Origin: Methylocella silvestris BL2
GTDB taxonomy: Bacteria; Pseudomonadota; Alphaproteobacteria; Rhizobiales; Beijerinckiaceae
Reading direction: 5' to 3'
Assembly: GCF_000021745.1 (NCBI RefSeq)
Contig: NC_011666.1
Span: 2,304,501 to 2,368,500 of the forward strand
Length of the DNA stretch: 64,000 nucleotides
A program made the position numbers and the translations under genes. How positions within the stretch are numbered: position 1 is the stretch's first letter; each line of letters begins with the position of its first letter. Positions 1-64,000 of the stretch are shown in pieces. The notes beneath the pieces were generated by a model. It did not search any database. It worked only from the letters and a program-made list of their open reading frames with translations, and had not been told where the DNA came from.

Positions 1-1055
1 ATAAGCCTGTCCGCGCGCAGCTCCGCAAACAAATCGAAGAAGGCGTCGTCAGTCGGCTGGTAGGCGGTAAAGCCGAGCTTCCGGCTTTTCGACATGTCGG
101 TAACGACCTCAATCGGCCGTCCGAGATCGGCGTCCGTATGCCACGGCGACGCCAGCCGCGCGATGTCCGGCTCGCCCAGGCCATAGCGCTCCGCGATCGC
201 GCGCCAAACGGGCGCGTCGTTGGCCATCTGCTTTTCCAACGGCTCGACCCGCCCATCGAAGGGCGCCGCCTCGATCCCGAACCAGTCGGCGATGCGGCTC
301 CACATCCAGCTCCAGCGAAAAATATCGCCATTGACGACATTAAACGCTTGGTTCGCCGCCGACGGAGTCGTCGCCGCCCAGAGCAGATGACGCGCGAGCA
401 GGCGCGAATCCGTCATATCGGACAGGCCATTCCATTGGGCGGCCGAACCTGGAAAACGGAACGGCCTTCCCGTCTCCCGGCAGATGACGGCATAGACCGC
501 CAGAGTTGTTCCCATATTCATCGCATTGCCGACGGCCTTGCCGATGATCGTATGCGGCCGATGCACGCTCCACCCGAATCCGTCGCGGGCGGCGGCGGCG
601 AAGACTTCATCCTCCTGCGCGTAATAAAAATTCTCGACGTCGAGCCGTGGCTGCTCCTCGCGAAAAGGGGTCGCCGGCAGCGTTCCCTTCCCATAGGCCT
701 CGAACGGTCCAAGATAGTGTTTCAGGCCCGTCACGAGAGCAACGTGGCGGACGCTTCCGGCCGGGCGCAGGGCGTCGAGCAGATTGCGCGCCATGGCGCG
801 ATTGACCTTGATATTTTCGGCCTCGGTCGCCTGCCGCGACCAATTGGTCAGAAAAACATGGCTCGGGCGGATCCCGGCCAGCGCCGGGGAAAGGGAGGCC
901 GGCTCCTGCAGATCGGAGGCGATCGGCGTGACGCCTTTTTGCGCCAATGGTTTGCGCGCGAGCCCGAACACTTCCCAGCCGTTCTCCACGAAGAGGGTTG
1001 CGGCGGCGGCGCCGACGATGCCGCTCACGCCGGCGATAAGGGCGGTCTTTGTCAT
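1..1055 (-). CDS. PRISE-type SDR reductase, C-terminus cut by window edge
   Basis: NAD(P)H-dependent extended short-chain reductase of the progesterone 5-beta-reductase/iridoid synthase-like (PRISE) family. The first 351 residues are visible and the gene runs off the window. The N-terminus has a Rossmann glycine pattern (GVSGIVG). The family motifs TGLKHYLGPFE and NFYYAQED, which carry the catalytic Lys and Tyr in this family, are both present, as is SVHRPHTIIG. The ATG at 1055 starts MTKTALIAG. The gene is divergent from an HxlR regulator 89 bp away, which suggests local redox or xenobiotic-type control. The substrate cannot be read from the sequence; family members reduce activated C=C bonds of enones. 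Confidence 0.85.
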   Translation of the reverse strand, partial: MTKTALIAGVSGIVGAAAATLFVENGWEVFGLARKPLAQKGVTPIASDLQEPASLSPALAGIRPSHVFLTNWSRQATEAENIKVNRAMARNLLDALRPAGSVRHVALVTGLKHYLGPFEAYGKGTLPATPFREEQPRLDVENFYYAQEDEVFAAAARDGFGWSVHRPHTIIGKAVGNAMNMGTTLAVYAVICRETGRPFRFPGSAAQWNGLSDMTDSRLLARHLLWAATTPSAANQAFNVVNGDIFRWSWMWSRIADWFGIEAAPFDGRVEPLEKQMANDAPVWRAIAERYGLGEPDIARLASPWHTDADLGRPIEVVTDMSKSRKLGFTAYQPTDDAFFDLFAELRADRL

Positions 1056-1091
1056 GGTTTGGCTCCTGACGGGTCTTCGTCCTATCTAAGG

Positions 1092-1139
1092 GGAGCCCCA
1101 GCGCCGCGCCAGAAGGCGCCAAAACGGGTTATGGGCTCC
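1092..1139. promoter_or_regulatory. Inverted repeat in divergent reductase/HxlR promoter
   Basis: GGAGCCC at 1092-1098 is the exact complement of GGGCTCC at 1133-1139. It lies in the 89-bp gap between the divergent reductase and the HxlR gene. HxlR proteins bind palindromes next to the gene they control, so this is a reasonable operator candidate. The spacing of 34 bp is long, so a looped or RNA structure is also possible. Confidence 0.35.
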
Positions 1140-1144
1140 AAAAG

Positions 1145-1600
1145 GTGACCGCCGATATGGATCAAGGCACGCCGGATGACGAAGGCCGCGAGGATTGCGC
1201 GCCGCGTCGCATCCTCGAGATTTTCGCCGTCAAATGGACCAGTATGGCGCTGCACACGCTGCACGCGCGCCTCGGCGGCTGCGCGCGGGCTGGCGTGCTC
1301 CACCGCAGCCTGCCCGGCATTTCCAAGAAAATGTTGAATCAGACGCTGCGCGAGATGGAGGCGAGCGGGCTCATTGCCCGACGGGTGCGCGACACGCGGC
1401 CGCCCGCGGTCGAATATCGCGTAACGCCTCTCGGCGCGCGCTTCGTCGAGCCGCTGGAAATGCTCTATGACTGGGCGCGCGCCAATAGCGACGCCCTCGA
1501 CGCGCTGCAGCCGCGGCCAACATCCCGCAGGCGCCAGCCCTCCGCCAGCCTAGCTCCCCCGCGCGCGCTCGCCGACCACGGCGACCACAGCATCGGTTAG
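1145..1600 (+). CDS. HxlR-family transcriptional regulator
   Basis: Winged-helix DNA-binding regulator of the HxlR/DUF24 family, 151 residues from the GTG at 1145, or 147 from the ATG at 1157. Typical features are the ILEIFAVKWT opening, PGISKKMLNQTLREMEASGLI (the recognition region with a stop-and-wing pattern) and EYRVTPLG. It is divergent from the PRISE reductase, its likely target. The last 51 bp overlap the 3' end of bioA on the opposite strand, so the two messages converge. The C-terminal tail beyond about residue 115 is low-complexity and unlike the family. Confidence 0.85.
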   Translation: MTADMDQGTPDDEGREDCAPRRILEIFAVKWTSMALHTLHARLGGCARAGVLHRSLPGISKKMLNQTLREMEASGLIARRVRDTRPPAVEYRVTPLGARFVEPLEMLYDWARANSDALDALQPRPTSRRRQPSASLAPPRALADHGDHSIG

Positions 1601-2824
1601 ACATTTCAGCTCGCCCTCGCCGATTGTCAGGGCCGGCGTCAGATAGACGATGTTGCGGAACGGGCGCACCCAGACGCCCGCCTCGACGAAACGCCGCTTC
1701 AGCCCGTTCATATCGTCGATGCGGTCGAGCTCGACGACGCCGATGGCGCCGAGCACGCGCACATCCTTGACCCGCGGAAAATCGCGGCAGGGGGCGAGAC
1801 CCAGCTTCAGCGCCTCGCTGATCGCGGCCGCCTGGGCGAGGCGCGGCTCCTGCTCGAACAGATCTAGCGAAGCGTTGGCGGCGGCGCAAGCGAGCGGATT
1901 GGCCATGAAGGTCGGGCCGTGCATCAGCGCATGCAGAGGATCGTCCGACAGAAAACCTTCGAAAATTTTTCGGCTCGCGATGGTCGCGGCGAGGCCCATC
2001 GTGCCGCCGGTCAAGGCTTTCGACAGCGCCACGATATCGGGGACGACGCCGGCCGACTCGCAGGCGAACATGGTCCCGGTGCGGCCGAATCCGGTAAAGA
2101 CCTCGTCGAAAATCAGCAAGATCCCATGCCGGTCGGCGGCGCGGCGCAGTTTCTGTAAGACCTCGGCTCCGTGAAAGATCATGCCGCCGGCGCCCTGCGC
2201 CAGGGGCTCGACGACAATAGCGGCAAGCTCCTCCGCATGCGCGGCGAGCAGTCGATCGAAGGCCGCTTCGCTCGCCTCATCGACCGGGAGATCGGCAATG
2301 ATTTGTTTCGCCAAAGCGCCGGCGAACAGGCTGTGCATCCCTTCCTCGGGATCGCAGACCGACATGCAGGCGAAGGTGTCGCCATGATATCCGCCCCGGA
2401 ACGACAAGAATTTCGTGCGGCCTGTAAAACCCTGGTTGAGCCAGAACTGCACGGACATTTTCATCGCCACTTCGACGGCGACGGAGCCGCTGTCGCAAAA
2501 GAACACGCGCTCCAGCGGATCGGGCAAAAGCGCGGCGAGGCGGCGCGCCAGAGTCAGCGCCGGCTCATGCGCGAGGCCGCCGAACATGACATGCGGCATT
2601 TTATCGAGCTGGCCGCGAACCGCCTGCGCGATATGCGGGTGGTTATAGCCGTGGCAGGCGGTCCACCAGCTGGCGATTCCGTCGATCAGCTCGCGCCCGT
2701 CGGCGAGCGTTATGCGCGAACCTTTTGTGCTCGCGACCGGCAGCGGCGGCGGCGTGGTCTGCATCTGCGTATATGGCAGCCAGATATGCGGCAGGCCTTG
2801 TTCGAGCCAATCGGCTGCGCTCAT
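1550..2824 (-). CDS. bioA: Adenosylmethionine-8-amino-7-oxononanoate aminotransferase
   Basis: PLP-dependent class III aminotransferase that converts KAPA to DAPA with SAM as amino donor, the third step of biotin synthesis. The product is 424 residues from the ATG at 2824 (MSAADWLEQG). Diagnostic stretches are HIWLPYTQMQ near the N-terminus, SWWTACHGYNHP, FFCDSGSVAVEVAMKM, LIFDEVFTGFGRTG (PLP aspartate) and ALSKALTGGTM with the Schiff-base lysine. A longer reading from 2881 adds 19 residues unlike BioA and is not preferred. It is divergent from bioF, so bioA and bioFD share one control region. Confidence 0.95.
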   Translation of the reverse strand: MSAADWLEQGLPHIWLPYTQMQTTPPPLPVASTKGSRITLADGRELIDGIASWWTACHGYNHPHIAQAVRGQLDKMPHVMFGGLAHEPALTLARRLAALLPDPLERVFFCDSGSVAVEVAMKMSVQFWLNQGFTGRTKFLSFRGGYHGDTFACMSVCDPEEGMHSLFAGALAKQIIADLPVDEASEAAFDRLLAAHAEELAAIVVEPLAQGAGGMIFHGAEVLQKLRRAADRHGILLIFDEVFTGFGRTGTMFACESAGVVPDIVALSKALTGGTMGLAATIASRKIFEGFLSDDPLHALMHGPTFMANPLACAAANASLDLFEQEPRLAQAAAISEALKLGLAPCRDFPRVKDVRVLGAIGVVELDRIDDMNGLKRRFVEAGVWVRPFRNIVYLTPALTIGEGELKCLTDAVVAVVGERARGS

Positions 2825-2843
2825 GAGTTTTGCCTTAAGCTGA

Positions 2844-2883
2844 TTTTGCGCGCGGTTGCGTTGAGCGCGCATATTGCGCAAAA
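2844..2883. promoter_or_regulatory. Inverted repeat in shared bioA/bioF control region
   Basis: TTTTGCGC at 2844-2851 and GCGCAAAA at 2876-2883 are exact complements, 24 bp apart, between the divergent bioA and bioF genes. No TTAT-N2-ATAA BioR box and no enterobacterial BirA-type box is visible. This palindrome is therefore the best candidate operator for the biotin genes, but it could equally be chance symmetry in GC-rich DNA. Confidence 0.3.
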
Positions 2884-2929
2884 GCTTGCGTGAAAACAGG
2901 CTTTCGCCGCGTTACCGAGGACTTCCGTC

Positions 2930-4081
2930 CTGACCCATTCGCTGGAACAATTCGCCGCCGCAAAACTCGCCGAACTCGACGCCGCGCATCTGCGCCGGCG
3001 GCTGGAGCCCACCGCGCGCGAGGACGGCGTGCATATTCTTCGCGGCGGACGGCGGCTCATTTCCTTTTCCTGCAATGATTATCTCAATCTGACCCATCAT
3101 CCCGCCGTAAAATCCGCCGCCATCGCGGCGATCAATCTTTATGGCGCGGGCAGCGGCGCGTCGCGGCTCGTCACCGGCAATCATCCGCTGCTCGTCGAGC
3201 TTGAAGAGCGCCTCGCGCGGATCAAGGGGACGCAGGCCGCCTGCGTCTTCGGCTCGGGCTATCTCGCCAATACCGGCATCGTGCCGACCCTCACTGGCGC
3301 AAAAGATCTGATTCTGATCGACGAATTGGCGCATGCTTGTCTGTTCGCCGGGACGCAGCTCTCGCCCGCCAAAACGATGGTCTTTCGCCACAATGACGTC
3401 GCCCACGCCGAAGCGATTCTCGCCGCGAGCCGCGCGCAATATCGGCATGCATTGCTGCTGACCGACGGCGTCTTTTCCATGGACGGCGACCGCGCGCCTC
3501 TGGCCACTCTTTCCGCCCTCTGCGCCGCCCATGACGCCTGGCTGATGAGCGACGACGCGCATGGGCTTGGGGTCATCGGCGGCGGGCGCGGTTCGGTGGC
3601 GGCCGCCGGCGATCCGCCGGTCCCGCTGCAAATGGGCACGCTGTCGAAAGCGATCGGCGGTTATGGCGGCTATCTCTGCGCCTCGGCCGCCGTAATCGAC
3701 CTCATGAAGACGCGCGCGCGCACGGTGATCTATTCCACCGGCCTGCCCCCCGCCTCTGCCGGCGCCGCGCTCGCCGCGCTCGAAATCATCGAGAACGAGC
3801 CGGAGCTGACGGCAAAGCCGCTCGCCAAGGCTCGGGCGTTTTGCGCGGCGCTGGGCCTGCCGGAGGCGCAAAGCCCGATCGTCCCGGTGATCGTCGGCGC
3901 GCCCGAGGCGGCGCTCGACGCCTCGCGGCAATTGGCGGATACGGGCTTTCTCGTTACCGCGATCCGTCCGCCGACGGTTCCCGCCGGCACGGCGCGGCTG
4001 CGCTTCGCCTTCACCGCCGGACATGCGGATGAGGATGTCGCAAGGGTGGCGCAAGCCGTGCGCGATATTGTGAAACTGTAA
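2930..4081 (+). CDS. bioF: 8-amino-7-oxononanoate synthase, apparent CTG start
   Basis: PLP enzyme that condenses pimeloyl-ACP or -CoA with alanine to give KAPA. The core is clear: SCNDYLNL, VTGNHPLLVELEERLA, DDAHGLGVIG (PLP-binding Asp) and GTLSKAIGGYGG with the catalytic Lys. The first ATG/GTG/TTG in frame is the GTG at 3029, which would remove about 33 conserved residues. The frame is open back to 2894 with no ATG, GTG or TTG. A CTG at 2930, with a GAGG motif 10 bp upstream, gives 383 residues, the usual family length. It lies 4 bp before bioD and is divergent from bioA. Confidence 0.9.
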   Translation: MTHSLEQFAAAKLAELDAAHLRRRLEPTAREDGVHILRGGRRLISFSCNDYLNLTHHPAVKSAAIAAINLYGAGSGASRLVTGNHPLLVELEERLARIKGTQAACVFGSGYLANTGIVPTLTGAKDLILIDELAHACLFAGTQLSPAKTMVFRHNDVAHAEAILAASRAQYRHALLLTDGVFSMDGDRAPLATLSALCAAHDAWLMSDDAHGLGVIGGGRGSVAAAGDPPVPLQMGTLSKAIGGYGGYLCASAAVIDLMKTRARTVIYSTGLPPASAGAALAALEIIENEPELTAKPLAKARAFCAALGLPEAQSPIVPVIVGAPEAALDASRQLADTGFLVTAIRPPTVPAGTARLRFAFTAGHADEDVARVAQAVRDIVKL

Positions 4082-4085
4082 GGCG

Positions 4086-4757
4086 ATGGCGGCCTATTTC
4101 ATCACCGGCTCCGGAACGGATCTCGGCAAGACTTTTGTCACCGCCGGGCTGTTGCGCGCGTTGCGGGCGCAGGGCCGCGCGGCGGACGCGCTGAAGCCGG
4201 TCGTCAGCGGCTTCGATCCCTCCGCGCCAGAGGGCAGCGATCCGGCCGTGCTGCTCGAAGCGCTAGGCCGTCCGCCGACCACGGAGACGCTGCAAAAAAT
4301 CGCGCCCTGGCGATTCAGGGCGCCGCTTTCGCCCGATATGGCGGCGGCGCTGGAAGGCCGGACGATCGACCTCGACGAGGTCGCCGGTTTTTGCCAGGCT
4401 GCGGTGGCGGCGGCCCCCGGCGTCATGCTGATCGAGGGGGCCGGCGGCGTCATGGTTCCGCTGAACCAGCGCGAGACCACCCTCGACCTTATGGCGGCGC
4501 TAAAACTGCCGCTGATCTTTGTCGCCGGCTCCTATCTCGGCGCGATCAGCCATGCGCTGACGGGGCTTGAGGCCATGCGGGCGCGCGAGCTTGAAGCGCG
4601 GGCGATCATCGTCAATGAAACGTCGGGCTCGTCCGTGACGCTCGCGGCGACGCGCGAAACCCTCGCGCATTTTACTGCCGCCCCTTTGTTGTCGCTGCGA
4701 TTTAATGATCCGGCCGCGAATAACGCCGCCTTCGCGGCGCTCGCCGCGCAGCTGTGA
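4086..4757 (+). CDS. bioD: Dethiobiotin synthetase
   Basis: ATP-dependent enzyme closing the ureido ring of DAPA with CO2 to give dethiobiotin. The product is 223 residues. The P-loop is GSGTDLGKT at residues 8-16, and LKPVVSG, IEGAGGVMVP and VAGSYLGAISH match the BioD fold. The start is 4 bp after the bioF stop, so the two are probably translated from one mRNA. The last biotin enzyme, BioB, is not encoded in this window. Confidence 0.95.
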   Translation: MAAYFITGSGTDLGKTFVTAGLLRALRAQGRAADALKPVVSGFDPSAPEGSDPAVLLEALGRPPTTETLQKIAPWRFRAPLSPDMAAALEGRTIDLDEVAGFCQAAVAAAPGVMLIEGAGGVMVPLNQRETTLDLMAALKLPLIFVAGSYLGAISHALTGLEAMRARELEARAIIVNETSGSSVTLAATRETLAHFTAAPLLSLRFNDPAANNAAFAALAAQL

Positions 4758-4814
4758 CGACACAAGTCGGCGTCATCGGCGCAGAGCGCCTGAGCGTGGC
4801 CGCCAAGTCTTGCT

Positions 4815-5375
4815 TCACCCCGCCAGCAGCCGCGCCTCGATCCGCGCCATCGCCCGCTCGAATACGGCCGGATCGTCGAGCGCCCGCGCCAGCACCAGCG
4901 CGCCCTGGATATTCGCCACCGCCTCTTCAGCGCGATAGGGCACCTCTTTAGGATCGACGCCGCCCCGCTCCAGCGCGCCGGCCAACGCTTCGGTCCAGGC
5001 GGCGAAATAATTGCGGATTTTTGCGCTGAAACGGTCGCGCACATTGTCGAGCGCGAAAGCGCCGATCAGGCAGGCGCGCCGGCCCGAGCGGAAATAAGCC
5101 TCGACCGATTGGCGCATATCGCCGACGGCCTGCGCCGCATCTTCAGTTTCGCGCAGCGGCCGATAGACATGCGCCTCGAACCAGCTTTCGATGTCGGCCA
5201 GCACGGCCTCTGCCATCTCTTCCTTTCCGCCGGGGAAGAAATGATAGAGGCTGCCTTTGCCGAGTCCTGTCTTTGCGCCGATCAGCGTTAGGCTCGCGCC
5301 CTCGAAGCCGTTCTCGCGAAACGCCTCGGCGAGAAGCGGCACGATGTCGGAGCGCTCGGCGATCTTGCGCGCCAT
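4815..5375 (-). CDS. TetR-family regulator
   Basis: TetR/AcrR repressor of 186 residues. The N-terminal helix-turn-helix is typical: LAEAFRENGFEGASL, then GLGKGSLYHFFPGGKEEM. The C-terminal ligand-binding domain is of the TetR_C (YxaF/LmrA-like) kind. It lies 6 bp downstream of the DUF1348 gene on the same strand and is probably its operon partner. The 35-bp interrupted palindrome at 5873-5907 upstream of that operon is the likely autoregulatory site. Confidence 0.9.
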   Translation of the reverse strand: MARKIAERSDIVPLLAEAFRENGFEGASLTLIGAKTGLGKGSLYHFFPGGKEEMAEAVLADIESWFEAHVYRPLRETEDAAQAVGDMRQSVEAYFRSGRRACLIGAFALDNVRDRFSAKIRNYFAAWTEALAGALERGGVDPKEVPYRAEEAVANIQGALVLARALDDPAVFERAMARIEARLLAG

Positions 5376-5381
5376 TGGCGG

Positions 5382-5855
5382 CTAGAGCCCGAGGTCCGAC
5401 AGGCCGGGGTGATCCTTGGGGCGATCGCCTTGCGGCCAGAAGAATTTGCGCTGCGATTCATGGATCGGCAGATCATTGATCGAGGCGAAGCGGCGCGTCA
5501 TCAGACCCTCGGCGTTGAACTCCCAATTCTCATTGCCATAGGCGCGCCGCCAGAAGCCGGAATCATCGCAAAACTCATAGGCGAAGCGGACCGCGATGCG
5601 ATTATCCGTATAGGCCCAGAGCTCCTTCACCAGCCGATATTCGAGCTCGCGCTCCCATTTGCGCTTCAGGAAGGCCACGATCTCCTTGCGCCCGTTGACG
5701 AATTCGGCGCGGTTGCGCCATTCGCTGTCGACGCTGTAGGCGAGCGACACCCGCTCCGGATTGCGGCTGTTCCAGCCATTCTCCGCAAGGCGGATTTTTT
5801 CGACCGCGCTCTCGGCAGTAAAAGGCGGCAGCGGCAGGCGTTGTTCCTCGGACAT
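5382..5855 (-). CDS. DUF1348 / NTF2-like small protein
   Basis: A 157-residue protein of the DUF1348 group in the NTF2-like (SnoaL) fold. Recognisable stretches are [44 protein letters not shown] and RVAVRF-type FAYEF, followed by [12 protein letters not shown]. The biochemical role of the family is unknown; related folds act as small-molecule binders or isomerases. It is first in an operon with a TetR repressor, which suggests induction by a small ligand. The ATG at 5855 lies 17 bp from the palindrome at 5873-5907. Confidence 0.85.
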
Positions 5856-5872
5856 GCATGTCTCCCAACAAT

Positions 5873-5907
5873 TGTACTCTTTGGTCCAGTGCGGACCGTT
5901 CGGTACA
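5873..5907. promoter_or_regulatory. Interrupted palindrome, candidate TetR operator
   Basis: The 35 bp contain TGTAC (5873-5877), GGTCC (5883-5887), GGACC (5893-5897) and GTACA (5903-5907), each separated by exactly 5 bp, so both pairs of half-sites are symmetrical about one centre. Inside it, ACCG-TT-CGGT (5895-5904) is a second palindrome of the type TetR-family repressors bind. It sits just upstream of the DUF1348-tetR operon, which supports autoregulation. Confidence 0.6.
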
Positions 5908-5979
5908 TTAAGATCGGCGCGGCGTCAAATTCTCGGCGCGCGACGGAACAGGATAATGCGATCGGCCCCCCGTCACCAA

Positions 5980-6726
5980 TTATCTTGGGCCCAACGCCGT
6001 CTCGAGCGCGGCAAAGCCGCGGTCGGCGGTGATGGCGAGCAGCGCGACGAGGAATCCGCCCTGCAGGATATAGGCGGGGTTTGACGCCGAAAGCCCCTCG
6101 AGGATGGGCGATCCGAGCGACAGCGCGCCGACGCTGGAGCCGATCGCCGCCGTGCCGATGTTGATGATCACGGCGCTGCGCAGGCCCGCGAGGATGAAGG
6201 GCAGCGCCAGCGGCAGCTCGATCTGGAGCAGCAGGGGTCGCGACGCAAAGCCAACGCCCCGCGCCGCGTCCCGGACGCCGAAGGGGACATTGGCGAGCCC
6301 CGTCAAGGCGCCTTCGAGGATCGGGAGAATGGCGTAAAGGCTCAAGGCGGCCAGCGCCGGCGCCGCGCCATAGCCGAGCAGCGGCACGGCCAACGCCAGA
6401 ACCGCGACGGGCGGAAAAGTCTGGCCGACGGCGGCGACCGCGCTGACGAGCGGGCCGAATTCGCGCCCGCTGTCGCGGGTGACAAAGATCGCGAGGCCAA
6501 CGCCAATGATCGCCGCAATGAGGCTTGATAAGGCGACGAGTTCGCAATGGGCGAGCGTCAACTCGAAAAAGCTTGCGCGCGTATAGAGCGGACGCGGATC
6601 ATCCGGAAACAACAGGGCAAACAGCGGCGCGCTAAAGGGCGCGGCGGCAAGCAAGAGAGCGAGCAGCGCCGCCAGCCACAGCGCCGGCTGGCGCAAGGCG
6701 CAATTTGTCAGTCGCCGGACCTTCAT
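5980..6726 (-). CDS. Osmoprotectant ABC transporter permease (second)
   Basis: Integral-membrane permease of the glycine betaine/carnitine/choline class (OpuBB/OpuCB-like), 248 residues with about six hydrophobic segments. The BPD-transport core includes FPPVAVLALAVPLLGYG, RDAARGVGF and ELPLALPFILAGLRSAVIINIGTAAIG, the usual cytoplasmic coupling region. The gene overlaps the stop of the upstream ATPase by 4 bp, and it is last in a four-gene importer operon. Together with the permease at 7658-8827 it probably forms a heterodimeric channel. Confidence 0.88.
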   Translation of the reverse strand: MKVRRLTNCALRQPALWLAALLALLLAAAPFSAPLFALLFPDDPRPLYTRASFFELTLAHCELVALSSLIAAIIGVGLAIFVTRDSGREFGPLVSAVAAVGQTFPPVAVLALAVPLLGYGAAPALAALSLYAILPILEGALTGLANVPFGVRDAARGVGFASRPLLLQIELPLALPFILAGLRSAVIINIGTAAIGSSVGALSLGSPILEGLSASNPAYILQGGFLVALLAITADRGFAALETALGPR

Positions 6727-7661
6727 TGCGGCGCCCCGCCCGCGACGATATCGGCGAGGCTGATTTCGCCGATGATTTCTCCTGTCTCGTCTGCGACGGC
6801 GAGACGGCTCACATGATGATCGAGCATCATGTTCAGCGCGGCCCGCAATGTGGCGTTCCCGCCGATCGCTGTTGTCGAAGGGCGATGCGACAGCGGCCGA
6901 ATTCGGTCGCGAATTTCGACAAGATCGAGCAGCCGCAGCGGCAGCTCGTCGCGGCCGAGAAATCCGCGAACGAACTCGTCGACGGGCCGCATCAATATGT
7001 CGGCGGGGGTTCCGGCCTGCGCCACGCGGCCCTTGTTCATCACGACGATGCGCGTCGCCAGGCGCAACGCCTCGTTGATGTCATGGGTGACGAACAGAAA
7101 CGTCTTGCCGCTGGCCTCATGCAGGCGCCGCATCTCATCCTGCAAGGCGGCGCGGCTGATCGGGTCCAGCGCGGCGAAGGGCTCGTCCATCAGGATGATG
7201 TCGGGGTCCGCGGCGAGCGCGCGGGCGACGCCGATCCGCTGCTGCTGGCCTCCCGACAATTCGCGCGGATAGCGGGGAAGCAGAGCCTCGTCGATCTGCA
7301 TCGCGGCGACGACCTCGGCCATGCGCGCGGCGATCTTGGCGCTGCCCCAGCCAAGCAGCCTCGGCACGGCGGCGATGTTGTGCTCAACCGTCCAATGTGG
7401 AAACAGGCCGACCGACTGGATGCAATAGCCGACGCCGCGCCGCAGCGCGATCGGGTCGAGCGTCGCGATGTCGACGCCGCGAATCGCGATCCGTCCTCTG
7501 TCCGGCGCGATCATGGCGTTGATCATCCGAAGCACGGTCGACTTGCCGCAGCCGGAGGGGCCGAGCAGCACACAGAAATCGCCCGCCGCCACTTCGAGCG
7601 AGACAGTCTCGACCGCAGCCATCGGCCCGAAAAATTTGGCGACGCCGTCGAGCTCGATCAT
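6723..7661 (-). CDS. Osmoprotectant ABC transporter ATPase with CBS region
   Basis: ATP-binding subunit of a glycine betaine/osmoprotectant importer (OpuCA/ProV-like), 312 residues. Walker A is GPSGCGKST, the signature is LSGGQQQR and Walker B is ILMDEPFAALDP, followed by the switch FVTHDINEA. A C-terminal segment (about 240-310: NMMLDHHVSRLAV and EIIGEISLADIV) is one CBS-type repeat; OpuA-type ATPases use CBS repeats to sense ionic strength. Its ends overlap both permease genes by 4 bp, so translation is coupled. Confidence 0.92.
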   Translation of the reverse strand: MIELDGVAKFFGPMAAVETVSLEVAAGDFCVLLGPSGCGKSTVLRMINAMIAPDRGRIAIRGVDIATLDPIALRRGVGYCIQSVGLFPHWTVEHNIAAVPRLLGWGSAKIAARMAEVVAAMQIDEALLPRYPRELSGGQQQRIGVARALAADPDIILMDEPFAALDPISRAALQDEMRRLHEASGKTFLFVTHDINEALRLATRIVVMNKGRVAQAGTPADILMRPVDEFVRGFLGRDELPLRLLDLVEIRDRIRPLSHRPSTTAIGGNATLRAALNMMLDHHVSRLAVADETGEIIGEISLADIVAGGAPQ

Positions 7662-8827
7662 CGTTTTCCCCGCGCAGCGGAGAGGGCCGCCGAGAAAACA
7701 AGATCGGCGGCAAGCGCCATCAGGATGATCGGGATCGCGCCGAGCAGCACGAGATCGAGCGCATATTGGCCGATGCCCTGAAAGACGAAGACGCCGAGGC
7801 CGCCCGCGCCGATGAGCGCCGCGACCGCGGCAAGCCCGATCGCCTGAATGGCGACGACGCGCAGGCCGGAGATCAGCGCGGGCAGCGCCAGCGGAAACTC
7901 GACCGCGAAAAAGAGGCGCCGCCGGTCGAAGCCGATCCCGCGCGCGGCGTCCTTCACATCGGCGCTCACCTCGTTAAAGCCGGTGACGAAGATGCGCACG
8001 AGCGGCCCGAGCGAATAGAGCGTAAGGGCGATGATGGCCGGCGCCGCTCCCGTGCCGCCGACGCCCCATGCGCCAAGCAATGGGAAGCGCGCGGCCAGCG
8101 CGGCGAGCGGCGCGATCAGCACGCCAAACAGCGCAATGGAGGGAATCGTCTGCACGACGCCGAGGGTTGAAAACAACAGCCCGCGCCAATGGGCCTGGCG
8201 CAGCGCCAGCGCGGTCAGGGGGATGCTGACGGCCAAGGCGATCGCGACGCTTGCGCCGACGAGCGCCGCATGGCGCCAAAGCTGAGCCATGAACTCGGCG
8301 CGATGGACCGCAAATTCCCTGGCGATCGCCAATTGCGCAAAAACGCCCGCCTGCGCCAGCGCCGCGAAGCCGGCGGCGAAACCCGCGCCGACCGCGACCC
8401 GCAAAGCGAACGGCAGACGGCCGCGCTGCGCGGCGTTCAGCGCGCAAAGCAGCGCCAGCGCGACCAGAGTCCAGAAGGCGGCGCCGAGGGACGTGCGCGC
8501 GGCCGGCTTCGCGCCCTCGGCCAGGCGATCGGCAAAATGGGCCGCCGTAATAAGACAGCCGAAGAACAAGGCGAACGCGGACCCGATCGCAACGGCGGCG
8601 CGCGTCTTTTCGCGGACAAGGCATGAGGCGAGGGCCATCGCCACGAGCGCCCCGGCGATCAAGGCCTGGTCGCCAGGCGGCGCGCGCCACAGCGGCAGCG
8701 CGACGCCATCGGCAAGGCGGTTTGCGGCGTGATTGACGAATCCGCCAAATGCAATCGCCGCGACGCCGGCGCAGGCGAGCGTCAGAAGCACGCGATCATG
8801 AACAGGCGGCGTCCCGCGCGCGCTCAC
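7658..8827 (-). CDS. Osmoprotectant ABC transporter permease (first, long)
   Basis: A 389-residue permease of the OpuBB/OpuCB class. The first 170 residues form about five extra hydrophobic segments not found in short family members. The C-terminal half is the conserved translocation domain (QTIPSIALFGVLIAPL, GTGAAPAIIALTLYSLGPLVR, DAARGIGFDRRRLFFAVEFPLALPAL is read across it in order). It sits between the ATPase and the binding-protein gene with 4-bp overlaps at both ends. Confidence 0.88.
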   Translation of the reverse strand: MSARGTPPVHDRVLLTLACAGVAAIAFGGFVNHAANRLADGVALPLWRAPPGDQALIAGALVAMALASCLVREKTRAAVAIGSAFALFFGCLITAAHFADRLAEGAKPAARTSLGAAFWTLVALALLCALNAAQRGRLPFALRVAVGAGFAAGFAALAQAGVFAQLAIAREFAVHRAEFMAQLWRHAALVGASVAIALAVSIPLTALALRQAHWRGLLFSTLGVVQTIPSIALFGVLIAPLAALAARFPLLGAWGVGGTGAAPAIIALTLYSLGPLVRIFVTGFNEVSADVKDAARGIGFDRRRLFFAVEFPLALPALISGLRVVAIQAIGLAAVAALIGAGGLGVFVFQGIGQYALDLVLLGAIPIILMALAADLVFSAALSAARGKR

Positions 8828-9744
8828 AGCAGGCTTTTCTCCATCATATAATCGCGCGCGACAAGGGCCGCGTCCTCGCCTTCCACCGCGATTCTTTCAT
8901 TCAGCGCGCGCAATGTTTTGAGATCGAGGCCCGCAAAAACGGGCGCCAGCGCGCCTCTGATCTGCGGATAGGCGGCGAGCGTCCCGGCGCGAATGACGGG
9001 CGCCGGCGCGTAGACCGGCTCGGCGCGGCGCGGGTCTTCGAGCGCGCGAAGATCGAGCGCGTCGAGTGCCCCGTCCGTCGCATAGGCCATCGCAGCGTTG
9101 ACGCCGGATATGCCGGCGGACGCGGCCTTCATGGTCGCCGTGGTCTCGCCGCCGGAGAGAACCAGCAATTGATCGGCGCTGAGATGAAAATGATAGGCCG
9201 CTTCAAAGGCCGGAAGTCCGGCCTCGCTCTCGACAAATTCGGCGGAGGCCGCGAGCTTTGCGCGCGCGCCGGAATTGACCCACGTCGCGAAATCTTCGAG
9301 CGTCGACAACGATTGCTCTCGCGCGAGCGCGTTGGGGACGGCGATGACCCAGCTGTTGTCGGCGGGCGCGGGATCGAGCCAGACGAGACTATTGGCCTTA
9401 AGGTCCAGCATCGCCGCGCGCAAAAAGCCGGCCCTGGCGTCGCGCCAGACGGGATCGTCTTCCCGATGGAAAAAGAAAGCGGCGTTGCCGGTATATTCGA
9501 CGCAAAGATCGACCGCGCCGGAGATCAGCGCCTGACGCAAAATCGCGGTCGGTCCGATCTGTAGATTCGCGACAGCCGGCACGCCCGCGCGGCGCAAGGC
9601 GATGAGCATCATCTCCCCCAGCAGCGCGCCTTCAAGATCGAGTTTCGAGCTGACGACCACTGGCGCCGCGGCAAAAGTCCCGGCGGCGGAAAACGCCAGC
9701 GCCGAGGCGACAAGGCTGCGTCGCGAAAGCAGCGCTGCATTCAT
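8824..9744 (-). CDS. Osmoprotectant-type substrate-binding protein
   Basis: Periplasmic binding protein of the OpuAC/OsmF class, 306 residues. The ATG at 9744 (MNAALLSRRSLVASA) gives a twin-arginine-like or Sec signal ending near GTFAAAP. The mature part shows SSKLDLEGALLGEMML, ALISGAVDLCVEYTG and NSWVIAVP, as in betaine and choline binding proteins. The ligand cannot be fixed. Its start codon overlaps the stop of the upstream helicase gene as ATGA, so the helicase and importer genes appear to be cotranscribed. Confidence 0.9.
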   Translation of the reverse strand: MNAALLSRRSLVASALAFSAAGTFAAAPVVVSSKLDLEGALLGEMMLIALRRAGVPAVANLQIGPTAILRQALISGAVDLCVEYTGNAAFFFHREDDPVWRDARAGFLRAAMLDLKANSLVWLDPAPADNSWVIAVPNALAREQSLSTLEDFATWVNSGARAKLAASAEFVESEAGLPAFEAAYHFHLSADQLLVLSGGETTATMKAASAGISGVNAAMAYATDGALDALDLRALEDPRRAEPVYAPAPVIRAGTLAAYPQIRGALAPVFAGLDLKTLRALNERIAVEGEDAALVARDYMMEKSLL

Positions 9745-10832
9745 ATGACGACCGTAAGCCTTTCGGCCGCGCGCGTCACGCCCGTATAGAGCCAGCGGCT
9801 GCGATGCTCGCGGAACGCGCCGCTTTCGTCGAACAGCACCACGGAATTCCACTGCGAGCCCTGCGCCTTATGCACGGTCAGCGCATAGCCGTAATCGAAC
9901 TCATCGGAGTCTCGCCGCGCCTTCGGGGTCAGCGTATCCTCGCGGCCTTGAAAAAACTCCGGCAGCACGCCGATCCGCAGCGGCTTGCGCGCAAGATCGT
10001 CCTCCGGCGTCACATGCAGCACGAGCTTTTTCTTGCGCGTCGTTCCCGTCGTCTTGACGAGCCAGACGCCGCCGTTCAGCAAGCCTTTCGTGCTGTCATT
10101 GCGCAGGCAGACGAGCCGGTCGCCGGCCTCGGGAAATTCGGAGCTATAGCCATAGAGCTCGCGCATGCGGCGATTGTAGGAGCGCCGGGTGCGATTGACC
10201 CCGACCAGCACCTGGTCACTGGCGGTGACGGCGGCGGCGTCGATGTCGCCGCGCGTGATGACGCGGCTCTCGCCATAGGCGCCGGCCTCGAGCCGGCCGC
10301 CCTCGCGGACCAGCATCGACAGGCGGATGATCGGATTGTCAGCCGCCTGGCGATGGATCTCGGTCAGCATGACGTCGGGCTCGGCCTCGGTGAAGAAGCC
10401 GCCGCCGCGCACGGGCGGCAGCTGCGCCGGATCGCCGAGCACCAGCACCGGCTTGCCGAAGGAGAGCAGATCGCGGCCGAGATTTTCATCGACCATGGAG
10501 CATTCGTCGATGATGACGAGGCTCGCCTTGGAGAGCGCGCTGTCTTCATTGAGGACGAAAGTCGGCTCCTCGGCGTCCGCCTCTCTCGGCCGGTAGATCA
10601 GGCTGTGGATGGTTCTTGCGCCCTTGCAGCCCTTCGAGCGCAGCATCAGCGCCGCCTTGCCGGTGAAGGCGGCAAAAATCGTCTCGCCGTCGACGTCTTC
10701 GGCGATGCGCCGCGCGAGCGTCGTCTTGCCGACGCCGGCATAGCCGAACAGGCGAAACACCTGCGGCTCGCCGCGCTTCACCCACTCCGCGACGGATTTC
10801 AGGGCGCGCTCCTGCTGCGGCGACCAGCTCAA
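9741..10832 (-). CDS. RecD-like SF1B DNA helicase
   Basis: A 363-residue superfamily 1 helicase resembling a short RecD or Dda. Motif I is GYAGVGKTTLARRI (residues 29-42), motif II VIIDECSM, motif III GDPAQLPPV, motif IV/V GYALTVHKAQGSQW and motif VI YTGVTRAAERL. The RecD N-terminal RecB-interacting region is absent, so it probably works alone or with other repair proteins. It is first in an operon with the osmoprotectant importer, overlapping the binding-protein gene by ATGA. That pairing is odd and may just reflect a shared promoter. Confidence 0.88.
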   Translation of the reverse strand: MSWSPQQERALKSVAEWVKRGEPQVFRLFGYAGVGKTTLARRIAEDVDGETIFAAFTGKAALMLRSKGCKGARTIHSLIYRPREADAEEPTFVLNEDSALSKASLVIIDECSMVDENLGRDLLSFGKPVLVLGDPAQLPPVRGGGFFTEAEPDVMLTEIHRQAADNPIIRLSMLVREGGRLEAGAYGESRVITRGDIDAAAVTASDQVLVGVNRTRRSYNRRMRELYGYSSEFPEAGDRLVCLRNDSTKGLLNGGVWLVKTTGTTRKKKLVLHVTPEDDLARKPLRIGVLPEFFQGREDTLTPKARRDSDEFDYGYALTVHKAQGSQWNSVVLFDESGAFREHRSRWLYTGVTRAAERLTVVI

Positions 10833-10979
10833 GCGGACAAAACCCTGGACGGCTGACGATCGGAAAGGGTCAAGACAGGCTCGTGTGTTGCAAGGTCATA
10901 ATCTTCTTTGCGCGGCTGGCGGCGAAAGTCCGCCTCGGTTAGATTGCCGCGCCGCGCCGCGCGGCAAAGGGGGGATAGC

Positions 10980-11483
10980 ATGAAAACGACCGCCGCGTTC
11001 GCAGGACTGGCCGCTCTGGCGCTGACGGCGCAAGCCGCCCCGGCGCAGGATGCGCTAAGCCCCCCGCCCGGGTCAAACCTTCTGCTCGAGGCCCATGCGC
11101 AAGGCGTGCAGGTCTATGTCTGCACGAAAAAGGAAAATGGTTTCGTCTGGGTCCTGGACGGGCCGGCGGCGGCGCTGTTCAACGCCAAGGGTCGCGAGAT
11201 CGGAACCCATGGCAAGGGGCCGATGTGGACGCTCGCCGACGGCTCGGCGATCGTCGGCGAACTCGTCGCCAAGCAGGACGCGCCCGATAAGGGGTCAATC
11301 CCCTGGCTGCTCCTCAAGGTGAAATCGCATACCGGGACGTTCGGCACGCTGACCAATGCGGAGACCGTCCGCCGCATCGACACCGAAGGCGGCGTCGCGC
11401 CGCCGGACGGCTGCGACGAGCCCAATCAGGGCGACATCGCGCGCATCCGCTATTCCGCGATGTATCAGTTTTACGGGCAGTAA
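10980..11483 (+). CDS. DUF3455 secreted protein
   Basis: A 167-residue secreted protein of the DUF3455 family, function unknown. A Sec signal (MKTTAAFAGLAALALTAQA, cleavage near APA-QD) is followed by LEAHAQGVQVYVCTKK, FVWVLDGPAAALF, HGKGPMW and IPWLLLKVKSH, the conserved core of this family. The ATG at 10980 follows a G-rich ribosome-binding site. It stands alone, divergent from the helicase operon, and ends before a strong hairpin. Confidence 0.85.
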   Translation: MKTTAAFAGLAALALTAQAAPAQDALSPPPGSNLLLEAHAQGVQVYVCTKKENGFVWVLDGPAAALFNAKGREIGTHGKGPMWTLADGSAIVGELVAKQDAPDKGSIPWLLLKVKSHTGTFGTLTNAETVRRIDTEGGVAPPDGCDEPNQGDIARIRYSAMYQFYGQ

Positions 11484-11495
11484 AAACGCTTCAAG

Positions 11496-11519
11496 GAGGC
11501 GTTTCGCCGGAAACGCCTC
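11496..11519 (+). terminator. Perfect hairpin after DUF3455 gene
   Basis: A 10-bp perfect stem (11496-11505 with 11510-11519) and a GCCG loop begins 12 bp after the DUF3455 stop. There is no T-run after it, so if it ends transcription it is not a classical intrinsic terminator. It may instead protect mRNA 3' ends of the two converging genes. Confidence 0.5.
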
Positions 11520-11538
11520 GCGGGGCGCATCGGGGCCC

Positions 11539-11580
11539 CATCCTTCGAGACGCGCCCTTCGGGCGCTCCTCAGGATGAGA
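11539..11580. repeat. Rhizobiales intergenic palindromic repeat (CCTTCGAG type)
   Basis: The element opens with CATCCTTCGAGACGCG, has a GCGCCC-TTC-GGGCGC hairpin and ends CTCCTCAGGATGAG. This pattern recurs as a short dispersed REP-like repeat between converging genes in many Bradyrhizobium, Rhodopseudomonas and methylotroph genomes (recalled knowledge, not searched). Only one copy is seen here. Confidence 0.6.
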
Positions 11581-11603
11581 GGCTCGAGCGATTCGGCGCT
11601 GCC

Positions 11604-12596
11604 TCAAACGTAAAGCCGCTCCTTCTCCAGCCCGACATAGAGGCCGCCGACGAATTCGCCGTAGCCATTGAAGATCTGCGTCTTGCGGCGCTCATGCGTC
11701 CCCAGCACCTCTTCGCTCGCCTGGCTCCAGCGCGGATGCGGCACGTCGGGGTTCACATTGGCCCAAAAGCCATATTCGGACGCCTGCAGCTGCTCCCAGA
11801 AGGTTTTCGGCCGCTCGGCGACGAAGGAAATTTTGGTGATCGATTTGATCGACTTGAACCCATATTTCCACGGGACCGCCAGCCGCAGCGGCGCGCCGAA
11901 CTGCTTTCCGAGCGGCTTGCCATAGGCGCCGGTGACGAGAAAGGCGAGATCGTTTGACGCCTCGGCCATGGTCAGCCCCTCGCCATAGGGCCACGGATAC
12001 CAGACCTGGCGCTGCCCCGGCGCCATCGAGCGATCCAAAAAGGTCTCGAAGCGCACAAATTTCGCGCCCGACTGGGGCTTTGCCAGATCGACAAGGTGTT
12101 TCAGCGGGAAGCCGGTCCAGGGAATCGCCATCGCCCAGGCCTCGACGCAACGGTGCCGGTAAAGACGCTCTTCGAGCGGGGCGGAGGCAATGAGATCGTC
12201 GATCCCCATTTCCTTCGGGGCTTCGACAAGACCGTCGATTTTTAGGGTCCAGGGCCGAGTCTTGAGCGCCTGCGCCGCCTCAAAAATATCTTTGCCCGAG
12301 CCGAATTCGTAAAAATTATTGTAGTGGGAATTGATCTCCTCCGGCGTCACATCGCGGTCGAGCTTGAACAGATCATTGCGCCCTGCGGGATAACGGCCTT
12401 GCGTCTGATCGGGCGCCTCCGGCGCGGCGGGCTTGTCGCCGCCGCCGAACAAAGAGAACGCCTGCGCGGAAGGAGCCGCCGCCAGCGCCGCCGCGGCGAC
12501 GCCGGCCTTGAGGAGAGAGCGGCGCGCGAAAAAGAGCGCTTCGGGCGTCGCCTCGCGCTCCGGAATCTCCCAGCCTTTGCGGCGATGATAGAACAT
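11604..12596 (-). CDS. msrP: Protein-methionine-sulfoxide reductase catalytic subunit
   Basis: Periplasmic molybdopterin enzyme of the MsrP/YedY family that repairs oxidised methionine in envelope proteins, 330 residues from the ATG at 12596. The Tat signal FARRSLLKAGVAAAALAAA leads to the mature start. The Mo-ligand cysteine lies in YRHRCVEAWAMAIPWTGFPL, and WYPWPYGEGL, YGKPLGKQFGAPLRL and WKYGFKSIKSI follow. A longer in-frame reading to 12770 adds unrelated residues. The haem partner gene msrQ is not next to it. Confidence 0.93.
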   Translation of the reverse strand: MFYHRRKGWEIPEREATPEALFFARRSLLKAGVAAAALAAAPSAQAFSLFGGGDKPAAPEAPDQTQGRYPAGRNDLFKLDRDVTPEEINSHYNNFYEFGSGKDIFEAAQALKTRPWTLKIDGLVEAPKEMGIDDLIASAPLEERLYRHRCVEAWAMAIPWTGFPLKHLVDLAKPQSGAKFVRFETFLDRSMAPGQRQVWYPWPYGEGLTMAEASNDLAFLVTGAYGKPLGKQFGAPLRLAVPWKYGFKSIKSITKISFVAERPKTFWEQLQASEYGFWANVNPDVPHPRWSQASEEVLGTHERRKTQIFNGYGEFVGGLYVGLEKERLYV

Positions 12597-12847
12597 TGGC
12601 GTCTCCTCGCGGTCCCGGCATTGATACGGCGCCCCGAGCGGGATTGTTACAGGGAAGCCGATCACGAGCGCGCGAGGAAGCGTGACGCCTTGAGTGGCGT
12701 TAAAGCCCGGCAAACAGGTCGGACTGATCTGTCGCGAGATCCATGGCCGCACCCATCTGTGCCGGCGCAAACCCGCACTGCCGGCCGGCGCACAGGAATG
12801 GCTCGACCCGCCGGTTTTCCCAAAGAATACCGGATGCAGAGCCAGAT

Positions 12848-13101
12848 CCGCCCCGAAAACTCGTCATCGCCTGGGACGGGGGCTGCGAGGTTTCCTTCGA
12901 ACTGACGCCACAGGGCGAGGAAGTCCTGCTCACCGTGATCCACCGCCGCCTGCCCGACCGCGCCATGCTACTCAAGGTCGCCGCCGGCTGGCACACACAC
13001 CTCGACATTCTGGTCGCCCGCGCGAACGGCGCGGAGCCCGCGACATTCTGGGACCGCTGGAGCGGTTGAGGGCGGAGTATGAGGCGCGGATTTTGGGGTG
13101 A
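12848..13101 (+). pseudogene. SRPBCC (AHSA1-like) gene remnant
   Basis: The C-terminal half of an activator-of-Hsp90-ATPase-like SRPBCC protein is legible: SFELTPQGEEVLLTV, HRRLPDRAMLLKVAAGWHTH and LDILVARANGAEPATFWDRW in one frame, then RLRAEYEARI in another frame after a shift near 13064. The N-terminal 80-90 residues of the family are missing. It lies next to the reverse-transcriptase insertion, so the truncation may date from that event. No functional product is expected. Confidence 0.7.
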
Positions 13102-13334
13102 GGTGGGATGCGAAGGCTGCGCCGAGCCGGGCTGGGTGAAGCGAGAGAAAGCCGGGCACAGGCAGCCGGATAGGCGAGCAGACAGAATCCCACAAGGGAG
13201 CAAGTGTTATACACCCAACTTCGACCCAACTCGCGTTTTCAAAGGCGGCAATTCGTTCACGCCGCCTCGATGACACAGTGTTGCGGCATTGAGCAGTCGA
13301 GCCTGATAGACGTACGTCTCCCAAAGAGTGATCG

Positions 13335-14663
13335 TCAGCGCGTTATCGGTATAGGAATAGCGGGAGGGGGCGGATTGACTGACGAAATATACTTTTCCCC
13401 TTTCTTGGGCCAGACGAAGGGACGACGTTGCATGTTAGAAAGGGGTGTGAGGCCCAACATTTGCCATTTCTGGAGATTTGTACACCCTTCTCGCTCGTCT
13501 CTTACGACTCCGAAGTAGCGGGAGATCATCGTCCCAATACGCTTGTCCATCTCATCGAAGCACGATCTGTCCTTACAAAACCAATAGTGTGCTCCCCATC
13601 CCTGAACGATACCGGATACCTTCAAAAGTGTATGGAGAAATGAGCATTGTCGGTTCAGTTCGCCTGTTTTCTTAAAGCCACGCAAGGCATCCCGACTGGA
13701 GATCAAAATTTTGTCAATTGACAAAATCATACGGTGGCGAGAGGCGCTGCACGGACGCAAAAGCCCATTGGCGAACTCAATTCCCAGAAACTCAAATTTG
13801 TCTCGCACCAAGCCCTTGACCGTCTTGTGTTTAGCAACGCTCATACCGTGGCTCGCAAGAATGTGAATAGCTTTCTGAAACATGTTTTCGGCAAGTTGCT
13901 GAGTTTTTGCGAAGATTATGAAATCATCAATATAACGTAGGCAAACAGCGTCAGGGTTTCCGTTCATCTGCTGGTCGAAGTCATAGAGAAGAATATTACC
14001 TAGAAGCGGAGACAAGGAGTTTCCCTGTGCAACGCCGATATCATAAATGGGAAAGGCGTTAACGGTACGTGCCAGGCGAGCCATGTTCTCAAGTTCAACG
14101 TGGATTGCACGACGGAAAAGATCCATGAACTCTGACTGATGGCCAACAGCATCCGAAACCAGAGCGGCCACAGCACTCTTGGGAATTTTCGTAAAGAATG
14201 CAGTGATGTCCGAGCGTATGTAGTAAGAGAACCCGTCACCAATTGCAGCCATAGCAGCGTCGATGGCGGCAGGAACAGCGGAAACGCTGTCATCCTTCTC
14301 TTTTCTGACCCCGCCGAAGCTATAAGGTGTGCGTACATACCGCCGAATGCTAGGCACTTCAATCAGCACATCGTGAATGGCTCGTTGGACAATGCGTGCT
14401 TCGACCTTTGCTACAACAAGCGGGCGAATATCGCCACGTTTCCCTTTCGCCTTTTGGATAGGCACGCCCTTGGCGGCAGGAAATATAAACTTTCGATGAA
14501 GAAGCTGATCTGCGATTCGCTTCAAATTTGATTGCGAATTTGCCTCGAACGCTTCAACTTCTCTTCTTGTCTCGATGGACTTTGAAGTTTGAGAGTTTCG
14601 CTGAACGGCTTTCCAAGCCTTGTTCAGAGTCTTTGCAATCCTGACCTGCTTTGCGAAATCCAA
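13335..14663 (-). CDS. Stand-alone reverse transcriptase, defence-type candidate
   Basis: RNA-directed DNA polymerase of 442 residues from a TTG start 24 bp after a TAG stop. Palm motifs are present: RSDITAFFTKI (motif A Asp), AQGNSLSPLLGNILL (motif B) and LRYIDDFIIF (catalytic YIDD), then KHKTVKG and FEFLGIEF. The C-terminal VSGIVQGWGAHYWF-to-RYFG stretch resembles the thumb of group II intron reverse transcriptases. There is no HNH or maturase DNA-binding domain. The retron NAxxH and VTG motifs and the DGR motif with SQ are absent. Best guess is the unknown-group/DRT set of host antiviral enzymes. GC is visibly below its neighbours, so it is probably acquired. Confidence 0.85.
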   Translation of the reverse strand: MDFAKQVRIAKTLNKAWKAVQRNSQTSKSIETRREVEAFEANSQSNLKRIADQLLHRKFIFPAAKGVPIQKAKGKRGDIRPLVVAKVEARIVQRAIHDVLIEVPSIRRYVRTPYSFGGVRKEKDDSVSAVPAAIDAAMAAIGDGFSYYIRSDITAFFTKIPKSAVAALVSDAVGHQSEFMDLFRRAIHVELENMARLARTVNAFPIYDIGVAQGNSLSPLLGNILLYDFDQQMNGNPDAVCLRYIDDFIIFAKTQQLAENMFQKAIHILASHGMSVAKHKTVKGLVRDKFEFLGIEFANGLLRPCSASRHRMILSIDKILISSRDALRGFKKTGELNRQCSFLHTLLKVSGIVQGWGAHYWFCKDRSCFDEMDKRIGTMISRYFGVVRDEREGCTNLQKWQMLGLTPLSNMQRRPFVWPKKGEKYISSVNPPPPAIPIPITR

Positions 14664-14687
14664 GTGTCTTGACGCCTGTTGGTTATC

Positions 14688-14912
14688 CTATCCGTCCGAC
14701 ACGGCTCTGACCTCAGCGAAGGTGCCTTGCGGTCCGGTTCGCTCAATCGAGACTTGCGCCTCGCCGCTGCACCGTGCCCCAACCTCCCAGGTTGCCCCGA
14801 AAGCCCAGACGCCCAATGCAAGAGGCAGCGCCAACTTCAAGGTCTTCCGGCCCGTCCGCTGGCAACGCACCAACAACTTGGCACGTTTTTGCATAAGGTC
14901 CGCATCGCTCAT
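14688..14912 (-). CDS. Small possible membrane protein upstream of the RT
   Basis: An open frame of 74 codons (or 63 from a second ATG at 14879) ends 24 bp before the RT start. Positively charged residues precede a hydrophobic stretch LKLALPLALGVWAFGATW, so one membrane segment or a signal peptide is plausible. Its second half is encoded by the RT-proximal copy of the 118-bp repeat. It may be a real protein, or the frame may be accidental within a noncoding RNA gene. Confidence 0.35.
   Translation of the reverse strand: MSDADLMQKRAKLLVRCQRTGRKTLKLALPLALGVWAFGATWEVGARCSGEAQVSIERTGPQGTFAEVRAVSDG
14706..14823. repeat. 118-bp direct repeat, RT-proximal copy
   Basis: Every base of 14706-14823 matches 15061-15178, in the same orientation. 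Both ends are sharp: the flanks on either side do not match. On the minus strand the repeat contains an AGCGAA...TTCGCT stem. This copy begins 42 bp upstream of the reverse-transcriptase start. Confidence 0.97.
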
Positions 14913-15060
14913 CCTTTCCGTGGAAGCCTAGCGTTTTTAGGCTCCTCGGCAAGCGGCGCGTCCCCGGCCCCTCCCCGCCCGTTAAATAAAAGCTGCCAGC
15001 CACCCAACAGGAGCCCTTAAGGGTATAGGTTGTGACTGGCTTTGCGTCGGACAGGTTAGG

Positions 15061-15178
15061 TCTGACCTCAGCGAAGGTGCCTTGCGGTCCGGTTCGCTCA
15101 ATCGAGACTTGCGCCTCGCCGCTGCACCGTGCCCCAACCTCCCAGGTTGCCCCGAAAGCCCAGACGCCCAATGCAAGA
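15061..15178. repeat. 118-bp direct repeat, RT-distal copy
   Basis: Exact second copy of 14706-14823, 355 bp away start to start. No base has diverged, so the duplication is recent, conserved by selection or maintained by gene conversion. There are no adenine-specific differences of the kind that a diversity-generating retroelement leaves. Confidence 0.97.
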
Positions 15179-15610
15179 TGTCATTGAATCGCATACTAAC
15201 GCAGCTAATCGCTAGGAACAATCATACCGAAGCACAAGCTGTGGATGATTATCAAGCTTTGGCAATTTGGGCTCGCTCATTTTGCGAGGCCTCGTGAACG
15301 AAGCCGCGTGCCCAGTTATAATGCCGAACGTACACAACACGCGCCGCTCCCTCTCTCCGATTCAACCTTGAACGAAAATCCCCCGACGCGGCCCAACAAG
15401 GATCGGCGGCCAGCCTCCGCTGCCCGGTCCCACAAACCGATCCGGGAAGGCGCATCGCCGCCACGTCGATTGCGGACCTCGTTATCAACTTCGGCAATTG
15501 CGCGCTCTGCTCCAAAATCTGACCTTCTTTTCCTCCCCCAAAAAACCCGCCCCTTGCGCCCAGCGCCCCGCGGGTTAAAACTCCGCCGCTCGAGAGGCGG
15601 CGTAAAATCA
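15179..15610. other. Gap between RT element and mtnP
   Basis: No supported gene. A 39-codon plus-strand frame (15180-15297) follows the distal repeat but has no recognisable content. The frame that runs into mtnP from 15245 has no family similarity before the mtnP ATG and is read as leader. The right edge of the inserted segment probably lies here, where base composition returns to the host type around 15300. Confidence 0.5.
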
Positions 15611-16498
15611 ATGACAAAAGCTATTTTGGGAATTATCGGCGGCTCGGGGGTTTATCATCTGCCGGGTCTTGAGGATGTGCGCGAGGAGCGCGTTTCGACC
15701 CCTTGGGGCGAGCCCTCCGACGCGCTGCGCTTCGGCCGCATCGGCAAGACGGAGGCGGTGTTTCTGCCGCGCCACGGACGCGGCCATGTGTTTTCGCCCT
15801 CCGGCATCAATTACCGCGCCAATATCGACGCCATGAAGCGGGCCGGCGTCACCGACATCGTTTCGGTTTCGGCCTGCGGCTCCTTCAAGGAGGAGCTTTA
15901 TCCGGGCCTGTTCGTGCTGGTCGACCAATTCGTCGACCGCACTTTTTCGCGGCAAAGCTCGTTTTTCGGCAATGGCTGCGTCGCCCATGTGTCGATGGCC
16001 CATCCGGTCGCCCCCGCCTTGCAGGCCCGCGTCGCCCTCGCCGCGCAGGCGGAATCGATCCCCTGCCTGACGGGCGGAACTTATGTCTGCATGGAAGGGC
16101 CGCAATTTTCCTCGCTGGCCGAATCGCGCGCCTACAAAGCCGCGGGCTTCGACGTCATCGGCATGACGGCGATGCCCGAAGCAAAACTCGCGCGCGAGGC
16201 GGAGATGTCCTACGCCACCGTCGCCATGGTGACCGATTATGATTGCTGGCATCCGGACCATGACGATGTCGACGTCGCCTCGGTGATCGCCGTCGTCAAC
16301 GCCAATGCGGGCGCGGCGGCGCGGCTGCTGGCTCGGCTGTTGCATGATTTTCCGGCCGAACACGAGCCCTGTCCGGTCGGTTCGGATTGCGCGCTCGACA
16401 ATGCGATTTTGACGGCCCCGCCGGCGCGGGACCCGGCGCTTTTGAAGAAACTCGACGCGATCATGGCGCGCGTCAATCAGCCGGAGAAAACTCCATAA
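15611..16498 (+). CDS. mtnP: S-methyl-5'-thioadenosine phosphorylase
   Basis: Purine-nucleoside phosphorylase family enzyme that splits methylthioadenosine into adenine and methylthioribose-1-phosphate for methionine salvage. The product is 295 residues from the ATG at 15611. Signature stretches are [34 protein letters not shown] (phosphate and base site), CMEGPQFSS and [15 protein letters not shown]. The stop overlaps the apt start by one base (TAATG). The adenine released is the substrate of apt, so the pair works as a unit. Confidence 0.95.
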
Positions 16499-17058
16499 TG
16501 ACGAGCGAAACCCAGTGGGACCACGACCGCGGCGATCTTAAATCGGCGATTCGCACTATCCCCGACTATCCAAAACCCGGCATCCTGTTTCGCGACATCA
16601 CCACGCTGCTTGGCGACGCGCGGGCGTTCCGCCGCGCCATCGACGAATTGGTGCAGCCCTGGTGCGGCGCCAAGATCGACAAGGTCGCCGGCATGGAGGC
16701 GCGCGGCTTCATCCTCGGCGGCGCGGTGGCCCATCAGCTCTCGGCCGGCTTCGTGCCGATCCGCAAGAAGGGCAAGCTGCCGCATACGAAGGTGTCGATC
16801 GCCTATTCGCTCGAATATGGGCTCGACGAGATGGAGATCCATCAGGACGCCGTCATCGCCGGCGAAAAGGTGATTCTGGTCGACGATCTCGTTGCGACAG
16901 GCGGAACCGCCGTCGGCGCCGTGAGCCTGTTGAAGAAGATCGGCGCCGACGTCGTGGCGGCCTGCTTCGTGATCGACCTGCCGGACTTGGGGGGCGCCGA
17001 CAAGATCAGAGAGCTCGGCGTGCCGGTGCGGACGCTGGTGAGTTTTCCGGGGCATTAG
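16498..17058 (+). CDS. apt: Adenine phosphoribosyltransferase
   Basis: Converts adenine and PRPP to AMP, 186 residues. The N-terminal [21 protein letters not shown] and the PRPP loop [14 protein letters not shown] identify it, with [14 protein letters not shown] between them. It starts on the last base of mtnP, so translation is coupled and the adenine from MTA is salvaged directly. The ATG at 16498 gives the conserved N-terminus. Confidence 0.96.
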
Positions 17059-17081
17059 ATCGCCATTGCCTCCAAAGGCAG

Positions 17082-17097
17082 GATCATGTATATGATC
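17082..17097. promoter_or_regulatory. Palindrome before the small RHH-like gene
   Basis: GATCAT-GTAT-ATGATC is a perfect inverted repeat ending 22 bp before the start at 17120. Ribbon-helix-helix regulators and antitoxins often bind such short AT-containing palindromes over their own promoter. The site therefore supports autoregulation of the two-gene unit that follows. Confidence 0.45.
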
Positions 17098-17119
17098 ATG
17101 TCTAACATTGGAGGCGCGC

Positions 17120-17395
17120 ATGAGCCTGGCGAATCAACGGCTGATCGTTCCCATCACGGCGGGGGACAAAGAGCTGGTCGAACGCAAGGCGGCGAAAGCC
17201 GGCAAGATATCGACGGCGGAATTCGTCCGCCGCGCCGCGCTCGCTTATGAGCCCGCCGACGAAGCGGCGCTGCTGGAGCTGCGCGCCCTCCTCGACGGTT
17301 TTGAGGATTTTCACGCCGCCACGTTAAAAGAGCTCGACCGAGCCGACGCGGCCCTCGACGCCGCGCTGACGCATTTTGGACGAAAAGCCGGGTGA
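17120..17395 (+). CDS. Small RHH-like protein
   Basis: A 91-residue protein. The first half (RLIVPITAGDKELVERKAAKAGKI... read as RLIVPITAGDKELV and STAEFVRRAALAY) resembles ribbon-helix-helix proteins of the MobC/antitoxin kind. The second half is a charged helix (ALLELRALLDGFEDF). GGAGG lies 8 bp before the ATG at 17120. It overlaps the next gene by GTGA, so the two are coupled. A toxin-antitoxin role is possible but no known toxin is recognised. Confidence 0.6.
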   Translation: MSLANQRLIVPITAGDKELVERKAAKAGKISTAEFVRRAALAYEPADEAALLELRALLDGFEDFHAATLKELDRADAALDAALTHFGRKAG

Positions 17396-17649
17396 GCGCG
17401 GTCGGCGATGCGCTAACGGCGCTCAAAACCGCCATGCTGCTCGAGGAGCGCATCGGCAGTCAGGCCCGGAAAGTCGAGCAATTGGCCCTGAGCGTCGTCG
17501 AGATGGATAAAAGGCTGGCGGCGCTCGAAGGCCGCATGGAGGGTTTTTTGGCGGCGGCTTCGGCCTTCGGCGGCCGGCCGCCACGCCCGACGAAAATGAT
17601 CGAATCCTCCTCGCACGATCAACAAAATCCGCCGCCGCGGAAAGGCTGA
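17392..17649 (+). CDS. Small helical partner protein
   Basis: An 85-residue protein from the GTG at 17392, which overlaps the previous stop. A likely coiled coil spans EERIGSQARKVEQLALS and MDKRLAALEGRMEGF, followed by a proline-rich tail. There is no recognisable family. The tight coupling to the RHH-like gene suggests that the products interact. Confidence rests on the overlap and codon use. Confidence 0.55.
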   Translation: MSAVGDALTALKTAMLLEERIGSQARKVEQLALSVVEMDKRLAALEGRMEGFLAAASAFGGRPPRPTKMIESSSHDQQNPPPRKG

Positions 17650-17938
17650 CCCGAATGAGCGGGCGACGACCCGCCAGCGCCCGAGCGCGCGGTCCCAACT
17701 TGCAAACCGAATTGGGCCTAACCCGGACGCATAAGGACGCGTCCTGTCCAGCGGCCGCTGAGAGCCGTGATCGTTCATTGCTGCGTGAAGAACCAACCGC
17801 AGGCATGAATCAAAGCGCCATAAGCCTTAAGCCTTCGTGATCCCGACAAGCGAGCGGTTCATGCTGGGCGAGATCCCCGCGACCGCAAGGCGTCGATAAG
17901 GCGCGACCGAGCGCCAGTTCCAACGAACGGAGACGACC

Positions 17939-19084
17939 TTGACGAAAAATCTGCCCATAGAGGCGACCGCTAATTTCGAGAACAGCGTGCCCTTCTTCTG
18001 GCTGCTCGCGCCCTGGGCGAAGTTTGGCGAAGAAGCGGCCGAGACATTCCAGAGAAATATCGATTTTGCCAAAGAGGAAACCAAAGAGGAGTTCGAACTC
18101 AAGCCCGTCTGGGCGACCGCGAACGAGATCGTTTATGAGCTCAACACCATGTGGCTTCGCGATTTTTCCGATGCGGCCGCGCGCGGCGACTCCAGCATTA
18201 TCCCGACCCTCATCGACCCGCCCTATGCCGGACACCATTCGACCATCGCCGACTACGCCGAAGGCCAGAGCCTCGTCGAGACGCTGCAGGCGAGCGGCCT
18301 AAGGCGCCTGCTGTGCATCGACTGGAAGTCGGCGAGCGCAGAAATGAAGGACTACAACATCGACATCTACCTCGCCGAGATCAACGCCGTCGTGGACGAC
18401 CTCGGCGGCCGGGTCAATCTCATCGGGCTATGCCAGGGCGGCTGGATGGCGGCGATGTTCGCGGCCCGCTACCCGTACAAGGTCGCGACGCTGACGGTCG
18501 CTGGCGCCCCGCTCGATTGCGACGCGGGGGACGGATTCGTCAAGAAGATCGCCAAGGAGCAGCCGATGGCCTTCTTTGAAGAGCTGGTCAACGCGGGCGG
18601 CGGCCGGATGCGCGGCAAATTTATGCTCGCCGGCTGGAAAAGCATGCATCCCGAAGAGCATTACTTCAAAACCCACGTCGATCTTTACGAGAATGTCGAA
18701 GACCCCGCCTTCGTCAAGAAACGCGAGGAATTCGAGAGATGGTATGAGAATCCGCTCGACCTGCCAGGCCGGTGGTACCTGCAGGCGATCCGGCTTCTGT
18801 TCAAGGACAACGCGTTCTTCAAGGGCGACTTCGTCGCGCTCGGGCGCAAGATCGCGCTGAAGGACATCATTTGTCCGACGTTCCTGCTGGCCGGCGAGGG
18901 CGACGATATTACGCCTTCTCCGCAGGTCTTCTCCGCCGAGGAAAAGCTTGGGACGCCAAAGGACAAAATCGTCAAGAAGCTGGTTCCGGGCGGGCATATC
19001 GGCTTGTTCATGGGCTCCAAGACGCTCAAGAATTTCTGGCCGGACATCGCCGCCTGGATCAAGCGCGAATGTCCGGACGCGTGA
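17939..19084 (+). CDS. PhaC-like alpha/beta hydrolase
   Basis: A 381-residue alpha/beta-fold enzyme with the lipase-box-like GLCQGGW near residue 163, where cysteine replaces serine as in polyhydroxyalkanoate synthases. The matching Asp (LLAGEGDDITPSPQ) and His (PGGHIGLFMGSK) are present. Its length is close to class III PhaC (about 355) and much shorter than class I (about 590). No phaE, phaA, phaB or phasin gene is beside it. It starts with TTG at 17939. It could be a synthase subunit or a thioesterase-like relative. Confidence 0.7.
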   Translation: MTKNLPIEATANFENSVPFFWLLAPWAKFGEEAAETFQRNIDFAKEETKEEFELKPVWATANEIVYELNTMWLRDFSDAAARGDSSIIPTLIDPPYAGHHSTIADYAEGQSLVETLQASGLRRLLCIDWKSASAEMKDYNIDIYLAEINAVVDDLGGRVNLIGLCQGGWMAAMFAARYPYKVATLTVAGAPLDCDAGDGFVKKIAKEQPMAFFEELVNAGGGRMRGKFMLAGWKSMHPEEHYFKTHVDLYENVEDPAFVKKREEFERWYENPLDLPGRWYLQAIRLLFKDNAFFKGDFVALGRKIALKDIICPTFLLAGEGDDITPSPQVFSAEEKLGTPKDKIVKKLVPGGHIGLFMGSKTLKNFWPDIAAWIKRECPDA

Positions 19085-19111
19085 CCGAGTAGGCTGCCGC
19101 GAAATCCGGAC

Positions 19112-19466
19112 TCACTTTTTGCAGTCGACGAGATCCTTGTCCTCGATCGAAAAGATCTGCCCCGCCTCGATCGCGATATTCTTCGCCAGGCAGACGCGGC
19201 CGTCCTCATAGCCGAGCTTCGCGTCATAGGCCCCCGTCGCGACGCCGACGACGTTCAGCCGCTCGTCGTGATCGACTTCCTTGTCCTTGTCATTGAGGCA
19301 CTGGGTTTTCGCCGAATTTACCGGTGCCTGCCGGCGCGAGGCGAAGGTCGGACACGGTTTTCGAGGTCAAATTCCAAAATCGCGTCGGCTTTTCGGCGCG
19401 TGCGGGACCACCCGCGGCAAGGGCGAAAGCGGCGAGCGCCGCGGCGGCAAAACCTTTGATGCGCAT
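19112..19466 (-). pseudogene. Small secreted protein gene with a one-base frameshift
   Basis: The first frame gives a signal peptide (MRIKGFAAAALAAFALAAGG) and RFWNLTSKTVSDLRLAPAG, then stops. The second frame continues without a gap as QCLNDKDKEVDHDERL, GVATGAYDAKLGYEDGR, CLAKNIAIEAG and IFSIEDKDLVDCKK. One extra base in the GGG at 19303-19305 joins them, restoring about 118 residues. The conserved cysteines are spread over both parts. It may be a true recent pseudogene or a sequencing error; function is unknown. Confidence 0.7.
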
Positions 19467-19610
19467 GCGAAAACCTTTCGGCGTTTCCTGTCGGCTTTTT
19501 TGTGTCTGCGGCGCTGAATACAGAAGCCGCGACGACTTGAACAGGGGGCCAAAGTTGCGCAAGCCCAAGCGAGCCTCTAGACAGTCGCTTCTCTTCCTTG
19601 AGGATTTTTG

Positions 19611-20324
19611 ATGCGCCCTTCCCAGCGCGCCGCCGACGAATTGCGGCCCGTCACCTTTGAACGCAACGTTGCGCGCTACGCCGAAGGCTCATGCCTGATC
19701 AAATTCGGCTCGACCCATGTGCTGTGCACAGCCTCGCTCGAAGACAAGCCGCCGGCCTGGCTGCGCGGCCAGGGGCGCGGCTGGGTCAGCGCCGAATACG
19801 CCATGCTGCCGCGCGCGACCCATACCCGCACCAAACGCGAATCGACGACCGGCAAGCCATCCGGCCGCACGCAGGAAATCCAGCGCCTGATCGGGCGCAG
19901 CCTGCGCGCCGTCACCAACCTGCAAGGGCTTGGCGAGCGCCAGATCACGATCGACTGCGACGTGCTGCAAGCCGACGGCGGCACACGCACCGCCGCGATC
20001 ACCGGCGCCTGGGTGGCTCTGCATGACTGCTTGAAATGGATGCGCCAGCGCTCGATCATCAAGGACCTGCCGCTTCGCGACCATGTCGCCGCCATCTCCT
20101 GCGGCGTCTCCAACGGCGAATCCGTGCTCGATCTCGATTACGCCGAGGATTCGGCGGCGGAGACCGACGCCAATTTCGTCATTACCGGATCGGGATCGCT
20201 CGTCGAGGTGCAGGCGACCGCCGAGGGCGCCGTGTTCACCGAGACGCAGCTCACCGCCATGCTGGCCTTGGCGCGGGGCGGCATTACGACCCTGGTCGAG
20301 ATGCAGAAAGCCGCGGTCGCGTGA
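19611..20324 (+). CDS. rph: Ribonuclease PH
   Basis: Phosphorolytic 3'-5' exoribonuclease that trims tRNA 3' ends, 237 residues. The family opens with [35 protein letters not shown] (the phosphate-site RxxR), [14 protein letters not shown] and [14 protein letters not shown] match closely. The ATG at 19611 is preferred to the TTG one codon earlier. The stop and the rdgB start share one base (TGATG). Confidence 0.96.
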
Positions 20325-20953
20325 TGGTCCGGGCGATCGAGGGCCGGCTTGTCGTCGCCACGCATAATGCCGGCAAGCTCGCCGAAATGCGCGAACTGCT
20401 CGACCATTACGGCGTCAAGGCGGTCTCGGCGGGCGAACTCGGCCTGCCCGAGCCCGAAGAGACCGGCTCGACTTTTCTGGAAAATTCGCGGCTGAAGGCG
20501 CTGGCGGCCGCGGAAGGCTCGGCAAGCCCCGCGCTTGCGGATGATTCAGGGCTTTGCGTCGACGCGCTCGGCGGCGAACCGGGCATTTATTCGGCAAGAT
20601 GGGCGGGACCCGATCGCGACTTCGCCATCGGCCGGGCCGCCGTCGAGGAGGCCTTGCGCGTAGCTGGCGCGCAGGCGCCCTTCGCGGCGCATTTCATCTG
20701 CGTTCTGACGCTCGCCTTCCCCGACGGAGAAACGTCGAGCTTCGAAGGCCGGGTCGATGGCGAGCTTGTGTTTCCGCCGCGCGGCTCGCTGGTGTTCGGC
20801 TATGACCCGATTTTCCTGCCGGAAGGCCTGAGCAAAACCTTCGGCGAAATGACGCTTGAGGAGAAGCAGGCGATCCCGCCTGACGGATCGCCCGCCCTGT
20901 CGCATCGCGCGCGGGCGTTTCAGGCTTTCGCCAAGGCCTGTTTCGGCGTCTGA
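20324..20953 (+). CDS. rdgB: XTP/dITP pyrophosphatase
   Basis: HAM1/RdgB-family hydrolase that removes non-canonical purine triphosphates such as dITP and XTP, 209 residues. Diagnostic stretches are [53 protein letters not shown] and ALSHRARAF. It overlaps rph by one base, the usual alphaproteobacterial arrangement upstream of hemW. Confidence 0.96.
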
Positions 20954-21032
20954 CGACTGTCCGCTCCTTGGGCGCGGCGTCAAAACATCGCAACCTGGAC
21001 TACGGCGCTTGATTTTTGCCCGTGTTTTCACT

Positions 21033-21051
21033 TATATTGCAGTGCAATATA
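21033..21051. promoter_or_regulatory. 19-bp perfect palindrome before a small gene
   Basis: TATATTGCA and TGCAATATA are exact complements around one central G, ending 25 bp before the ATG at 21077. An AT-rich 19-bp perfect palindrome is unlikely by chance in DNA of this GC content. It overlaps where a promoter would be, so it is a strong operator candidate for an unidentified dimeric regulator. Confidence 0.6.
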
Positions 21052-21076
21052 CGAAGCGCAGGGCAAGGAAACGGCG

Positions 21077-21394
21077 ATGTCCGTGGTATGGAACACCAAA
21101 TATGGATCGCGGAAAGTTCGTCACGATCCGCCGACCCTCAAGGAGGCGATCCTCGCCGCGCAGGGCCTGACCGATCAGCTTCTCGAACAGGTCGAGATCG
21201 CCGCCGCGCTGATGGATCTGCCGGTCGCCGAAGTTCGCGCCGAATTGCTGAAGAGCGCCCCGCCGCGCAAGGCCGAACAGATCGTCACCTCGAGCGGGCG
21301 CGTGCCGCGCACCGTCGTGGTCGAGCGCAAGACCAGCCGCCGCATTCCGGCCGGCGCCGCCCGTCCGCTGGTCTCGAGATCCTCGGGGATCTAG
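21077..21394 (+). CDS. Conserved-looking small hypothetical protein
   Basis: A 105-residue soluble basic protein. A helical middle (EAILAAQGLTDQLLEQVEIAAALM) and an Arg/Pro-rich tail (RKTSRRIPAGAARPLV) are seen. There is no recognisable family. A GGAA ribosome-binding site and the palindrome at 21033-21051 precede the ATG, which argues that it is a real, regulated gene. It lies after rdgB in the same direction, 123 bp away. Confidence 0.6.
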   Translation: MSVVWNTKYGSRKVRHDPPTLKEAILAAQGLTDQLLEQVEIAAALMDLPVAEVRAELLKSAPPRKAEQIVTSSGRVPRTVVVERKTSRRIPAGAARPLVSRSSGI

Positions 21395-21473
21395 ATCGCG
21401 GTTCCGGCTTTTCGCCCGCATTCCTCAAATCCGAAGTTTCGGTCTGCGTTCCGGCGCAGGCCGCCACGTTCAC

Positions 21474-22349
21474 CTACCGGGCGAGCTCTGCATAGGCGAC
21501 GAAGCGGTTCGGCAGGATCGGCTGGGCGCCGCCGATAAGTTTGAGCAGATTGATCCGCGCCGCGCCATAAGCATAGCTGATCTCCACATCGCAAGGCCGG
21601 CCCGGCGGTGGGCTGCCGGGCTTGCCGGCTGCTTTCTCGCGCGCCAAGCGTGCATCATCAGCGGCCTCTACTGAGGCAAAAGTCTCCTCCGCGCCGACCT
21701 CAAGAGGTCTTGGCGGCGGCAAGGGACCCGTCTCCAACGCCATGGATGCCGGCGGCTTGCCCGGCGCTGCGCGGGCCATCTCGAGGCGCGGCGCCTGTGC
21801 GGCCCCGGCGCTGATCGCAGCCAGCGTGGAAGCGACGCCCTGCATCAATCGCCCGAACGTCGACCCTTCCGCGACGGCAGGATCGCCCGCCGCCGGCTGC
21901 GCCCGCGCGGACTTCCGCTGCGCCGCGTCGGATGCGACCATGATCGACGGCTCGCCCCGACGCGGCGCGGCGCAGTTTCGCACGCCAAGCGCAATCAGCT
22001 CCTCGCCGCGCAAAACCTTATACTGCCGCGTGAGCGCCCCGAGCCTTGCGCGCACCGCTGGCGGATAGGAGTCGAACAGCTGTTGCGAGACTTCATAATT
22101 GCTCTGATGATTGCGCGGATCGTAAGCAAGGTGAAATTTCAGCGTGCTATCCGGATAGACGCATACATTCGGCAGGCTGAGCGCCAGGGTGCAGGCTGAG
22201 CGGCATTCATGCAGGCGGACCTCGCGGTCCGTCGCGCGATAAAGCTCCGTTTTGTCCTGATACTGGTTCACATAGCCGCCGACATCCTTCATGACGACGA
22301 CGGGAGCTGGCATCGGCGGCGGATCGAGATAACTCAACGCTTCACCCAT
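21474..22349 (-). CDS. ClpP/crotonase-like periplasmic hypothetical protein
   Basis: A 291-residue protein whose first 130 residues resemble the ClpP/crotonase-like hypothetical proteins common in Rhizobiales: VGGYVNQYQDKTELYR, LHECRSACTLALSLPN and VCVYPDSTLKFHLAYDP, with the SACT stretch where the Ser nucleophile sits in relatives. The middle is low-complexity. The C-terminus (CDVEISYAYGAARINLL) carries another short conserved-looking block. No signal peptide is visible from this start, so the start may lie further upstream. Confidence 0.6.
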   Translation of the reverse strand: MGEALSYLDPPPMPAPVVVMKDVGGYVNQYQDKTELYRATDREVRLHECRSACTLALSLPNVCVYPDSTLKFHLAYDPRNHQSNYEVSQQLFDSYPPAVRARLGALTRQYKVLRGEELIALGVRNCAAPRRGEPSIMVASDAAQRKSARAQPAAGDPAVAEGSTFGRLMQGVASTLAAISAGAAQAPRLEMARAAPGKPPASMALETGPLPPPRPLEVGAEETFASVEAADDARLAREKAAGKPGSPPPGRPCDVEISYAYGAARINLLKLIGGAQPILPNRFVAYAELAR

Positions 22350-22490
22350 CGGCGCAATCGCGCCTCACGCTAACCTTGTCGCCGGAACGATAAGGAATCG
22401 TGGTGAACGCTCGGTTAAAGGCGGCCGCGGACCAATACTTTGAATATGATCCGACTTTGGCGGCGCCGCGCGCTGTGACATAAGGCGACC

Positions 22491-23660
22491 ATGGCTGATG
22501 ATCTTCAAAATGGCGCCGACCCGGGTTTCGGCGTCTATGTGCACTGGCCCTTCTGCCTGTCGAAATGCCCCTATTGCGATTTCAATAGCCATGTCCGCCA
22601 CGAGCCGGTCGACGAGGCGCGCTTCGGCAGCGCCCTGATCCGCGAAATCGCCCACCGCGCCGAGACGACGCGCGGACGGCGGGTCGCCTCCATCTTCTTC
22701 GGCGGCGGAACGCCCTCGCTGATGAGCGCGTCGACCGTGGCGCGCGTCATCGAGGCCATCGACCGCCATTGGACCCTCGCGCCCGGCGCCGAAATCACCC
22801 TCGAAGCCAATCCGACCAGCGTCGAGGCGACGAAATTCGCCGGCTTTCGCGCCGCCGGCGTCAACCGCGTCTCAATCGGCGTGCAGGCGCTGAACGACGC
22901 CGATCTCAAGGCGCTGGGGCGAACCCACTCCAGCGTGGAAGCGCTCGCCGCGCTCGAAATCGCGCGCAAAACCTTCGAACGTTTTTCGTTCGACCTCATC
23001 TACGCCCGCGCCGGCCAGAGCGTCGCGCAATGGCGAAGCGAACTTGCCTCCGCCCTCGCCCTCGCGCGCGATCATCTCTCCCTCTATCAGCTGACGATCG
23101 AACCCGGCACAATGTTCGAGCGGATGCGGGACGCCGGAAAGCTCGTCGTTCCCGGCCCGGATCTCGGCCGCGATTTCTGGGACGCGACGCAGGAGATCAT
23201 GAACGGCGCCGGGCTGCCGGCCTATGAGATCTCCAATCACGCCCGCCCCGGGGCCGAGAGCCGGCACAATCTGATCTATTGGCGCACTGGCGATTATGCC
23301 GGCGTCGGACCCGGCGCGCATGGCCGCATCACAGGCCAAAACAAACGCCGCGCGCAGGCGACCGAGCGCGATCCGCAAAAATGGCTCAGCGCCGTCGAAT
23401 CCGCCGGCCATGGCCTCATCGAAGACGATGTCCTCTCCCGCGAAGAGCAGGGCGACGAGTTTCTGCTGATGGGTCTGCGGCTCGCCGAAGGCATTGAGCC
23501 CGGTCGTTTCGAGGCAATGTCGGGGCGCGGCCTCGACCCGCGCCGCGTGCAGTCGCTGATCGCCGACGGCATGGTTGAATACACCAGCGGCGGCCGCCTC
23601 AGGGTCAGCGCCGAAGGATTTCCGCTGCTCGACGCCGTCGTCGCCGACCTCGCCGCCTGA
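22491..23660 (+). CDS. hemW: HemW-type radical SAM protein
   Basis: Radical SAM protein of the HemW (formerly HemN-like) family, 389 residues, thought to deliver haem to respiratory enzymes rather than to oxidise coproporphyrinogen. The cluster-binding CxxxCxxC is in WPFCLSKCPYCDF near residues 22-34. FFGGGTPSLM, EANPTSVE and VNRVSIGVQALND follow. RWRTGDY-type YWRTGDYAGVGPGAHG is typical. It belongs to the rph-rdgB-hemW neighbourhood. Confidence 0.93.
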   Translation: MADDLQNGADPGFGVYVHWPFCLSKCPYCDFNSHVRHEPVDEARFGSALIREIAHRAETTRGRRVASIFFGGGTPSLMSASTVARVIEAIDRHWTLAPGAEITLEANPTSVEATKFAGFRAAGVNRVSIGVQALNDADLKALGRTHSSVEALAALEIARKTFERFSFDLIYARAGQSVAQWRSELASALALARDHLSLYQLTIEPGTMFERMRDAGKLVVPGPDLGRDFWDATQEIMNGAGLPAYEISNHARPGAESRHNLIYWRTGDYAGVGPGAHGRITGQNKRRAQATERDPQKWLSAVESAGHGLIEDDVLSREEQGDEFLLMGLRLAEGIEPGRFEAMSGRGLDPRRVQSLIADGMVEYTSGGRLRVSAEGFPLLDAVVADLAA

Positions 23661-23915
23661 AGACGCCCGTCTCCATGATCGCGCCGCCGGGATGATTCCC
23701 TGCCGGCGACACACAGCCGCCACATTGGTCGGTGAGTTTGCCAGCGTGTCCGTGGCCGCAATTTGGCGTCATGGCCACGCAAGCGTCGCGCGCCACAGAA
23801 TGTCGGGCGGCGGCGCCGGATAACTCATTGTTACGGGCCATTAACGGTTCGAGTTTAATCAATCGGTTCATCTTTCCGAGCGCAGCCGCCGCTCGAGCAA
23901 CCCGCGAGATCGAAT

Positions 23916-25793
23916 TTGCGACGAGCCCGCAGCCGTTTCGTCCCCGCAAGGCAGGCGCTGCGCCTCGCCGCGGTTTCGGCTGCCGCGCTGCTCTGCAGCC
24001 TTTTTGCCGGCTCCTCGACCGAAACCGCCGAAGCCAATGGCGATACGCGCACGCTGAACCTCTATCATTCGCACACAGGCGAATCGATCCAGGCGACCTT
24101 CCGGGTCAATGGCTCCTATGACCCTGCGGTTCTGGAAAAGCTGAATTATTTCCTGCGCGACTGGCGCAACAACGACCGCACGCGGATGGACCCGCGCCTG
24201 TTCGATACGGTGTGGGAAGTCTATCGCACGGCGGGCGCGACGCAGCCCATCGTGATCTTCTCCGCCTATCGCTCGCCCGAGACCAACGCCATGCTGCGCC
24301 GGCGTTCGAGCGCGGTCGCCGAATATTCGCAGCACATGCTCGGCAAGGCGATGGACACCACCATGCCCGGCATGTCGATGGAGCAGATCCGCGAGATCGG
24401 CATCAAGATGCAACGCGGCGGCGTCGGCTTCTATTCGCGCGAGAATTTCGTGCATCTCGATGTCGGCGGCGTGCGCAGCTGGCCGCGGCTCAGCTATGAG
24501 CAGCTCGCCCGGCTGTTCCCCGACGGCAAGAGCGCGCATCTCGCCTCGAACGGCCGCTCGCTGCCGCGCTATGAGGAAGCCCGCGCCGAAATCGCTTCGC
24601 GCGGCGGCGTCGTCAGCGACGCGCCGCAAGCCATGGCCGGCGGCGGCTTCTTCGGCTGGCTGTTCGGCGGCGGTCGCGACCGCCAGGAGGAGGCCGAGGC
24701 CGTCCGCGGCGCAATGCCCGGCCGCGGCCCGGCGCCGTCCGGCGCGACGCAGGTCGCCGCGCTCGAAAAACCCGCTCCCGCCGTAAGGATGACGCGCGCC
24801 GAACGTCGCGCCGCCGAAAAAGCCGCCAAAGCCGCGCCAGCCCTCGCCGCAATCGACGCCGCCGATCCGCCGGACGCCAACGCCAATCGCTCGCTCGTCG
24901 CGGCTCTCGCGCCGCCGCCCGCGCCCATCCCCGCCGCGCAGCCGCGGCTCGCAGCCGCGGTTCCGGCGCCAACCGCGCCGACGCCGCCCCCGCGCGCCGC
25001 CGAGCAGGCCGCTGCCCCGGATGCGCCCGTCAAGGACGCCGCGAAAGACAGGGACAACGAAAAAGATGCGGCGAAGGAAAAGCCAGACGCCGTATCGAAG
25101 CAGTTGATGGCTGCAGTCCCCTTGCCGCCGGCTCGGCCGGATGACCTCATCGCCTATGCCGACGTGCCGCTGCCGCCGTCGCGCGCCGAGCATCTGATCC
25201 AGACCGCGTCGCTGACTGCCGCACCGATGACGACGCCCCAAGTCGTGGCAGATGCCGTTACAAAGCCGGTCCCGACGACAGTCGCGGCGAAGATGGACGC
25301 GGCCCGAGCCGAGGCGGCCAAATCCGACCCCGCCAAAGCCGGCATGGCGATGACGCTCGCCCGCGCCGCAAGCCTTCCCGTCGTCATCACGCGCGGCCCG
25401 AAAGATCAGCAAGTGATGCCCGCGAGCGTCCTTGGCTATGCCGCGAGCTCCGGCGCAGGACCGCGTCAGCGCATCGCAAGACTCGGCAAAGATGGCGACG
25501 CGCCCGACATCGTTTCGGCGCGGCTCGACCGGTCTAATTTCAGCGATCTCACCAGCGAAACGCCGACGGCCGAAGCGCCTCCCGCCTCCCTTCTCGGCCA
25601 GGCCCTGACCGGCCTGCGGCAGGCGGCCCGGATTGTCCCGGACGCCCTCGCAGCCGCGCCATCGGCCAGCTATAAATTGGCGTTCGGCGCGGCCTCGGGG
25701 ATTCTCAACTACGCCAGCTTCACCAAACCGCAGCCGCCCAAAGAGGCGTCGCATGCGGATAAGGTCAGCATCGTCGACGCTTCGGCGAAATAA
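23916..25793 (+). CDS. DUF882 / peptidase M15-like protein with long tail
   Basis: A 625-residue envelope protein. A signal or anchor (LAAVSAAALLCSLFAGS) is followed by a DUF882 domain of the D-Ala-D-Ala carboxypeptidase-like fold at about 45-220: FSAYRSPETNAMLRR, SQHMLGKAMD (zinc His/Asp) and FVHLDVGGVRSW (zinc His). The remaining 400 residues are Ala/Pro-rich with little structure and contain two related PLPPARPDDLIAYADVPLPPSR-like blocks. It probably acts on peptidoglycan. It starts with TTG because no ATG or GTG precedes the signal in frame. Confidence 0.8.
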   Translation: MRRARSRFVPARQALRLAAVSAAALLCSLFAGSSTETAEANGDTRTLNLYHSHTGESIQATFRVNGSYDPAVLEKLNYFLRDWRNNDRTRMDPRLFDTVWEVYRTAGATQPIVIFSAYRSPETNAMLRRRSSAVAEYSQHMLGKAMDTTMPGMSMEQIREIGIKMQRGGVGFYSRENFVHLDVGGVRSWPRLSYEQLARLFPDGKSAHLASNGRSLPRYEEARAEIASRGGVVSDAPQAMAGGGFFGWLFGGGRDRQEEAEAVRGAMPGRGPAPSGATQVAALEKPAPAVRMTRAERRAAEKAAKAAPALAAIDAADPPDANANRSLVAALAPPPAPIPAAQPRLAAAVPAPTAPTPPPRAAEQAAAPDAPVKDAAKDRDNEKDAAKEKPDAVSKQLMAAVPLPPARPDDLIAYADVPLPPSRAEHLIQTASLTAAPMTTPQVVADAVTKPVPTTVAAKMDAARAEAAKSDPAKAGMAMTLARAASLPVVITRGPKDQQVMPASVLGYAASSGAGPRQRIARLGKDGDAPDIVSARLDRSNFSDLTSETPTAEAPPASLLGQALTGLRQAARIVPDALAAAPSASYKLAFGAASGILNYASFTKPQPPKEASHADKVSIVDASAK

Positions 25794-25957
25794 TCTTCCT
25801 CGCCCCGCCCGTGAACGGGCGCGTCGCACGGAAAGCCGACGGCGTTTCGCCATTGAACGGCTGGTCGGTTTCGCGCATGGTTGGCGCTGCAAAATCTTTT
25901 TGAGGCGACGGATCGCCTCGTCCGCGCCATTTGCATCGCCGCAGCGTCAAACGCCCC

Positions 25958-26443
25958 ATGCCACGATTGATCGAACCCGCCGCGCCCTATGACGGGCGCC
26001 AGTCCGAGACCGCGCTTTTCGTCGCGCGCGGCACGCGGCGGCTGCTGCGACGCCTCAATTTTTCGTCCGTTACCGAACTTCCGCTTCTGTCCGGACGGCG
26101 CGCCGACATCGTCGCTTTGGCTGACGACGGCGCGGTCTTGATCGTCGAGATCAAATCCTCGATCGCCGATTTCCGCACGGACGCAAAATGGCGGGATTAC
26201 CGCGCCCATTGCGACCGGCTCTATTTCGCTATTCCCGAGACGATGCCAGTCGAGATCATGCCCGCTGACGCCGGCCTGATCGTCGCCGACGCCTATGGGG
26301 CCGAGATTTTGCGCGAGGCGCCCGAACATCGCATCGCGCCGGCGACGCGCCGCGCGGTGCTGATCCGTTTCGCCCATGCCGCAGCCCATCGCCTGCATGG
26401 GCTCAGCGACCCGGAGGCGATGGCGCTCGGCGTTTACGGGTAA
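25958..26443 (+). CDS. mmcB: MmcB-family DNA repair protein
   Basis: A 161-residue protein with a PD-(D/E)XK nuclease-like core: GRRADIVALADDGAVLIVEIKSSIADF holds the Asp and the ExK pair, and KWRDYRAHCDRLYFAI follows. This matches MmcB, an alphaproteobacterial SOS-controlled repair protein linked to ImuB/DnaE2 mutagenesis in Caulobacter. The ATG at 25958 gives MPRLIEPAAP. It converges on the transporter gene with 1 bp between stops. Confidence 0.82.
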   Translation: MPRLIEPAAPYDGRQSETALFVARGTRRLLRRLNFSSVTELPLLSGRRADIVALADDGAVLIVEIKSSIADFRTDAKWRDYRAHCDRLYFAIPETMPVEIMPADAGLIVADAYGAEILREAPEHRIAPATRRAVLIRFAHAAAHRLHGLSDPEAMALGVYG

Positions 26444-26444
26444 A

Positions 26445-28406
26445 TCACGCGGCGCCGGCGAGGATCGGCATCGCCGGCGCGTGTGCTACCGCCGGCTCCT
26501 GAGCCTTCGCTTCCGCGACAAAGAAAGCCGTCGCTTCACTGAGGCTCGTCACGCAGGCGTCGGCGCGAATCTGGCCGCAGAGCTCGCTCGCGCGCTCCGC
26601 CTCGCAGCGCCAGAAGCCGACGATGATCTTGGCGTCGGGCAGACGCCGGCGCAGCCGCCGGATCGCGTAACGGACCTGCGCCGCGCCGGCCTCGGAGCCG
26701 AGATAGGACAGGCAGATCATCTGCGCGCCCGAGCCGGCGAGGTTGAGAATGCCGCCAATCCGCAAAATATCGGCCGGTTCGACCTTGGCGCCGATCCCGT
26801 GTTTTTCCAGAATTTGCGCGAGCAATCCCGCCGCCGCTTCATCCAGCGGGTGACGCCCGGCGATGCACAGCACCGGCTTGCGCGCGGGCCCCTGCTCCGG
26901 CGGCGCTTGATCCAGCGGCGCCCCGACCGCCGCCGGCGCGTCCGATGCGCCGATTTCCGCGATCGGCGTCTCGCGCGGTTGCGCCGGCGCCGGCGGCGCG
27001 TCCGCATGATCGTCGAGATCGTCGATCATCTCGTCGATCGTCTCCTTGATTCGCTTCTGGCGGCTCTCATGCAGCACGCCGCGGCGAAAATCCGACTCGG
27101 CCATCAGCAGCCCGTTGAGCGCCACCTCGTCATAATAGGCGATCAGCGACCCTGTCTTCAAAAACGCCTCCGCCTGATCGGCGACTTCGGAGGCGTCGCT
27201 GACCAGCATGCGCTGATAGAAATGCTCGACGGGAGTGAGCGCCGGCGCGTCGCCCAAAATGACGTCGAGAAAATTCAACTGCTCCACATGGCGTCCAAGC
27301 ACCACGAGGCAAACGGTGAGCGGCGTCGCCAGCACGAGGCCGATCGGCCCCCACAGCCAAGTCCAGAAGGTCGCCGCGACGACGACGGCGATGGGCGAGA
27401 GGCCCGTATTGCGGCCGTAAAGCAAGGGCTCGATGAACTGGCCGACGGCGAGTTCCAGGACGAGGAATAGCGCGAGCGTCTCAAGCGCCATGGTCCAACC
27501 GGGATCGACGGCGGCGGCGAGCGCGACCGGCAGGCCCGCAGCAACGATCGCGCCGATATAGGGCACGAAACGCATGAGAAAGCCGATCATCCCGAACAGC
27601 AGGGGGCCCGGAACGCCGATCGCGTAAAGGCCGACCGCAACAACAACGCCGAAGGCGGCGTTGAGCAGCGTTTGCGCCAGGAAAAACCGGCTCAGCCGTC
27701 CGGCGGCGTCGTTCATCGCGACGGTCGTGCGCTGCAGATCGCGCGTGCCGACGAGACTGATGAAGCGATTGCGCAGATCCTCACGCTGCAAAAGGATGAA
27801 GATCACGAAAATCACGACGATGGCGATCGTCTCCAGCGGCGAAAGCGCCGTGCCAACGATGGTTTGCAGCATGGAAAGCGGGCTCGGCTCGGCTTCGCGC
27901 ACCTCCACCGGAATGGGTCTTGGCTCATCGCCGCGCCCCAGCGCGGGAGGAGCGGACGCCGCATCGTCTTTCTTCTGCCCGAGCGCTCCCAGCCCCTTAA
28001 AGATGCTTGCGCCTTTCTCCATCAGCCCATTGGCGAAAACCATTTCGCGCAGTGAACCGGCCTTGCTGGTGATCGTCGCCTGATATTTCGGCAGGTCGAC
28101 GGCAAGCTCCGTCACCTGGCGGGTCAGCGCAGCGCTGATCGCGAAGGTGACGGCAAGACTGGCGATCACCACGATCAGCACCGCGACAACCCGGTTGAGC
28201 CCGATCCGGCGCAACAGGCGGACTGGCAGCGACAGGACGAAGCTCAAAAGAACCGCTATCGCGATCGGAACAAAGACGCTCTTCGCGACATAGAGGGCGA
28301 GGATGCAAAGCGCCGAGATCATCAGGGTCGCCAGCGTGTCGAGCGTTCGCGTGGCGTCGCGCTCCTCGGTAGGACGCGTGAGCGGAACGTCGAGCGGCTC
28401 GCTCAT
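26445..28406 (-). CDS. AI-2E family transporter with extra C-terminal domain
   Basis: A membrane protein of the AI-2E (TqsA/PerM) family, 653 residues from the ATG at 28406. About eight hydrophobic segments occur in the first 400 residues, including the family blocks LLFGMIGFLMRFVPYIGAIV and GLSPIAVVVAATFWTWLWGP. From about 545 a soluble Rossmann-like domain follows (VLCIAGRHPLDEAAAGLLAQ, LAGSGAQMICLSYLGSE, AKIIVGFWRCE), reminiscent of B12-binding folds but without the DxHxxG motif. Substrate is unknown; AI-2 itself is doubtful in alphaproteobacteria. Confidence 0.85.
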   Translation of the reverse strand: MSEPLDVPLTRPTEERDATRTLDTLATLMISALCILALYVAKSVFVPIAIAVLLSFVLSLPVRLLRRIGLNRVVAVLIVVIASLAVTFAISAALTRQVTELAVDLPKYQATITSKAGSLREMVFANGLMEKGASIFKGLGALGQKKDDAASAPPALGRGDEPRPIPVEVREAEPSPLSMLQTIVGTALSPLETIAIVVIFVIFILLQREDLRNRFISLVGTRDLQRTTVAMNDAAGRLSRFFLAQTLLNAAFGVVVAVGLYAIGVPGPLLFGMIGFLMRFVPYIGAIVAAGLPVALAAAVDPGWTMALETLALFLVLELAVGQFIEPLLYGRNTGLSPIAVVVAATFWTWLWGPIGLVLATPLTVCLVVLGRHVEQLNFLDVILGDAPALTPVEHFYQRMLVSDASEVADQAEAFLKTGSLIAYYDEVALNGLLMAESDFRRGVLHESRQKRIKETIDEMIDDLDDHADAPPAPAQPRETPIAEIGASDAPAAVGAPLDQAPPEQGPARKPVLCIAGRHPLDEAAAGLLAQILEKHGIGAKVEPADILRIGGILNLAGSGAQMICLSYLGSEAGAAQVRYAIRRLRRRLPDAKIIVGFWRCEAERASELCGQIRADACVTSLSEATAFFVAEAKAQEPAVAHAPAMPILAGAA

Positions 28407-28676
28407 CCGGGGGGATCTCCTTTGGCTAACAAAAAACCAACGTCCTCGCTCCCGCCAAAGTTCCGCCACCGCCGCCGCCGCGCGGAGGTTGATGGCGTTG
28501 AAAAAAGGCGATTATTCAATTCTCAGAGTCCTGACGCCGAAAGTGTTTTTGCGCCACGCTTCAGAGCTCTGGCAAAATCATGGCGAATCTTGCTAAGGTC
28601 CGGGCGCAGGGACGGCGCAAGCCCAAGCGCGGGCGCCACCTGACGACAGCCTCTTTCCGCGCCCCAGGTGACCCAT

Positions 28677-29651
28677 ATGGACGGTGACGACCGCCACCTT
28701 CTGTCCCGCCCGGTCATCTATGTCGTGCGGATGCTGGTCTTTCTGATCCTCGTCGGCTTTTGCGCGCTGATCCTGCACCGTCAGATCGTGACCGCTTTCC
28801 TGGCCAATCCCGCGCTGAACGGGCTCATCCTTGGCGTTCTCGCGATCGGCATACTGCTTGCTCTGCGCCAGGTGCTGCGGCTGTTCCGCGAGGTGAGCTG
28901 GGCGAACGCCCTGATCGGCGGCGGCACGGGCAAAAGAGTCAAACCGCCGGTTCTGCTCGCCCCGGTGGCGCTGCTTTTTCGCGCAAAACCCTTTGTCAAC
29001 GCGCCGGCCGCGCTGCCGCTTCGCGCCGTCCTCGACACCATCGGCGCGCGGCTCGACGAATCGCGCGACACCGCCCGCTATCTGACCGGCCTCCTTGTCT
29101 TCCTCGGCCTGCTCGGCACCTTTTGGGGCCTGCTCGAAACGGTCGGCTCGATCGGCGGCGTCATCAAATCGATGCAGACCGGCTCGGACGCCGCGGTCAT
29201 GTTCGACGATCTCAAAAGCGGCCTTTCGGCCCCGATCGCCGGCATGAGCATCTCCTTCACCTCCTCGCTGTTCGGGCTCGCCGGCTCGTTGGTGCTCGGC
29301 TTTCTCGATTTGCAGGCGGGACACGCCCAGAACCGATTCTTCACCGAGCTCGAAGACGCCCTGACGGCGCTTCCCCTTGCCGACGCCCATGACGCCGCCG
29401 CCCGCTATGAAGGGCTGCCGCCGGAGCTGAGCGCCGCCTTGCAGACCATCGCCGCCTCCGTCGACCAGACGCAGGCGAAAGCGACCTCGGTCGCGGTCGC
29501 GAGTCTCGCCGATGGCGTGCAGGCGCTGGTGCAGCATATGCGCTCCGAACAGCAGATCATCCGCGACTGGGTGGAGGCTCAGGCCGAACGCAACCGCGAG
29601 GTCAAGGACGCGCTGGAGCGGCTCGCCGAAGGGCTGAAGGAGCGCGGCTGA
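28677..29651 (+). CDS. MotA/ExbB-like membrane protein
   Basis: A 324-residue inner-membrane protein with hydrophobic segments near 15-35, 45-65, 135-155 and 190-215. LLVFLGLLGTFWGLLETVGSIGGVI and FDDLKSGLSAPIAGMSISFTSSLFGLAGSLV match the MotA/TolQ/ExbB proton-channel core. The C-terminus is a long helix. It overlaps the OmpA-like gene by one base, and the two resemble the ZorA/ZorB-type or MotA/B-type stator pairs found outside flagellar loci. The ATG at 28677 is chosen over the GTG at 28668. Confidence 0.82.
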   Translation: MDGDDRHLLSRPVIYVVRMLVFLILVGFCALILHRQIVTAFLANPALNGLILGVLAIGILLALRQVLRLFREVSWANALIGGGTGKRVKPPVLLAPVALLFRAKPFVNAPAALPLRAVLDTIGARLDESRDTARYLTGLLVFLGLLGTFWGLLETVGSIGGVIKSMQTGSDAAVMFDDLKSGLSAPIAGMSISFTSSLFGLAGSLVLGFLDLQAGHAQNRFFTELEDALTALPLADAHDAAARYEGLPPELSAALQTIAASVDQTQAKATSVAVASLADGVQALVQHMRSEQQIIRDWVEAQAERNREVKDALERLAEGLKERG

Positions 29652-30664
29652 TGGCGCCGCCCCGCTCGCGGCGGCGCATCCGTCAGGTCGATTATTGGCC
29701 GGGATTCGTCGACGCTTTATCGACCATGCTGCTGGTCATCATTTTTCTGCTCTCCGTGTTCATGCTGGCGCAATTCTTTCTCGCCCGCGAAGTGACCGGC
29801 AAGGACACTGTCCTCGAAAAGCTCAATCGCCAGATCGAACAGCTGAGCGCGTTGCTGGCGCTGGAACGCGCCGGCAAGACAGAATCGGACGAGAAGGCGA
29901 CCCTGCTCGCCTCAAATCTCGACGCCGCTCAGAAGGACAAGGCCCGGCTGCAAGGGGCAATCGATGCGAAAGCCGCCGGCGACGGCGGAGCCGCCGCGCA
30001 ACAGCAGCTCGCCGCCGAGAAGGACGCCTCTGCCGCGGCGCTGGCGCAGATCGATATCCTCAATCAGCAGATCGCGGCGTTGCGCCGCCAGCTCGCGGCC
30101 ATCGAAGACGCTCTGTCTGCGTCGGAAAAATCGGGCGCGGAGTCGCAGGCGAAAATCGCCGATCTCGGCTCGCGCCTCAACATCGCGCTGGCGCAAAAGG
30201 TCCAGGAGCTCGCCCGCTACCGCTCCGATTTCTTTGGCCGGCTGCGGCAAATTCTCGGCGATCGGCCGGGCGTCAGCGTCGTCGGCGACCGCTTCATTTT
30301 CCAATCCGAAGTGCTGTTCGAATCAAGCCAGGCGGTGCTCGATACCGCCGGCCGCGCGGAGCTCGACAAGCTGGCGAGCGCCCTGATCGAACTCGAACAT
30401 GAAATTCCCCCCGACATCCCGTGGATCATCCGCGTTGACGGCCACACCGACAAGAAGCCGATCCAGTCGTCGCAATATCCTTCGAACTGGTCGCTTTCGG
30501 CGGCGCGCGCGATTGCCGTCGTGCAATATCTTGTCTCGAAGGGCGTTTCGCCGCAGCGGCTCGCGGCGGCCGGTTTCGGCGAGTTTCAGCCGCTCGACCC
30601 GGGCGAGGGCGACGACGCGAACCGACGCAACCGGCGGATCGAGCTAAAAATCACCGAAAAATAG
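29651..30664 (+). CDS. MotB/OmpA-like peptidoglycan-binding protein
   Basis: A 337-residue protein with one N-terminal membrane segment (FVDALSTMLLVIIFLLSVFML, with the Asp position seen in MotB-like stators), a long coiled coil (about 60-190) and a C-terminal OmpA domain: IRVDGHTDKKPIQ, NWSLSAARAIAVVQYL and RRIELKI. It forms a unit with the MotA/ExbB-like gene before it and probably couples ion flow to a peptidoglycan-anchored machine. Confidence 0.85.
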   Translation: MAPPRSRRRIRQVDYWPGFVDALSTMLLVIIFLLSVFMLAQFFLAREVTGKDTVLEKLNRQIEQLSALLALERAGKTESDEKATLLASNLDAAQKDKARLQGAIDAKAAGDGGAAAQQQLAAEKDASAAALAQIDILNQQIAALRRQLAAIEDALSASEKSGAESQAKIADLGSRLNIALAQKVQELARYRSDFFGRLRQILGDRPGVSVVGDRFIFQSEVLFESSQAVLDTAGRAELDKLASALIELEHEIPPDIPWIIRVDGHTDKKPIQSSQYPSNWSLSAARAIAVVQYLVSKGVSPQRLAAAGFGEFQPLDPGEGDDANRRNRRIELKITEK

Positions 30665-30685
30665 CGAGTCTGCTGCCTCGCTTGC

Positions 30686-30728
30686 GCGTCAAGGATGGTC
30701 GCCCCGGACGATTGGCCACGCTTGACGC
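30686..30728 (+). terminator. Stem-loop after the OmpA-like gene
   Basis: GCGTCAAG (30686-30693) and CTTGACGC (30721-30728) are exact complements, 22 bp after the stop at 30664. The loop is long and there is no T-run, so this is a candidate terminator or mRNA end structure only. Confidence 0.35.
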
Positions 30729-31264
30729 CCGCCGCCGCCAATGAGAATGTGCTTTCGTTGGGGGGAAAACGACAGGCGGCCCAAACCTGTCCCTCCTTGT
30801 GCGCCTCGGCTTTGGGCGCTCAATTTTCGCCGTGAGGGTCTGTCGCGAGATGTGCGCGATGACGCCGCGAGCCAAAAGCAAAAGAAGATATCTTGAGACA
30901 GCGTTCTACCCGGCCTCGTGGGGCGGGGAAATTTGTCCATGAGGTCAATAGCTTGTGCACAATTCGACGGTAAGCTGGCTTGGTATTTGCTTCTTATCGC
31001 AACGCAGCGAGCGGGTCTGCGCAAGTCTTGTCTTGACGTATCTGCGTCTTAATCCTGGTAGAAAGTGATCTCTCGAGCATGACGCCGAAAAGCGGAGACC
31101 GGTTTTGGACGACATCCTGCTCGAAATACATAAGCTTCGTGATTTTGGATCGATTTAATCCAGAATCATCGTGATCTTGAGCATTTCGGCAAAGCCTCGG
31201 CTGGCATGGCCGCTCTCCGTAAAGGGGGCCGACGCTGGCGCGGGCGCGAGTTTTTGGAGCAGCA
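30729..31264. other. Intergenic region without a supported gene
   Basis: Apart from the palindromic repeat at 31072-31183, nothing coding is supported. Short frames on both strands are arginine/proline-rich and unlike any family. The promoter for the ubiA-like operon must lie after 31183. Confidence 0.5.
31072..31183. repeat. Rhizobiales intergenic repeat (GAGCATGA...CCGAAAAG type)
   Basis: The first half reads GAGCATGACGCCGAAAAGCG, then ACCGGTTTTGGACGACATC and CTGCTC, so its ends pair. The second half is a hairpin (TGAT-TTTGGAT against ATCCAGAATCA near 31140-31170). This two-part layout is the same as a very abundant dispersed repeat in Bradyrhizobium, Methylobacterium and relatives (recalled, not searched). 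It supports the order-level assignment. Confidence 0.65.
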
Positions 31265-32719
31265 ATGTCATCAGCGGCGCTAGATTCGACCTTGATCGGT
31301 GAGACCTCGGCCAACAAGCTTCCGCTTGTCGTCGACCTCGACGGGACGCTGATCAAATCCGATCTCCTGCTTGAATCCTTCTTTGCCAATGTCGGAAAAA
31401 ATCCGTCCTCGATTTTCGGGCTTTTGGCCGCCTTGCGTCATGGCAAGGCGCGATTCAAGGACGCGCTCGCGCAGGGCGTCGATCTCGACGTCGCGAGCCT
31501 TCCCTATGACCAAAAAGTCCTCGACCTGATCGGGGCGGCCCGCAATGAAGGACGTCCGGTTTATCTCGCCTCCGCAAGCAACGCCAAATTCGTCGGCGCG
31601 GTCGCGGATCACGTCGGCCTGTTCACCGGCTGGTTCGCCTCGGACGCCTCGACCAATAATTCCGCTCACACGAAGGCGGAGCTTCTGGTCGGCAAATTCG
31701 GCGAGCGCGGCTTCGACTATGTCGGCAACGACAAAGCCGATCTGCCGGTCTGGGCGGTCGCCGCGCGCCGAATTGGCGTCAGGACGGCGCCTGCTCTGAG
31801 CGGGCGGCTCGCGGCGCTCGGGGTCGAGGTGATCGAATCGCCGGCGCCGGAGCTCAAATCATGGATCAAGCTGATCCGAGTGCACCAATACGCCAAGAAT
31901 GGCCTCGTTTTCCTGCCTCTGCTCGCCGCGCATAAATTCGATCTTCTCTCGCTCTACCACTGCGTCCTTGCCGCGATCGCCTTTTCGCTCTGCGCCTCGA
32001 GCGTCTATATTTTCAACGATCTCGTCGACCTCTCGGCCGACCGCGGCCACCCGAGCAAAAGACGGCGCCCGCTGGCGTCCGGCGCGATCCCGATCATGCG
32101 CGGCGTCCTCGCCATGCCGGTGTTGTTTTTGGCCTCGGTCGTCATCGCGGCGCTTGTATCGTGGCAGTTCCTCGGCGTGCTCCTGTTCTATTTCGCCGTG
32201 ACCAACGCCTATACCTGCTGGCTCAAGACGAAGATGCTGATCGACGTCGTCGCGCTCGCCGCGCTCTATTCGCTGCGCGTCATTGGCGGCGCCGTCGCCA
32301 TCAATGTCGTGGCGTCGGAGTGGCTGATCGGCTTCTCGATGTTCATCTTCGCCTCGCTCGCCCTGATCAAGCGCTACATCGAGCTCGCCGTCCGCCTCGA
32401 TAAGGAGCTGCCGGATCCGAGCAACCGCAATTACAAGCTGGGCGACATGCCGATCGTCGCCGCGCTCGCCGCCGCCTCCGGCTTCAACGCCGTCACCGTG
32501 TTCGCCCTCTATATCTCCTCGGACGCCGTCCATTCGCTCTACCGGCATCCGCAGTTTCTCTGGCTTGTGTGCCCGATCCTCATGTATTGGATCAGCCGCA
32601 TGGTGATGCTGGCGCATCGGCGGCTTGTGCATGACGATCCGATCGTCTTCGCCCTGAAGGATCGAATCAGCTACGCCGCGGGCGCCGCAATCGCAATCGT
32701 CGTTTTGGCCGCGATCTGA
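31265..32719 (+). CDS. UbiA-family prenyltransferase with N-terminal HAD domain
   Basis: A 484-residue two-domain protein. Residues about 20-195 are a HAD phosphatase: VVDLDGTLIKSDLL (nucleophile Asp) and VGNDKADLPVWAVA. Residues about 200-484 are a UbiA-type polytopic transferase with NDLVDLSADRGHPSKRRRPL and the second motif around YSLRVIGGAVA. Relatives attach 5-phosphoribose from PRPP to a polyprenyl phosphate; a fused HAD could then remove the 5-phosphate. The first of four adjacent genes that fit decaprenylphospho-arabinose synthesis. Confidence 0.85.
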   Translation: MSSAALDSTLIGETSANKLPLVVDLDGTLIKSDLLLESFFANVGKNPSSIFGLLAALRHGKARFKDALAQGVDLDVASLPYDQKVLDLIGAARNEGRPVYLASASNAKFVGAVADHVGLFTGWFASDASTNNSAHTKAELLVGKFGERGFDYVGNDKADLPVWAVAARRIGVRTAPALSGRLAALGVEVIESPAPELKSWIKLIRVHQYAKNGLVFLPLLAAHKFDLLSLYHCVLAAIAFSLCASSVYIFNDLVDLSADRGHPSKRRRPLASGAIPIMRGVLAMPVLFLASVVIAALVSWQFLGVLLFYFAVTNAYTCWLKTKMLIDVVALAALYSLRVIGGAVAINVVASEWLIGFSMFIFASLALIKRYIELAVRLDKELPDPSNRNYKLGDMPIVAALAAASGFNAVTVFALYISSDAVHSLYRHPQFLWLVCPILMYWISRMVMLAHRRLVHDDPIVFALKDRISYAAGAAIAIVVLAAI

Positions 32720-32727
32720 CCAAGCCC

Positions 32728-33192
32728 ATGACCAGCGCGCCCGAAGCACGGCTGCCCGGCGGTCCGCGGCCTCACATCATTGCAATCCGCTACGGGCTTT
32801 TCGCGGTCATCGCGGGCGCCATGAACCTTGGCGCGCAGGCGGTTACGTTCGCGATCGCGCCGATCCAGCCGCTGGCGATCTCGATTCTCGTCGGCACCGG
32901 CGTCGGCTTCGTCGTGAAATATCTGCTCGACAAGCGCTGGATCTTCTTTGACGACTATCACGGCGCCGCCGCCGAGACGCAGAAAGTTCTGCTGTACGGC
33001 GCGTTCAGCGTCGCCATGACAGCGATTTTCTGGGGCTTCGAGATCGCCTTCCTCGCCATCTGGGGCACCAATTTCGCCAAATACGCCGGGGCCGTGATCG
33101 GGCTCGCGATCGGCAATTTCCTCAAATATCTGCTCGACCGCGGCATCACCTTCAATCCCGAGCGCATCCGGAAGGCGGCAAAATGGAGCTGA
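32728..33192 (+). CDS. GtrA-family membrane protein
   Basis: A 154-residue protein with four hydrophobic helices, typical of GtrA: RYGLFAVIAGAMNLGAQA, then VGTGVGFVVKYLLDKRWIF and the repeat-like AIGNFLKYLLDRGITF. Members are thought to flip polyprenyl-phosphate-linked sugars. It starts 8 bp after the UbiA gene and overlaps the next by 10 bp, so it probably moves the sugar-lipid made by its neighbours. Confidence 0.85.
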   Translation: MTSAPEARLPGGPRPHIIAIRYGLFAVIAGAMNLGAQAVTFAIAPIQPLAISILVGTGVGFVVKYLLDKRWIFFDDYHGAAAETQKVLLYGAFSVAMTAIFWGFEIAFLAIWGTNFAKYAGAVIGLAIGNFLKYLLDRGITFNPERIRKAAKWS

Positions 33193-34511
33193 CCGGATGG
33201 GGCCGCTTTCCGCGCTTCGAAACAAGGCTGTTTGAGCCGCCTTCGGCCGAGGCGGCGGCGCGGCTGCAGCCGCAGCTCTCGGGCTTTGCGCCGCGCGGCA
33301 ACGGCCGCGCCTATGGCGACGCGGCCATCGGCGTCACGGCCTGCATCGGCTCGCGCGGGCTCGGCCGCTTCCGCCATTTCGATGCGGACGAGCGGCGGCT
33401 CACCGTCGAATCCGGCGTGCTGCTCAGCGAGATCATCGACGCCTTCCTGCCGCGCGGCTTCTTTCCCCCGGTCGTTCCCGGCACGCAATTCGTCTCCGTC
33501 GGCGGCATGATCGCCTCCGACATTCACGGCAAGAACCATCATGGCGCGGGCGGCTTCGGCGACCATGTCGACGAGTTCGAGCTTGCCTTGCCGAGCGGCG
33601 AGATCCGGACCTGTTCGCCGAGCCAGAACACGGATCTGTTCAAGGCGACGATCGGCGGCATGGGGCTGACCGGGACGATCCTGTCCGCGAGTTTCAAGCT
33701 CATTCCCGTCGAATCCGCCTTGATCGCCCAGGAAACCATCGTCGCGCAGAATCTCGATGAGGCCATCGCGGCGCTGAGCGCGCATGAGGACTGGCCCTAT
33801 TCGGCCGCCTGGATCGATTGCCTGGCGAGCGGCGCCTCGCTTGGGCGTTCGCTGATCTATCTCGGGCGGCACGCCAAGGCTGCCGACATCGCGGCGATCG
33901 ATCCGCACCGGCGCCCCGCGGGAAAAAAACGCCCGCTCGGCGTGCCGATCGATCTGCCGGGCTTCACGCTCAATCGCCTCAGCGTCGCGGCCTTCAACGA
34001 ACTTTATTTCCGCAAGGGCGCGAGCGCCGCCGGCCCGATGTTTCTCAATGGGATCGGCAGCTTTTTCTTCCCGCTCGACGGCATTCTCGACTGGAACCGG
34101 ATCTACGGCCGGCGCGGCTTTCTGCAGCATCAATGCGTCATCGGCGCCGACGGCGCGGCCGGCGCGATCGCCGAAATCCTCGGCCGTTTCGCCAAGCGCG
34201 GCAACGCCTCTTTCCTCGCCGTCCTGAAGAAGCTTGGTCCCGCCGGCCGGGGCTATCTGTCCTTTCCAAAGCCGGGCTTCACCCTGGCGCTCGATCTCGC
34301 CATGGACCGCGGCGTGTTCGAATTTTTGGACGAGATCGACGACATCGTCGTCGCGGCGGGCGGCCGGATCTATCTCGCCAAGGACGCGCGCCAATCGCGC
34401 GCCACCTTCGAGGCCGGCTATCCGGAGCTTGACCGCTTCCGTGAGATCAGGCGGGAGATCGGCGCCGAGCGCCGCATCGCGTCCCGCCTGTCCGATCGTT
34501 TGGGCATTTGA
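33183..34511 (+). CDS. DprE1-like FAD-dependent oxidoreductase
   Basis: A 442-residue FAD enzyme of the VAO family most like DprE1, which oxidises the 2'-OH of decaprenylphospho-ribose. Matches include NGRAYGDAAIG, PVVPGTQFVSVGGMIASD, DIHGKNHHGAGGFGDHV (the DprE1 HGKNHH block) and the C-terminal YLAKDARQSRATFEAGYP. It overlaps GtrA by 10 bp and the SDR gene by 4 bp. The SDR would supply the second, reducing half-reaction of the epimerisation. Confidence 0.88.
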   Translation: MELTGWGRFPRFETRLFEPPSAEAAARLQPQLSGFAPRGNGRAYGDAAIGVTACIGSRGLGRFRHFDADERRLTVESGVLLSEIIDAFLPRGFFPPVVPGTQFVSVGGMIASDIHGKNHHGAGGFGDHVDEFELALPSGEIRTCSPSQNTDLFKATIGGMGLTGTILSASFKLIPVESALIAQETIVAQNLDEAIAALSAHEDWPYSAAWIDCLASGASLGRSLIYLGRHAKAADIAAIDPHRRPAGKKRPLGVPIDLPGFTLNRLSVAAFNELYFRKGASAAGPMFLNGIGSFFFPLDGILDWNRIYGRRGFLQHQCVIGADGAAGAIAEILGRFAKRGNASFLAVLKKLGPAGRGYLSFPKPGFTLALDLAMDRGVFEFLDEIDDIVVAAGGRIYLAKDARQSRATFEAGYPELDRFREIRREIGAERRIASRLSDRLGI

Positions 34512-35272
34512 ACAGGATCGCCGCACCCATGGATGAGCCGAAATTCCTTCTCGTTCTCGGCGGAGGCTCCGATATCGGACGCGCCTGCGCGCTGCGTTTT
34601 GCGCAAGCCGGGTGGCGCGTCACGCTCGCCGGCCGCGATCTTGCGACGCTGAAGCGCGAGGCCGAAGACATTGCGACGCGCACAGGCGTCGCGACCGCGA
34701 CGTCGTTCATTGACATCCTGGACACGCCCTCCTTCGCCGCTTTCGAGACCGGGCTCGGCGGACTTCCGGACGCCATTGTCTGCGTCGTCGGCCTGCTCGG
34801 CGAGCAGCGCAGGGCGGAGACCGATCCAGCCCATGCCAGCCTCGTCATGCGCTCGAATTTCGAGGGGCCGGCCCTGCTTCTTGGACAATTCGCCGAAGGT
34901 TTTTCAGAGCGTGGCGACGGAATCATCGTCGGCGTCAGCTCTGTCGCCGGCGATCGCGGGCGCGCCTCGAACTATGTCTATGGCGCCGCCAAGGCCGGGC
35001 TGACCGCCTTTCTGTCGGGCCTGCGCAATCGCTTCGGCAAGACGAAGATTCGCGTCGTCACGGTCAAACCCGGCTTCGTGCGCACCAAGATGACGGCCGG
35101 CATGAAACTGCCGCCGCCGCTGACGGCTGAGCCGCAGGAAGTCGCCGAGGCGATCTATCGCGCGAGCGCAGTCAGGCCGCGCGACGTCATTTACGTGAAG
35201 CTCATCTGGCGTCTGATTATGACCATCATCGGATCGATTCCGGAACCGATTTTCAAGCGGCTGAAGCTTTGA
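34508..35272 (+). CDS. DprE2-like short-chain dehydrogenase
   Basis: A classical SDR of 254 residues from the TTG at 34508 (247 from the ATG at 34529). The nucleotide site is VLGGGSDIGRACALRFA, and the active-site YVYGAAKAGLTAFLSGL holds Tyr and Lys with Ser in VGVSSVAGDRG. The C-terminus ends in a hydrophobic segment (VIYVKLIWRLIMTIIG), as in DprE2. Adjacent to the DprE1-like gene, it should reduce the 2-keto intermediate to the arabinose form. Confidence 0.85.
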   Translation: MNRIAAPMDEPKFLLVLGGGSDIGRACALRFAQAGWRVTLAGRDLATLKREAEDIATRTGVATATSFIDILDTPSFAAFETGLGGLPDAIVCVVGLLGEQRRAETDPAHASLVMRSNFEGPALLLGQFAEGFSERGDGIIVGVSSVAGDRGRASNYVYGAAKAGLTAFLSGLRNRFGKTKIRVVTVKPGFVRTKMTAGMKLPPPLTAEPQEVAEAIYRASAVRPRDVIYVKLIWRLIMTIIGSIPEPIFKRLKL

Positions 35273-35378
35273 GGCGAAGCGGGCGCGACGCATTGGCCCA
35301 TCGCCAGCTTTGCCATTGCGCGGGCGCGAGCGCGATGATTAAGAAAGAGCAGTTGCGGCCAGCGGGATCTTTGCGCTC

Positions 35379-36311
35379 ATGAAAATTCTGGCGGGCAACT
35401 CCAATCGTCCTCTTGCCGAGGCGATCGCGGCCTATCTCGGCGTGCCCCTGACCAAATGTCAGGTGCGCCGCTTCGCCGACATGGAGATCTTCGTCGAGAT
35501 CCAGGAAAACGTCCGCGGCCAGGACGCTTTCATCGTCCAGTCGACCTCCTATCCGACCAATGATCATCTGATGGAGGCCCTGATCATGACCGACGCGCTG
35601 CGCCGCGCCTCGGCCCGCCGCATCACCGCGGTCATTCCCTATTTCGGCTACGCAAGGCAGGACCGCAAGGCCGGCCCGCGCACGCCGATCTCGGCCAAGC
35701 TCGTCGCCAATCTGATCACACGAGCCGGCGCCGACCGCGTCCTCACCGTCGATCTGCACGCCGGCCAGATTCAGGGCTTTTTCGACATCCCGACCGACAA
35801 TCTGTTCGCCGCCCCGGTGCTTGTGCGCGACATCGAGGCGCGGCTGCCGAAAGGCAATCTGATGGTCGTTTCGCCCGACGTCGGCGGCGTCGTGCGCGCA
35901 AGGGCGCTGGCCAAGCGCATCGACGCGCCGCTCGCCATCGTCGACAAGCGGCGCGAGCGCGCCGGCGAATCCGAAGTGATGAACATCATCGGCGACGTCG
36001 CCGGCAAGGTCTGCATCCTGATCGACGACATCGTCGATTCCGGCGGCACGCTGTGCAACGCCGCCGACGCGCTGCGAGCCGAGGGCGCGATCGCGGTCTA
36101 CGCCTATATCACCCATGGCGTGCTCTCCGGCGGCGCCGCCGCGCGCATCTCGGCCTCGAGCCTCAAGGAGCTGGTGCTGACCGACACCATCCTCTCGACC
36201 GAAGCGATCCGCGTCTCGAAGAACATCCGCATCGTCTCCGTCGCCCCGCTCATCGGCGAAGCCATCACACGAATCGCCAAGGAAGAAAGCGTCTCCAGCC
36301 TATTCGACTGA
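35379..36311 (+). CDS. prs: Ribose-phosphate pyrophosphokinase
   Basis: Makes PRPP from ribose-5-phosphate and ATP, 310 residues. [38 protein letters not shown] (ATP loop), [14 protein letters not shown] (divalent cation) and the PRPP loop [13 protein letters not shown] are all intact. It lies 107 bp after the DprE2-like gene on the same strand, and PRPP is the expected donor for the UbiA enzyme upstream. The gene marks the left edge of the mosaic island. Confidence 0.97.
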
Positions 36312-36744
36312 AGGCGATCTTTCTTCGAGATTTCGGAGAGCAGCGCCTAGGGCAACAAAGCTCCGGCAGGCATGCCCGGTAGCAGTCGGCGCCTCTCCGT
36401 TCGCTTCGGCCGTCAAAATGCAGTAATTAAGACGACGTCCTCCTGATGAGGAGACGAAAGTGAGCGCGTTTGCAATTCTGCGTTCGCCGGCCGCTCGCCT
36501 CTTCTTCGCGAAAGCGAAAGACGACGACGGCGCGCAAGCCGGCGCGTTCAATATTAAGCGGCCAAAGCGCTTTACTCAGCGCCACAGCGCAATGGCGAAA
36601 ACCTGCAACAATTATTCAAGCAAATGGCCGCGTGCGCGCGAACGCGGACGAGCGGGACCATCCCGTTAGTTTAAAGAATATTGAGGGCAAGAAGAGATCT
36701 TTGCTGAATTAAGAAGCCGAAGGCGTTGTTAGAGGAGAACTCCT
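36312..36744. other. Junction between prs and the island
   Basis: No gene is supported with confidence. A 69-codon frame from a GTG at 36460 has a GAGGAG site before it, but its product is basic, repetitive and unlike any family. AT content rises toward 36745, consistent with the start of foreign DNA. Confidence 0.45.
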
Positions 36745-37026
36745 ATGACCTATCACGTCGTGTGCCCGGCCAATCAATTGACAAGCGTCATTTACCGCAG
36801 CCCGCATTGGTGGCCTTTCGGATCAGGCGACACGCAGAAATGCAACAGCGGAAAGTATATTATCGACGTAGGCCAACACAATGTTAAATGGCAAGGAGGC
36901 GCATTCTTTTTGCCGATGGGAGGAGGCACATTTTCGTTCGAAAAAACATTTACCGACAGTTACTTTGGCCTGACAATCTCAATAAAACCTTCCGCGGACT
37001 TAACTGTTACTGTCAAATGTGGCTAG
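36745..37026 (+). CDS. Unknown small beta-rich protein
   Basis: A 93-residue protein preceded by a strong AGGAG site. No family is recognised. It has three cysteines (CPANQ, KCNSG, VKCG), many aromatic residues (SPHWWPFGSG) and alternating hydrophobic residues that suggest a small beta fold. GC is clearly lower than in the flanking core genes, indicating transfer. No signal peptide is seen. Confidence 0.55.
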   Translation: MTYHVVCPANQLTSVIYRSPHWWPFGSGDTQKCNSGKYIIDVGQHNVKWQGGAFFLPMGGGTFSFEKTFTDSYFGLTISIKPSADLTVTVKCG

Positions 37027-37090
37027 TTTAGAGCTCGCCCCAGTCGACCCGGTTGTGAATACCAATTTGGGCTCGGGCCGCGTCAAGGTA

Positions 37091-37214
37091 TGGCGGAGAG
37101 GGAGTCCGCCAGACTGTTAATATTATCAACGACTTATAGATTTATTTCTCGTTTTGTCCTAGATATTGTCCTAGCCGTGCAGCATCCATTATGCACGCTC
37201 TCAACTCTCCGCCA
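37091..37214. other. Possible attachment-site remnant (tRNA-Ser-like end)
   Basis: TGGCGGAGAGGGAG at 37091-37104 matches the reverse complement of many bacterial tRNA-Ser 3' ends, and CTCTCCGCCA at 37205-37214 is the inverse of its first 10 bases. Temperate phages often integrate at that tRNA end. No full tRNA is present, so this could be an att half-site or chance. Confidence 0.25.
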
Positions 37215-37926
37215 TCTGTTGAGCACACTTCGGCTCGCTGGGCGGCCTTTCGCTTGGAAATCTCCAGCCGCCGGCTTTGTCGAGCGGCGGCGTTTTCCCG
37301 GTTTTTCTTTTAACGAAAGACCACCAGGCCTCGCCTTGCGGCGAGTCGCGTTTGACGTGGAAGGTTTTCGGCGAGGCCGCCGGCGGCGCGCTCGTCGGCG
37401 GTGACGGCCGCGCTTGCTTGGCGTCGGCGTCGCGGCGCATGAACCGGCGCAGCGTGGCGTGCCAGTCGGCGCGCAGCGCCTTGGCGCCGATCGCCTCGGC
37501 CGCCCAAAGGCGAAGATCCTCGATCGTCCGGGCGATCTCCGAGCCGCTCAGCCCCTCCGCCGCACCGAAGGCCAAATCCTCCGCACTCGGCTCGAACTCG
37601 GCCGGCAGGCGATGCGGCGTGGGCGCTCCAGCCCTCTCCCAAGGGTTTAGGGGGTTATTTTCTTTAGGGGGTGTGGGGGAAATTTCTTTTAGGGGGAAAA
37701 GGGGTAACGCCTCGTCACGGCGTGACAGGCGTGACGGCGGCGCGTTGCCGCGCAGACGTTCGCGTCGGCGCTGTTGCCGCAGCCGGGCACCTTCGCGCAG
37801 CCGCGCCAGGCGCTCTTCGCGCTCGCGCTCCCTCGCGCGTTCGAGCGCAATGACCGCCGCCGCGATCTGTTCGGCCGTGCAGCCTTCCGCGACGAGAGCC
37901 GAGGCGATTGGTCCGAAGGTCGCCAC
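37201..37926 (-). CDS. Phage-type hypothetical protein
   Basis: A 241-residue protein. The N-terminus (FGPIASALVAEGCTAEQIAAAV) and a highly charged helix (ERAREREREERLARLREG) are followed by a Pro-rich linker and a C-terminal LRADWHATLRRFMRRDAD block. This layout recalls prophage genes near replication modules in Rhizobiales, with the last block like primosome or helicase-loader-type partners. Function is not established. Its stop is 4 bp upstream in order from the Tat-signal gene. Confidence 0.55.
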   Translation of the reverse strand: MATFGPIASALVAEGCTAEQIAAAVIALERAREREREERLARLREGARLRQQRRRERLRGNAPPSRLSRRDEALPLFPLKEISPTPPKENNPLNPWERAGAPTPHRLPAEFEPSAEDLAFGAAEGLSGSEIARTIEDLRLWAAEAIGAKALRADWHATLRRFMRRDADAKQARPSPPTSAPPAASPKTFHVKRDSPQGEAWWSFVKRKTGKTPPLDKAGGWRFPSERPPSEPKCAQQMAES

Positions 37927-37930
37927 GGAG

Positions 37931-38584
37931 TCAAACCTCGCGGCCGGGAATCCCGGCGAGAGATTGAATCAGAGCGTTCGTGGAGAAGCCTGCGGCGTCA
38001 AAGCTTCCACTCACCGTCGACAGATAGACGGCTTTGATGCGAATTTCCTCAAGCGTCGCGCAGACAAAACTGCAAAGCTCTATGAGGGCGTTATAGGCGC
38101 CCTCATAGGCAGCCTGAGACGCCTCCTCGGCCGCCGTGAGGCCGGAGCTTTCCTTGACCGCCAGCACCGCGGCGTTGATCTCCTCGAAGCGCTCCAGCTT
38201 GACCCGCGCGAGTTCGTCTTGAGCCGCCTCGAGCCGCTCGCGCATGGCGAGCGACGCGCCCGTCTTGAAGACGGCGATCTCATGCGCTTTTTCATGCACG
38301 ATCCAGCGCATCATTTGGTCTTTGGTCTTTTGCAGATCATGGACATCGATACAGAGGCCGTCAAAATCCGTTTGCTTGCACAGTTCGTCGAAGCGTTCAC
38401 ACGCCTCGTTTTCCGTGGCCAGCGCCTGGCGTTCCAGCTCCTCCGCGCGCCGATGCGCTTCGATGAGAGCGGCAAGGGCTGGCGAGGCGGCCGGCGCGGC
38501 CGAGGCGGCTGCGCCGAGGGCGGAAAGGACCGCGCCGGCCGATCCGGCGGCGAGCAGGGTCCGGCGGGTGTGGGTCTCGACCAT
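37931..38584 (-). CDS. Tat-signal hypothetical protein, island cargo
   Basis: A 217-residue protein with a twin-arginine leader (HTRRTLLAAGSAGAVLSALG). The rest is mostly helical and acidic (HRRAEELERQALATENEACERF, then ERLEAAQDELARVKLERFEEI). Similar proteins occur in groups in rhizobial prophages and islands, without known function. It is tightly spaced with the genes on either side (4 and 2 bp), so the three minus-strand genes form one operon. Confidence 0.6.
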   Translation of the reverse strand: MVETHTRRTLLAAGSAGAVLSALGAAASAAPAASPALAALIEAHRRAEELERQALATENEACERFDELCKQTDFDGLCIDVHDLQKTKDQMMRWIVHEKAHEIAVFKTGASLAMRERLEAAQDELARVKLERFEEINAAVLAVKESSGLTAAEEASQAAYEGAYNALIELCSFVCATLEEIRIKAVYLSTVSGSFDAAGFSTNALIQSLAGIPGREV

Positions 38585-38586
38585 GG

Positions 38587-38880
38587 TCAGGCTCTCCCCT
38601 TCATTTCACCCCGAAGCGAACGGATATCGCGTTCCGCTCGCTCGGCGATTCGCTGAGAAAAGGTCTCCGCCACGTTCAAGAGCGCATCGACACGCCGGTG
38701 CAGCGCGCATTTTTCGTGGCTTTGATCGATGCCTATCTCGCCAAAACTCTCGATCGCCACCCCTATGACCTCGTGAAGGATGGCGACGTCGGCGATCAGG
38801 ATGTCGAGGCTGTAATCTGGCAAGCCTGTGGCGGCTGCCGGAACGGAAGGGTTCGGCATTGGGGCGATTCCCGCTGTCAA
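38587..38880 (-). CDS. Small island hypothetical protein
   Basis: A 97-residue protein, first in the three-gene minus-strand operon. A helical core (LDILIADVAILHEVIGVAIESFG) and a charged C-terminus (RVDALLNVAETFSQRI, ERDIRSLRGEM) are seen; no family is recognised. It is divergent from the XRE regulator, whose 60-bp shared promoter contains the imperfect repeats CGTAAC and GCTACG, a plausible operator. Confidence 0.55.
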   Translation of the reverse strand: MTAGIAPMPNPSVPAAATGLPDYSLDILIADVAILHEVIGVAIESFGEIGIDQSHEKCALHRRVDALLNVAETFSQRIAERAERDIRSLRGEMKGRA

Positions 38881-38940
38881 TAAATTCGTAACAGTGCTAC
38901 GATATTCAGGAGAACAGGTATCGTCAAATGAAATCGTAAC

Positions 38941-39189
38941 ATGGTAACGAAATTATTGCCTGTTCAATGTAAGATGGCGCGCACGGCCTTAAGTCTCGGC
39001 GTGCGCGATCTCGCAGCGCTCGCGGAAGTGTCGCCAGATACAATCGCTAGGCTTGAGCGCGGCGACCTGCTTAAGGAGCGGACGATAATCGCTGTTCGGT
39101 CCGCCCTGGAAGTCGCCGGCGTCATCTTCGTCGAGGAGAACGGCGAGGGACCGGGAGTTAGGCTCCGCAAGGCAAAAGGCAAGACTTGA
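38941..39189 (+). CDS. XRE-family HTH regulator
   Basis: A small Cro/C1-type regulator of 82 residues. It follows the rhizobial mini-XRE pattern: QCKMARTALSLGVRDLA, VSPDTIARLERGD (recognition helix), TIIAVRSALEVAGVIFVEENG and GPGVRLRK. The ATG at 38941 keeps the conserved QCKMAR start. It overlaps the next gene by one base. Fragments like its last 25 residues recur downstream, which makes it the intact reference copy in this island. Confidence 0.85.
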   Translation: MVTKLLPVQCKMARTALSLGVRDLAALAEVSPDTIARLERGDLLKERTIIAVRSALEVAGVIFVEENGEGPGVRLRKAKGKT

Positions 39190-39494
39190 TGTCTTCGCAG
39201 CGTGAGGAGATGGAGAAATACCAACTAGGGCAACTATTCGACGCCCTGGCTAATAACATACCAGGTGGCCACTTACACGAGTCGGCTGCTGCAGAATTGG
39301 CCCGCCGAGAATTCGTGGCCCGAGAGGAGGTTGACGCTGCGCAGATGGCTGCCGCGCAGGCCCAAATTGATGCCTCGGAATACGCGAAGCAGAGCGTCGA
39401 CGCGATGCGGAAAACGGTGCTTTGGACAGCTGTGGCGGCTGTTTTCACGGCACTCTCGGCGATTGCAACTTTGATCACAGACTTTCACCGATAG
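39189..39494 (+). CDS. Small single-span membrane protein
   Basis: A 101-residue protein coupled to the XRE gene by a one-base overlap. The first 70 residues are acidic and helical (QLGQLFDALANNIPGGHLHE, REEVDAAQMAAAQAQI), and one C-terminal span (VLWTAVAAVFTALSAIATLI) should anchor it in the membrane with almost nothing beyond. The function is unknown. An XRE regulator plus a small membrane protein can be a toxin-antitoxin layout, but this is only suggestive. Confidence 0.55.
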   Translation: MSSQREEMEKYQLGQLFDALANNIPGGHLHESAAAELARREFVAREEVDAAQMAAAQAQIDASEYAKQSVDAMRKTVLWTAVAAVFTALSAIATLITDFHR

Positions 39495-39496
39495 CT

Positions 39497-39572
39497 CGGC
39501 CCCGGCGTCGAGTTCGTTCCAGAGAACGGTTCGAGCGCGGCTGTGAGGCTGAGGAAGCGCCTGCGCCGTTGA
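39497..39572 (+). pseudogene. XRE C-terminal fragment 1
   Basis: One frame reads PGVEFVPENGSSAAVRLRK and then RLRR and a stop. This matches the end of the intact XRE protein at 38941 (AGVIFVEENGEGPGVRLRK) with no helix-turn-helix before it. It directly follows the stop of the membrane-protein gene, so the cargo gene seems to have replaced the front of an XRE gene. Confidence 0.65.
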
Positions 39573-39642
39573 GGGTGACCCAAGTAAGATTTTACATTGA
39601 ATAGAAAAGACGTAATGAAATTGTCTAAAAATAGTATTGCAA

Positions 39643-40647
39643 TTATTCAGGCTCTTGCTCTACTGTTATTTCTATAATATCTTTTTTTGGAACAACTGTG
39701 AACAAAATGATTGCAATTCTACTATTAAGTGCAAGCAACTTATACTCCGGCAATTCATCATCAAACGTATTAATCCTAATTGCCCTCGCACTGATCGGAT
39801 GCAAGAATGAAAGAAAGAATATTTCAGACTGTAGCGTTTCATATCTTGGCGCAGCGGGACATTCACTTGGTTGCAAGAATTGATAACCAAGTCCAGCGCT
39901 GGTCGACTCGCATTTTCCGGTAATAATATTTGAAATTATACACGTGCTATCGGAAGGGGCGGCCTGCGAAAGCTGCCTACGCGCTGAGAGGGCGACCTCT
40001 CTTACGTCCTTCACAGTCGTTGTGCTCCAAGACAAGTTGTGGGCCGCGATCTCCTTCGCATTGCCGTTGCCATTGAATTGAAGGCGCACGGAAGTTTCTA
40101 AACTGTAAGCTGGTTTCGAAATCGAAAGCGGGTCGGCCAACGCTGTTTTCGCGTCTTCCGCAGCCCTTTTTGCCATGTCGCACTTACTTTGGAGACTTGT
40201 TAAATGTTCGGAAAGCGCGTGGTTTTCATTTGTCAATTCTGCAATTTTCTTCTGCCCTACAGGATAGGCGTCTGTAAGGTAACCAGAAAAATAAGCGGTC
40301 ATAAACGTGATATACACGCCCAAAACGATGCCGCATCCTAGAAGGGTGAATGTTCTAAAAAGCGGCGATAAGAGATGTATAAAAAGCTCTACAATGAACC
40401 ACCCTACAGTAACGATGCCGAGGAGCCCCGCGAGGCCTAGCACAATCTGAGCAATAATCGCATATGGCCATAGGACGAGGGCGGCGCCTGCCCCAATTCC
40501 CGCTGCTACGCTAAGCCCTGTCCCTGCGGTACGAATCTGCATATCGCAAACTTGGCCTTCGGCACTGATTCTCGCAACAGGGATCTGCGTTAGCCCTGCC
40601 GACGAGATCGTCTCGATTTCGAAATCGAGCACGCAGCCTCGTGACAT
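39643..40647 (-). CDS. Unknown multi-span membrane protein with coiled coil
   Basis: A 334-residue protein from the ATG at 40647 (a longer frame to 40728 adds charged residues only). Three or four hydrophobic segments lie at about 45-130 (AAGIGAGAALVLWPYAIIAQ, VLGLAGLLGIVTVGWFIVEL, LLGCGIVLGVYITFMTAY), then a helical stretch and a soluble C-terminal domain with four cysteines. AT-rich codon use marks it as foreign. No family is recognised; an effector or sensor role cannot be told from sequence alone. Confidence 0.6.
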   Translation of the reverse strand: MSRGCVLDFEIETISSAGLTQIPVARISAEGQVCDMQIRTAGTGLSVAAGIGAGAALVLWPYAIIAQIVLGLAGLLGIVTVGWFIVELFIHLLSPLFRTFTLLGCGIVLGVYITFMTAYFSGYLTDAYPVGQKKIAELTNENHALSEHLTSLQSKCDMAKRAAEDAKTALADPLSISKPAYSLETSVRLQFNGNGNAKEIAAHNLSWSTTTVKDVREVALSARRQLSQAAPSDSTCIISNIITGKCESTSAGLGYQFLQPSECPAAPRYETLQSEIFFLSFLHPISARAIRINTFDDELPEYKLLALNSRIAIILFTVVPKKDIIEITVEQEPE

Positions 40648-40848
40648 TAATGCGCTCTCGGCGGAGCGCCTTCGACCCTGCCGCCCCTCGCGCCCCATTC
40701 GCTCAGCCGCGACGCGTGCTTCACGCAATCCGAGGTTTTGTCAGTTTCGTCAGTTCTGGCTTTAAGCAATTTCACTTTTTTCGATCGCGGGCGCCGCGCC
40801 GGCATTTGCACCACCTTTCCCTCGGCGCCTGGCATCTGCCGGTGGACC

Positions 40849-40932
40849 CCGCCCGCGATCCGTGCTGCCCTTGAGGCAGCGGGCGTCGAAATTATTCCGG
40901 AGAACGGGTCCGGCGCGGGTGATGACTGCGAA
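40849..40932 (+). pseudogene. XRE C-terminal fragment 2
   Basis: In one frame the DNA encodes AIRAALEAAGVEIIPENGSGAG, corresponding to the region of the intact XRE protein that reads VRSALEVAGVIFVEENGEGPG, again with no DNA-binding helix upstream. It then runs without a stop into the frame of the next gene. This is the second such remnant within 1.4 kb. Confidence 0.6.
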
Positions 40933-41284
40933 AGGAAATTCAGAATTAATGCGCTTTCGGAGCGGGCAAAAACAATGCAGTGGATTCGGTTTGACGCGCT
41001 TGGAGGAGACCGTCGCAGAGGCTTACCAGAAATTGATGTACAACCTCGCAACGCATGATGCGAGGGAGCCGGATCCGCACCATGTCGTGCAGGGGCCAAA
41101 AACCAGTGACGCTGTCGCCAAATTGGTTGACCGGCGTTCCATCAAATACTTGCAAGAGACCGGCGTTCCGTTTGAGGCCCTTAAGGCCGCCGGCGCGATC
41201 TTCGTCGAAGGAGCGACCTCGCGTCCGGTTGTCAAGGGACCCACTCTGGCGCGAGCCAAACAGCTTACAGTAGGACGAATATGC

Positions 41285-42034
41285 ATGGCGTCAGATGAGA
41301 ACCTATTTGATGATCAGCTCGCCGCTAGATTCCACTGTGACGCGACGGCCCTCTGCGGCGAGATCACCGGCTATTTTCACAGAAAGCAAACGGAGATAAA
41401 TGAAATCATCTTCGTGCCCCTAATCATATTCGCGCGCATCGTCAGGCTGCGCGACGCAGCGCTGATGCTCACGCAAGGCGGCTTTCCGACAGAGGCAGGC
41501 ATAATCGTGCTGTCGCAGTTCGAGGCGAAGCTCGATCTAGCCCAGTCGGCGACAGACGTGACGTGGGCCGCACGATGGCTGGAGCATCAGGACACGCGAC
41601 ATAGCTTGACGGCGAAAATCACCGACGCCATCAACAAGGTCTTCGAAGACGAGGCCGACCGATCACTGGAGCAGTCTATATTCCGTCACCTTTCGGCGAT
41701 GAAACATGGCAATCCGGTCTCGTCCGAACTGGGATTTCAGGTGCGGAAGGATAAAGGAACCATCACAATTTCAACTGGCGAGATGGATGACGCGACGACA
41801 GCAACCGCAAACACCATGATAAGCCGATATGCGAGTTACCAGCTTGTATGGGCCGCCCGGGTGCTTGAGGCAACGACAGCCCGCTATGCAATCTGCACTC
41901 CTGCCACGCTGCAAGCCATCCAAGAGGACTGGCAGAGCGTTTCGGGCTATGGAACCACGTTCGCCCGTTTTCTGGAGTCGTCCTTTGCTCGCTGGGCCGG
42001 GCATCTCAATTTCGCATCGGGAAATCAGCGGTAA
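41285..42034 (+). CDS. DUF5677-like hypothetical protein
   Basis: A 249-residue mostly helical protein from the ATG at 41285; the frame is open back to 40862, and a start at 40922 would add about 120 residues. The core (LRDAALMLTQGGFPTEAGIIVLSQFEAKLDLAQSA is read in order, then FRHLSAMKHGNPVSS) resembles DUF5677-type proteins carried on islands. A block in the upstream extension (FEALKAAGAIFVEGA) weakly recalls the XRE tail. Function is unknown. Confidence 0.55.
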   Translation: MASDENLFDDQLAARFHCDATALCGEITGYFHRKQTEINEIIFVPLIIFARIVRLRDAALMLTQGGFPTEAGIIVLSQFEAKLDLAQSATDVTWAARWLEHQDTRHSLTAKITDAINKVFEDEADRSLEQSIFRHLSAMKHGNPVSSELGFQVRKDKGTITISTGEMDDATTATANTMISRYASYQLVWAARVLEATTARYAICTPATLQAIQEDWQSVSGYGTTFARFLESSFARWAGHLNFASGNQR

Positions 42035-42370
42035 CGGCGGTGGCCGCGACGCATCCTGAGGAAATAAAAGCTGTCGTGAGGATCAATGGGGCCACAGCTT
42101 TGCGATGAAGGCTTCGGCGCGATTGACGCCGGCAGGGCTCGTCTGCGGCGCCATCGCCGCCGCCACGATCCTGCTTTCCTCCGCCGCTCTGGAGAGGGCC
42201 GTCCGGGAGTAAAAGGCTGCGTCGAGAATGATGGCGATCCTGAGGCCGAGAGGTTTGGGAAACGTGTTATCGCCGTAACGGAACCCCCGTCGCTCCTAAA
42301 ATGCCGAGCGTCGCCCAAATGCGAGCGTGTCGCACACACGTTCGAGAAAGATCCAGTGGCAACTCAAAAC
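42035..42370. other. Gap with no supported gene
   Basis: Frames on both strands are arginine-rich shadows. A minus-strand stretch ending AEAFIAKLWPH could be the tail of a decayed gene, but nothing can be named. It separates the plus-strand cargo from the methylase-ParB operon, whose transcription converges on it. Confidence 0.4.
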
Positions 42371-43213
42371 TCATAGACGTCCGCTCAAGCCAGCTTTGCG
42401 CATCTCATCTCTAAAAAATCCGATTTTCTTCAAGCCTTCAAGAAAACCGTGACGGCAATCGCGGTATTTCTTGGCGGCCTGTCTGTTGTCTTTTGGAAAA
42501 TGATGAGCTGAATTTCGATACATACTGATGTACGCTTGTGCTGCTCCTATCGCTGCCCGGCAATTTTGGAACTGAGGGGCAGCATCCATCGCCGCGAGAG
42601 TTTTCGCAGTTGCGCCGGGCTTCGCGTCCGCCTGTGCAATCCACTTCTTCTTTGCCGCATCGCGCCCAGCTCTCAAAATCATTCCCTCCATGACCTCCGC
42701 GATATCGGCGGCTCCGGTTGGGGCGTTGTGTTTATAGCGATCGAATGACTCGGCTAGCCGCGTTTTAATCATACGAGGGAGAGGCTTAATCTCTGCCTCG
42801 AACTCTTGCTGAACAATTTCTTGGATTAGGGGTATGCAGGGCGCCCTTCGTTGGGAGCTACCGTCCGCGGCAACCGTAACCAGTCCGTATCCATCATTAA
42901 TCAGTGCTTTTGCGCCGGTCTGATCGGCAAGGTACGCTTCCTCTGGACAGATACAATATACCGAAACCGGCATTTGAAGCCGTAGTACGTCCGTGCGCCG
43001 CAACTGCAAAATAAGAGGATAAGGATTTTCCGATACCTCTACCGCAACAGTCAGATGATTGTTAATTTTGAAGCTTAGTGTCGGAGTCCAACTCAGACTC
43101 TTATCCAAAGGAACTGACGCAGCGAAAGCGGAGCAGTGATAAATCTTCCTGAAGAAGGCTTTTGCTGCCTCAACGAGGAAAGTGGTTCCGGAACTTAACC
43201 CCGTACTCTCCAC
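42371..43213 (-). CDS. Unknown third gene of the methylase-ParB operon
   Basis: A 280-residue protein starting 3 bp after the ParB-like stop. Residues about 40-125 alternate strands and helices: LSFKINNHLTVAVEVSEN, then RLQMPVSVYCICPEE and DGYGLVTVAADG, a layout like the PD-(D/E)XK nuclease fold. However, the position of the catalytic ExK reads EVS, so activity is doubtful. The second half is helical and lysine-rich. Its place in the operon suggests a nuclease, or a nuclease-like sensor, paired with the methylase. Confidence 0.6.
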   Translation of the reverse strand: MESTGLSSGTTFLVEAAKAFFRKIYHCSAFAASVPLDKSLSWTPTLSFKINNHLTVAVEVSENPYPLILQLRRTDVLRLQMPVSVYCICPEEAYLADQTGAKALINDGYGLVTVAADGSSQRRAPCIPLIQEIVQQEFEAEIKPLPRMIKTRLAESFDRYKHNAPTGAADIAEVMEGMILRAGRDAAKKKWIAQADAKPGATAKTLAAMDAAPQFQNCRAAIGAAQAYISMYRNSAHHFPKDNRQAAKKYRDCRHGFLEGLKKIGFFRDEMRKAGLSGRL

Positions 43214-43216
43214 TGA

Positions 43217-44185
43217 TCACGTCCCGAGCAGTCGCTGTAAGCGTGCATACAAGTCGCGCAGGCTCGCTAGCAGTTCTTCATCGAGCTCATCTTCTTTTTG
43301 CTCTGCAGAGACGCCATCGAGAAACTCAGCAAGCGAACTGACGTAGCGTGATGCTCTCTTCTCTCCGTACTCAAATTCTACTGTCGAAGAATACGCTTCC
43401 CGAATTCCAACATTCTTGTTGGGGTCGAATACACGATCTAGCGCCCGCAGCGCAGTGCGTCGAGCGATGCCCAAACCCTCGACCGCCGTCGCAATTTTAG
43501 ATAACTGTCTAAAGTCAGTCACAGCGGAGATAACGTTTGACTTAAATTTATCGACCAGAGTGTCTCTTATTTCATCAATTCTTGGCTGATAAATGTCGAT
43601 TCGACGCGTGACTGTTTTCAAGGCTTTTTCCATTTCAATGAAAAAATCCTCGGACAGCCTTTGCTGGGATTTTGGCTTATCAAGCTCGGAAAGGAGCATT
43701 TCCTTAAATCGTTCGGGCAGATCGATCAGGAGCTGGCATCTCCTGATCGCCCCTCGCGTCAAACCGGTTAATTCGGAAAGAATTATTTCGTTTGGAAACT
43801 GACCATGCTCCTGTTCATAAAGTGCGCACACTCTCTGTAGCTTTGAGGCAATAGTGTAATAGTCCCATTGTTCCCGAAGCGAATGAATATTGTACATCAG
43901 AACGAGATTATCTAATTCTGATGGCTTGCTCTGAACGATAGCCGGCACGGTTTTGAGGTTAAGCTTTCTTGCGCATCTCCATCGCCGCTCGCCGTCCAGC
44001 AACGTGTACGTATTTCCATCCCTATAGACGGTTAGAGGTACTTGAATTCCGTGCTTATCAATAGAGAGCATTAGACTCTCCATTTCATCCTGTCGAAAGA
44101 CAAGACGCGGATTCTCAGGATTCTGCACAATCTCCGACGGGGGAATGAGGCGCAGCTTTTGCGCATCGCGTACTTCAGCCATCAT
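43217..44185 (-). CDS. ParB/Srx-domain protein
   Basis: A 322-residue ParB-like protein. The N-terminal nuclease-like or CTPase domain has IQVPLTVYRDGNTYTLLDGERRWRCARKL, in which GERRWR matches the CTP-binding box of ParB. A KorB-like HTH follows (SELTGLTRGAIRRCQLLIDLP). No ParA is adjacent, so plasmid-type segregation is unlikely. The gene overlaps the methylase stop by ATGA. It might load DNA binding or guide the operon's other proteins. Confidence 0.82.
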   Translation of the reverse strand: MMAEVRDAQKLRLIPPSEIVQNPENPRLVFRQDEMESLMLSIDKHGIQVPLTVYRDGNTYTLLDGERRWRCARKLNLKTVPAIVQSKPSELDNLVLMYNIHSLREQWDYYTIASKLQRVCALYEQEHGQFPNEIILSELTGLTRGAIRRCQLLIDLPERFKEMLLSELDKPKSQQRLSEDFFIEMEKALKTVTRRIDIYQPRIDEIRDTLVDKFKSNVISAVTDFRQLSKIATAVEGLGIARRTALRALDRVFDPNKNVGIREAYSSTVEFEYGEKRASRYVSSLAEFLDGVSAEQKEDELDEELLASLRDLYARLQRLLGT

Positions 44186-45384
44186 GGGCGTACACTGTAG
44201 ATAACCTCCGTGACGTCGCTTCGGACCGGTCCCTTGGACGCGCCCATCGTCGAGTGGACGTGAGGAATTTCTATGACCTTAATGCTCTGTCGGAAGTAAC
44301 GGGTCATGATTTCGGGAATTCGCTGGCGAGAAGCTGGAAACAATCCGTTTGTGGGATAGCTTAATACGAAGTCTGCGCGCAGATCCGCACATCGGCGGAT
44401 AAGCTCTTCCATGGCAAATTCAACTTTGGTTTTCTGACAGAAGATCGAAACCTCTCGATCAGCACGGTAGAGACCGCGGCCGGATGTAGCGGGATGATCA
44501 TAAAGAACGGCCGTCTCATAAAGGTGATAATAGCGGGAATATTGATCTTTGGTGTATGGAGGATCTGCATAAATTACGCGAGGCCGAGCGCACTCTCCGG
44601 TCAGTTCTTCGAGCAGCGCAATCGCATCTCGCCTGTAAACGCGATTTTTGCTACGCCAGCGCGTCGAACCGACGGCACCTAGGCCACCGCAAGCCGTGAG
44701 CCACTCAGTCCATATATCGCGCAGGCGTTGATTTACAAATCGAGCGCGATTTTGCTGCTTCGGCAATAGAGGCTGGGCGAAGTGGCCTGTCGTTGTGGAG
44801 CATCTTGACAGCGCCACGCACAAACCAATCACTCCCCAACGATGAAGTTCGGCCGAGATCAACTCGTGACAAAGAGAATAATCAAGCGCGAAACGTATAC
44901 TGTCAATGTCAATCGCCTGCCTCAGCGACCAATATGTTCCTGCAAATCGTCTTGCGAAAAGATCGTGACTGGGCGATCCGTGACTGGCGCACGGGCCGTT
45001 GGCCGCTAAAATAGCTTCTTCGAAGAGAGCCGCCAGCCGTCTCGTCCCCCGCGCTTTGAGCGCGACATCCTCACGCTGCAGTTTTTCCTCGTGCAGAAAT
45101 CTTAACCGTCTCCGGTTTTCTGAGAAAAAGCTGTGGCAGGTCTCCGCCAGGGAACTACTATCTGGATGTGTCACTTTGGAACAAAACTGCGCCGAAGCGA
45201 CGTAAGCAGCAAAGTGTTGCAAATCGTTCGACCAAACCTGTCGACTTGGGGCGACAGCCGTCCCAACCGAGCACATTCCTGAAAAAGCATCTAGAAATGC
45301 GCCATGTCGGCAGTCGCTTATCAGCCTGCTAACGACCTCCGCCAGCTGGCGCTTCGTGCCCATATAGGAAATGCCTAGTGACAC
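44182..45384 (-). CDS. DNA adenine methylase (D12-type)
   Basis: A 400-residue N6-adenine methyltransferase from the GTG at 45384 (SLGISYMGTKRQLAEVV); a longer frame to 45447 adds 21 residues. The SAM pocket is FLDAFSGMCSVGTAV, and the catalytic DPPY is in VIYADPPYTKDQYSRYYH. The middle carries a large target-recognition insert. The order FxGxG before DPPY fits the D12/Dam class. First in the operon with ParB and an unknown protein; a lone methylase of this size on an island often belongs to a restriction or anti-phage set. Confidence 0.85.
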   Translation of the reverse strand: MSLGISYMGTKRQLAEVVSRLISDCRHGAFLDAFSGMCSVGTAVAPSRQVWSNDLQHFAAYVASAQFCSKVTHPDSSSLAETCHSFFSENRRRLRFLHEEKLQREDVALKARGTRRLAALFEEAILAANGPCASHGSPSHDLFARRFAGTYWSLRQAIDIDSIRFALDYSLCHELISAELHRWGVIGLCVALSRCSTTTGHFAQPLLPKQQNRARFVNQRLRDIWTEWLTACGGLGAVGSTRWRSKNRVYRRDAIALLEELTGECARPRVIYADPPYTKDQYSRYYHLYETAVLYDHPATSGRGLYRADREVSIFCQKTKVEFAMEELIRRCADLRADFVLSYPTNGLFPASRQRIPEIMTRYFRQSIKVIEIPHVHSTMGASKGPVRSDVTEVIYSVRP

Positions 45385-45950
45385 GTCTGCTCCCCTACAC
45401 GCAGTTACCGCGATCCGTCGCGCATGGCAAGCCGCTTCACGGGGCAATTTTCATAGTCGCACGACAATCTAAACTAATCGGAAATAAGCGGCACCTCGAA
45501 GGACAACTCAGCGTGGGCGCGCCAACCGCTCCGCGGCTCGCACGAACGCCCCGCATCGCCTTCGAGCCGTGCTGCGACGCATGATGCACGCGAACATACG
45601 GCGGCGACCGAGGCAGGCCGGCTCAGCCTGCCCCTTCGGCGGCTGCCCCATGAGAAGCCGTGGCAATAGCATCCTCGCTTTTAGGAGTCTTTCACTCGCC
45701 ATCTTTGTGACCTGCTGCAGGCGTCCCCAATTGTCGCGTCAGTCTGGTTGAGTAGCCGCGACCGCACGGGTCTCCAGCGCAAAACATGGGGATTCAAGGA
45801 TCGAGAAGAGTTATTGCCAGGCGAATCGATGCGTATGTAAAAGTCCGACTTGCACACGGCGCCCTCGCCTTGACTGCGCTTCCGGCATTTTGACTGCCAG
45901 GGCGGCCGATCGGCTCCCAGCCGCAGGCGCTGTTCTTGCTGCGACGGGAG
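45385..45950. other. Region upstream of the methylase operon
   Basis: No supported gene. It should hold the promoter of the methylase operon. A GC-rich hairpin (GGCAGGC at 45612-45618 with GCCTGCC at 45626-45632) could act as a terminator or boundary. Short frames here are shadows. Confidence 0.45.
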
Positions 45951-46142
45951 TCATCGAGCGCCGATCGCGCTCTCGCCCATGCGAAGCTCGATGCCGGCGG
46001 CGCGAAGAGTGTGGATTTTCTGCAGGATCGATTTTTCGCTGACGCCGAAGCGTTCGGCGAGGGCGCTGGCGGCAACGCCATGGTTCCAGGCCTTGATGAG
46101 CCGCGCCTCGCGATCCTTCGACCAGACGAAGGGCCGCGCCAT
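45951..46142 (-). CDS. Small HTH protein (GcrA-like opening)
   Basis: A 63-residue protein. It starts FVWSKDREARLIKAWNHGV and continues SALAERFGVSEKSILQKI, a helix-turn-helix arrangement like the SANT/GcrA-type W-x-x-[ED]-R-x-x-x-L-I opening. It overlaps the preceding gene by one base (TAATG). The likely role is DNA binding in the phage remnant; the partner is unknown. Confidence 0.6.
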   Translation of the reverse strand: MARPFVWSKDREARLIKAWNHGVAASALAERFGVSEKSILQKIHTLRAAGIELRMGESAIGAR

Positions 46143-46402
46143 TACGCTGTCTCCGCGCGAGCGTCGCCGCCGCGAGCAACCTCGAGATAGCGGGCGATCA
46201 ATTTGTGGCCGAAGCGCTCTGTCATGTCGTTTCGCTCCTCGATTGGCGTTAGGCGGTGCTGCAACCGCATCAACGACGCATGCGCGCAAAGGCCAATCAC
46301 GAAGGCTTCCTGCATATCCTTGCGGCCGCAGCTCGCCATTGCTGCTATGGCGTCGTCGAAGATTGCCTCTTCCTCGGTTGTCATGTCGCTCGCGCCTTTC
46401 AA
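46142..46402 (-). CDS. Small acidic hypothetical protein
   Basis: An 86-residue protein (80 from the second ATG) with acidic N-terminus (MTTEEEAIFDDAIAAMASCG) and a helical rest. No family is recognised. It is coupled to the small HTH gene downstream and lies next to the capsid gene, so it is probably part of the prophage remnant. Confidence 0.5.
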   Translation of the reverse strand: MKGASDMTTEEEAIFDDAIAAMASCGRKDMQEAFVIGLCAHASLMRLQHRLTPIEERNDMTERFGHKLIARYLEVARGGDARAETA

Positions 46403-46560
46403 AGCAATGAGAGCGCAGCGGCTCTATGGGAAGCCGCCGCGCCTGGCGCGCGCTTTACGCTGAGGCTCTGCTTTCCCAGCGCTGCCGGAGCGCGCCATGG
46501 CGCACCTGCCGTCGAAGAAAGGATGAAATTCGACGGCGCTTCGTAGGTGCGCCAATCTCG

Positions 46561-47682
46561 TCAGCTTGCGCTGTTCTGGAGATATCTCAGCGCGGCTCCC
46601 GCGCTCCAGTTGGCGACCCGGCTGTCCGCTCGTGCGAACGCGACGAAGGCCGTCTGGCCTTTCGAAAGATAGCCGGAATCATTCATCCGTAGGATCGCGG
46701 CGCCGTTGACGAAGCGCGCCACGAAAGAGGCAAAATCGCCGAACAGAATCGGCTTGGCGCTCGCCGCCATCGCCGGCATATCATTGTTGATGACGACGGG
46801 ACGGCCGAACAGTCGCCCCTGCGGCGGCGGTCCGCCGGGTTGGAGAAGCGGATCGGGAAACCATAGCGGCCAGCCTTGCGCCGCGGCGATCTTCTGCACC
46901 GCCAGCAATGTCATATCGTTCATCATCCAAACGCAACGCAAGCTCTGGCGATAGGCGGCGTCGACGCTCGAATAGAGCGCGATCAAGCCGTCCGAGGTCA
47001 GCGACGTTGTGTTGGCCGCCGGGAGCGTTACGCCAAGGCTGGCGCCGGTCAGCGCGCCCTGCGGCTGGTTTACGCCCGTTCCGCTAGTAAAGAAACTGTT
47101 CATGCCTCGCGCAAGGCGCGCAGCCAACAAATCGAGCAGCATATCCTCGATGTTTACGGCGCTGTCCTGCAAGACCTCCAGCGAAACAGGAATGATTCCC
47201 GACGAGAATTTACTGGCGTTCAGCCCAAGCGTTCCGACTGGCATATCCACCGCATTGAGCGTGCTGTTCTCGGCGACAATGCCTGCGCCCATAGAAGCCT
47301 CGTCGACCAAGGGCCAGGAAAGCGGACCGCCGGTATCGGTCGTGATGACGCGCGCCACCGACGCAACAGGGGTGTAGAGTTCGACGCGCCGCAGAAGACT
47401 CGCGGCGACGGGCGCCGGCAGGAGATAGCCGCCGGCGAGGGGCGTGGCTTCCGCGATGTTGAGAACGCGCGCTTGTTGCGCGTCGCCCAAATGCCGCGCC
47501 TCCTGCGCCGAGAGCGCCTTGTGGCCGAGGCGAAGCGCCTTCACGAAGGCCGATCGCGCCGCGCGTATCTCGTCATGGGCGCGCTTGGCCTCAGCGTCGC
47601 CGTCGAGGCGATCGATCGCCGCGAAGATCGCGTCGGCCGAATCGGCCGTCTTTTGTGTGAATTGAGCGCCGGGCGCAAGCAT
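46561..47682 (-). CDS. HK97-family phage major capsid protein
   Basis: A 373-residue capsid protein. The fold is recognisable from LAGGYLLPAPVAASLLRRV, SKFSSGIIPVSLEVLQDSAVNIEDML, WMMNDMTLLAVQKI and FGRPVVINNDMP. The N-terminal delta region is short. No portal, protease, terminase or tail genes are adjacent, and an IS3 fragment abuts its 5' end. It is therefore an orphan remnant of a prophage, though the frame itself is intact. Confidence 0.88.
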   Translation of the reverse strand: MLAPGAQFTQKTADSADAIFAAIDRLDGDAEAKRAHDEIRAARSAFVKALRLGHKALSAQEARHLGDAQQARVLNIAEATPLAGGYLLPAPVAASLLRRVELYTPVASVARVITTDTGGPLSWPLVDEASMGAGIVAENSTLNAVDMPVGTLGLNASKFSSGIIPVSLEVLQDSAVNIEDMLLDLLAARLARGMNSFFTSGTGVNQPQGALTGASLGVTLPAANTTSLTSDGLIALYSSVDAAYRQSLRCVWMMNDMTLLAVQKIAAAQGWPLWFPDPLLQPGGPPPQGRLFGRPVVINNDMPAMAASAKPILFGDFASFVARFVNGAAILRMNDSGYLSKGQTAFVAFARADSRVANWSAGAALRYLQNSAS

Positions 47683-47710
47683 CGCGCTCGTCGCGACGTT
47701 CTGCCGCGCT

Positions 47711-47938
47711 TCCTTCGATTGGTATAATCGGAATCATCACGCCGGGATCGGCCTGATGACGCCGGATCAAGTCCACTACGGTCAGGCCGACGAGGTCTAC
47801 GCAGCCCGCCAGAAAATCCTCGATCGCGCCTTCCAGGCTAATCCAGAACGCTTCGTCAAGAAGCCGCCGGAACCCCCGTTCAAACCAATCGCCGCCTGGA
47901 TCAAGCCGGCAATCCAAAGGTTCCAAATCCAAGCTTAA
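47711..47938 (+). pseudogene. IS3-family transposase C-terminal fragment
   Basis: The frame reads DWYNRNHHAGIGLMTPDQVHYGQADEV in order and ends with ANPERFVKKPPEPP and WIKP, the characteristic tail of IS3-type OrfB integrases (WYN...HxGIGxMTPxxVHYG). The catalytic DDE core and OrfA are missing. It abuts the capsid gene and the broken IS630 copy. Confidence 0.85.
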
Positions 47939-47944
47939 ATTCAA

Positions 47945-48600
47945 ACCCCGGCTGTCTCATTGTCGTTAACACGTTCCGTTCTTGCGGTTTGAAGTCTGCG
48001 ATCGCCTGAGTGATGGCTTGGATGCGCGCTGTGAATGTTCGCGCAGCGGCTTTTCGCAGCGCCGCTTTCAACTTGGCGAACGTTTATTCTATAGGATTAG
48101 AGTCGGGGCTGTAGGCTGGGAAATAGCGAAGCGTCGCACAGGCTCGATCGCTTCGCGGACGCCGGCTACTTTGTGCGCTGGCAGATCGTCCATGATGACG
48201 ACGTCATCCTTGCGCAAGGTTGGCGCGAGAAAATGTTCGACATAGGCCAGGAAACAAGGACAGTTCATCAGCCCGTCGAACGCAGGGCGCTGTGACTGCA
48301 TCGCATCGCAAGGCGCCGACGATCTTCGTCGGCATCCAGTGGCCAAACGGAGCTGAAGCTTTGAGGCGATGGCCGCGCGGGGCGCGGCCATACAGCCGAA
48401 CCATGGTCTTCGCGCCGGTTTCATGATGAAAACAAGCTGTTCCGGGTTCAGATCGGGCTGACTGACGCGCCATTCCTCCCGCGCCTTTGCGATACGGCGC
48501 GATCTTGTTCAGCGGCGCGCAATGACTTTTTTGAGCGTCAGCCCGAGGTGCCGCAGCCTTTTCCAAAGGAGATATTCTAGAATATCGCCATCCACTCACT
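47945..48600 (-). mobile_element. Degenerate IS630-family transposase
   Basis: Fragments in shifting minus-strand frames follow the IS630 order: WRYSRISPLEKAAAPRADAQKSH, GRAPRGHRLKASAPFGHW, VGALRCDAVTAPC, then DDVVIMDDLPAHK (DDE Asp) and, after another shift, RYFPAYSPDSNPIE with an in-frame stop before TFAKLKAALRKAAARTF. Several frameshifts make it inactive. Terminal repeats were not resolved. Confidence 0.8.
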
Positions 48601-48813
48601 CAATTGAATGCCGTACCGCCGCGCAGAATGCATTATCGCACACAAATTCACAGCCAAGGACGCACCAGACGCCAAGGCGGATTTATGAAATTGCGACTGG
48701 CGTAGTGCAGGACGATGAAAAACATGGGCACTTTTCCTTGGATCCCGCACAAAGCAGATGGGCTCTATGGCGTTTCATGATTTAGCTCGCTTCGGCCGGG
48801 TCCGCTCGGTGCT

Positions 48814-49488
48814 CTACAGGAAAGACAGTGTCAGGAGCACGAGCAGCACTCCGGCAGCGAGCAGAATCGCTAGGGACACGCCCAAGGAGCCGACAGTGAG
48901 CGCGCCGCATGTGACGCCGACGATGAAGGCTAGCCATGAAACAGCATTGGCTCCTGCCTCGGCAAAGCGAGTGCGCCCCAAGCAGGCGCGCGCCAGCGCG
49001 TCCCCTACGCCAAACAAGGCGCCGGTGACAAAGCTCTTGCCCGTCGATGCGCCGGCAATCGCTTCGTGAATGGCGTTTTGCATGCCCATGGCCACAGACA
49101 CGAAAAGCAGGGCGATATTCGTGGCCAATAGGCCCTGGAGGCTCCATGCCGCCGCGAAACAGACGAATTCACAGGCAAGCACCAGCGTCATTTTGATCCG
49201 GCTTGCGGCCACGTAAACCAACGTACCCAGAAAGGCGCCAAGCACGAAACTCGCGATCACCGCGCCGGCCCAGCCGACCACAAAAGTGTCGTGGCCCGCC
49301 ACAGCCATGCCGAATTGCGTGCTGTTTCCGCTCATGAAGGAGAGATAAAGATGTCCCATCGCCGTGTAGCCGACGGCGTCAACAAAACCGGCGAGCCCCG
49401 TCATGAGCGTCGCTTGAGTCAGGACGGTCCAAGTCGGCAGCGATCCCGCAGTGGCTGAGGCTCCTTGAGGCTTGGCGATCGTGCTCAC
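48814..49488 (-). CDS. DUF1275 (YoaK-like) membrane protein
   Basis: A 224-residue membrane protein with six likely spans. GFVDAVGYTAMGHLYLSFMSGNST matches the conserved YoaK/DUF1275 opening, and AMGMQNAI and GVGDALARACLG continue the pattern. The transported molecule is unknown. It lies on the minus strand downstream of oxdC with a 289-bp gap, so it may or may not be cotranscribed. Confidence 0.85.
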   Translation of the reverse strand: MSTIAKPQGASATAGSLPTWTVLTQATLMTGLAGFVDAVGYTAMGHLYLSFMSGNSTQFGMAVAGHDTFVVGWAGAVIASFVLGAFLGTLVYVAASRIKMTLVLACEFVCFAAAWSLQGLLATNIALLFVSVAMGMQNAIHEAIAGASTGKSFVTGALFGVGDALARACLGRTRFAEAGANAVSWLAFIVGVTCGALTVGSLGVSLAILLAAGVLLVLLTLSFL

Positions 49489-49777
49489 GTGCTTTCTCTT
49501 CGTCGGAGTCGGGAGCGTCCCCCAATTTACCGGCCACGCCAGACTATGGGCCTGAGTTCGGATGAACGCCGATGGGTGGCGTGTCCTGAACGGCGCCGAA
49601 ACTGGAAGGATTCGTTGCGATGCCGATCCGTCCGGCGATTTGCCCGGTGCGCCGTCTGGCCCTGGGCAAATCTAATTTGATGGATCACGATGATACCGCG
49701 CCCCTGGCAAGGAGAAGGATGCGCGCGCCCGCAGTTCTCTTCATTCCACTACAGGCGCAGAAGATGCGCAGACGCCG

Positions 49778-50932
49778 TCAGGAGGACAGCCCGGACACAA
49801 CAGACCGTCTGTTGGGGTTCAAGGCCGCCATGGCCGTGTCGTCAAGCTCCAGGTGGCCGCGGACCAGCTCGGCCGGCGTCAGAGCGAGCCATTGGTTCAG
49901 CGCGACATCCTTGAACTCGGGCTTGTTGAATACATTGAGCACGCGCACCCGCGTATTGCCGATATTCTCGATGTAATGCGCCAGCGTCTTTGGCACATAG
50001 CCGACATCGCCGGCCCTGTAATTGAAAGTACGGGCCTTGGATGTCGCGTCGAACACGGTCATGCGCGCTTCGCCCTCGATGTAAAACTGCCACTCATCAG
50101 CGTCGGGGTGCCAGTGAATTTCACGCATCGCGCCGGGCTCCAGATCGATGATGAGCGCGGCCATGTTGGTCACCGGGAAATTCCTGACGTCGATGATCGT
50201 GGTCTTGCCGCCGTCCCATTGGCTCGGCGCAACATCGCCGCCATGGATTGTGAAGGGATTGGCTGGGCGCTGCTTCGGCAATCTGGCGAGAACCTCTTCG
50301 AGAGGCGGGGGAACCGGAAGCGGAAAGATGTATTTTTCCTTGGGGGGAAGATGAGCGAAGTGCTCCGCCGGAATGCCGAAATTCTTGGCGAGAACATCAA
50401 TGGGCGTATGCGCCATGAGTTCGGTCACCAGAAGCGTCTCGTTCTCGGAGAAATTGCCGTCGTCGAAGACGAGAAGAAACTCGCAACCTTCCGCAAGACC
50501 CTGGATGGAATGGGGGAAGCCGGCCGGGAAAAGCCAAATGTCGCCGGCCTTGAGATCGTCGATGTAGACATTCCTGTCGGGATCGACGACGGTGATGCGG
50601 CACTGTCCCTGCAGCACATAGCCCCATTCCGCTTCCTTGTGCCAATGCAGCTCGCGCACCACGCCGGGACCAAGGCGCATATCGACGCCGGCCATTGCCT
50701 TTGCCGCGGGCAACTCCCGAACTGTGACCTCCCGCGCCCAGCCCCCCTCTTCGAGGCGATTATGGGCCATGCCGAACGAAAACTTCAGATTTGGGATCGA
50801 CCCGTTGTCTGTCGCCGGGGGCAGGAGAATGTCAGGGTTTTGCCGATCTAGCTCCAAATTGCGAGGGCCCGGATCCGTTGCGCCATATTCGCCGCGAATG
50901 GGCTGGGGGGCGTCAAAACTTTCCTTCGTCAT
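49778..50932 (-). CDS. oxdC: Oxalate decarboxylase (bicupin)
   Basis: A 384-residue two-cupin enzyme that splits oxalate to formate and CO2 and consumes a proton. Both Mn sites are visible: RELHWHKEAEWGYVL with PAGFPHSIQ, and REIHWHPDADEWQFYI with AHYIENIG. The flexible lid reads SENET, close to SENST of the decarboxylase and unlike DASN of oxidase variants. No secretion signal is seen. It lies downstream of the frameshifted regulator and has the 32-bp element 357 bp upstream of its ATG. Confidence 0.93.
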   Translation of the reverse strand: MTKESFDAPQPIRGEYGATDPGPRNLELDRQNPDILLPPATDNGSIPNLKFSFGMAHNRLEEGGWAREVTVRELPAAKAMAGVDMRLGPGVVRELHWHKEAEWGYVLQGQCRITVVDPDRNVYIDDLKAGDIWLFPAGFPHSIQGLAEGCEFLLVFDDGNFSENETLLVTELMAHTPIDVLAKNFGIPAEHFAHLPPKEKYIFPLPVPPPLEEVLARLPKQRPANPFTIHGGDVAPSQWDGGKTTIIDVRNFPVTNMAALIIDLEPGAMREIHWHPDADEWQFYIEGEARMTVFDATSKARTFNYRAGDVGYVPKTLAHYIENIGNTRVRVLNVFNKPEFKDVALNQWLALTPAELVRGHLELDDTAMAALNPNRRSVVSGLSS

Positions 50933-51408
50933 GGCATGCCTTCATGTTTGATTGAAAAATAGCTAACGCGGCCGACGCGGTAACCTGCATTCAAGCGGCG
51001 CCTTCATCTCGTCGGGTGGCGATAGCGATCTTGCGCTGGTTAGAGGTCTCACCCAAATTGCCGAGGAGATGGCCGTTCGCGAGGGGACACAGCAATGTCG
51101 GAGGGATCTATCGAGGACCACACAGTCGCTCGGACATTGGCAATGACGCGGCGGCCGCGGCTCCGTAAGTCCGACTGGATGTTAGAAATAGCATATCTCC
51201 TCAAAATATCGGCAAACCTCAGTGCTTGTGGTTGAGGCGATTGCGTTAGATTGCTGCACGCGTGGAAGAATTGCGCCTGACCCCGCGAGGCGCGAGTTTT
51301 ACGTTGGTAAATTTTGTAAAGGAATGATCCTGGAAGGCGCTCTGAAGAGCGCGCGAGCTTTTTCAGGCGCCGGCTTAGACACACTAGGCTCGTCGGAATA
51401 GATGCAAA
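50933..51408. other. Leader region of oxdC
   Basis: A 476-bp gap without a supported gene. It holds the 32-bp element at 51290-51321. An ORF of 111 codons on the minus strand (51049-51384) is rich in Arg and Ser and is not believed. The distance from the element to the oxdC start is long, so the promoter may be near the element with a long untranslated leader, or there may be a second promoter. Confidence 0.5.
51290..51321 (-). promoter_or_regulatory. 32-bp element, copy upstream of oxdC
   Basis: All 32 bases match 58315-58346, and in each case the element has the same orientation relative to the decarboxylase operon downstream. Read toward oxdC it contains TTTAC, TTTAC and GTAAA with 4-bp spacers, that is, a direct repeat plus an inverted half-site, which suits a winged-helix dimer. 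It is a likely binding site for the regulators encoded next to it. Confidence 0.8.
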
Positions 51409-54266
51409 TCAGTGCATCGAGTTTAGTTCGTGGAGCAGCTGCCGCGCGGAGACGAGATCTCGGGTTTCAAAACCCTCTGTAAATCGTCCATATATGGTTT
51501 CAAGCATGGAGCGAGCTTGACCTACTCTCCCTTGCTGCGCCACCACCCGCGCCAATGGAAGAGCGGCCTTCAACTCCCAGCTCAGCGCCGACTGCTTTCG
51601 GGCTTCGTCCATTGAGCGAACGAAGATTCGTTCCGCTGCGGCGAAATCCGCATGAGGCTGAGCCAATAGAATGTCGCCATGAGCCCTGAGCAAGTCGGGT
51701 AACCACAATGTCCCTCCGCCTTGCTCAGCCAGCGCCAACGCCTCCCGTATCGTGTCGAGGGCCTCATCGGACCTGCCGGAAAGCATCAGTCCCTCCGCCA
51801 GGGCGCGCAGCGGTTCCAGCCTCATTATGTGGTATCTGGCGGGGTCCATTGCCTCCAGAGCATCGCGCAAGATCGCCACGCCGGACCCAGGATCTCCGCT
51901 TGCGACCATGAGTTCGCCTTTGAGCCCGACGCCGACCGCATGATAGGGAGCGAGGGAATATTGGGTGGTCTTCCTGATCGCACGTTCCGTGGGCTCGATT
52001 GCTTCTTTGTGAGCGCCCCGCTCCATATCAATACGGGCGTCGAAAACAGAAGAAAAACGCAATAGGAGACTGGATGATCGAAGGCAGTTGCATCGTCAAT
52101 CCCCTGACGCAGAAGTTTAAGGGACCGATCCGGAAATCCGCATAACCACAGAGATTTTACTAGAGCTGTCAGTCCTCGTGCATTGTAGTCATATCCGAAG
52201 AAGTTCACCGGTTCCAAAGTCATATTTGCTCTAAGCTCGAATCCAATCTCACAGTGGCGCACAGCAGCCGGTTGATCCCCAGCCAGGTGATAAGCCGCGC
52301 CGAGTATCCATTGGGTCATTGCTCTCTCATTAGAGCGTCCCCGCGCTTCAACGAGCGCAGCGCTTTGTTGCACTGCAGCCAAAGCGCCAGCTATATCGCC
52401 AAGACGAGTAAGAAAGATATAGCGACCCAAAAGCAGGTGAATTTCATGTTGTGTATGGCCTATAGCCTGAGCGATCTCCAGTGCGCGTTCAAGGGCGCAG
52501 CTGATTTCCTGGTTGTCGCCTCCAGTGAACATGGACGACATCGCCAAAGCTCCTTGGAGGTCCAGTTCAAGCAGTGTCCCTCGATTCGTCTCATCAAGTG
52601 CTCTTGTGGCTAATCGGCACCATTTCTGAATTTCGTCGAGCAGTGAAAGCCCAAAAAACAAAGGCGCCGCGCGGGCGGCGAGTCGAACGCCGATGAGCGG
52701 TTCGCCCGAACCGGAAAAACTTGTTCCGAGCGCTTTGCGAATATTTCCGACTTGAAGCGGGTTGATACCCGGGCTGCGGTCGCCGAGAGTTGCGGCCTCA
52801 ATTGTCGCTGGATCAAGGAGAGCGGCAAAGTAACATGCATGGCGTTGTGCGGCTGCATCTTCCTCGCCGCTTTCGCGAAGCTTAAGCGAGGCGAACGAGC
52901 GCGTCACGTCCAATAGCCGAAAATAGGGCCGTCCAGCTATTGACGATGCCGTTATCAACGACTTGTCGGCGAGGCTGGCGACTGCATTGATTACTGTCTG
53001 CGGCCCGCTATCGGACACGCCAGCCACCGAACTCGCCGCCTCAAGCGTGAACTGACCAACGAAGACCGAAAGCAGCCGGAAGACCCTCTGCTCGTCGGGT
53101 GACAGAAGCGTGAAGCTCCATTCAAGCGTTGCATGCAGCGTCTGGTGTCTGGGCTGTACACTACGCCGACCGAGAAGGAAGAGTTCAGCGCCGCCGTGGA
53201 GAAGGTCTGCAGTTCCGCGGATCCCATATGTCCCCACCCGACTGGCCGAAAGTTCAATAGCCAGGGCGATGCCGTCGAGCCTACGGCAGATATTGGCGAC
53301 AATCGGCGCGTCGGCTTCGCTAAGCTCGGAGCGATAGCCGCTCGAGGCCGCTCGCTCCATAAACAGCTGGACAGCGGGCGAAGCCAAAGCCTGTGCGGCT
53401 GATGGCGTTTCATAAATCGGGCTACTGAGCGGCGAGAGAAGATGAACGTTTTCGTTTTGAACACGGAGCGCTTCGCGGCTGGTCGCCAACAGATACACCG
53501 AAGGTGCCTCACGGAAAAGCCGTTCGGCAAGCGGCGCTATTGTCTCGATCAAGTGCTCGCAACTGTCGAGTACGATTAGCATGCGCTTGTCGATCAAGAA
53601 AGCGCAGAGATTGGCCTCTGCATTAGCACCCTGAACGGAGCAACCAAGTGTAGAGGCGATGGTGCTGACGGCCAGCGATGGTTCACTGATCGAACCGAGG
53701 TCGACGAAGTAGACAGCATCCTCTCCGAAATCGCGAAGGACGGTGTGCGCGACCACCACTGCTGCAGTCGTCTTCCCGATACCCCCCGGCCCGACAATAC
53801 TAACGAAGCGCCGCGACAACAGCAGCAACGTCAGGATGTCGATGGCTTCCTTGCGGCCGACCAAGAATATCGGCGCGGGCGGGAGGTTTGTTGCGGGCTG
53901 CTCCGATGAGGGCACGAATGGCGATGTGACTCGGTGCATAGATCGTTGAATTGGGGCCACGAAGGCATAGCCCCTTCCAGCGACAGTCATGACATATCGC
54001 CCTCCATCGACTCCGTCTCCGAGCGACTTGCGAAGCGCGGCAATTTGCACCCGCAAATTACCCTCTTCGACGACAGCATGGGGCCAAACTTGCGCGATAA
54101 GTTCGCGCGCGCTCACGACATCTCCGCCGCGATGCGTCAATGCGATCAGCAGGTCGAGCGCACGGCTGCCGATGGCCACCGGCGAGCCTTCCTTAAGAAG
54201 CAGTCGCTCTGCAGGAAGTAAGCGGAAGCGCTCAAAAGAAATCTGTTCCCCAGGCCTCAATCTCAT
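51409..54266 (-). pseudogene. Winged-helix/ATPase regulator 1, frameshifted
   Basis: Paralogue of the intact protein at 55186. From the ATG at 54266: an OmpR-type winged helix (ALDLLIALTHRGGDVVSARE, VVEEGNLRVQIAALRKSLGD), a P-loop ATPase (SIVGPGGIGKTTAAV; Walker B RMLIVLDSCEHLIE; TSREALRV), then helical repeats. Near 52010-52020 (a CCCC run) the frame breaks. The last 190 residues (KEAIEPTERAIRK..., SALSWELKAALPLARVV, IYGRFTEGFETRDL) continue in another frame up to the normal end. Either a recent inactivation or a sequence error; it is upstream of oxdC. Confidence 0.85.
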
Positions 54267-55185
54267 ACCCTTGCCCTTGCCGCCCAGATCGCATCCGAAA
54301 AGAGTCTTCGAAAGATTAGGCGCCCGCAGCATGACAGACAACGCCAATCATGAAAGGTCAAAAAAAGCCGCGACTTGGGATCGCGGGGCCGGAGGCGACG
54401 CGGATCGTTGATCGGTTTGCCGTTTTGGCCATTTCTTTGCCTAACGAGCTGCTATCCTCAAGCATAATCGATACCGGGGTCGCGGCGGATGGGATGGACC
54501 ATCTCTCGCTGCAAGCAGCTTGAGACCCGGGTCTGGCCACTGACGCGGACCGGAAGATCCATTTTTGCCTGCGCCTCGACGAAAGCCTTATAAAGTATCT
54601 CATTGCCGATGGCTTTGGGGCGCGCTTCTCAAGCCGCCGCACCTGCGATCTGCAGGCCCCCATTGGTCCGGTCCCGCGGCTGTCGAGGCTCGCAGGAGGT
54701 GGTCTGGCCGCCGCCAGCCACCATTCCTCGACGATCCGCAATGCGGAGCCGGCGGCCGCTTCTTTCGTCGATATCATCGATTTGCCAAATCTTCGACATA
54801 AGCGCTATCTTCGGGAACGTCGCTGAGCCTTTCCTGATCTCCCCGGAGCGGCGGCTTGCCCTGATCCCGGTGTCGGGTCGCAAGCGCGCTACCCCGAGCC
54901 ATGGCCGCCGGTGCGTCACATGGTTTAACGGACGATCCGGCCGCCAACGCTTCCAGCATGAGGCCGAGACGCCAAAACTCTGGTCGCCGTCGGGATATCG
55001 GAAATGTAGGCCCGGCGGCGACGGTGATCCTGAAATACGTAAACAGGCGCTATGGGAGGAGTCGCCCAAGCGCCTCAATGTCGAGCGCGATCGCGGAGCC
55101 TCGACGCAATGCTGATATGTTTCGGGCAGCCCACACGTTGGGATTACTGCCGTGAAGTGAGGACAGGACGGCGAGCGCGGGTATC
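54267..55185. other. Large gap between the divergent regulators
   Basis: 919 bp without a supported gene, containing both regulator promoters. Frames on both strands (for example 54629-55078 minus) are shadow-like. A plus-strand stretch at 54540-54800 stays open in another frame (CLRLDESLIKYLIADGFGAR) and could be part of a decayed gene, but no family is recognised. Confidence 0.4.
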
Positions 55186-58056
55186 ATGGCAAATCGCACC
55201 GAACCATTGAGCGGAGAGGCGGTGCTTTTTGGCCCCTATCGCCTTTCTGCAAGCGAGCGGCTGCTCTCTAGAGATGGAGCGCCGGTCGCCATCAGTGGCA
55301 GGGCCCTGGACATACTTATCGCCCTGATCGAACGAGCAGGCGAGGTCGTAAGCGTACAGGAACTGCTCGATCGCGTTTGGCCACAAACAATCGTTGAGGA
55401 ACCCAATCTTCGTGTGCACATCGCGACACTTCGTCGGGTGCTGGGCAACGACAGCCAGGGATCACGATATGTCATAAACGTGCCGCGGCGCGGCTATTCC
55501 ATCGTGACGCCGCTGTACCGCTTAGCGCGCGAAGGCGCCGTAGCCATCGACGCCACGGTAATTTCCGAACGCCAGCCCTCCCTTCCGACACCGCTGCAAT
55601 CGATGATCGGCAGGAGCGGGACCGTCGCGGAGTTGTCTGTCCAAATCTTGTCGAAGCGTTTCATTAGCGTAATTGGACCAGGCGGCATCGGAAAAACCAC
55701 TGTGGCGGTCGCGGTTGCCCACGCGGTTCGCCAACACTTTGGCGATGACTCGGTGTTTTTTGTCGACCTGAGCTCGATCGCAGATAAGGAAGACGTGGCG
55801 AGCGCCGTCGCGGCCGCAATCGGCTGTTCCGTCCCGGGTGTTGATCCAGAGCCGTTCATACTTGCCTTTCTGGCCAACAAGCACTTTCTCATTGTGTTTG
55901 ACGGTTGCGAGCATGTGATAGAGGCCGCCGCGCCTTTGGCCGCGCGTCTCGTCGGCGGAGCGCCTTCGGGGCGCTTTTTGGCGACCAGCCGAGAGGCGTT
56001 GCGCATCGAGGGCGAGGAGGCGTATCTGCTATCGGCACTCGAAGGCCCGGCTAAGGACACACCTTCGGCCGACGAGGCAATTGCCTCACCAGCCATTCAG
56101 CTTTTTATGGAGAGGGCAACTTCTGCCGGTTATTCGATTGAACTCAGTGACAGCGATGCGCCGATTGTGGCAGACATCTGCCGTCGGTTAGATGGCATCC
56201 CCCTGGCAATCGAGCTTGCTGCGAGCCGGGTCGGGGTCTACGGCATCCTGGGGACCGCCGATCTTCTCGATCACGATGCTGCGCTGCAGTTGCAAGGCCT
56301 AAGGAGCGCCGCGCCGCGACACCGAACGCTGCAGGCGATGCTGGACTGGAGCTTCAGACTGTTGTCGCGGGATGAGCAGCAAATTCTTTGCATGCTGTCA
56401 GTCTTTGTCGGCACGTTCACCTGGCGTGCGGTACTAGCGGTCGCAGGACCCGTCGAAGCAGAAACGAAGGGCTTAGCCGCCGCAGTTAGCGGCCTTGTCG
56501 ATAAGTCTCTCGTCTCCGTCTCATCAACGAGCAGACCTGTATGTTACCGGCTTTTGGATACCACCCGAATATATGCAGCTTCTATGCTCAAGGATCGTGG
56601 CCATGAGGAGGCAGTCGCTGAGAGACACGCCTCGTTCTTTGTTGACTTTCTCAAAGAAGTCACAAACGGAGGTTCGGAGTTTGATGGCCGCGAAGCGGCG
56701 AACTACATACCTCACCTCGGGAACATTCGCAAAGCGCTGGCATGGAGTTTTTCCAGTTTAGGCAACGAATCGATCGGACTCGAACTCGCCGCCCTAGCGG
56801 GCCCCCTCTTTCTGGGACTGTCGCAATTCGGCGAGTGCCAGCGATGGTGCCGTCGGGCCATGTCCAAGTTGAGTGTCAGCGAGCGAGGCGCCCGGCGAGA
56901 ACTTCAGCTTGCGTACTTGCTTGCGCGCTCGGCAGTGTATATTACGGGCGATATCGAGGACGTCAGGGCGATATTTGACCATGCCCTCGGTTTATCCACG
57001 AAATTTCAGGACACTCGTAGTCAACTCAATTTGCTCGCGGACCTTAATGTTGTCCTAACTCGCCGTGGCGATTTCAAAGGAGCGCTCGCGGCCGCGAAGG
57101 AAAGCGCCACCCTGGCCGACCGCGCAGGGGGCTCTGTTGAGAAAGTGCTGGCCGAGTGGATGCTGGGAGCATCCTATCACGCTTCGGGCGATCAGGCGGC
57201 CGCGCTGCGCCATTGTAACCTTGGCTTTCGGCTGGCTTCACACGCGACCTTGAAGCAGTTCGACTTACTGAGTGAAGCGCGCGCTCGATTTGCCCTCGCT
57301 CGATCGCTATGGCTTCAGGGTTTTCCGAATCAAGCTTTAGACTCTGCGCGTCAGGCGATCAGTCAAATGGCGAGATACCGCCATCATGTTTCCTATTGTT
57401 TCGTGCTCGTCTATACTATTCCTGTTTTCTTGTGGTGCGGTGATCTTGTAGCTGCGGATGAACTCGTCGAGGTCGCCATCGCTCATGCAACCAAATACTC
57501 GCTTTCTGTCTTTCAGACCATTGCTCGCGCGCAAAAAGGCGAACTCATCCTGGCGAATGGCGATGTGTCAGAGGGACTGAAAATATTACAAGACGCATAC
57601 AGGGAAATGCTTGTTGATTCTTACCACATCGTAGCCTCATCGACATGCTGCGTATTGGCGAAAGCGCTTGCAAGCGCAGGGCGGGGAGAGGAAGCGCGGT
57701 CCGTGCTCCATGCTGCGCTCACGCGCGCTGAGCGGGTTGACGAACAATGTTGGCGGCCAGATTTGTTGCGAACGCATGGCGAGATCCTGCTTATGCTACC
57801 GGAGCCGGAGAGCGCTGGAGGGGAACAGTTGCTCCTCAGCGCCATAGATTGCGCCAGGAAGCAATCCGCGCTCGGGTGGGAGCTTAAAGCCGCAATCCCT
57901 CTCGCGCGAATGTGGCACGAGAATGCCAGGAGCGACGCTGCGTATTTGATGCTGGAGGGGATTTATGGCCGGTTCACGGAAGGATTCGCGACCCACGATC
58001 TAACCGCCGCGCGCCTCCTTCTGGAGGAATGCCGCCCGTCTATTATCGGCCGCTAA
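55186..58056 (+). CDS. Winged-helix/ATPase transcriptional regulator 2
   Basis: A 956-residue regulator. Residues 10-105 are an OmpR-type winged helix (ALDILIALIERAGEVVSVQEL, VEEPNLRVHIATLRRVLG, VPRRGYSIV). About 130-400 is an AP/NB-ARC-like ATPase (SVIGPGGIGKTTVAVAVAH; HFLIVFDGCEHVIE; LATSREALRIEGE; GIPLAIELAASRVGVYG). The rest is TPR-like helices (KVLAEWMLGASYHASGDQAAALRHC). It divergently faces regulator 1 and precedes the decarboxylase-oxidase operon, with the 32-bp element between them. Such proteins act as ligand- and ATP-gated activators; the signal is unknown. Confidence 0.9.
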   Translation: MANRTEPLSGEAVLFGPYRLSASERLLSRDGAPVAISGRALDILIALIERAGEVVSVQELLDRVWPQTIVEEPNLRVHIATLRRVLGNDSQGSRYVINVPRRGYSIVTPLYRLAREGAVAIDATVISERQPSLPTPLQSMIGRSGTVAELSVQILSKRFISVIGPGGIGKTTVAVAVAHAVRQHFGDDSVFFVDLSSIADKEDVASAVAAAIGCSVPGVDPEPFILAFLANKHFLIVFDGCEHVIEAAAPLAARLVGGAPSGRFLATSREALRIEGEEAYLLSALEGPAKDTPSADEAIASPAIQLFMERATSAGYSIELSDSDAPIVADICRRLDGIPLAIELAASRVGVYGILGTADLLDHDAALQLQGLRSAAPRHRTLQAMLDWSFRLLSRDEQQILCMLSVFVGTFTWRAVLAVAGPVEAETKGLAAAVSGLVDKSLVSVSSTSRPVCYRLLDTTRIYAASMLKDRGHEEAVAERHASFFVDFLKEVTNGGSEFDGREAANYIPHLGNIRKALAWSFSSLGNESIGLELAALAGPLFLGLSQFGECQRWCRRAMSKLSVSERGARRELQLAYLLARSAVYITGDIEDVRAIFDHALGLSTKFQDTRSQLNLLADLNVVLTRRGDFKGALAAAKESATLADRAGGSVEKVLAEWMLGASYHASGDQAAALRHCNLGFRLASHATLKQFDLLSEARARFALARSLWLQGFPNQALDSARQAISQMARYRHHVSYCFVLVYTIPVFLWCGDLVAADELVEVAIAHATKYSLSVFQTIARAQKGELILANGDVSEGLKILQDAYREMLVDSYHIVASSTCCVLAKALASAGRGEEARSVLHAALTRAERVDEQCWRPDLLRTHGEILLMLPEPESAGGEQLLLSAIDCARKQSALGWELKAAIPLARMWHENARSDAAYLMLEGIYGRFTEGFATHDLTAARLLLEECRPSIIGR

Positions 58057-58427
58057 CAATAAGTGCTTATTCTGCTGTCAAGCTGTCTGCTATTAAAAAC
58101 GCGAAGGTCGAGACGTTACGCAGGCCTCTTGTCGTGCTGTTCTGTATTCCTGTTGCCGCAATTAGACCCCGGAAGCATCTGCGTTTCGTCAGGCGCTGGC
58201 GACCATGTCAGAAAGCGTTCTCCTCGTTTATCGAGGCAGATCGCGAAGCACGGCGGGGGTTAATCAGGAGGCTTTTGGGGTACGCCAATCAGCGAATGCT
58301 CCGAAAAAGTTTTTCTTTACAAAATTTACCAACGTAAAACTCGCGCTGAGGGCAGTCTGACGCGATCCTTTCATGAGCGACCAAACGAACGTAAGTGGCT
58401 CGAGGGTCAGGAAGGATTTGTGCGGAT
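58057..58427. other. Leader region of the decarboxylase-oxidase operon
   Basis: A 371-bp gap without a supported gene. It contains the 32-bp element at 58315-58346, 81 bp before the first start codon. AT content is higher around the element, as expected for a promoter. Confidence 0.5.
58315..58346 (+). promoter_or_regulatory. 32-bp element, copy upstream of the adc-poxB operon
   Basis: Exact copy of 51290-51321 in inverse orientation on the chromosome but the same orientation toward the gene it precedes. The pentamers TTTAC (58316-58320), TTTAC (58325-58329) and GTAAA (58334-58338) give 4-bp spacers. The similarity fades quickly on both sides, so the match is not part of a longer duplication. 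Confidence 0.8.
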
Positions 58428-59228
58428 ATGCTCATGGGCTATACGGTTCCGCTCAGCCCGCAAGGACGTTCAGAGCTAACGCCGGCGCCTCCCTGGCACT
58501 ATTCATGCGACTGCATTGCCATCGAGTATTGGGCCGACCCGCTCGCTGTCGCCGCACTCCTGCCGCCCGGTCTCGCACCAGACGAGAGTTCCCACGGACG
58601 CGCTTTTTTCTGGTTCATCGATTGGCAGTTCACAGGCTCCAATGATGAGGTGACCGATCCGGCCCGTTATCAGTACCGAGAGGCTCTCGTGCTCATCGAG
58701 GCGCGCCTTGACGGACGGCAGGTCAATCATTGCCCATACTGCTTTGTGAACAATGACGCCGCCATTACGCGCTGCTGGATCCAAGGCTATCCTGCCAAAT
58801 TGGGCAATATCTTTCAGACTCGAAGCTTCGCTGCGCCAAGTCTTGCCGCCGCACCGATCGTCAGGGGAAGCCGCTTCGGCGCCAGTATTTCGGCGCATGG
58901 CGAGCGCATGGCGACCGCCCGCATTCAGCTGGAGGAAAAAATCGATGATGCGCGATCTGTTTTCAGCCGCCCAACCACTATGCGTCGCTACTTCCCAAAC
59001 TTGGCCGCAAGCCGACGTGAAGGACCTGCCGTCGACGAACTCGTTCTATCCCTGATGGACGATCTGCTATTTACGGATGTCTGGGCTGGATCCGCCGAAC
59101 TGGCGCTACCCGTCGTAGCAGGCGAGGACATGCACATGATTGCGCCGCTACGGGTTGGTCGCGGCTATCGCTTCGGCATGGCTTACTCCGTGACAGACCT
59201 CCCGGTTCTGAAGAACTACATCGCCTAG
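58428..59228 (+). CDS. Acetoacetate-decarboxylase-family enzyme
   Basis: A 266-residue protein of the ADC family. VNNDAAITRCWIQGYPAKLGNIF aligns with the active-site region of acetoacetate decarboxylase, where the Schiff-base Lys follows EGYP; here it reads QGYPAK. The N-terminus (LAPDESSHGRAFFWFIDWQF) and the GRGYRFGMAYSVTDLPVL end also fit. Family members decarboxylate acetoacetate or act on other keto acids, so the substrate is not certain. The ATG at 58428 is used. It leads an operon with poxB-like and cydAB genes. Confidence 0.8.
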   Translation: MLMGYTVPLSPQGRSELTPAPPWHYSCDCIAIEYWADPLAVAALLPPGLAPDESSHGRAFFWFIDWQFTGSNDEVTDPARYQYREALVLIEARLDGRQVNHCPYCFVNNDAAITRCWIQGYPAKLGNIFQTRSFAAPSLAAAPIVRGSRFGASISAHGERMATARIQLEEKIDDARSVFSRPTTMRRYFPNLAASRREGPAVDELVLSLMDDLLFTDVWAGSAELALPVVAGEDMHMIAPLRVGRGYRFGMAYSVTDLPVLKNYIA

Positions 59229-59303
59229 AGATCCACGAGCCCTGGACACAATGCGGGACATCGTCGGTGTTTCCAACGGCCATCGTCAATAAAAGGTACA
59301 GAA

Positions 59304-61022
59304 ATGAGCAAGAAAGTTGCCGACGTATTGGTGGAGACGCTTGTTTCTGCCGGCGTCAAGAACTGCTACGGGATCGTCGGCGACACGATGAACCAGATCG
59401 CGCATTCAATCGATCGCAGCAGCATCGATTTCGTGCATATGCGGCATGAAGAAGCAGGCGCTTTCGCTGCCGCCGCTGAGGCGCAGCTGACGGGAGGTCT
59501 GGCTGCGTGCGCTGGCACCTGTGGCCCCGGCAGTCTCCATTTCATCAATGGCCTTTACGAGGCCAATCGTAACCGCGCCCCGGTAGTTCTCATTGCGACC
59601 CAGATCGTGCGCCGCGACCTTGGCTTCGATTCCATTCAGGAGGTGGATTTCAAGGATGTCTTCAGGGGCTGCAGCGTCTACTGCGACATGATTTTGACCC
59701 CGGAGCATGCCCGCCGCAAGACAGTCGCTGCTTGCCAGGCTGCGTTGACGAAACAGGGCGTGGCCGTCCTCGTGGTGCCCGCCGATGTAGCCAATGCCGC
59801 AGCCCCCGATGAGCCGCCTTACGCCATTCACACCCGTCGCCCCGTAGTTCGCCCCAGCGACGCCGACCTTGAAGCGATCGCCGCCATCCTGAACTCGAGC
59901 GAAGCGATCACCATCTATGCAGGCTCCGGCTGTGAAAACGCACACGACGAAGTCGTGGCGACAGCGGCCAAGTTGAAGGCCCCGATGGCGCACACCTCGC
60001 GCGGCAAGGACTTCCTGGAGTACAACAATCCTTACAATGTCGGAATGACCGGCATTATCGGCGGCGCTCCCGGCTATCACGCTGTTCTGGACTGCGACGT
60101 CCTGCTGCTGCTTGGCGCAGATTTCGCGTGGGGGCAATTCTACCCGGACAACGCCAGGATTATTCAGATCGACATCAATCCAACTCATCTTGGACGACGC
60201 CATCCGGTCGAGATTGGTCTTGTCGGCAGTATCGCGGCGACGCTGGAAGCCCTGCTGCCTCGGATCAGGCAGCATCCCGACAACGCGTTCCTGAAAGCCT
60301 GCCTTCATCGTTACGACAAGGAAAAGGCAACAGACAAAGCTGAACGCCCGGAGCATGGCGACGCCGCCATCTCTGGCGTCCATTTGACCAAGGTCATCAA
60401 CAAATATGCCGCTGAAGACGCGCTGTTTGCCTCCGACGATGGCACGCCGACCGTTTGGATGACCCGCCATATTGACACGGCTGGCAAGCGGCGCACCTTC
60501 GCCAGCCTGCTGCATGGCACCATGGCCGGCGGGATGCCGTCGGCGCTCGGACTGCAGAAGTGCCAGCCTGGCCGCCAGGTGATCTCGTTGTCCGGGGATG
60601 GCGGGCTCGCCATGCTGTTCGGCGACCTTCTGACAACTGTGCAGGAGAATTTGCCGATCAAGATCGCGGTCTACGACAACGGCAAGCTTGGCTTCGTCGA
60701 TATCGAGCAAAAGGCGGCGGGACTGGTCCCGGTCTTTACGGATCTCAAGAATCCCGACTTCGGCGCAGTAGCCACGGCGATGGGCTTGTGGGGCGCAAGC
60801 ATATCGAAAGTCGGCGAGTTGGAGGAGGCGGTGCAGGAATGGCTGGCCCAGAAAGGACCGGCGCTGCTGCATGTGAAGGTTAAACCTATGGAGCTGGTGA
60901 TGCCCCCCACGCCCTTCGTGCAGCCCGACGCTATCATCGGAATGGCCGTGTACAGCGCGAAGGCGGTGCTGCAGGGCAAAGGGCACGATGTCTGGGAGAT
61001 GGTGATCGACAACATCCCTTAA
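59304..61022 (+). CDS. poxB: Pyruvate oxidase/quinone-dependent pyruvate dehydrogenase
   Basis: A 572-residue thiamine-diphosphate flavoenzyme of the PoxB type, which turns pyruvate into acetate and CO2 and passes electrons to ubiquinone. RHEEAGAFAAAAEAQLTGGLA has the catalytic Glu, TCGPGSLHFINGLYEA the flavin-side block, and GDGGLAMLFGDLLTTVQENLPIKI with DNGKLG the ThDP-Mg motif. The C-terminus after about 540 resembles the membrane-binding end of PoxB. It lies 75 bp after the ADC gene and 88 bp before cydA, so a single operon is likely. Confidence 0.85.
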   Translation: MSKKVADVLVETLVSAGVKNCYGIVGDTMNQIAHSIDRSSIDFVHMRHEEAGAFAAAAEAQLTGGLAACAGTCGPGSLHFINGLYEANRNRAPVVLIATQIVRRDLGFDSIQEVDFKDVFRGCSVYCDMILTPEHARRKTVAACQAALTKQGVAVLVVPADVANAAAPDEPPYAIHTRRPVVRPSDADLEAIAAILNSSEAITIYAGSGCENAHDEVVATAAKLKAPMAHTSRGKDFLEYNNPYNVGMTGIIGGAPGYHAVLDCDVLLLLGADFAWGQFYPDNARIIQIDINPTHLGRRHPVEIGLVGSIAATLEALLPRIRQHPDNAFLKACLHRYDKEKATDKAERPEHGDAAISGVHLTKVINKYAAEDALFASDDGTPTVWMTRHIDTAGKRRTFASLLHGTMAGGMPSALGLQKCQPGRQVISLSGDGGLAMLFGDLLTTVQENLPIKIAVYDNGKLGFVDIEQKAAGLVPVFTDLKNPDFGAVATAMGLWGASISKVGELEEAVQEWLAQKGPALLHVKVKPMELVMPPTPFVQPDAIIGMAVYSAKAVLQGKGHDVWEMVIDNIP

Positions 61023-61110
61023 AGCGCCGGTGTTTAGCCCTTGCGGGATTTGTGAACTTTCACGCCCCCATTGGCTTTTTCTTTCCGGGACTCAAGAGGG
61101 ATCCATCCCG

Positions 61111-62529
61111 ATGGATATCACGGCGCTGCTCCTGTCCCGCATCCAGTTCGCGGTAACAATTTCTTTCCATATCATCTTCCCGGCCTTCACGGTCGGGTTA
61201 GCCGCGTGGCTGTGCGTGCTGGAAGCGCGATGGCTTGTCACCGGAAGGCCCGTCTATCGACGCCTGTTCGACTTCTGGCGCGGAATCTTCGCGGTCGCGT
61301 TTGGGATGGGCGTGGTCTCGGGCATCGTCATGGCGTTCCAGTTCGGCACCAATTGGAGCGAACTCTCCAGAAGAACTGGCGCCATCCAGGGTCCGCTTCT
61401 GCTCTATGAAAGTTTCACAGCCTTCGCGCTTGAAGCCAGTTTCTTTGGGGTATTGATGTTTGGCAGGGAGCGCGTGCCAAAATGGTTTTTCTTTTTTTCT
61501 TGCGCGATGGTGGCGCTCGGAACGACTTTGTCTTCGTTCTGGATCATGGTCAACAATAGTTGGATGCAATGGCCGGTAGGCTACCAAGAGCTGCCGTCGG
61601 GCGTGTTCGAGCCCACCAGTTGGTTCGATATCATCTTCAGCTCCGTGGTGTGGGTGCGATTTCCACACATGTTGCTGGCAGCCTATATCACCTCCTCCTT
61701 CTGTATCGCTGCGACCGGGGCGTGGCATCTGCTGCGCGGCGCGTTCAAGGCTGAGGCCGAGATTATGCTGCGCATGTCTCTCGGTTTGGCTGCGGTCCTG
61801 GTGCCAGCGCAGATGCTGGTCGGGCATCTCGTCGGCGACTACACACACGATAAGCAGCCAGCCAAGTTCGCAGCCATCGAGGCGCGCTGGAATGACGAGC
61901 AGCCCGCTTCCGAAGTTTTGATCGCCTGGCCCAACGAAAAGACCGAATCGAATGACTATGCGATCAGCATCCCCTATCTCGGCAGCCTGATCGGCTCGAT
62001 GAGCCTGACCGCCAAGGAAGTCGGTCTTAAGAGCTCTCCTCCCGAAGATCGTCCGCCAGTGTTGATTCCCTTCTTCGCCTTTCGAGTAATGGTCGGATGC
62101 GGGCTGCTGATGCTCGCGCTCGCATGGTATGGCAGCCTGCAGATCGTTCGTCGACGTATCGAAGGACAACGCGGCCTGCTCATTGCGATCTTTCTTTCCT
62201 TTCCGATTGGCTTCATCGCGACGCTGACGGGCTGGTTTACCGCGGAAGTCGGCCGACAGCCCTGGACCGTTTACGGTTTGCTGCGAACCGCGGATGCTGC
62301 AACGCCCTTCCTTACCGCGCCGGAGGTTGCCGCAACACTAGCCATCTTCTCCGTCGTCTACAGCGTGATCTTCGCTGCTGGCGCCGCCTTTATCCTTCGC
62401 CTGCTTCGCCGCGGCCCAGTGTCACGCCCCATGCCAGAGCCGGGTGAAAGTAACCCAAAACGACCCCTTTCAATTCCCATTGACAGGCCGAGCCTGATTC
62501 CCCGCGCCGATCGTCCAACCGAGGGGTAA
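61111..62529 (+). CDS. cydA: Cytochrome bd-type quinol oxidase subunit I
   Basis: A 472-residue polytopic oxidase subunit. LSRIQFAVTISFHIIFPAFTVGLAAW carries the haem-ligand His of the N-terminus, FQFGTNWSELSRRTGAIQGPLL the conserved GTNW block, and NNSWMQWPVGYQ and WFTAEVGRQPW the quinol-oxidation and haem regions. The Q-loop is of the short type, as in cyanide-insensitive (CioA) oxidases. The ATG is at 61111, and cydB follows after 3 bp. It reoxidises quinol made by PoxB. Confidence 0.93.
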   Translation: MDITALLLSRIQFAVTISFHIIFPAFTVGLAAWLCVLEARWLVTGRPVYRRLFDFWRGIFAVAFGMGVVSGIVMAFQFGTNWSELSRRTGAIQGPLLLYESFTAFALEASFFGVLMFGRERVPKWFFFFSCAMVALGTTLSSFWIMVNNSWMQWPVGYQELPSGVFEPTSWFDIIFSSVVWVRFPHMLLAAYITSSFCIAATGAWHLLRGAFKAEAEIMLRMSLGLAAVLVPAQMLVGHLVGDYTHDKQPAKFAAIEARWNDEQPASEVLIAWPNEKTESNDYAISIPYLGSLIGSMSLTAKEVGLKSSPPEDRPPVLIPFFAFRVMVGCGLLMLALAWYGSLQIVRRRIEGQRGLLIAIFLSFPIGFIATLTGWFTAEVGRQPWTVYGLLRTADAATPFLTAPEVAATLAIFSVVYSVIFAAGAAFILRLLRRGPVSRPMPEPGESNPKRPLSIPIDRPSLIPRADRPTEG

Positions 62530-62532
62530 TTT

Positions 62533-63540
62533 ATGACCGAATTCTGGACGGCCGTACTCGCCTTCACCATCCTGCTATACGTGCTGCTCGATGGCTTCGA
62601 TCTCGGCGTTGGCATGCTGCTTGCGCTGATGCCCAATGATCGCGGCAGGCGCCATATGTTGGCCGCCATAGCGCCGGTCTGGGATGGCAACGAGACGTGG
62701 CTGGTTGTGACTGCCACAATCCTGTTTGGCGTGTTCCCGCTGGTATACTCAATTCTGCTGTCCGCTTTTTATCTGCCCGTGTTCGTCATGCTGGCCGGAT
62801 TGATCCTGCGTGGGGTCTCGTTCGAATTTCGTGAAAAGAGCCCGCACCACCGGGCTTTTTGGGATAGTTGTTTCATTCTGGGTTCGCTTGTTGCGTCCTT
62901 CATCCAGGGAATGATGATCGGCGCGCTGGTCGAGGGTTTGCCGGTCGAGAACGGCCGCTACGCCGGGGGACCCTTCGGGTGGCTCTCATCTTTCGCCCTG
63001 CTGTGCGGAGCGGGCCTTTGTGTAGGCTATGCCTTGCTCGGCGCCGGCTGGCTGACTCGAAAGACGACGCAAGACGTGCAGGCTCTCGCCTTTGGCATCC
63101 TGCCGAGTCTTCTCGCGGGCGTGCTCGCCTTCCTCGCCATCATCTTCGTCTATTCGCTACTTCTGGATCTTGCTGTCATGCACCGCTGGCGCGAACGGCC
63201 GGTGCTCTTCGTGTTTCCGCTGATGGGGATCGCCGCCTGCGTGATCATGGCGGTTTCAATCCGGCGCCGCCGAGAATTGTTGCCGTTTCTCAGCGGCGCC
63301 AGTATCTTCGCTGCCGCATTCTTGACCCTGGCTGTTTCGTTCTATCCCTACATGATCCCCTTCTCGGTAACTATTGCGGAGGCAGCGGCGCCGCGGTCAA
63401 GTCAAGCATTTATGTTTTGGGGCGCCGGCCTGATTGTTCTCCCAATCACAATCATCTACACACTGGTCGTTTACTTTGTCTTCAAGGGGAAGGTGATCGA
63501 CCTCGAGTCTTACGACGAGGGGCCGCCTGTTTCCGATTGA
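62533..63540 (+). CDS. cydB: Cytochrome bd-type quinol oxidase subunit II
   Basis: A 335-residue subunit II with about eight membrane spans. LLYVLLDGFDLGVGMLLAL, APVWDGNETWLVV and LRGVSFEFREK are the classic CydB/CioB blocks. The C-terminus (ITIIYTLVVYFVFKGKV) ends in a short charged tail. Tightly spaced after cydA. No cydX-like small gene was seen, although a frame of that size could be missed. Confidence 0.93.
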   Translation: MTEFWTAVLAFTILLYVLLDGFDLGVGMLLALMPNDRGRRHMLAAIAPVWDGNETWLVVTATILFGVFPLVYSILLSAFYLPVFVMLAGLILRGVSFEFREKSPHHRAFWDSCFILGSLVASFIQGMMIGALVEGLPVENGRYAGGPFGWLSSFALLCGAGLCVGYALLGAGWLTRKTTQDVQALAFGILPSLLAGVLAFLAIIFVYSLLLDLAVMHRWRERPVLFVFPLMGIAACVIMAVSIRRRRELLPFLSGASIFAAAFLTLAVSFYPYMIPFSVTIAEAAAPRSSQAFMFWGAGLIVLPITIIYTLVVYFVFKGKVIDLESYDEGPPVSD

Positions 63541-63832
63541 CGCCCACACGCGCCAACGGCATCCTCCTCGAGCTTTTTCACCAGGCGACGCCGAATCTGT
63601 CCAGCTGAGTAGCAATCCACATGAGCTGACCGCCTAGTCACGACCGGCTTTGCCTTAACGGCCTGCTGAGGATGACTAACGGTCGTACCATCGGCCACCG
63701 CGCGTCGACGACAGGCTGGCGCTGCCTTCCGGATGGGCATCGGTAGAGCAAAAATGACTGGCTACCTTGGCGCCCAAAGATCAACCTGCGGCTCCGGTCA
63801 CCCGGAGGAGAACAGGGAGAAGGATTTTGATC
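63541..63832. other. Gap after cydB
   Basis: 292 bp without a supported gene. No clear terminator or repeat is seen. The next gene has a GGAGGAG and an AGGGAGAAGGA upstream, so it has its own ribosome-binding site. Confidence 0.4.
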
Positions 63833-64000
63833 ATGATGAACAGACGCTTTTTTATGACCAGCCTGGCAGCGGGAGCGGCGACGCTCGTTTACGCTCATGG
63901 CGTTGCGAACGCGACTCCGAAGGCCCGAAATGTCGTGCTCGTGCATGGGCTCTTCGCGGACGGGTCGTGCTGGTCCGAGGTGATCCCGCTGCTGCAGGCA
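63833..64000 (+). CDS. Alpha/beta hydrolase, N-terminal part only
   Basis: The first 56 residues of a protein that runs off the window. A Tat- or Sec-type leader (MNRRFFMTSLAAGAATLVYA) precedes NVVLVHGLFADGSCWSEVI, the start of an alpha/beta hydrolase with the HG oxyanion motif. Similar proteins are secreted esterases or salicylate-esterase-like hydrolases. The catalytic triad lies beyond the edge. Confidence 0.8.
   Translation, partial: MMNRRFFMTSLAAGAATLVYAHGVANATPKARNVVLVHGLFADGSCWSEVIPLLQA

Follow-up and report, generated by a model that had tools for sequence, protein, structure and literature searches.

The window analysed here is a stretch of 64,000 nucleotides of Methylocella silvestris BL2, positions 2304501–2368500 of a 4.31-Mb genome. 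It carries two operons, oxdC and adc-poxB-cydAB, which are both preceded by a copy of the same 32-bp element and by the gene of a large regulator, REG1 or REG2 (Table 1). A third copy lies outside the window and heads a YtcA-like/MdtN/MdtO-like/TolC-like efflux operon, in which the MdtN model scores above its cut-off, and the YtcA, MdtO and TolC models below theirs. The cluster likely resides on a tRNA-Ser mobile island. Specifically, the GC content is lower beyond about 39 kb of the window, the right island end contains a tyrosine integrase, primase-like genes and tRNA-Ser(CGA), and a repeat of the tRNA 3' end, putatively an att site, would mark an island edge.

Table 1 Genes and features at the locus (window coordinates unless another sequence is named).
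Feature	Position	Strand	Remarks
Putative att copy of tRNA-Ser 3' end, island edge	37091..37104	+	repeats 14 bp of L004:18655-18668 exactly and in the same orientation (E 0.049)
oxdC, bicupin oxalate decarboxylase	49778..50932	-	TIGR03404 565.6 bits (cut-off 254.2)
Promoter-leader after copy 1	51160..51289	-	homologous to the leaders of copies 2 (77/127 identical) and 3 (87/117)
Element copy 1	51290..51321	-	exact 32-mer; 389 bp before oxdC start
REG1, wHTH-NB-ARC-TPR regulator	51409..54347	-	two frames (51825-54347; 51409-52062); 46-49% identical to REG2
REG2, 956-aa wHTH-NOD-TPR (STAND) regulator	55186..58056	+	Pfam Trans_reg_C 56 bits
Element copy 2	58315..58346	+	exact 32-mer; 113 bp before ADC start
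Promoter-leader, copy 2 to ADC start	58347..58427	+	130-bp stretch running into the ADC start matches that of copy 3 at 97/127
Acetoacetate decarboxylase family protein (ADC)	58428..59228	+	PF06314 141.6 bits
poxB-like TPP enzyme (ubiquinone-dependent pyruvate dehydrogenase type)	59304..61022	+	best NCBIfam PRK09124 675.9 bits, below cut-off 792
cydA, cytochrome bd subunit I	61030..62529	+	PF01654
cydB, cytochrome bd subunit II	62533..63540	+	PF02322
Element copy 3	C1:2374330-2374361 = L004:10331-10362	-	exact; 5.8 kb beyond window end

The initial annotation had described the two window copies as identical over 32 bp, and exact 32-mers were found at both positions. Their coordinates bear out that both are oriented the same way toward the operon that they precede, and that each lies behind the 3' end of one of the paralogous regulators, 87 bp past the end of the REG1 second frame (51409) and 258 bp past the REG2 stop (58056). 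The three TTTAC/GTAAA half-sites with 4-bp spacers proposed at the same time are also present. Genome-wide, the element occurs three times in total at up to three mismatches (reversed-pattern control, 0); every copy heads an operon and is oriented alike toward it, the third heading the efflux operon. Even at up to three mismatches, none of 100 shuffles of the window contained a match. A 24-base core, searched at up to three mismatches in 60 genomes (the host and 59 relatives), matched in the host genome only, as did a consensus searched at the same stringency in 385 genomes of the class. A relaxed exact pattern gave no match in a collection of 84,980 species, from which the host genome was perhaps left out; the family alignment of related sites shows this pattern to be too strict. 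A blastn search of the element against plasmids returned an Aminobacter site at E 0.5, amid chance-level matches. A dispersed repeat, mobile or arising by recombination, is a highly improbable reading: all three copies do fall inside 18.6 kb on the likely island, but they are just three, uniformly oriented ahead of operons, with no counterpart at up to three mismatches in the 384 other genomes of the class or, for the relaxed pattern, in the species collection.

The flanks of the element had been reported not to match, which holds for the upstream side of the three copies (z of -0.2 to 1.4) but fails downstream, where they are 61–76% identical, with z values against shuffles of 9.3 for copies 1 and 2, 10.3 for copies 1 and 3, and 27.1 for copies 2 and 3. 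The homologous stretch spans the region from the element to the adc start. Common descent of the promoter-leader therefore contributes to the repetition, even though the 32 bp are preserved far better than their surroundings; because the three copies share this descent, their identity is not fully independent. A frame of 31 codons ahead of the efflux operon starts with MLKGHIAPLSPEE and ADC with MLMGYTVPLSPQG, at 114 and 113 bp from the element, respectively. The leader of the efflux operon is probably a copied adc promoter-leader, judging from this resemblance, with about 17 adc codons recognisable by eye. It would offer a readable example of how a regulon grows through promoter duplication.

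None of the 32 bases differs between the copies, although their downstream flanks are 61–76% identical; at that identity, the probability of 32 unchanged positions is 1e-7 to 1.5e-4 per pair. At such leader identity, 32 unchanged bases would be improbable without selection or conversion. These values bear on a reading in which the element is merely the best-kept part of a duplicated promoter-leader, such as a plain promoter or an alternative sigma-factor site, with no dedicated regulator. The homology of all three downstream flanks and the adc-like start carried by copy 3 fit this reading, but the unchanged positions do not, and other genera have sites that diverge in sequence yet retain this repeat geometry and often lie next to the same kind of REG; we regard it as quite unlikely.

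The regulators were examined at the level of sequence and predicted structure. The REG1 coding sequence is divided between two open frames, which join near 52005, and its winged-helix and NB-ARC matches fall within one open frame; owing to the frameshift, its activity is uncertain. Short forms comprising only wHTH and NOD exist in the REG clade (L162–L164), and, given these members, a REG1 lacking the last TPRs may still act. The PF00486 matches (cut-off 26.2 bits) score 56 bits in REG2 and 49.1 bits in REG1, and NB-ARC (cut-off 23.5) scores 25.0 bits in REG1 and 22.9, just under the cut-off, in REG2. The P-loop residues G164, G166, G167, G169, K170, and T171 are invariant across 25 REGs. An AlphaFold model of REG2, built from a 25-row alignment, has a pLDDT of 85.5 and a pTM of 0.74. 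It consists of a winged helix of strands and helices (residues 12–113) with the recognition helix at about 72–85, a very low-confidence segment (115–131), a next helix from about 144 followed by the NOD, and helical repeats (474–955). Foldseek with this model placed the STAND protein 6mfv first (E 1.9e-12, TMq 0.41), then Apaf-1; domain III of MalT (1hz4) came at rank 46 with a TMt of 0.63, many other TPR proteins standing in between. The Pfam model TPR_MalT scores 37.2 bits in REG2, below its cut-off of 45. As judged from the sequence and this predicted model, REG2 is a STAND regulator, with a NOD P-loop ATPase and a C-terminal helical-repeat sensor.

In Rhizobium, Sinorhizobium, and Kaistia, relatives of the element are located ahead of acetoacetate decarboxylase (or AraC-decarboxylase) genes, and relatives also precede sensor-kinase genes. 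Five of the sites were aligned ungapped over 29 bases: CTTTACAAAATTTACCAACGTAAAACTCG in the window, CTTCACAACGTTTCACAAGTTTCAACTCG in Rhizobium sp. Root1220 (L041), CTTCACAACGATTCACAAATCTAAACTCG in Rhizobiales AFS010580 (L044), TTTTACCGGAATTTACAAACCAAAACTCG in Kaistia soli (L040), and TTTTACGAAATTTTACAACGTAAAACTTG on an Aminobacter plasmid (L029). Their common geometry is a direct repeat with a 10-bp period, TTYAC-N5-TTYAC-N5-NNAAC-TCG, of which the Aminobacter site ends in TTG. The second TTTAC of the window is displaced by one base to a 9-bp spacing, which counts against an operator. Among the aligned sites, the inverted GTAAA occurs in the window and Aminobacter only. The half-site architecture of the initial annotation thus describes the window correctly, but what the family shares is the 10-bp direct repeat, the inverted arm being mostly unconserved. 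The distance from site to ADC is 111 bp in L044, 117 bp in L041, and 113 bp in the window.

In a leave-one-out test, the profile built from the other sites gave the omitted site the top rank within its locus in 5/5 cases. The full profile recovered four further sites at 26.6–30.9 bits, the best of three shuffled sets reaching 24.2, and each precedes a sensor-kinase gene (L025, L042, L043, and L044). A genome scan with the ADC alignment provided the best 80 of 87 loci, and five of these 80 (L040–L044) carry a site of at least 26 bits, which marks the arrangement as one lineage's solution rather than a general ADC feature. This rarity counts against the operator reading, as does the placement in L042, L043, and L025, where the site stands before the kinase gene rather than ADC. 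A further 198 genomes sampled from the family contained no ADC at E 1e-30. When the window element was aligned locally, with gaps, to 27 regions upstream of ADC, 21 stayed below the 95% mark of shuffles; six loci reached it (L040, L041, L044, L050, L059, and L061), and L041 and L044 alone were accepted, given the location and repeat geometry of their matches. In L040, one arm matches ahead of ADC, and the full site is found ahead of AraC.

Across eight genomes or records we found 17 sites at up to three mismatches and 14 at up to two, against three for the reversed-pattern control. Six of the 17 follow a REG gene at a distance of 4–260 bp and on its strand, namely window REG1, window REG2, the Kaistia REG, two REGs of AFS010580, and that of Sinorhizobium B11; the B11 locus is not independent, because over 4 kb it shares 98.4% identity with one of the AFS010580 loci. 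Five others precede sensor-kinase genes, 17 to about 150 bp ahead of the first possible start. The remainder comprises the Root1220 site before ADC near a contig end, the Aminobacter site, which adjoins a response regulator gene and faces away from that gene, the host-genome site heading the efflux operon, and three without clear meaning (L153, L156, and L158, each with three mismatches). Particularly informative is the second AFS010580 case, L159, in which the site lies directly behind a REG 32% identical to REG2 and is followed by an MFS-transporter operon. Pfam matches at this locus are limited to the MFS transporter and the REG, and no decarboxylase match was found; nor was there a kinase match within the 14 kb examined.

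A phylogenetic tree of 31 REGs, built from their first 620 residues and read without row L106 (wrong frame), places the two window REGs in a single clade (local support 0.995) together with one REG for every other genome or record that bears a site. Members of this clade are present in 8/8 site-bearing genomes or records, including the genomes of L025, L042, and L043. REG1 is sister to the Kaistia REG (0.976) rather than to REG2, which is placed within the same clade; by this grouping, the two look like old paralogues and not like island-local copies. The L159 REG falls outside the clade although it has the site, which we count against the operator reading. Among the 28 REG loci, besides that of the window, taken from the scan of 397 genomes of the order at E 1e-120, the Kaistia one is in the clade, 17 are in the tree outside it, and 10 are unplaced.

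The neighbouring kinases raise the question of a different binding protein, a LuxR-type response regulator of a rhizobial two-component system, with the REG linkage incidental. Five of the 17 sites lie ahead of a sensor-kinase gene and one more beside a response regulator, and the DNA examined around L025, L042, and L043 has no REG. However, only 4/8 of the genomes or records with a site have a close response regulator (76–100%), none in the window genome exceeds 52%, and the L159 site stands behind a REG without a kinase match nearby, while the REG clade extends to all eight, the L025, L042, and L043 genomes included. We therefore consider the response regulator unlikely and the site likely, on these sequence comparisons, to be the operator of the REG clade.

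The recognition helices were also compared, with both class splits drawn after the helices were known. In a first set, obtained from 46 helix matches after dropping 10 with an open 3' end, a site accompanies the N class in 5/11 cases and the S class in 1/25, with REG1 scored as a miss since its first frame ends early, and with L044 and L160 98.4% identical. In a second set the values are 6/18 for the Asn (N) class and 0/14 for the S class, counting duplicates and two weak three-mismatch sites, and leaving out one site-less G-class REG and five loci lacking a helix match. With 6/18 in the second set, Asn in the recognition helix was rejected as a sufficient predictor of the site, and clade membership fits better.

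Together, the copies, homologous leaders, repeat geometry, REG-clade linkage, and domain make-up suggest that the 32-bp element is the operator-promoter of REG-clade STAND regulators and serves one regulon of acid consumption and efflux (probability roughly 0.7); against this reading, no clear -10 box was found at a fixed distance. In the mechanism that we infer, from binding and activation over repression to the inducer and the physiology, REG protomers would bind the 10-bp-spaced direct repeats (TTYAC-N5-TTYAC-N5-NNAAC-TCG) on one helix face, and a ligand would open the NOD, leading to oligomerisation and activation of the operon behind the element. We lean towards REG1 and REG2 sharing the site, in which case a single regulon would span oxdC, adc-poxB-cydAB, and the efflux operon. 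The original proposal of a single regulon, run by both paralogues through one shared site, gains from the comparison, with the clade in all eight genomes or records and six of 17 sites behind a REG, but is weakened by the frameshift in REG1 and the shared downstream descent of the copies. The efflux operon would have been recruited when a copy of the adc promoter-leader landed before it. The products may act in organic-acid defence through proton-consuming decarboxylation, respiratory pyruvate disposal, and export of acids or phenolics; a role in acid or phenolic stress, suggested by the gene content, has about even odds.

CadC is a membrane-bound protein without NOD or TPR and is linked to the acid response via decarboxylation. 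By sequence it is the closest solved relative of REG2 (PDB 5ju7, winged helix only, E 2.2e-12); the likeness is limited to the winged helix, and NCBIfam calls CadC an activator of lysine decarboxylation. MalT of Escherichia coli binds DNA through a C-terminal LuxR-type domain, unlike REG2, whose DNA-binding domain is N-terminal and OmpR-type and which has no match to Pfam GerE. Both have a NOD and a helical sensor, and PMC10427625 describes MalT as a STAND activator with ligand, ATP, oligomer, then DNA as its order of events; ligand-driven oligomerisation of REG2 is predicted by this analogy. AfsR, a large SARP of Streptomyces coelicolor, resembles REG2 in its N-terminal OmpR-type DNA-binding domain, NOD, and TPR, and binds side by side to direct repeats that overlap the -35 region (PMC10936776), with 11-bp repeats where REG sites have 10-bp ones. 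AfsR contains a BTA domain after the winged helix, whereas REG2 has a disordered linker between winged helix and NOD, no Pfam match there, and 50.1 bits with the NCBIfam AfsR model against a cut-off of 1430. By analogy with AfsR and MalT, REG probably acts as an activator. The 10-bp-period repeats found in silico may be compared with OmpR/PhoB-type binding to repeats about one helical turn apart.

For the physiology, the BjG30 locus of Bradyrhizobium japonicum is similar in that genistein, a phenolic, co-induces acetoacetate decarboxylase and a proton-driven efflux pump, for which the authors offer a proton-balance rationale (PMC4070704). The locus differs in its RND pump and TetR regulators, and the text of that paper contains neither winged helix nor promoter nor direct repeat as a term. 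In Bacillus subtilis, oxdC is responsive to external acid but not to benzoate (PMC2788229). Among the matches listed in the open-licence literature, the wHTH-NOD-TPR-type regulators are Streptomyces SARP relatives, and none reports an operator for such regulators in proteobacteria; the parts are of known kinds, and their combination, geometry, and regulon appear undescribed among these matches.

wHTH-NOD-TPR regulators are common in the order, with a REG match at E 1e-120 in at least 29/397 sampled genomes (host included; two candidates scored per genome, short forms missed at this threshold). The predicted operator, the three-operon regulon, and a search rule of 10-bp repeats behind the regulator gene make this family directly testable. 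We tentatively propose, at somewhat less than even odds, that the large wHTH-NOD-TPR family of Hyphomicrobiales and relatives consists of ligand-switched activators that act on triple 10-bp repeats behind their own gene, each clade having its own repeat (TTYAC; CTAAC in some members of the Bradyrhizobium order), and that mobile acid-defence islands grow by leader copying. This was assessed in 62 REG regions, from which REG2 and L159 are absent and in which REG1 is included twice. The pattern YTNRC-N5-YTNAC-N7-AAC, derived from the same data and not strictly fitted by the window sites, has eight matches within the first 250 bp behind these 62, five of them at orthologous loci, compared with 0.09 expected from the rate in the loci examined; the other 54 have no match there. 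Counting triple repeats at lag 10, eight of the 62 regions score at least 14 of 18, where shuffles give about one and none at 15; among other lags, 12 and 15 give four regions each, and a score of 15 is reached by a single region at each of lags 12, 13, and 16. As to the repeats themselves, CTNGC-AACTC-CTAAC-AACTT-CTAAC lies behind the five related REGs L169–L173, CTAGC-ACCTT-CTAAC-AATTT-CTAAC behind L106, and three TAAC motifs at 10-bp spacing behind L167.

In three compared loci of other genomes (L025, L042 and L043), the set of oxdC, adc, poxB, tautomerase, efflux and malonate decarboxylase genes adjoins a two-component system, and the gene preceded by the 32-bp element is that of the kinase. 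The direct repeats upstream of cydA in L025 are perhaps a response-regulator site. Two Paraburkholderia loci (L077 and L084) have in common TAGGTAAGTTTTACAACGTG, which resembles a single arm of the element and is located ~190 bp upstream of the acetoacetate decarboxylase (ADC) gene, between ADC and a divergent response regulator. Additionally, five related wHTH-STAND genes of another REG subfamily (L169-L173), all from one genus (g68, taken for Bradyrhizobium partly from plasmid relatives), share a triple CTAAC direct repeat with a 10-bp period, 34 bp 3' of the REG gene.

The frame change in REG1, one of the two regulator paralogues in the window, may reflect a sequencing error, decay or a functional short form. 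The leader frame in L004, the locus reaching past the window's right end, is a copy of the adc start. The tRNA-Ser edges likely bound an integrated island of ~41 kb carrying integrase and primase-like genes. Frames at 43217-47682 (-) appear ParB-like, DNA-methylase-like and phage-capsid-like, names assigned by eye.

Coordinates of features in the window and compared loci
Feature	Position	Strand	Remark
Likely tRNA-Ser island edges	window 37091-37104 and L004:18655-18744		
REG1	window 51409-54347		two frames, junction near 52005
adc-like leader frame, 31 codons	L004:10153-10248	-	upstream of efflux operon
Two direct repeats, ACGTA(A/T)GGTTAG	L025:12093-12125		upstream of cydA
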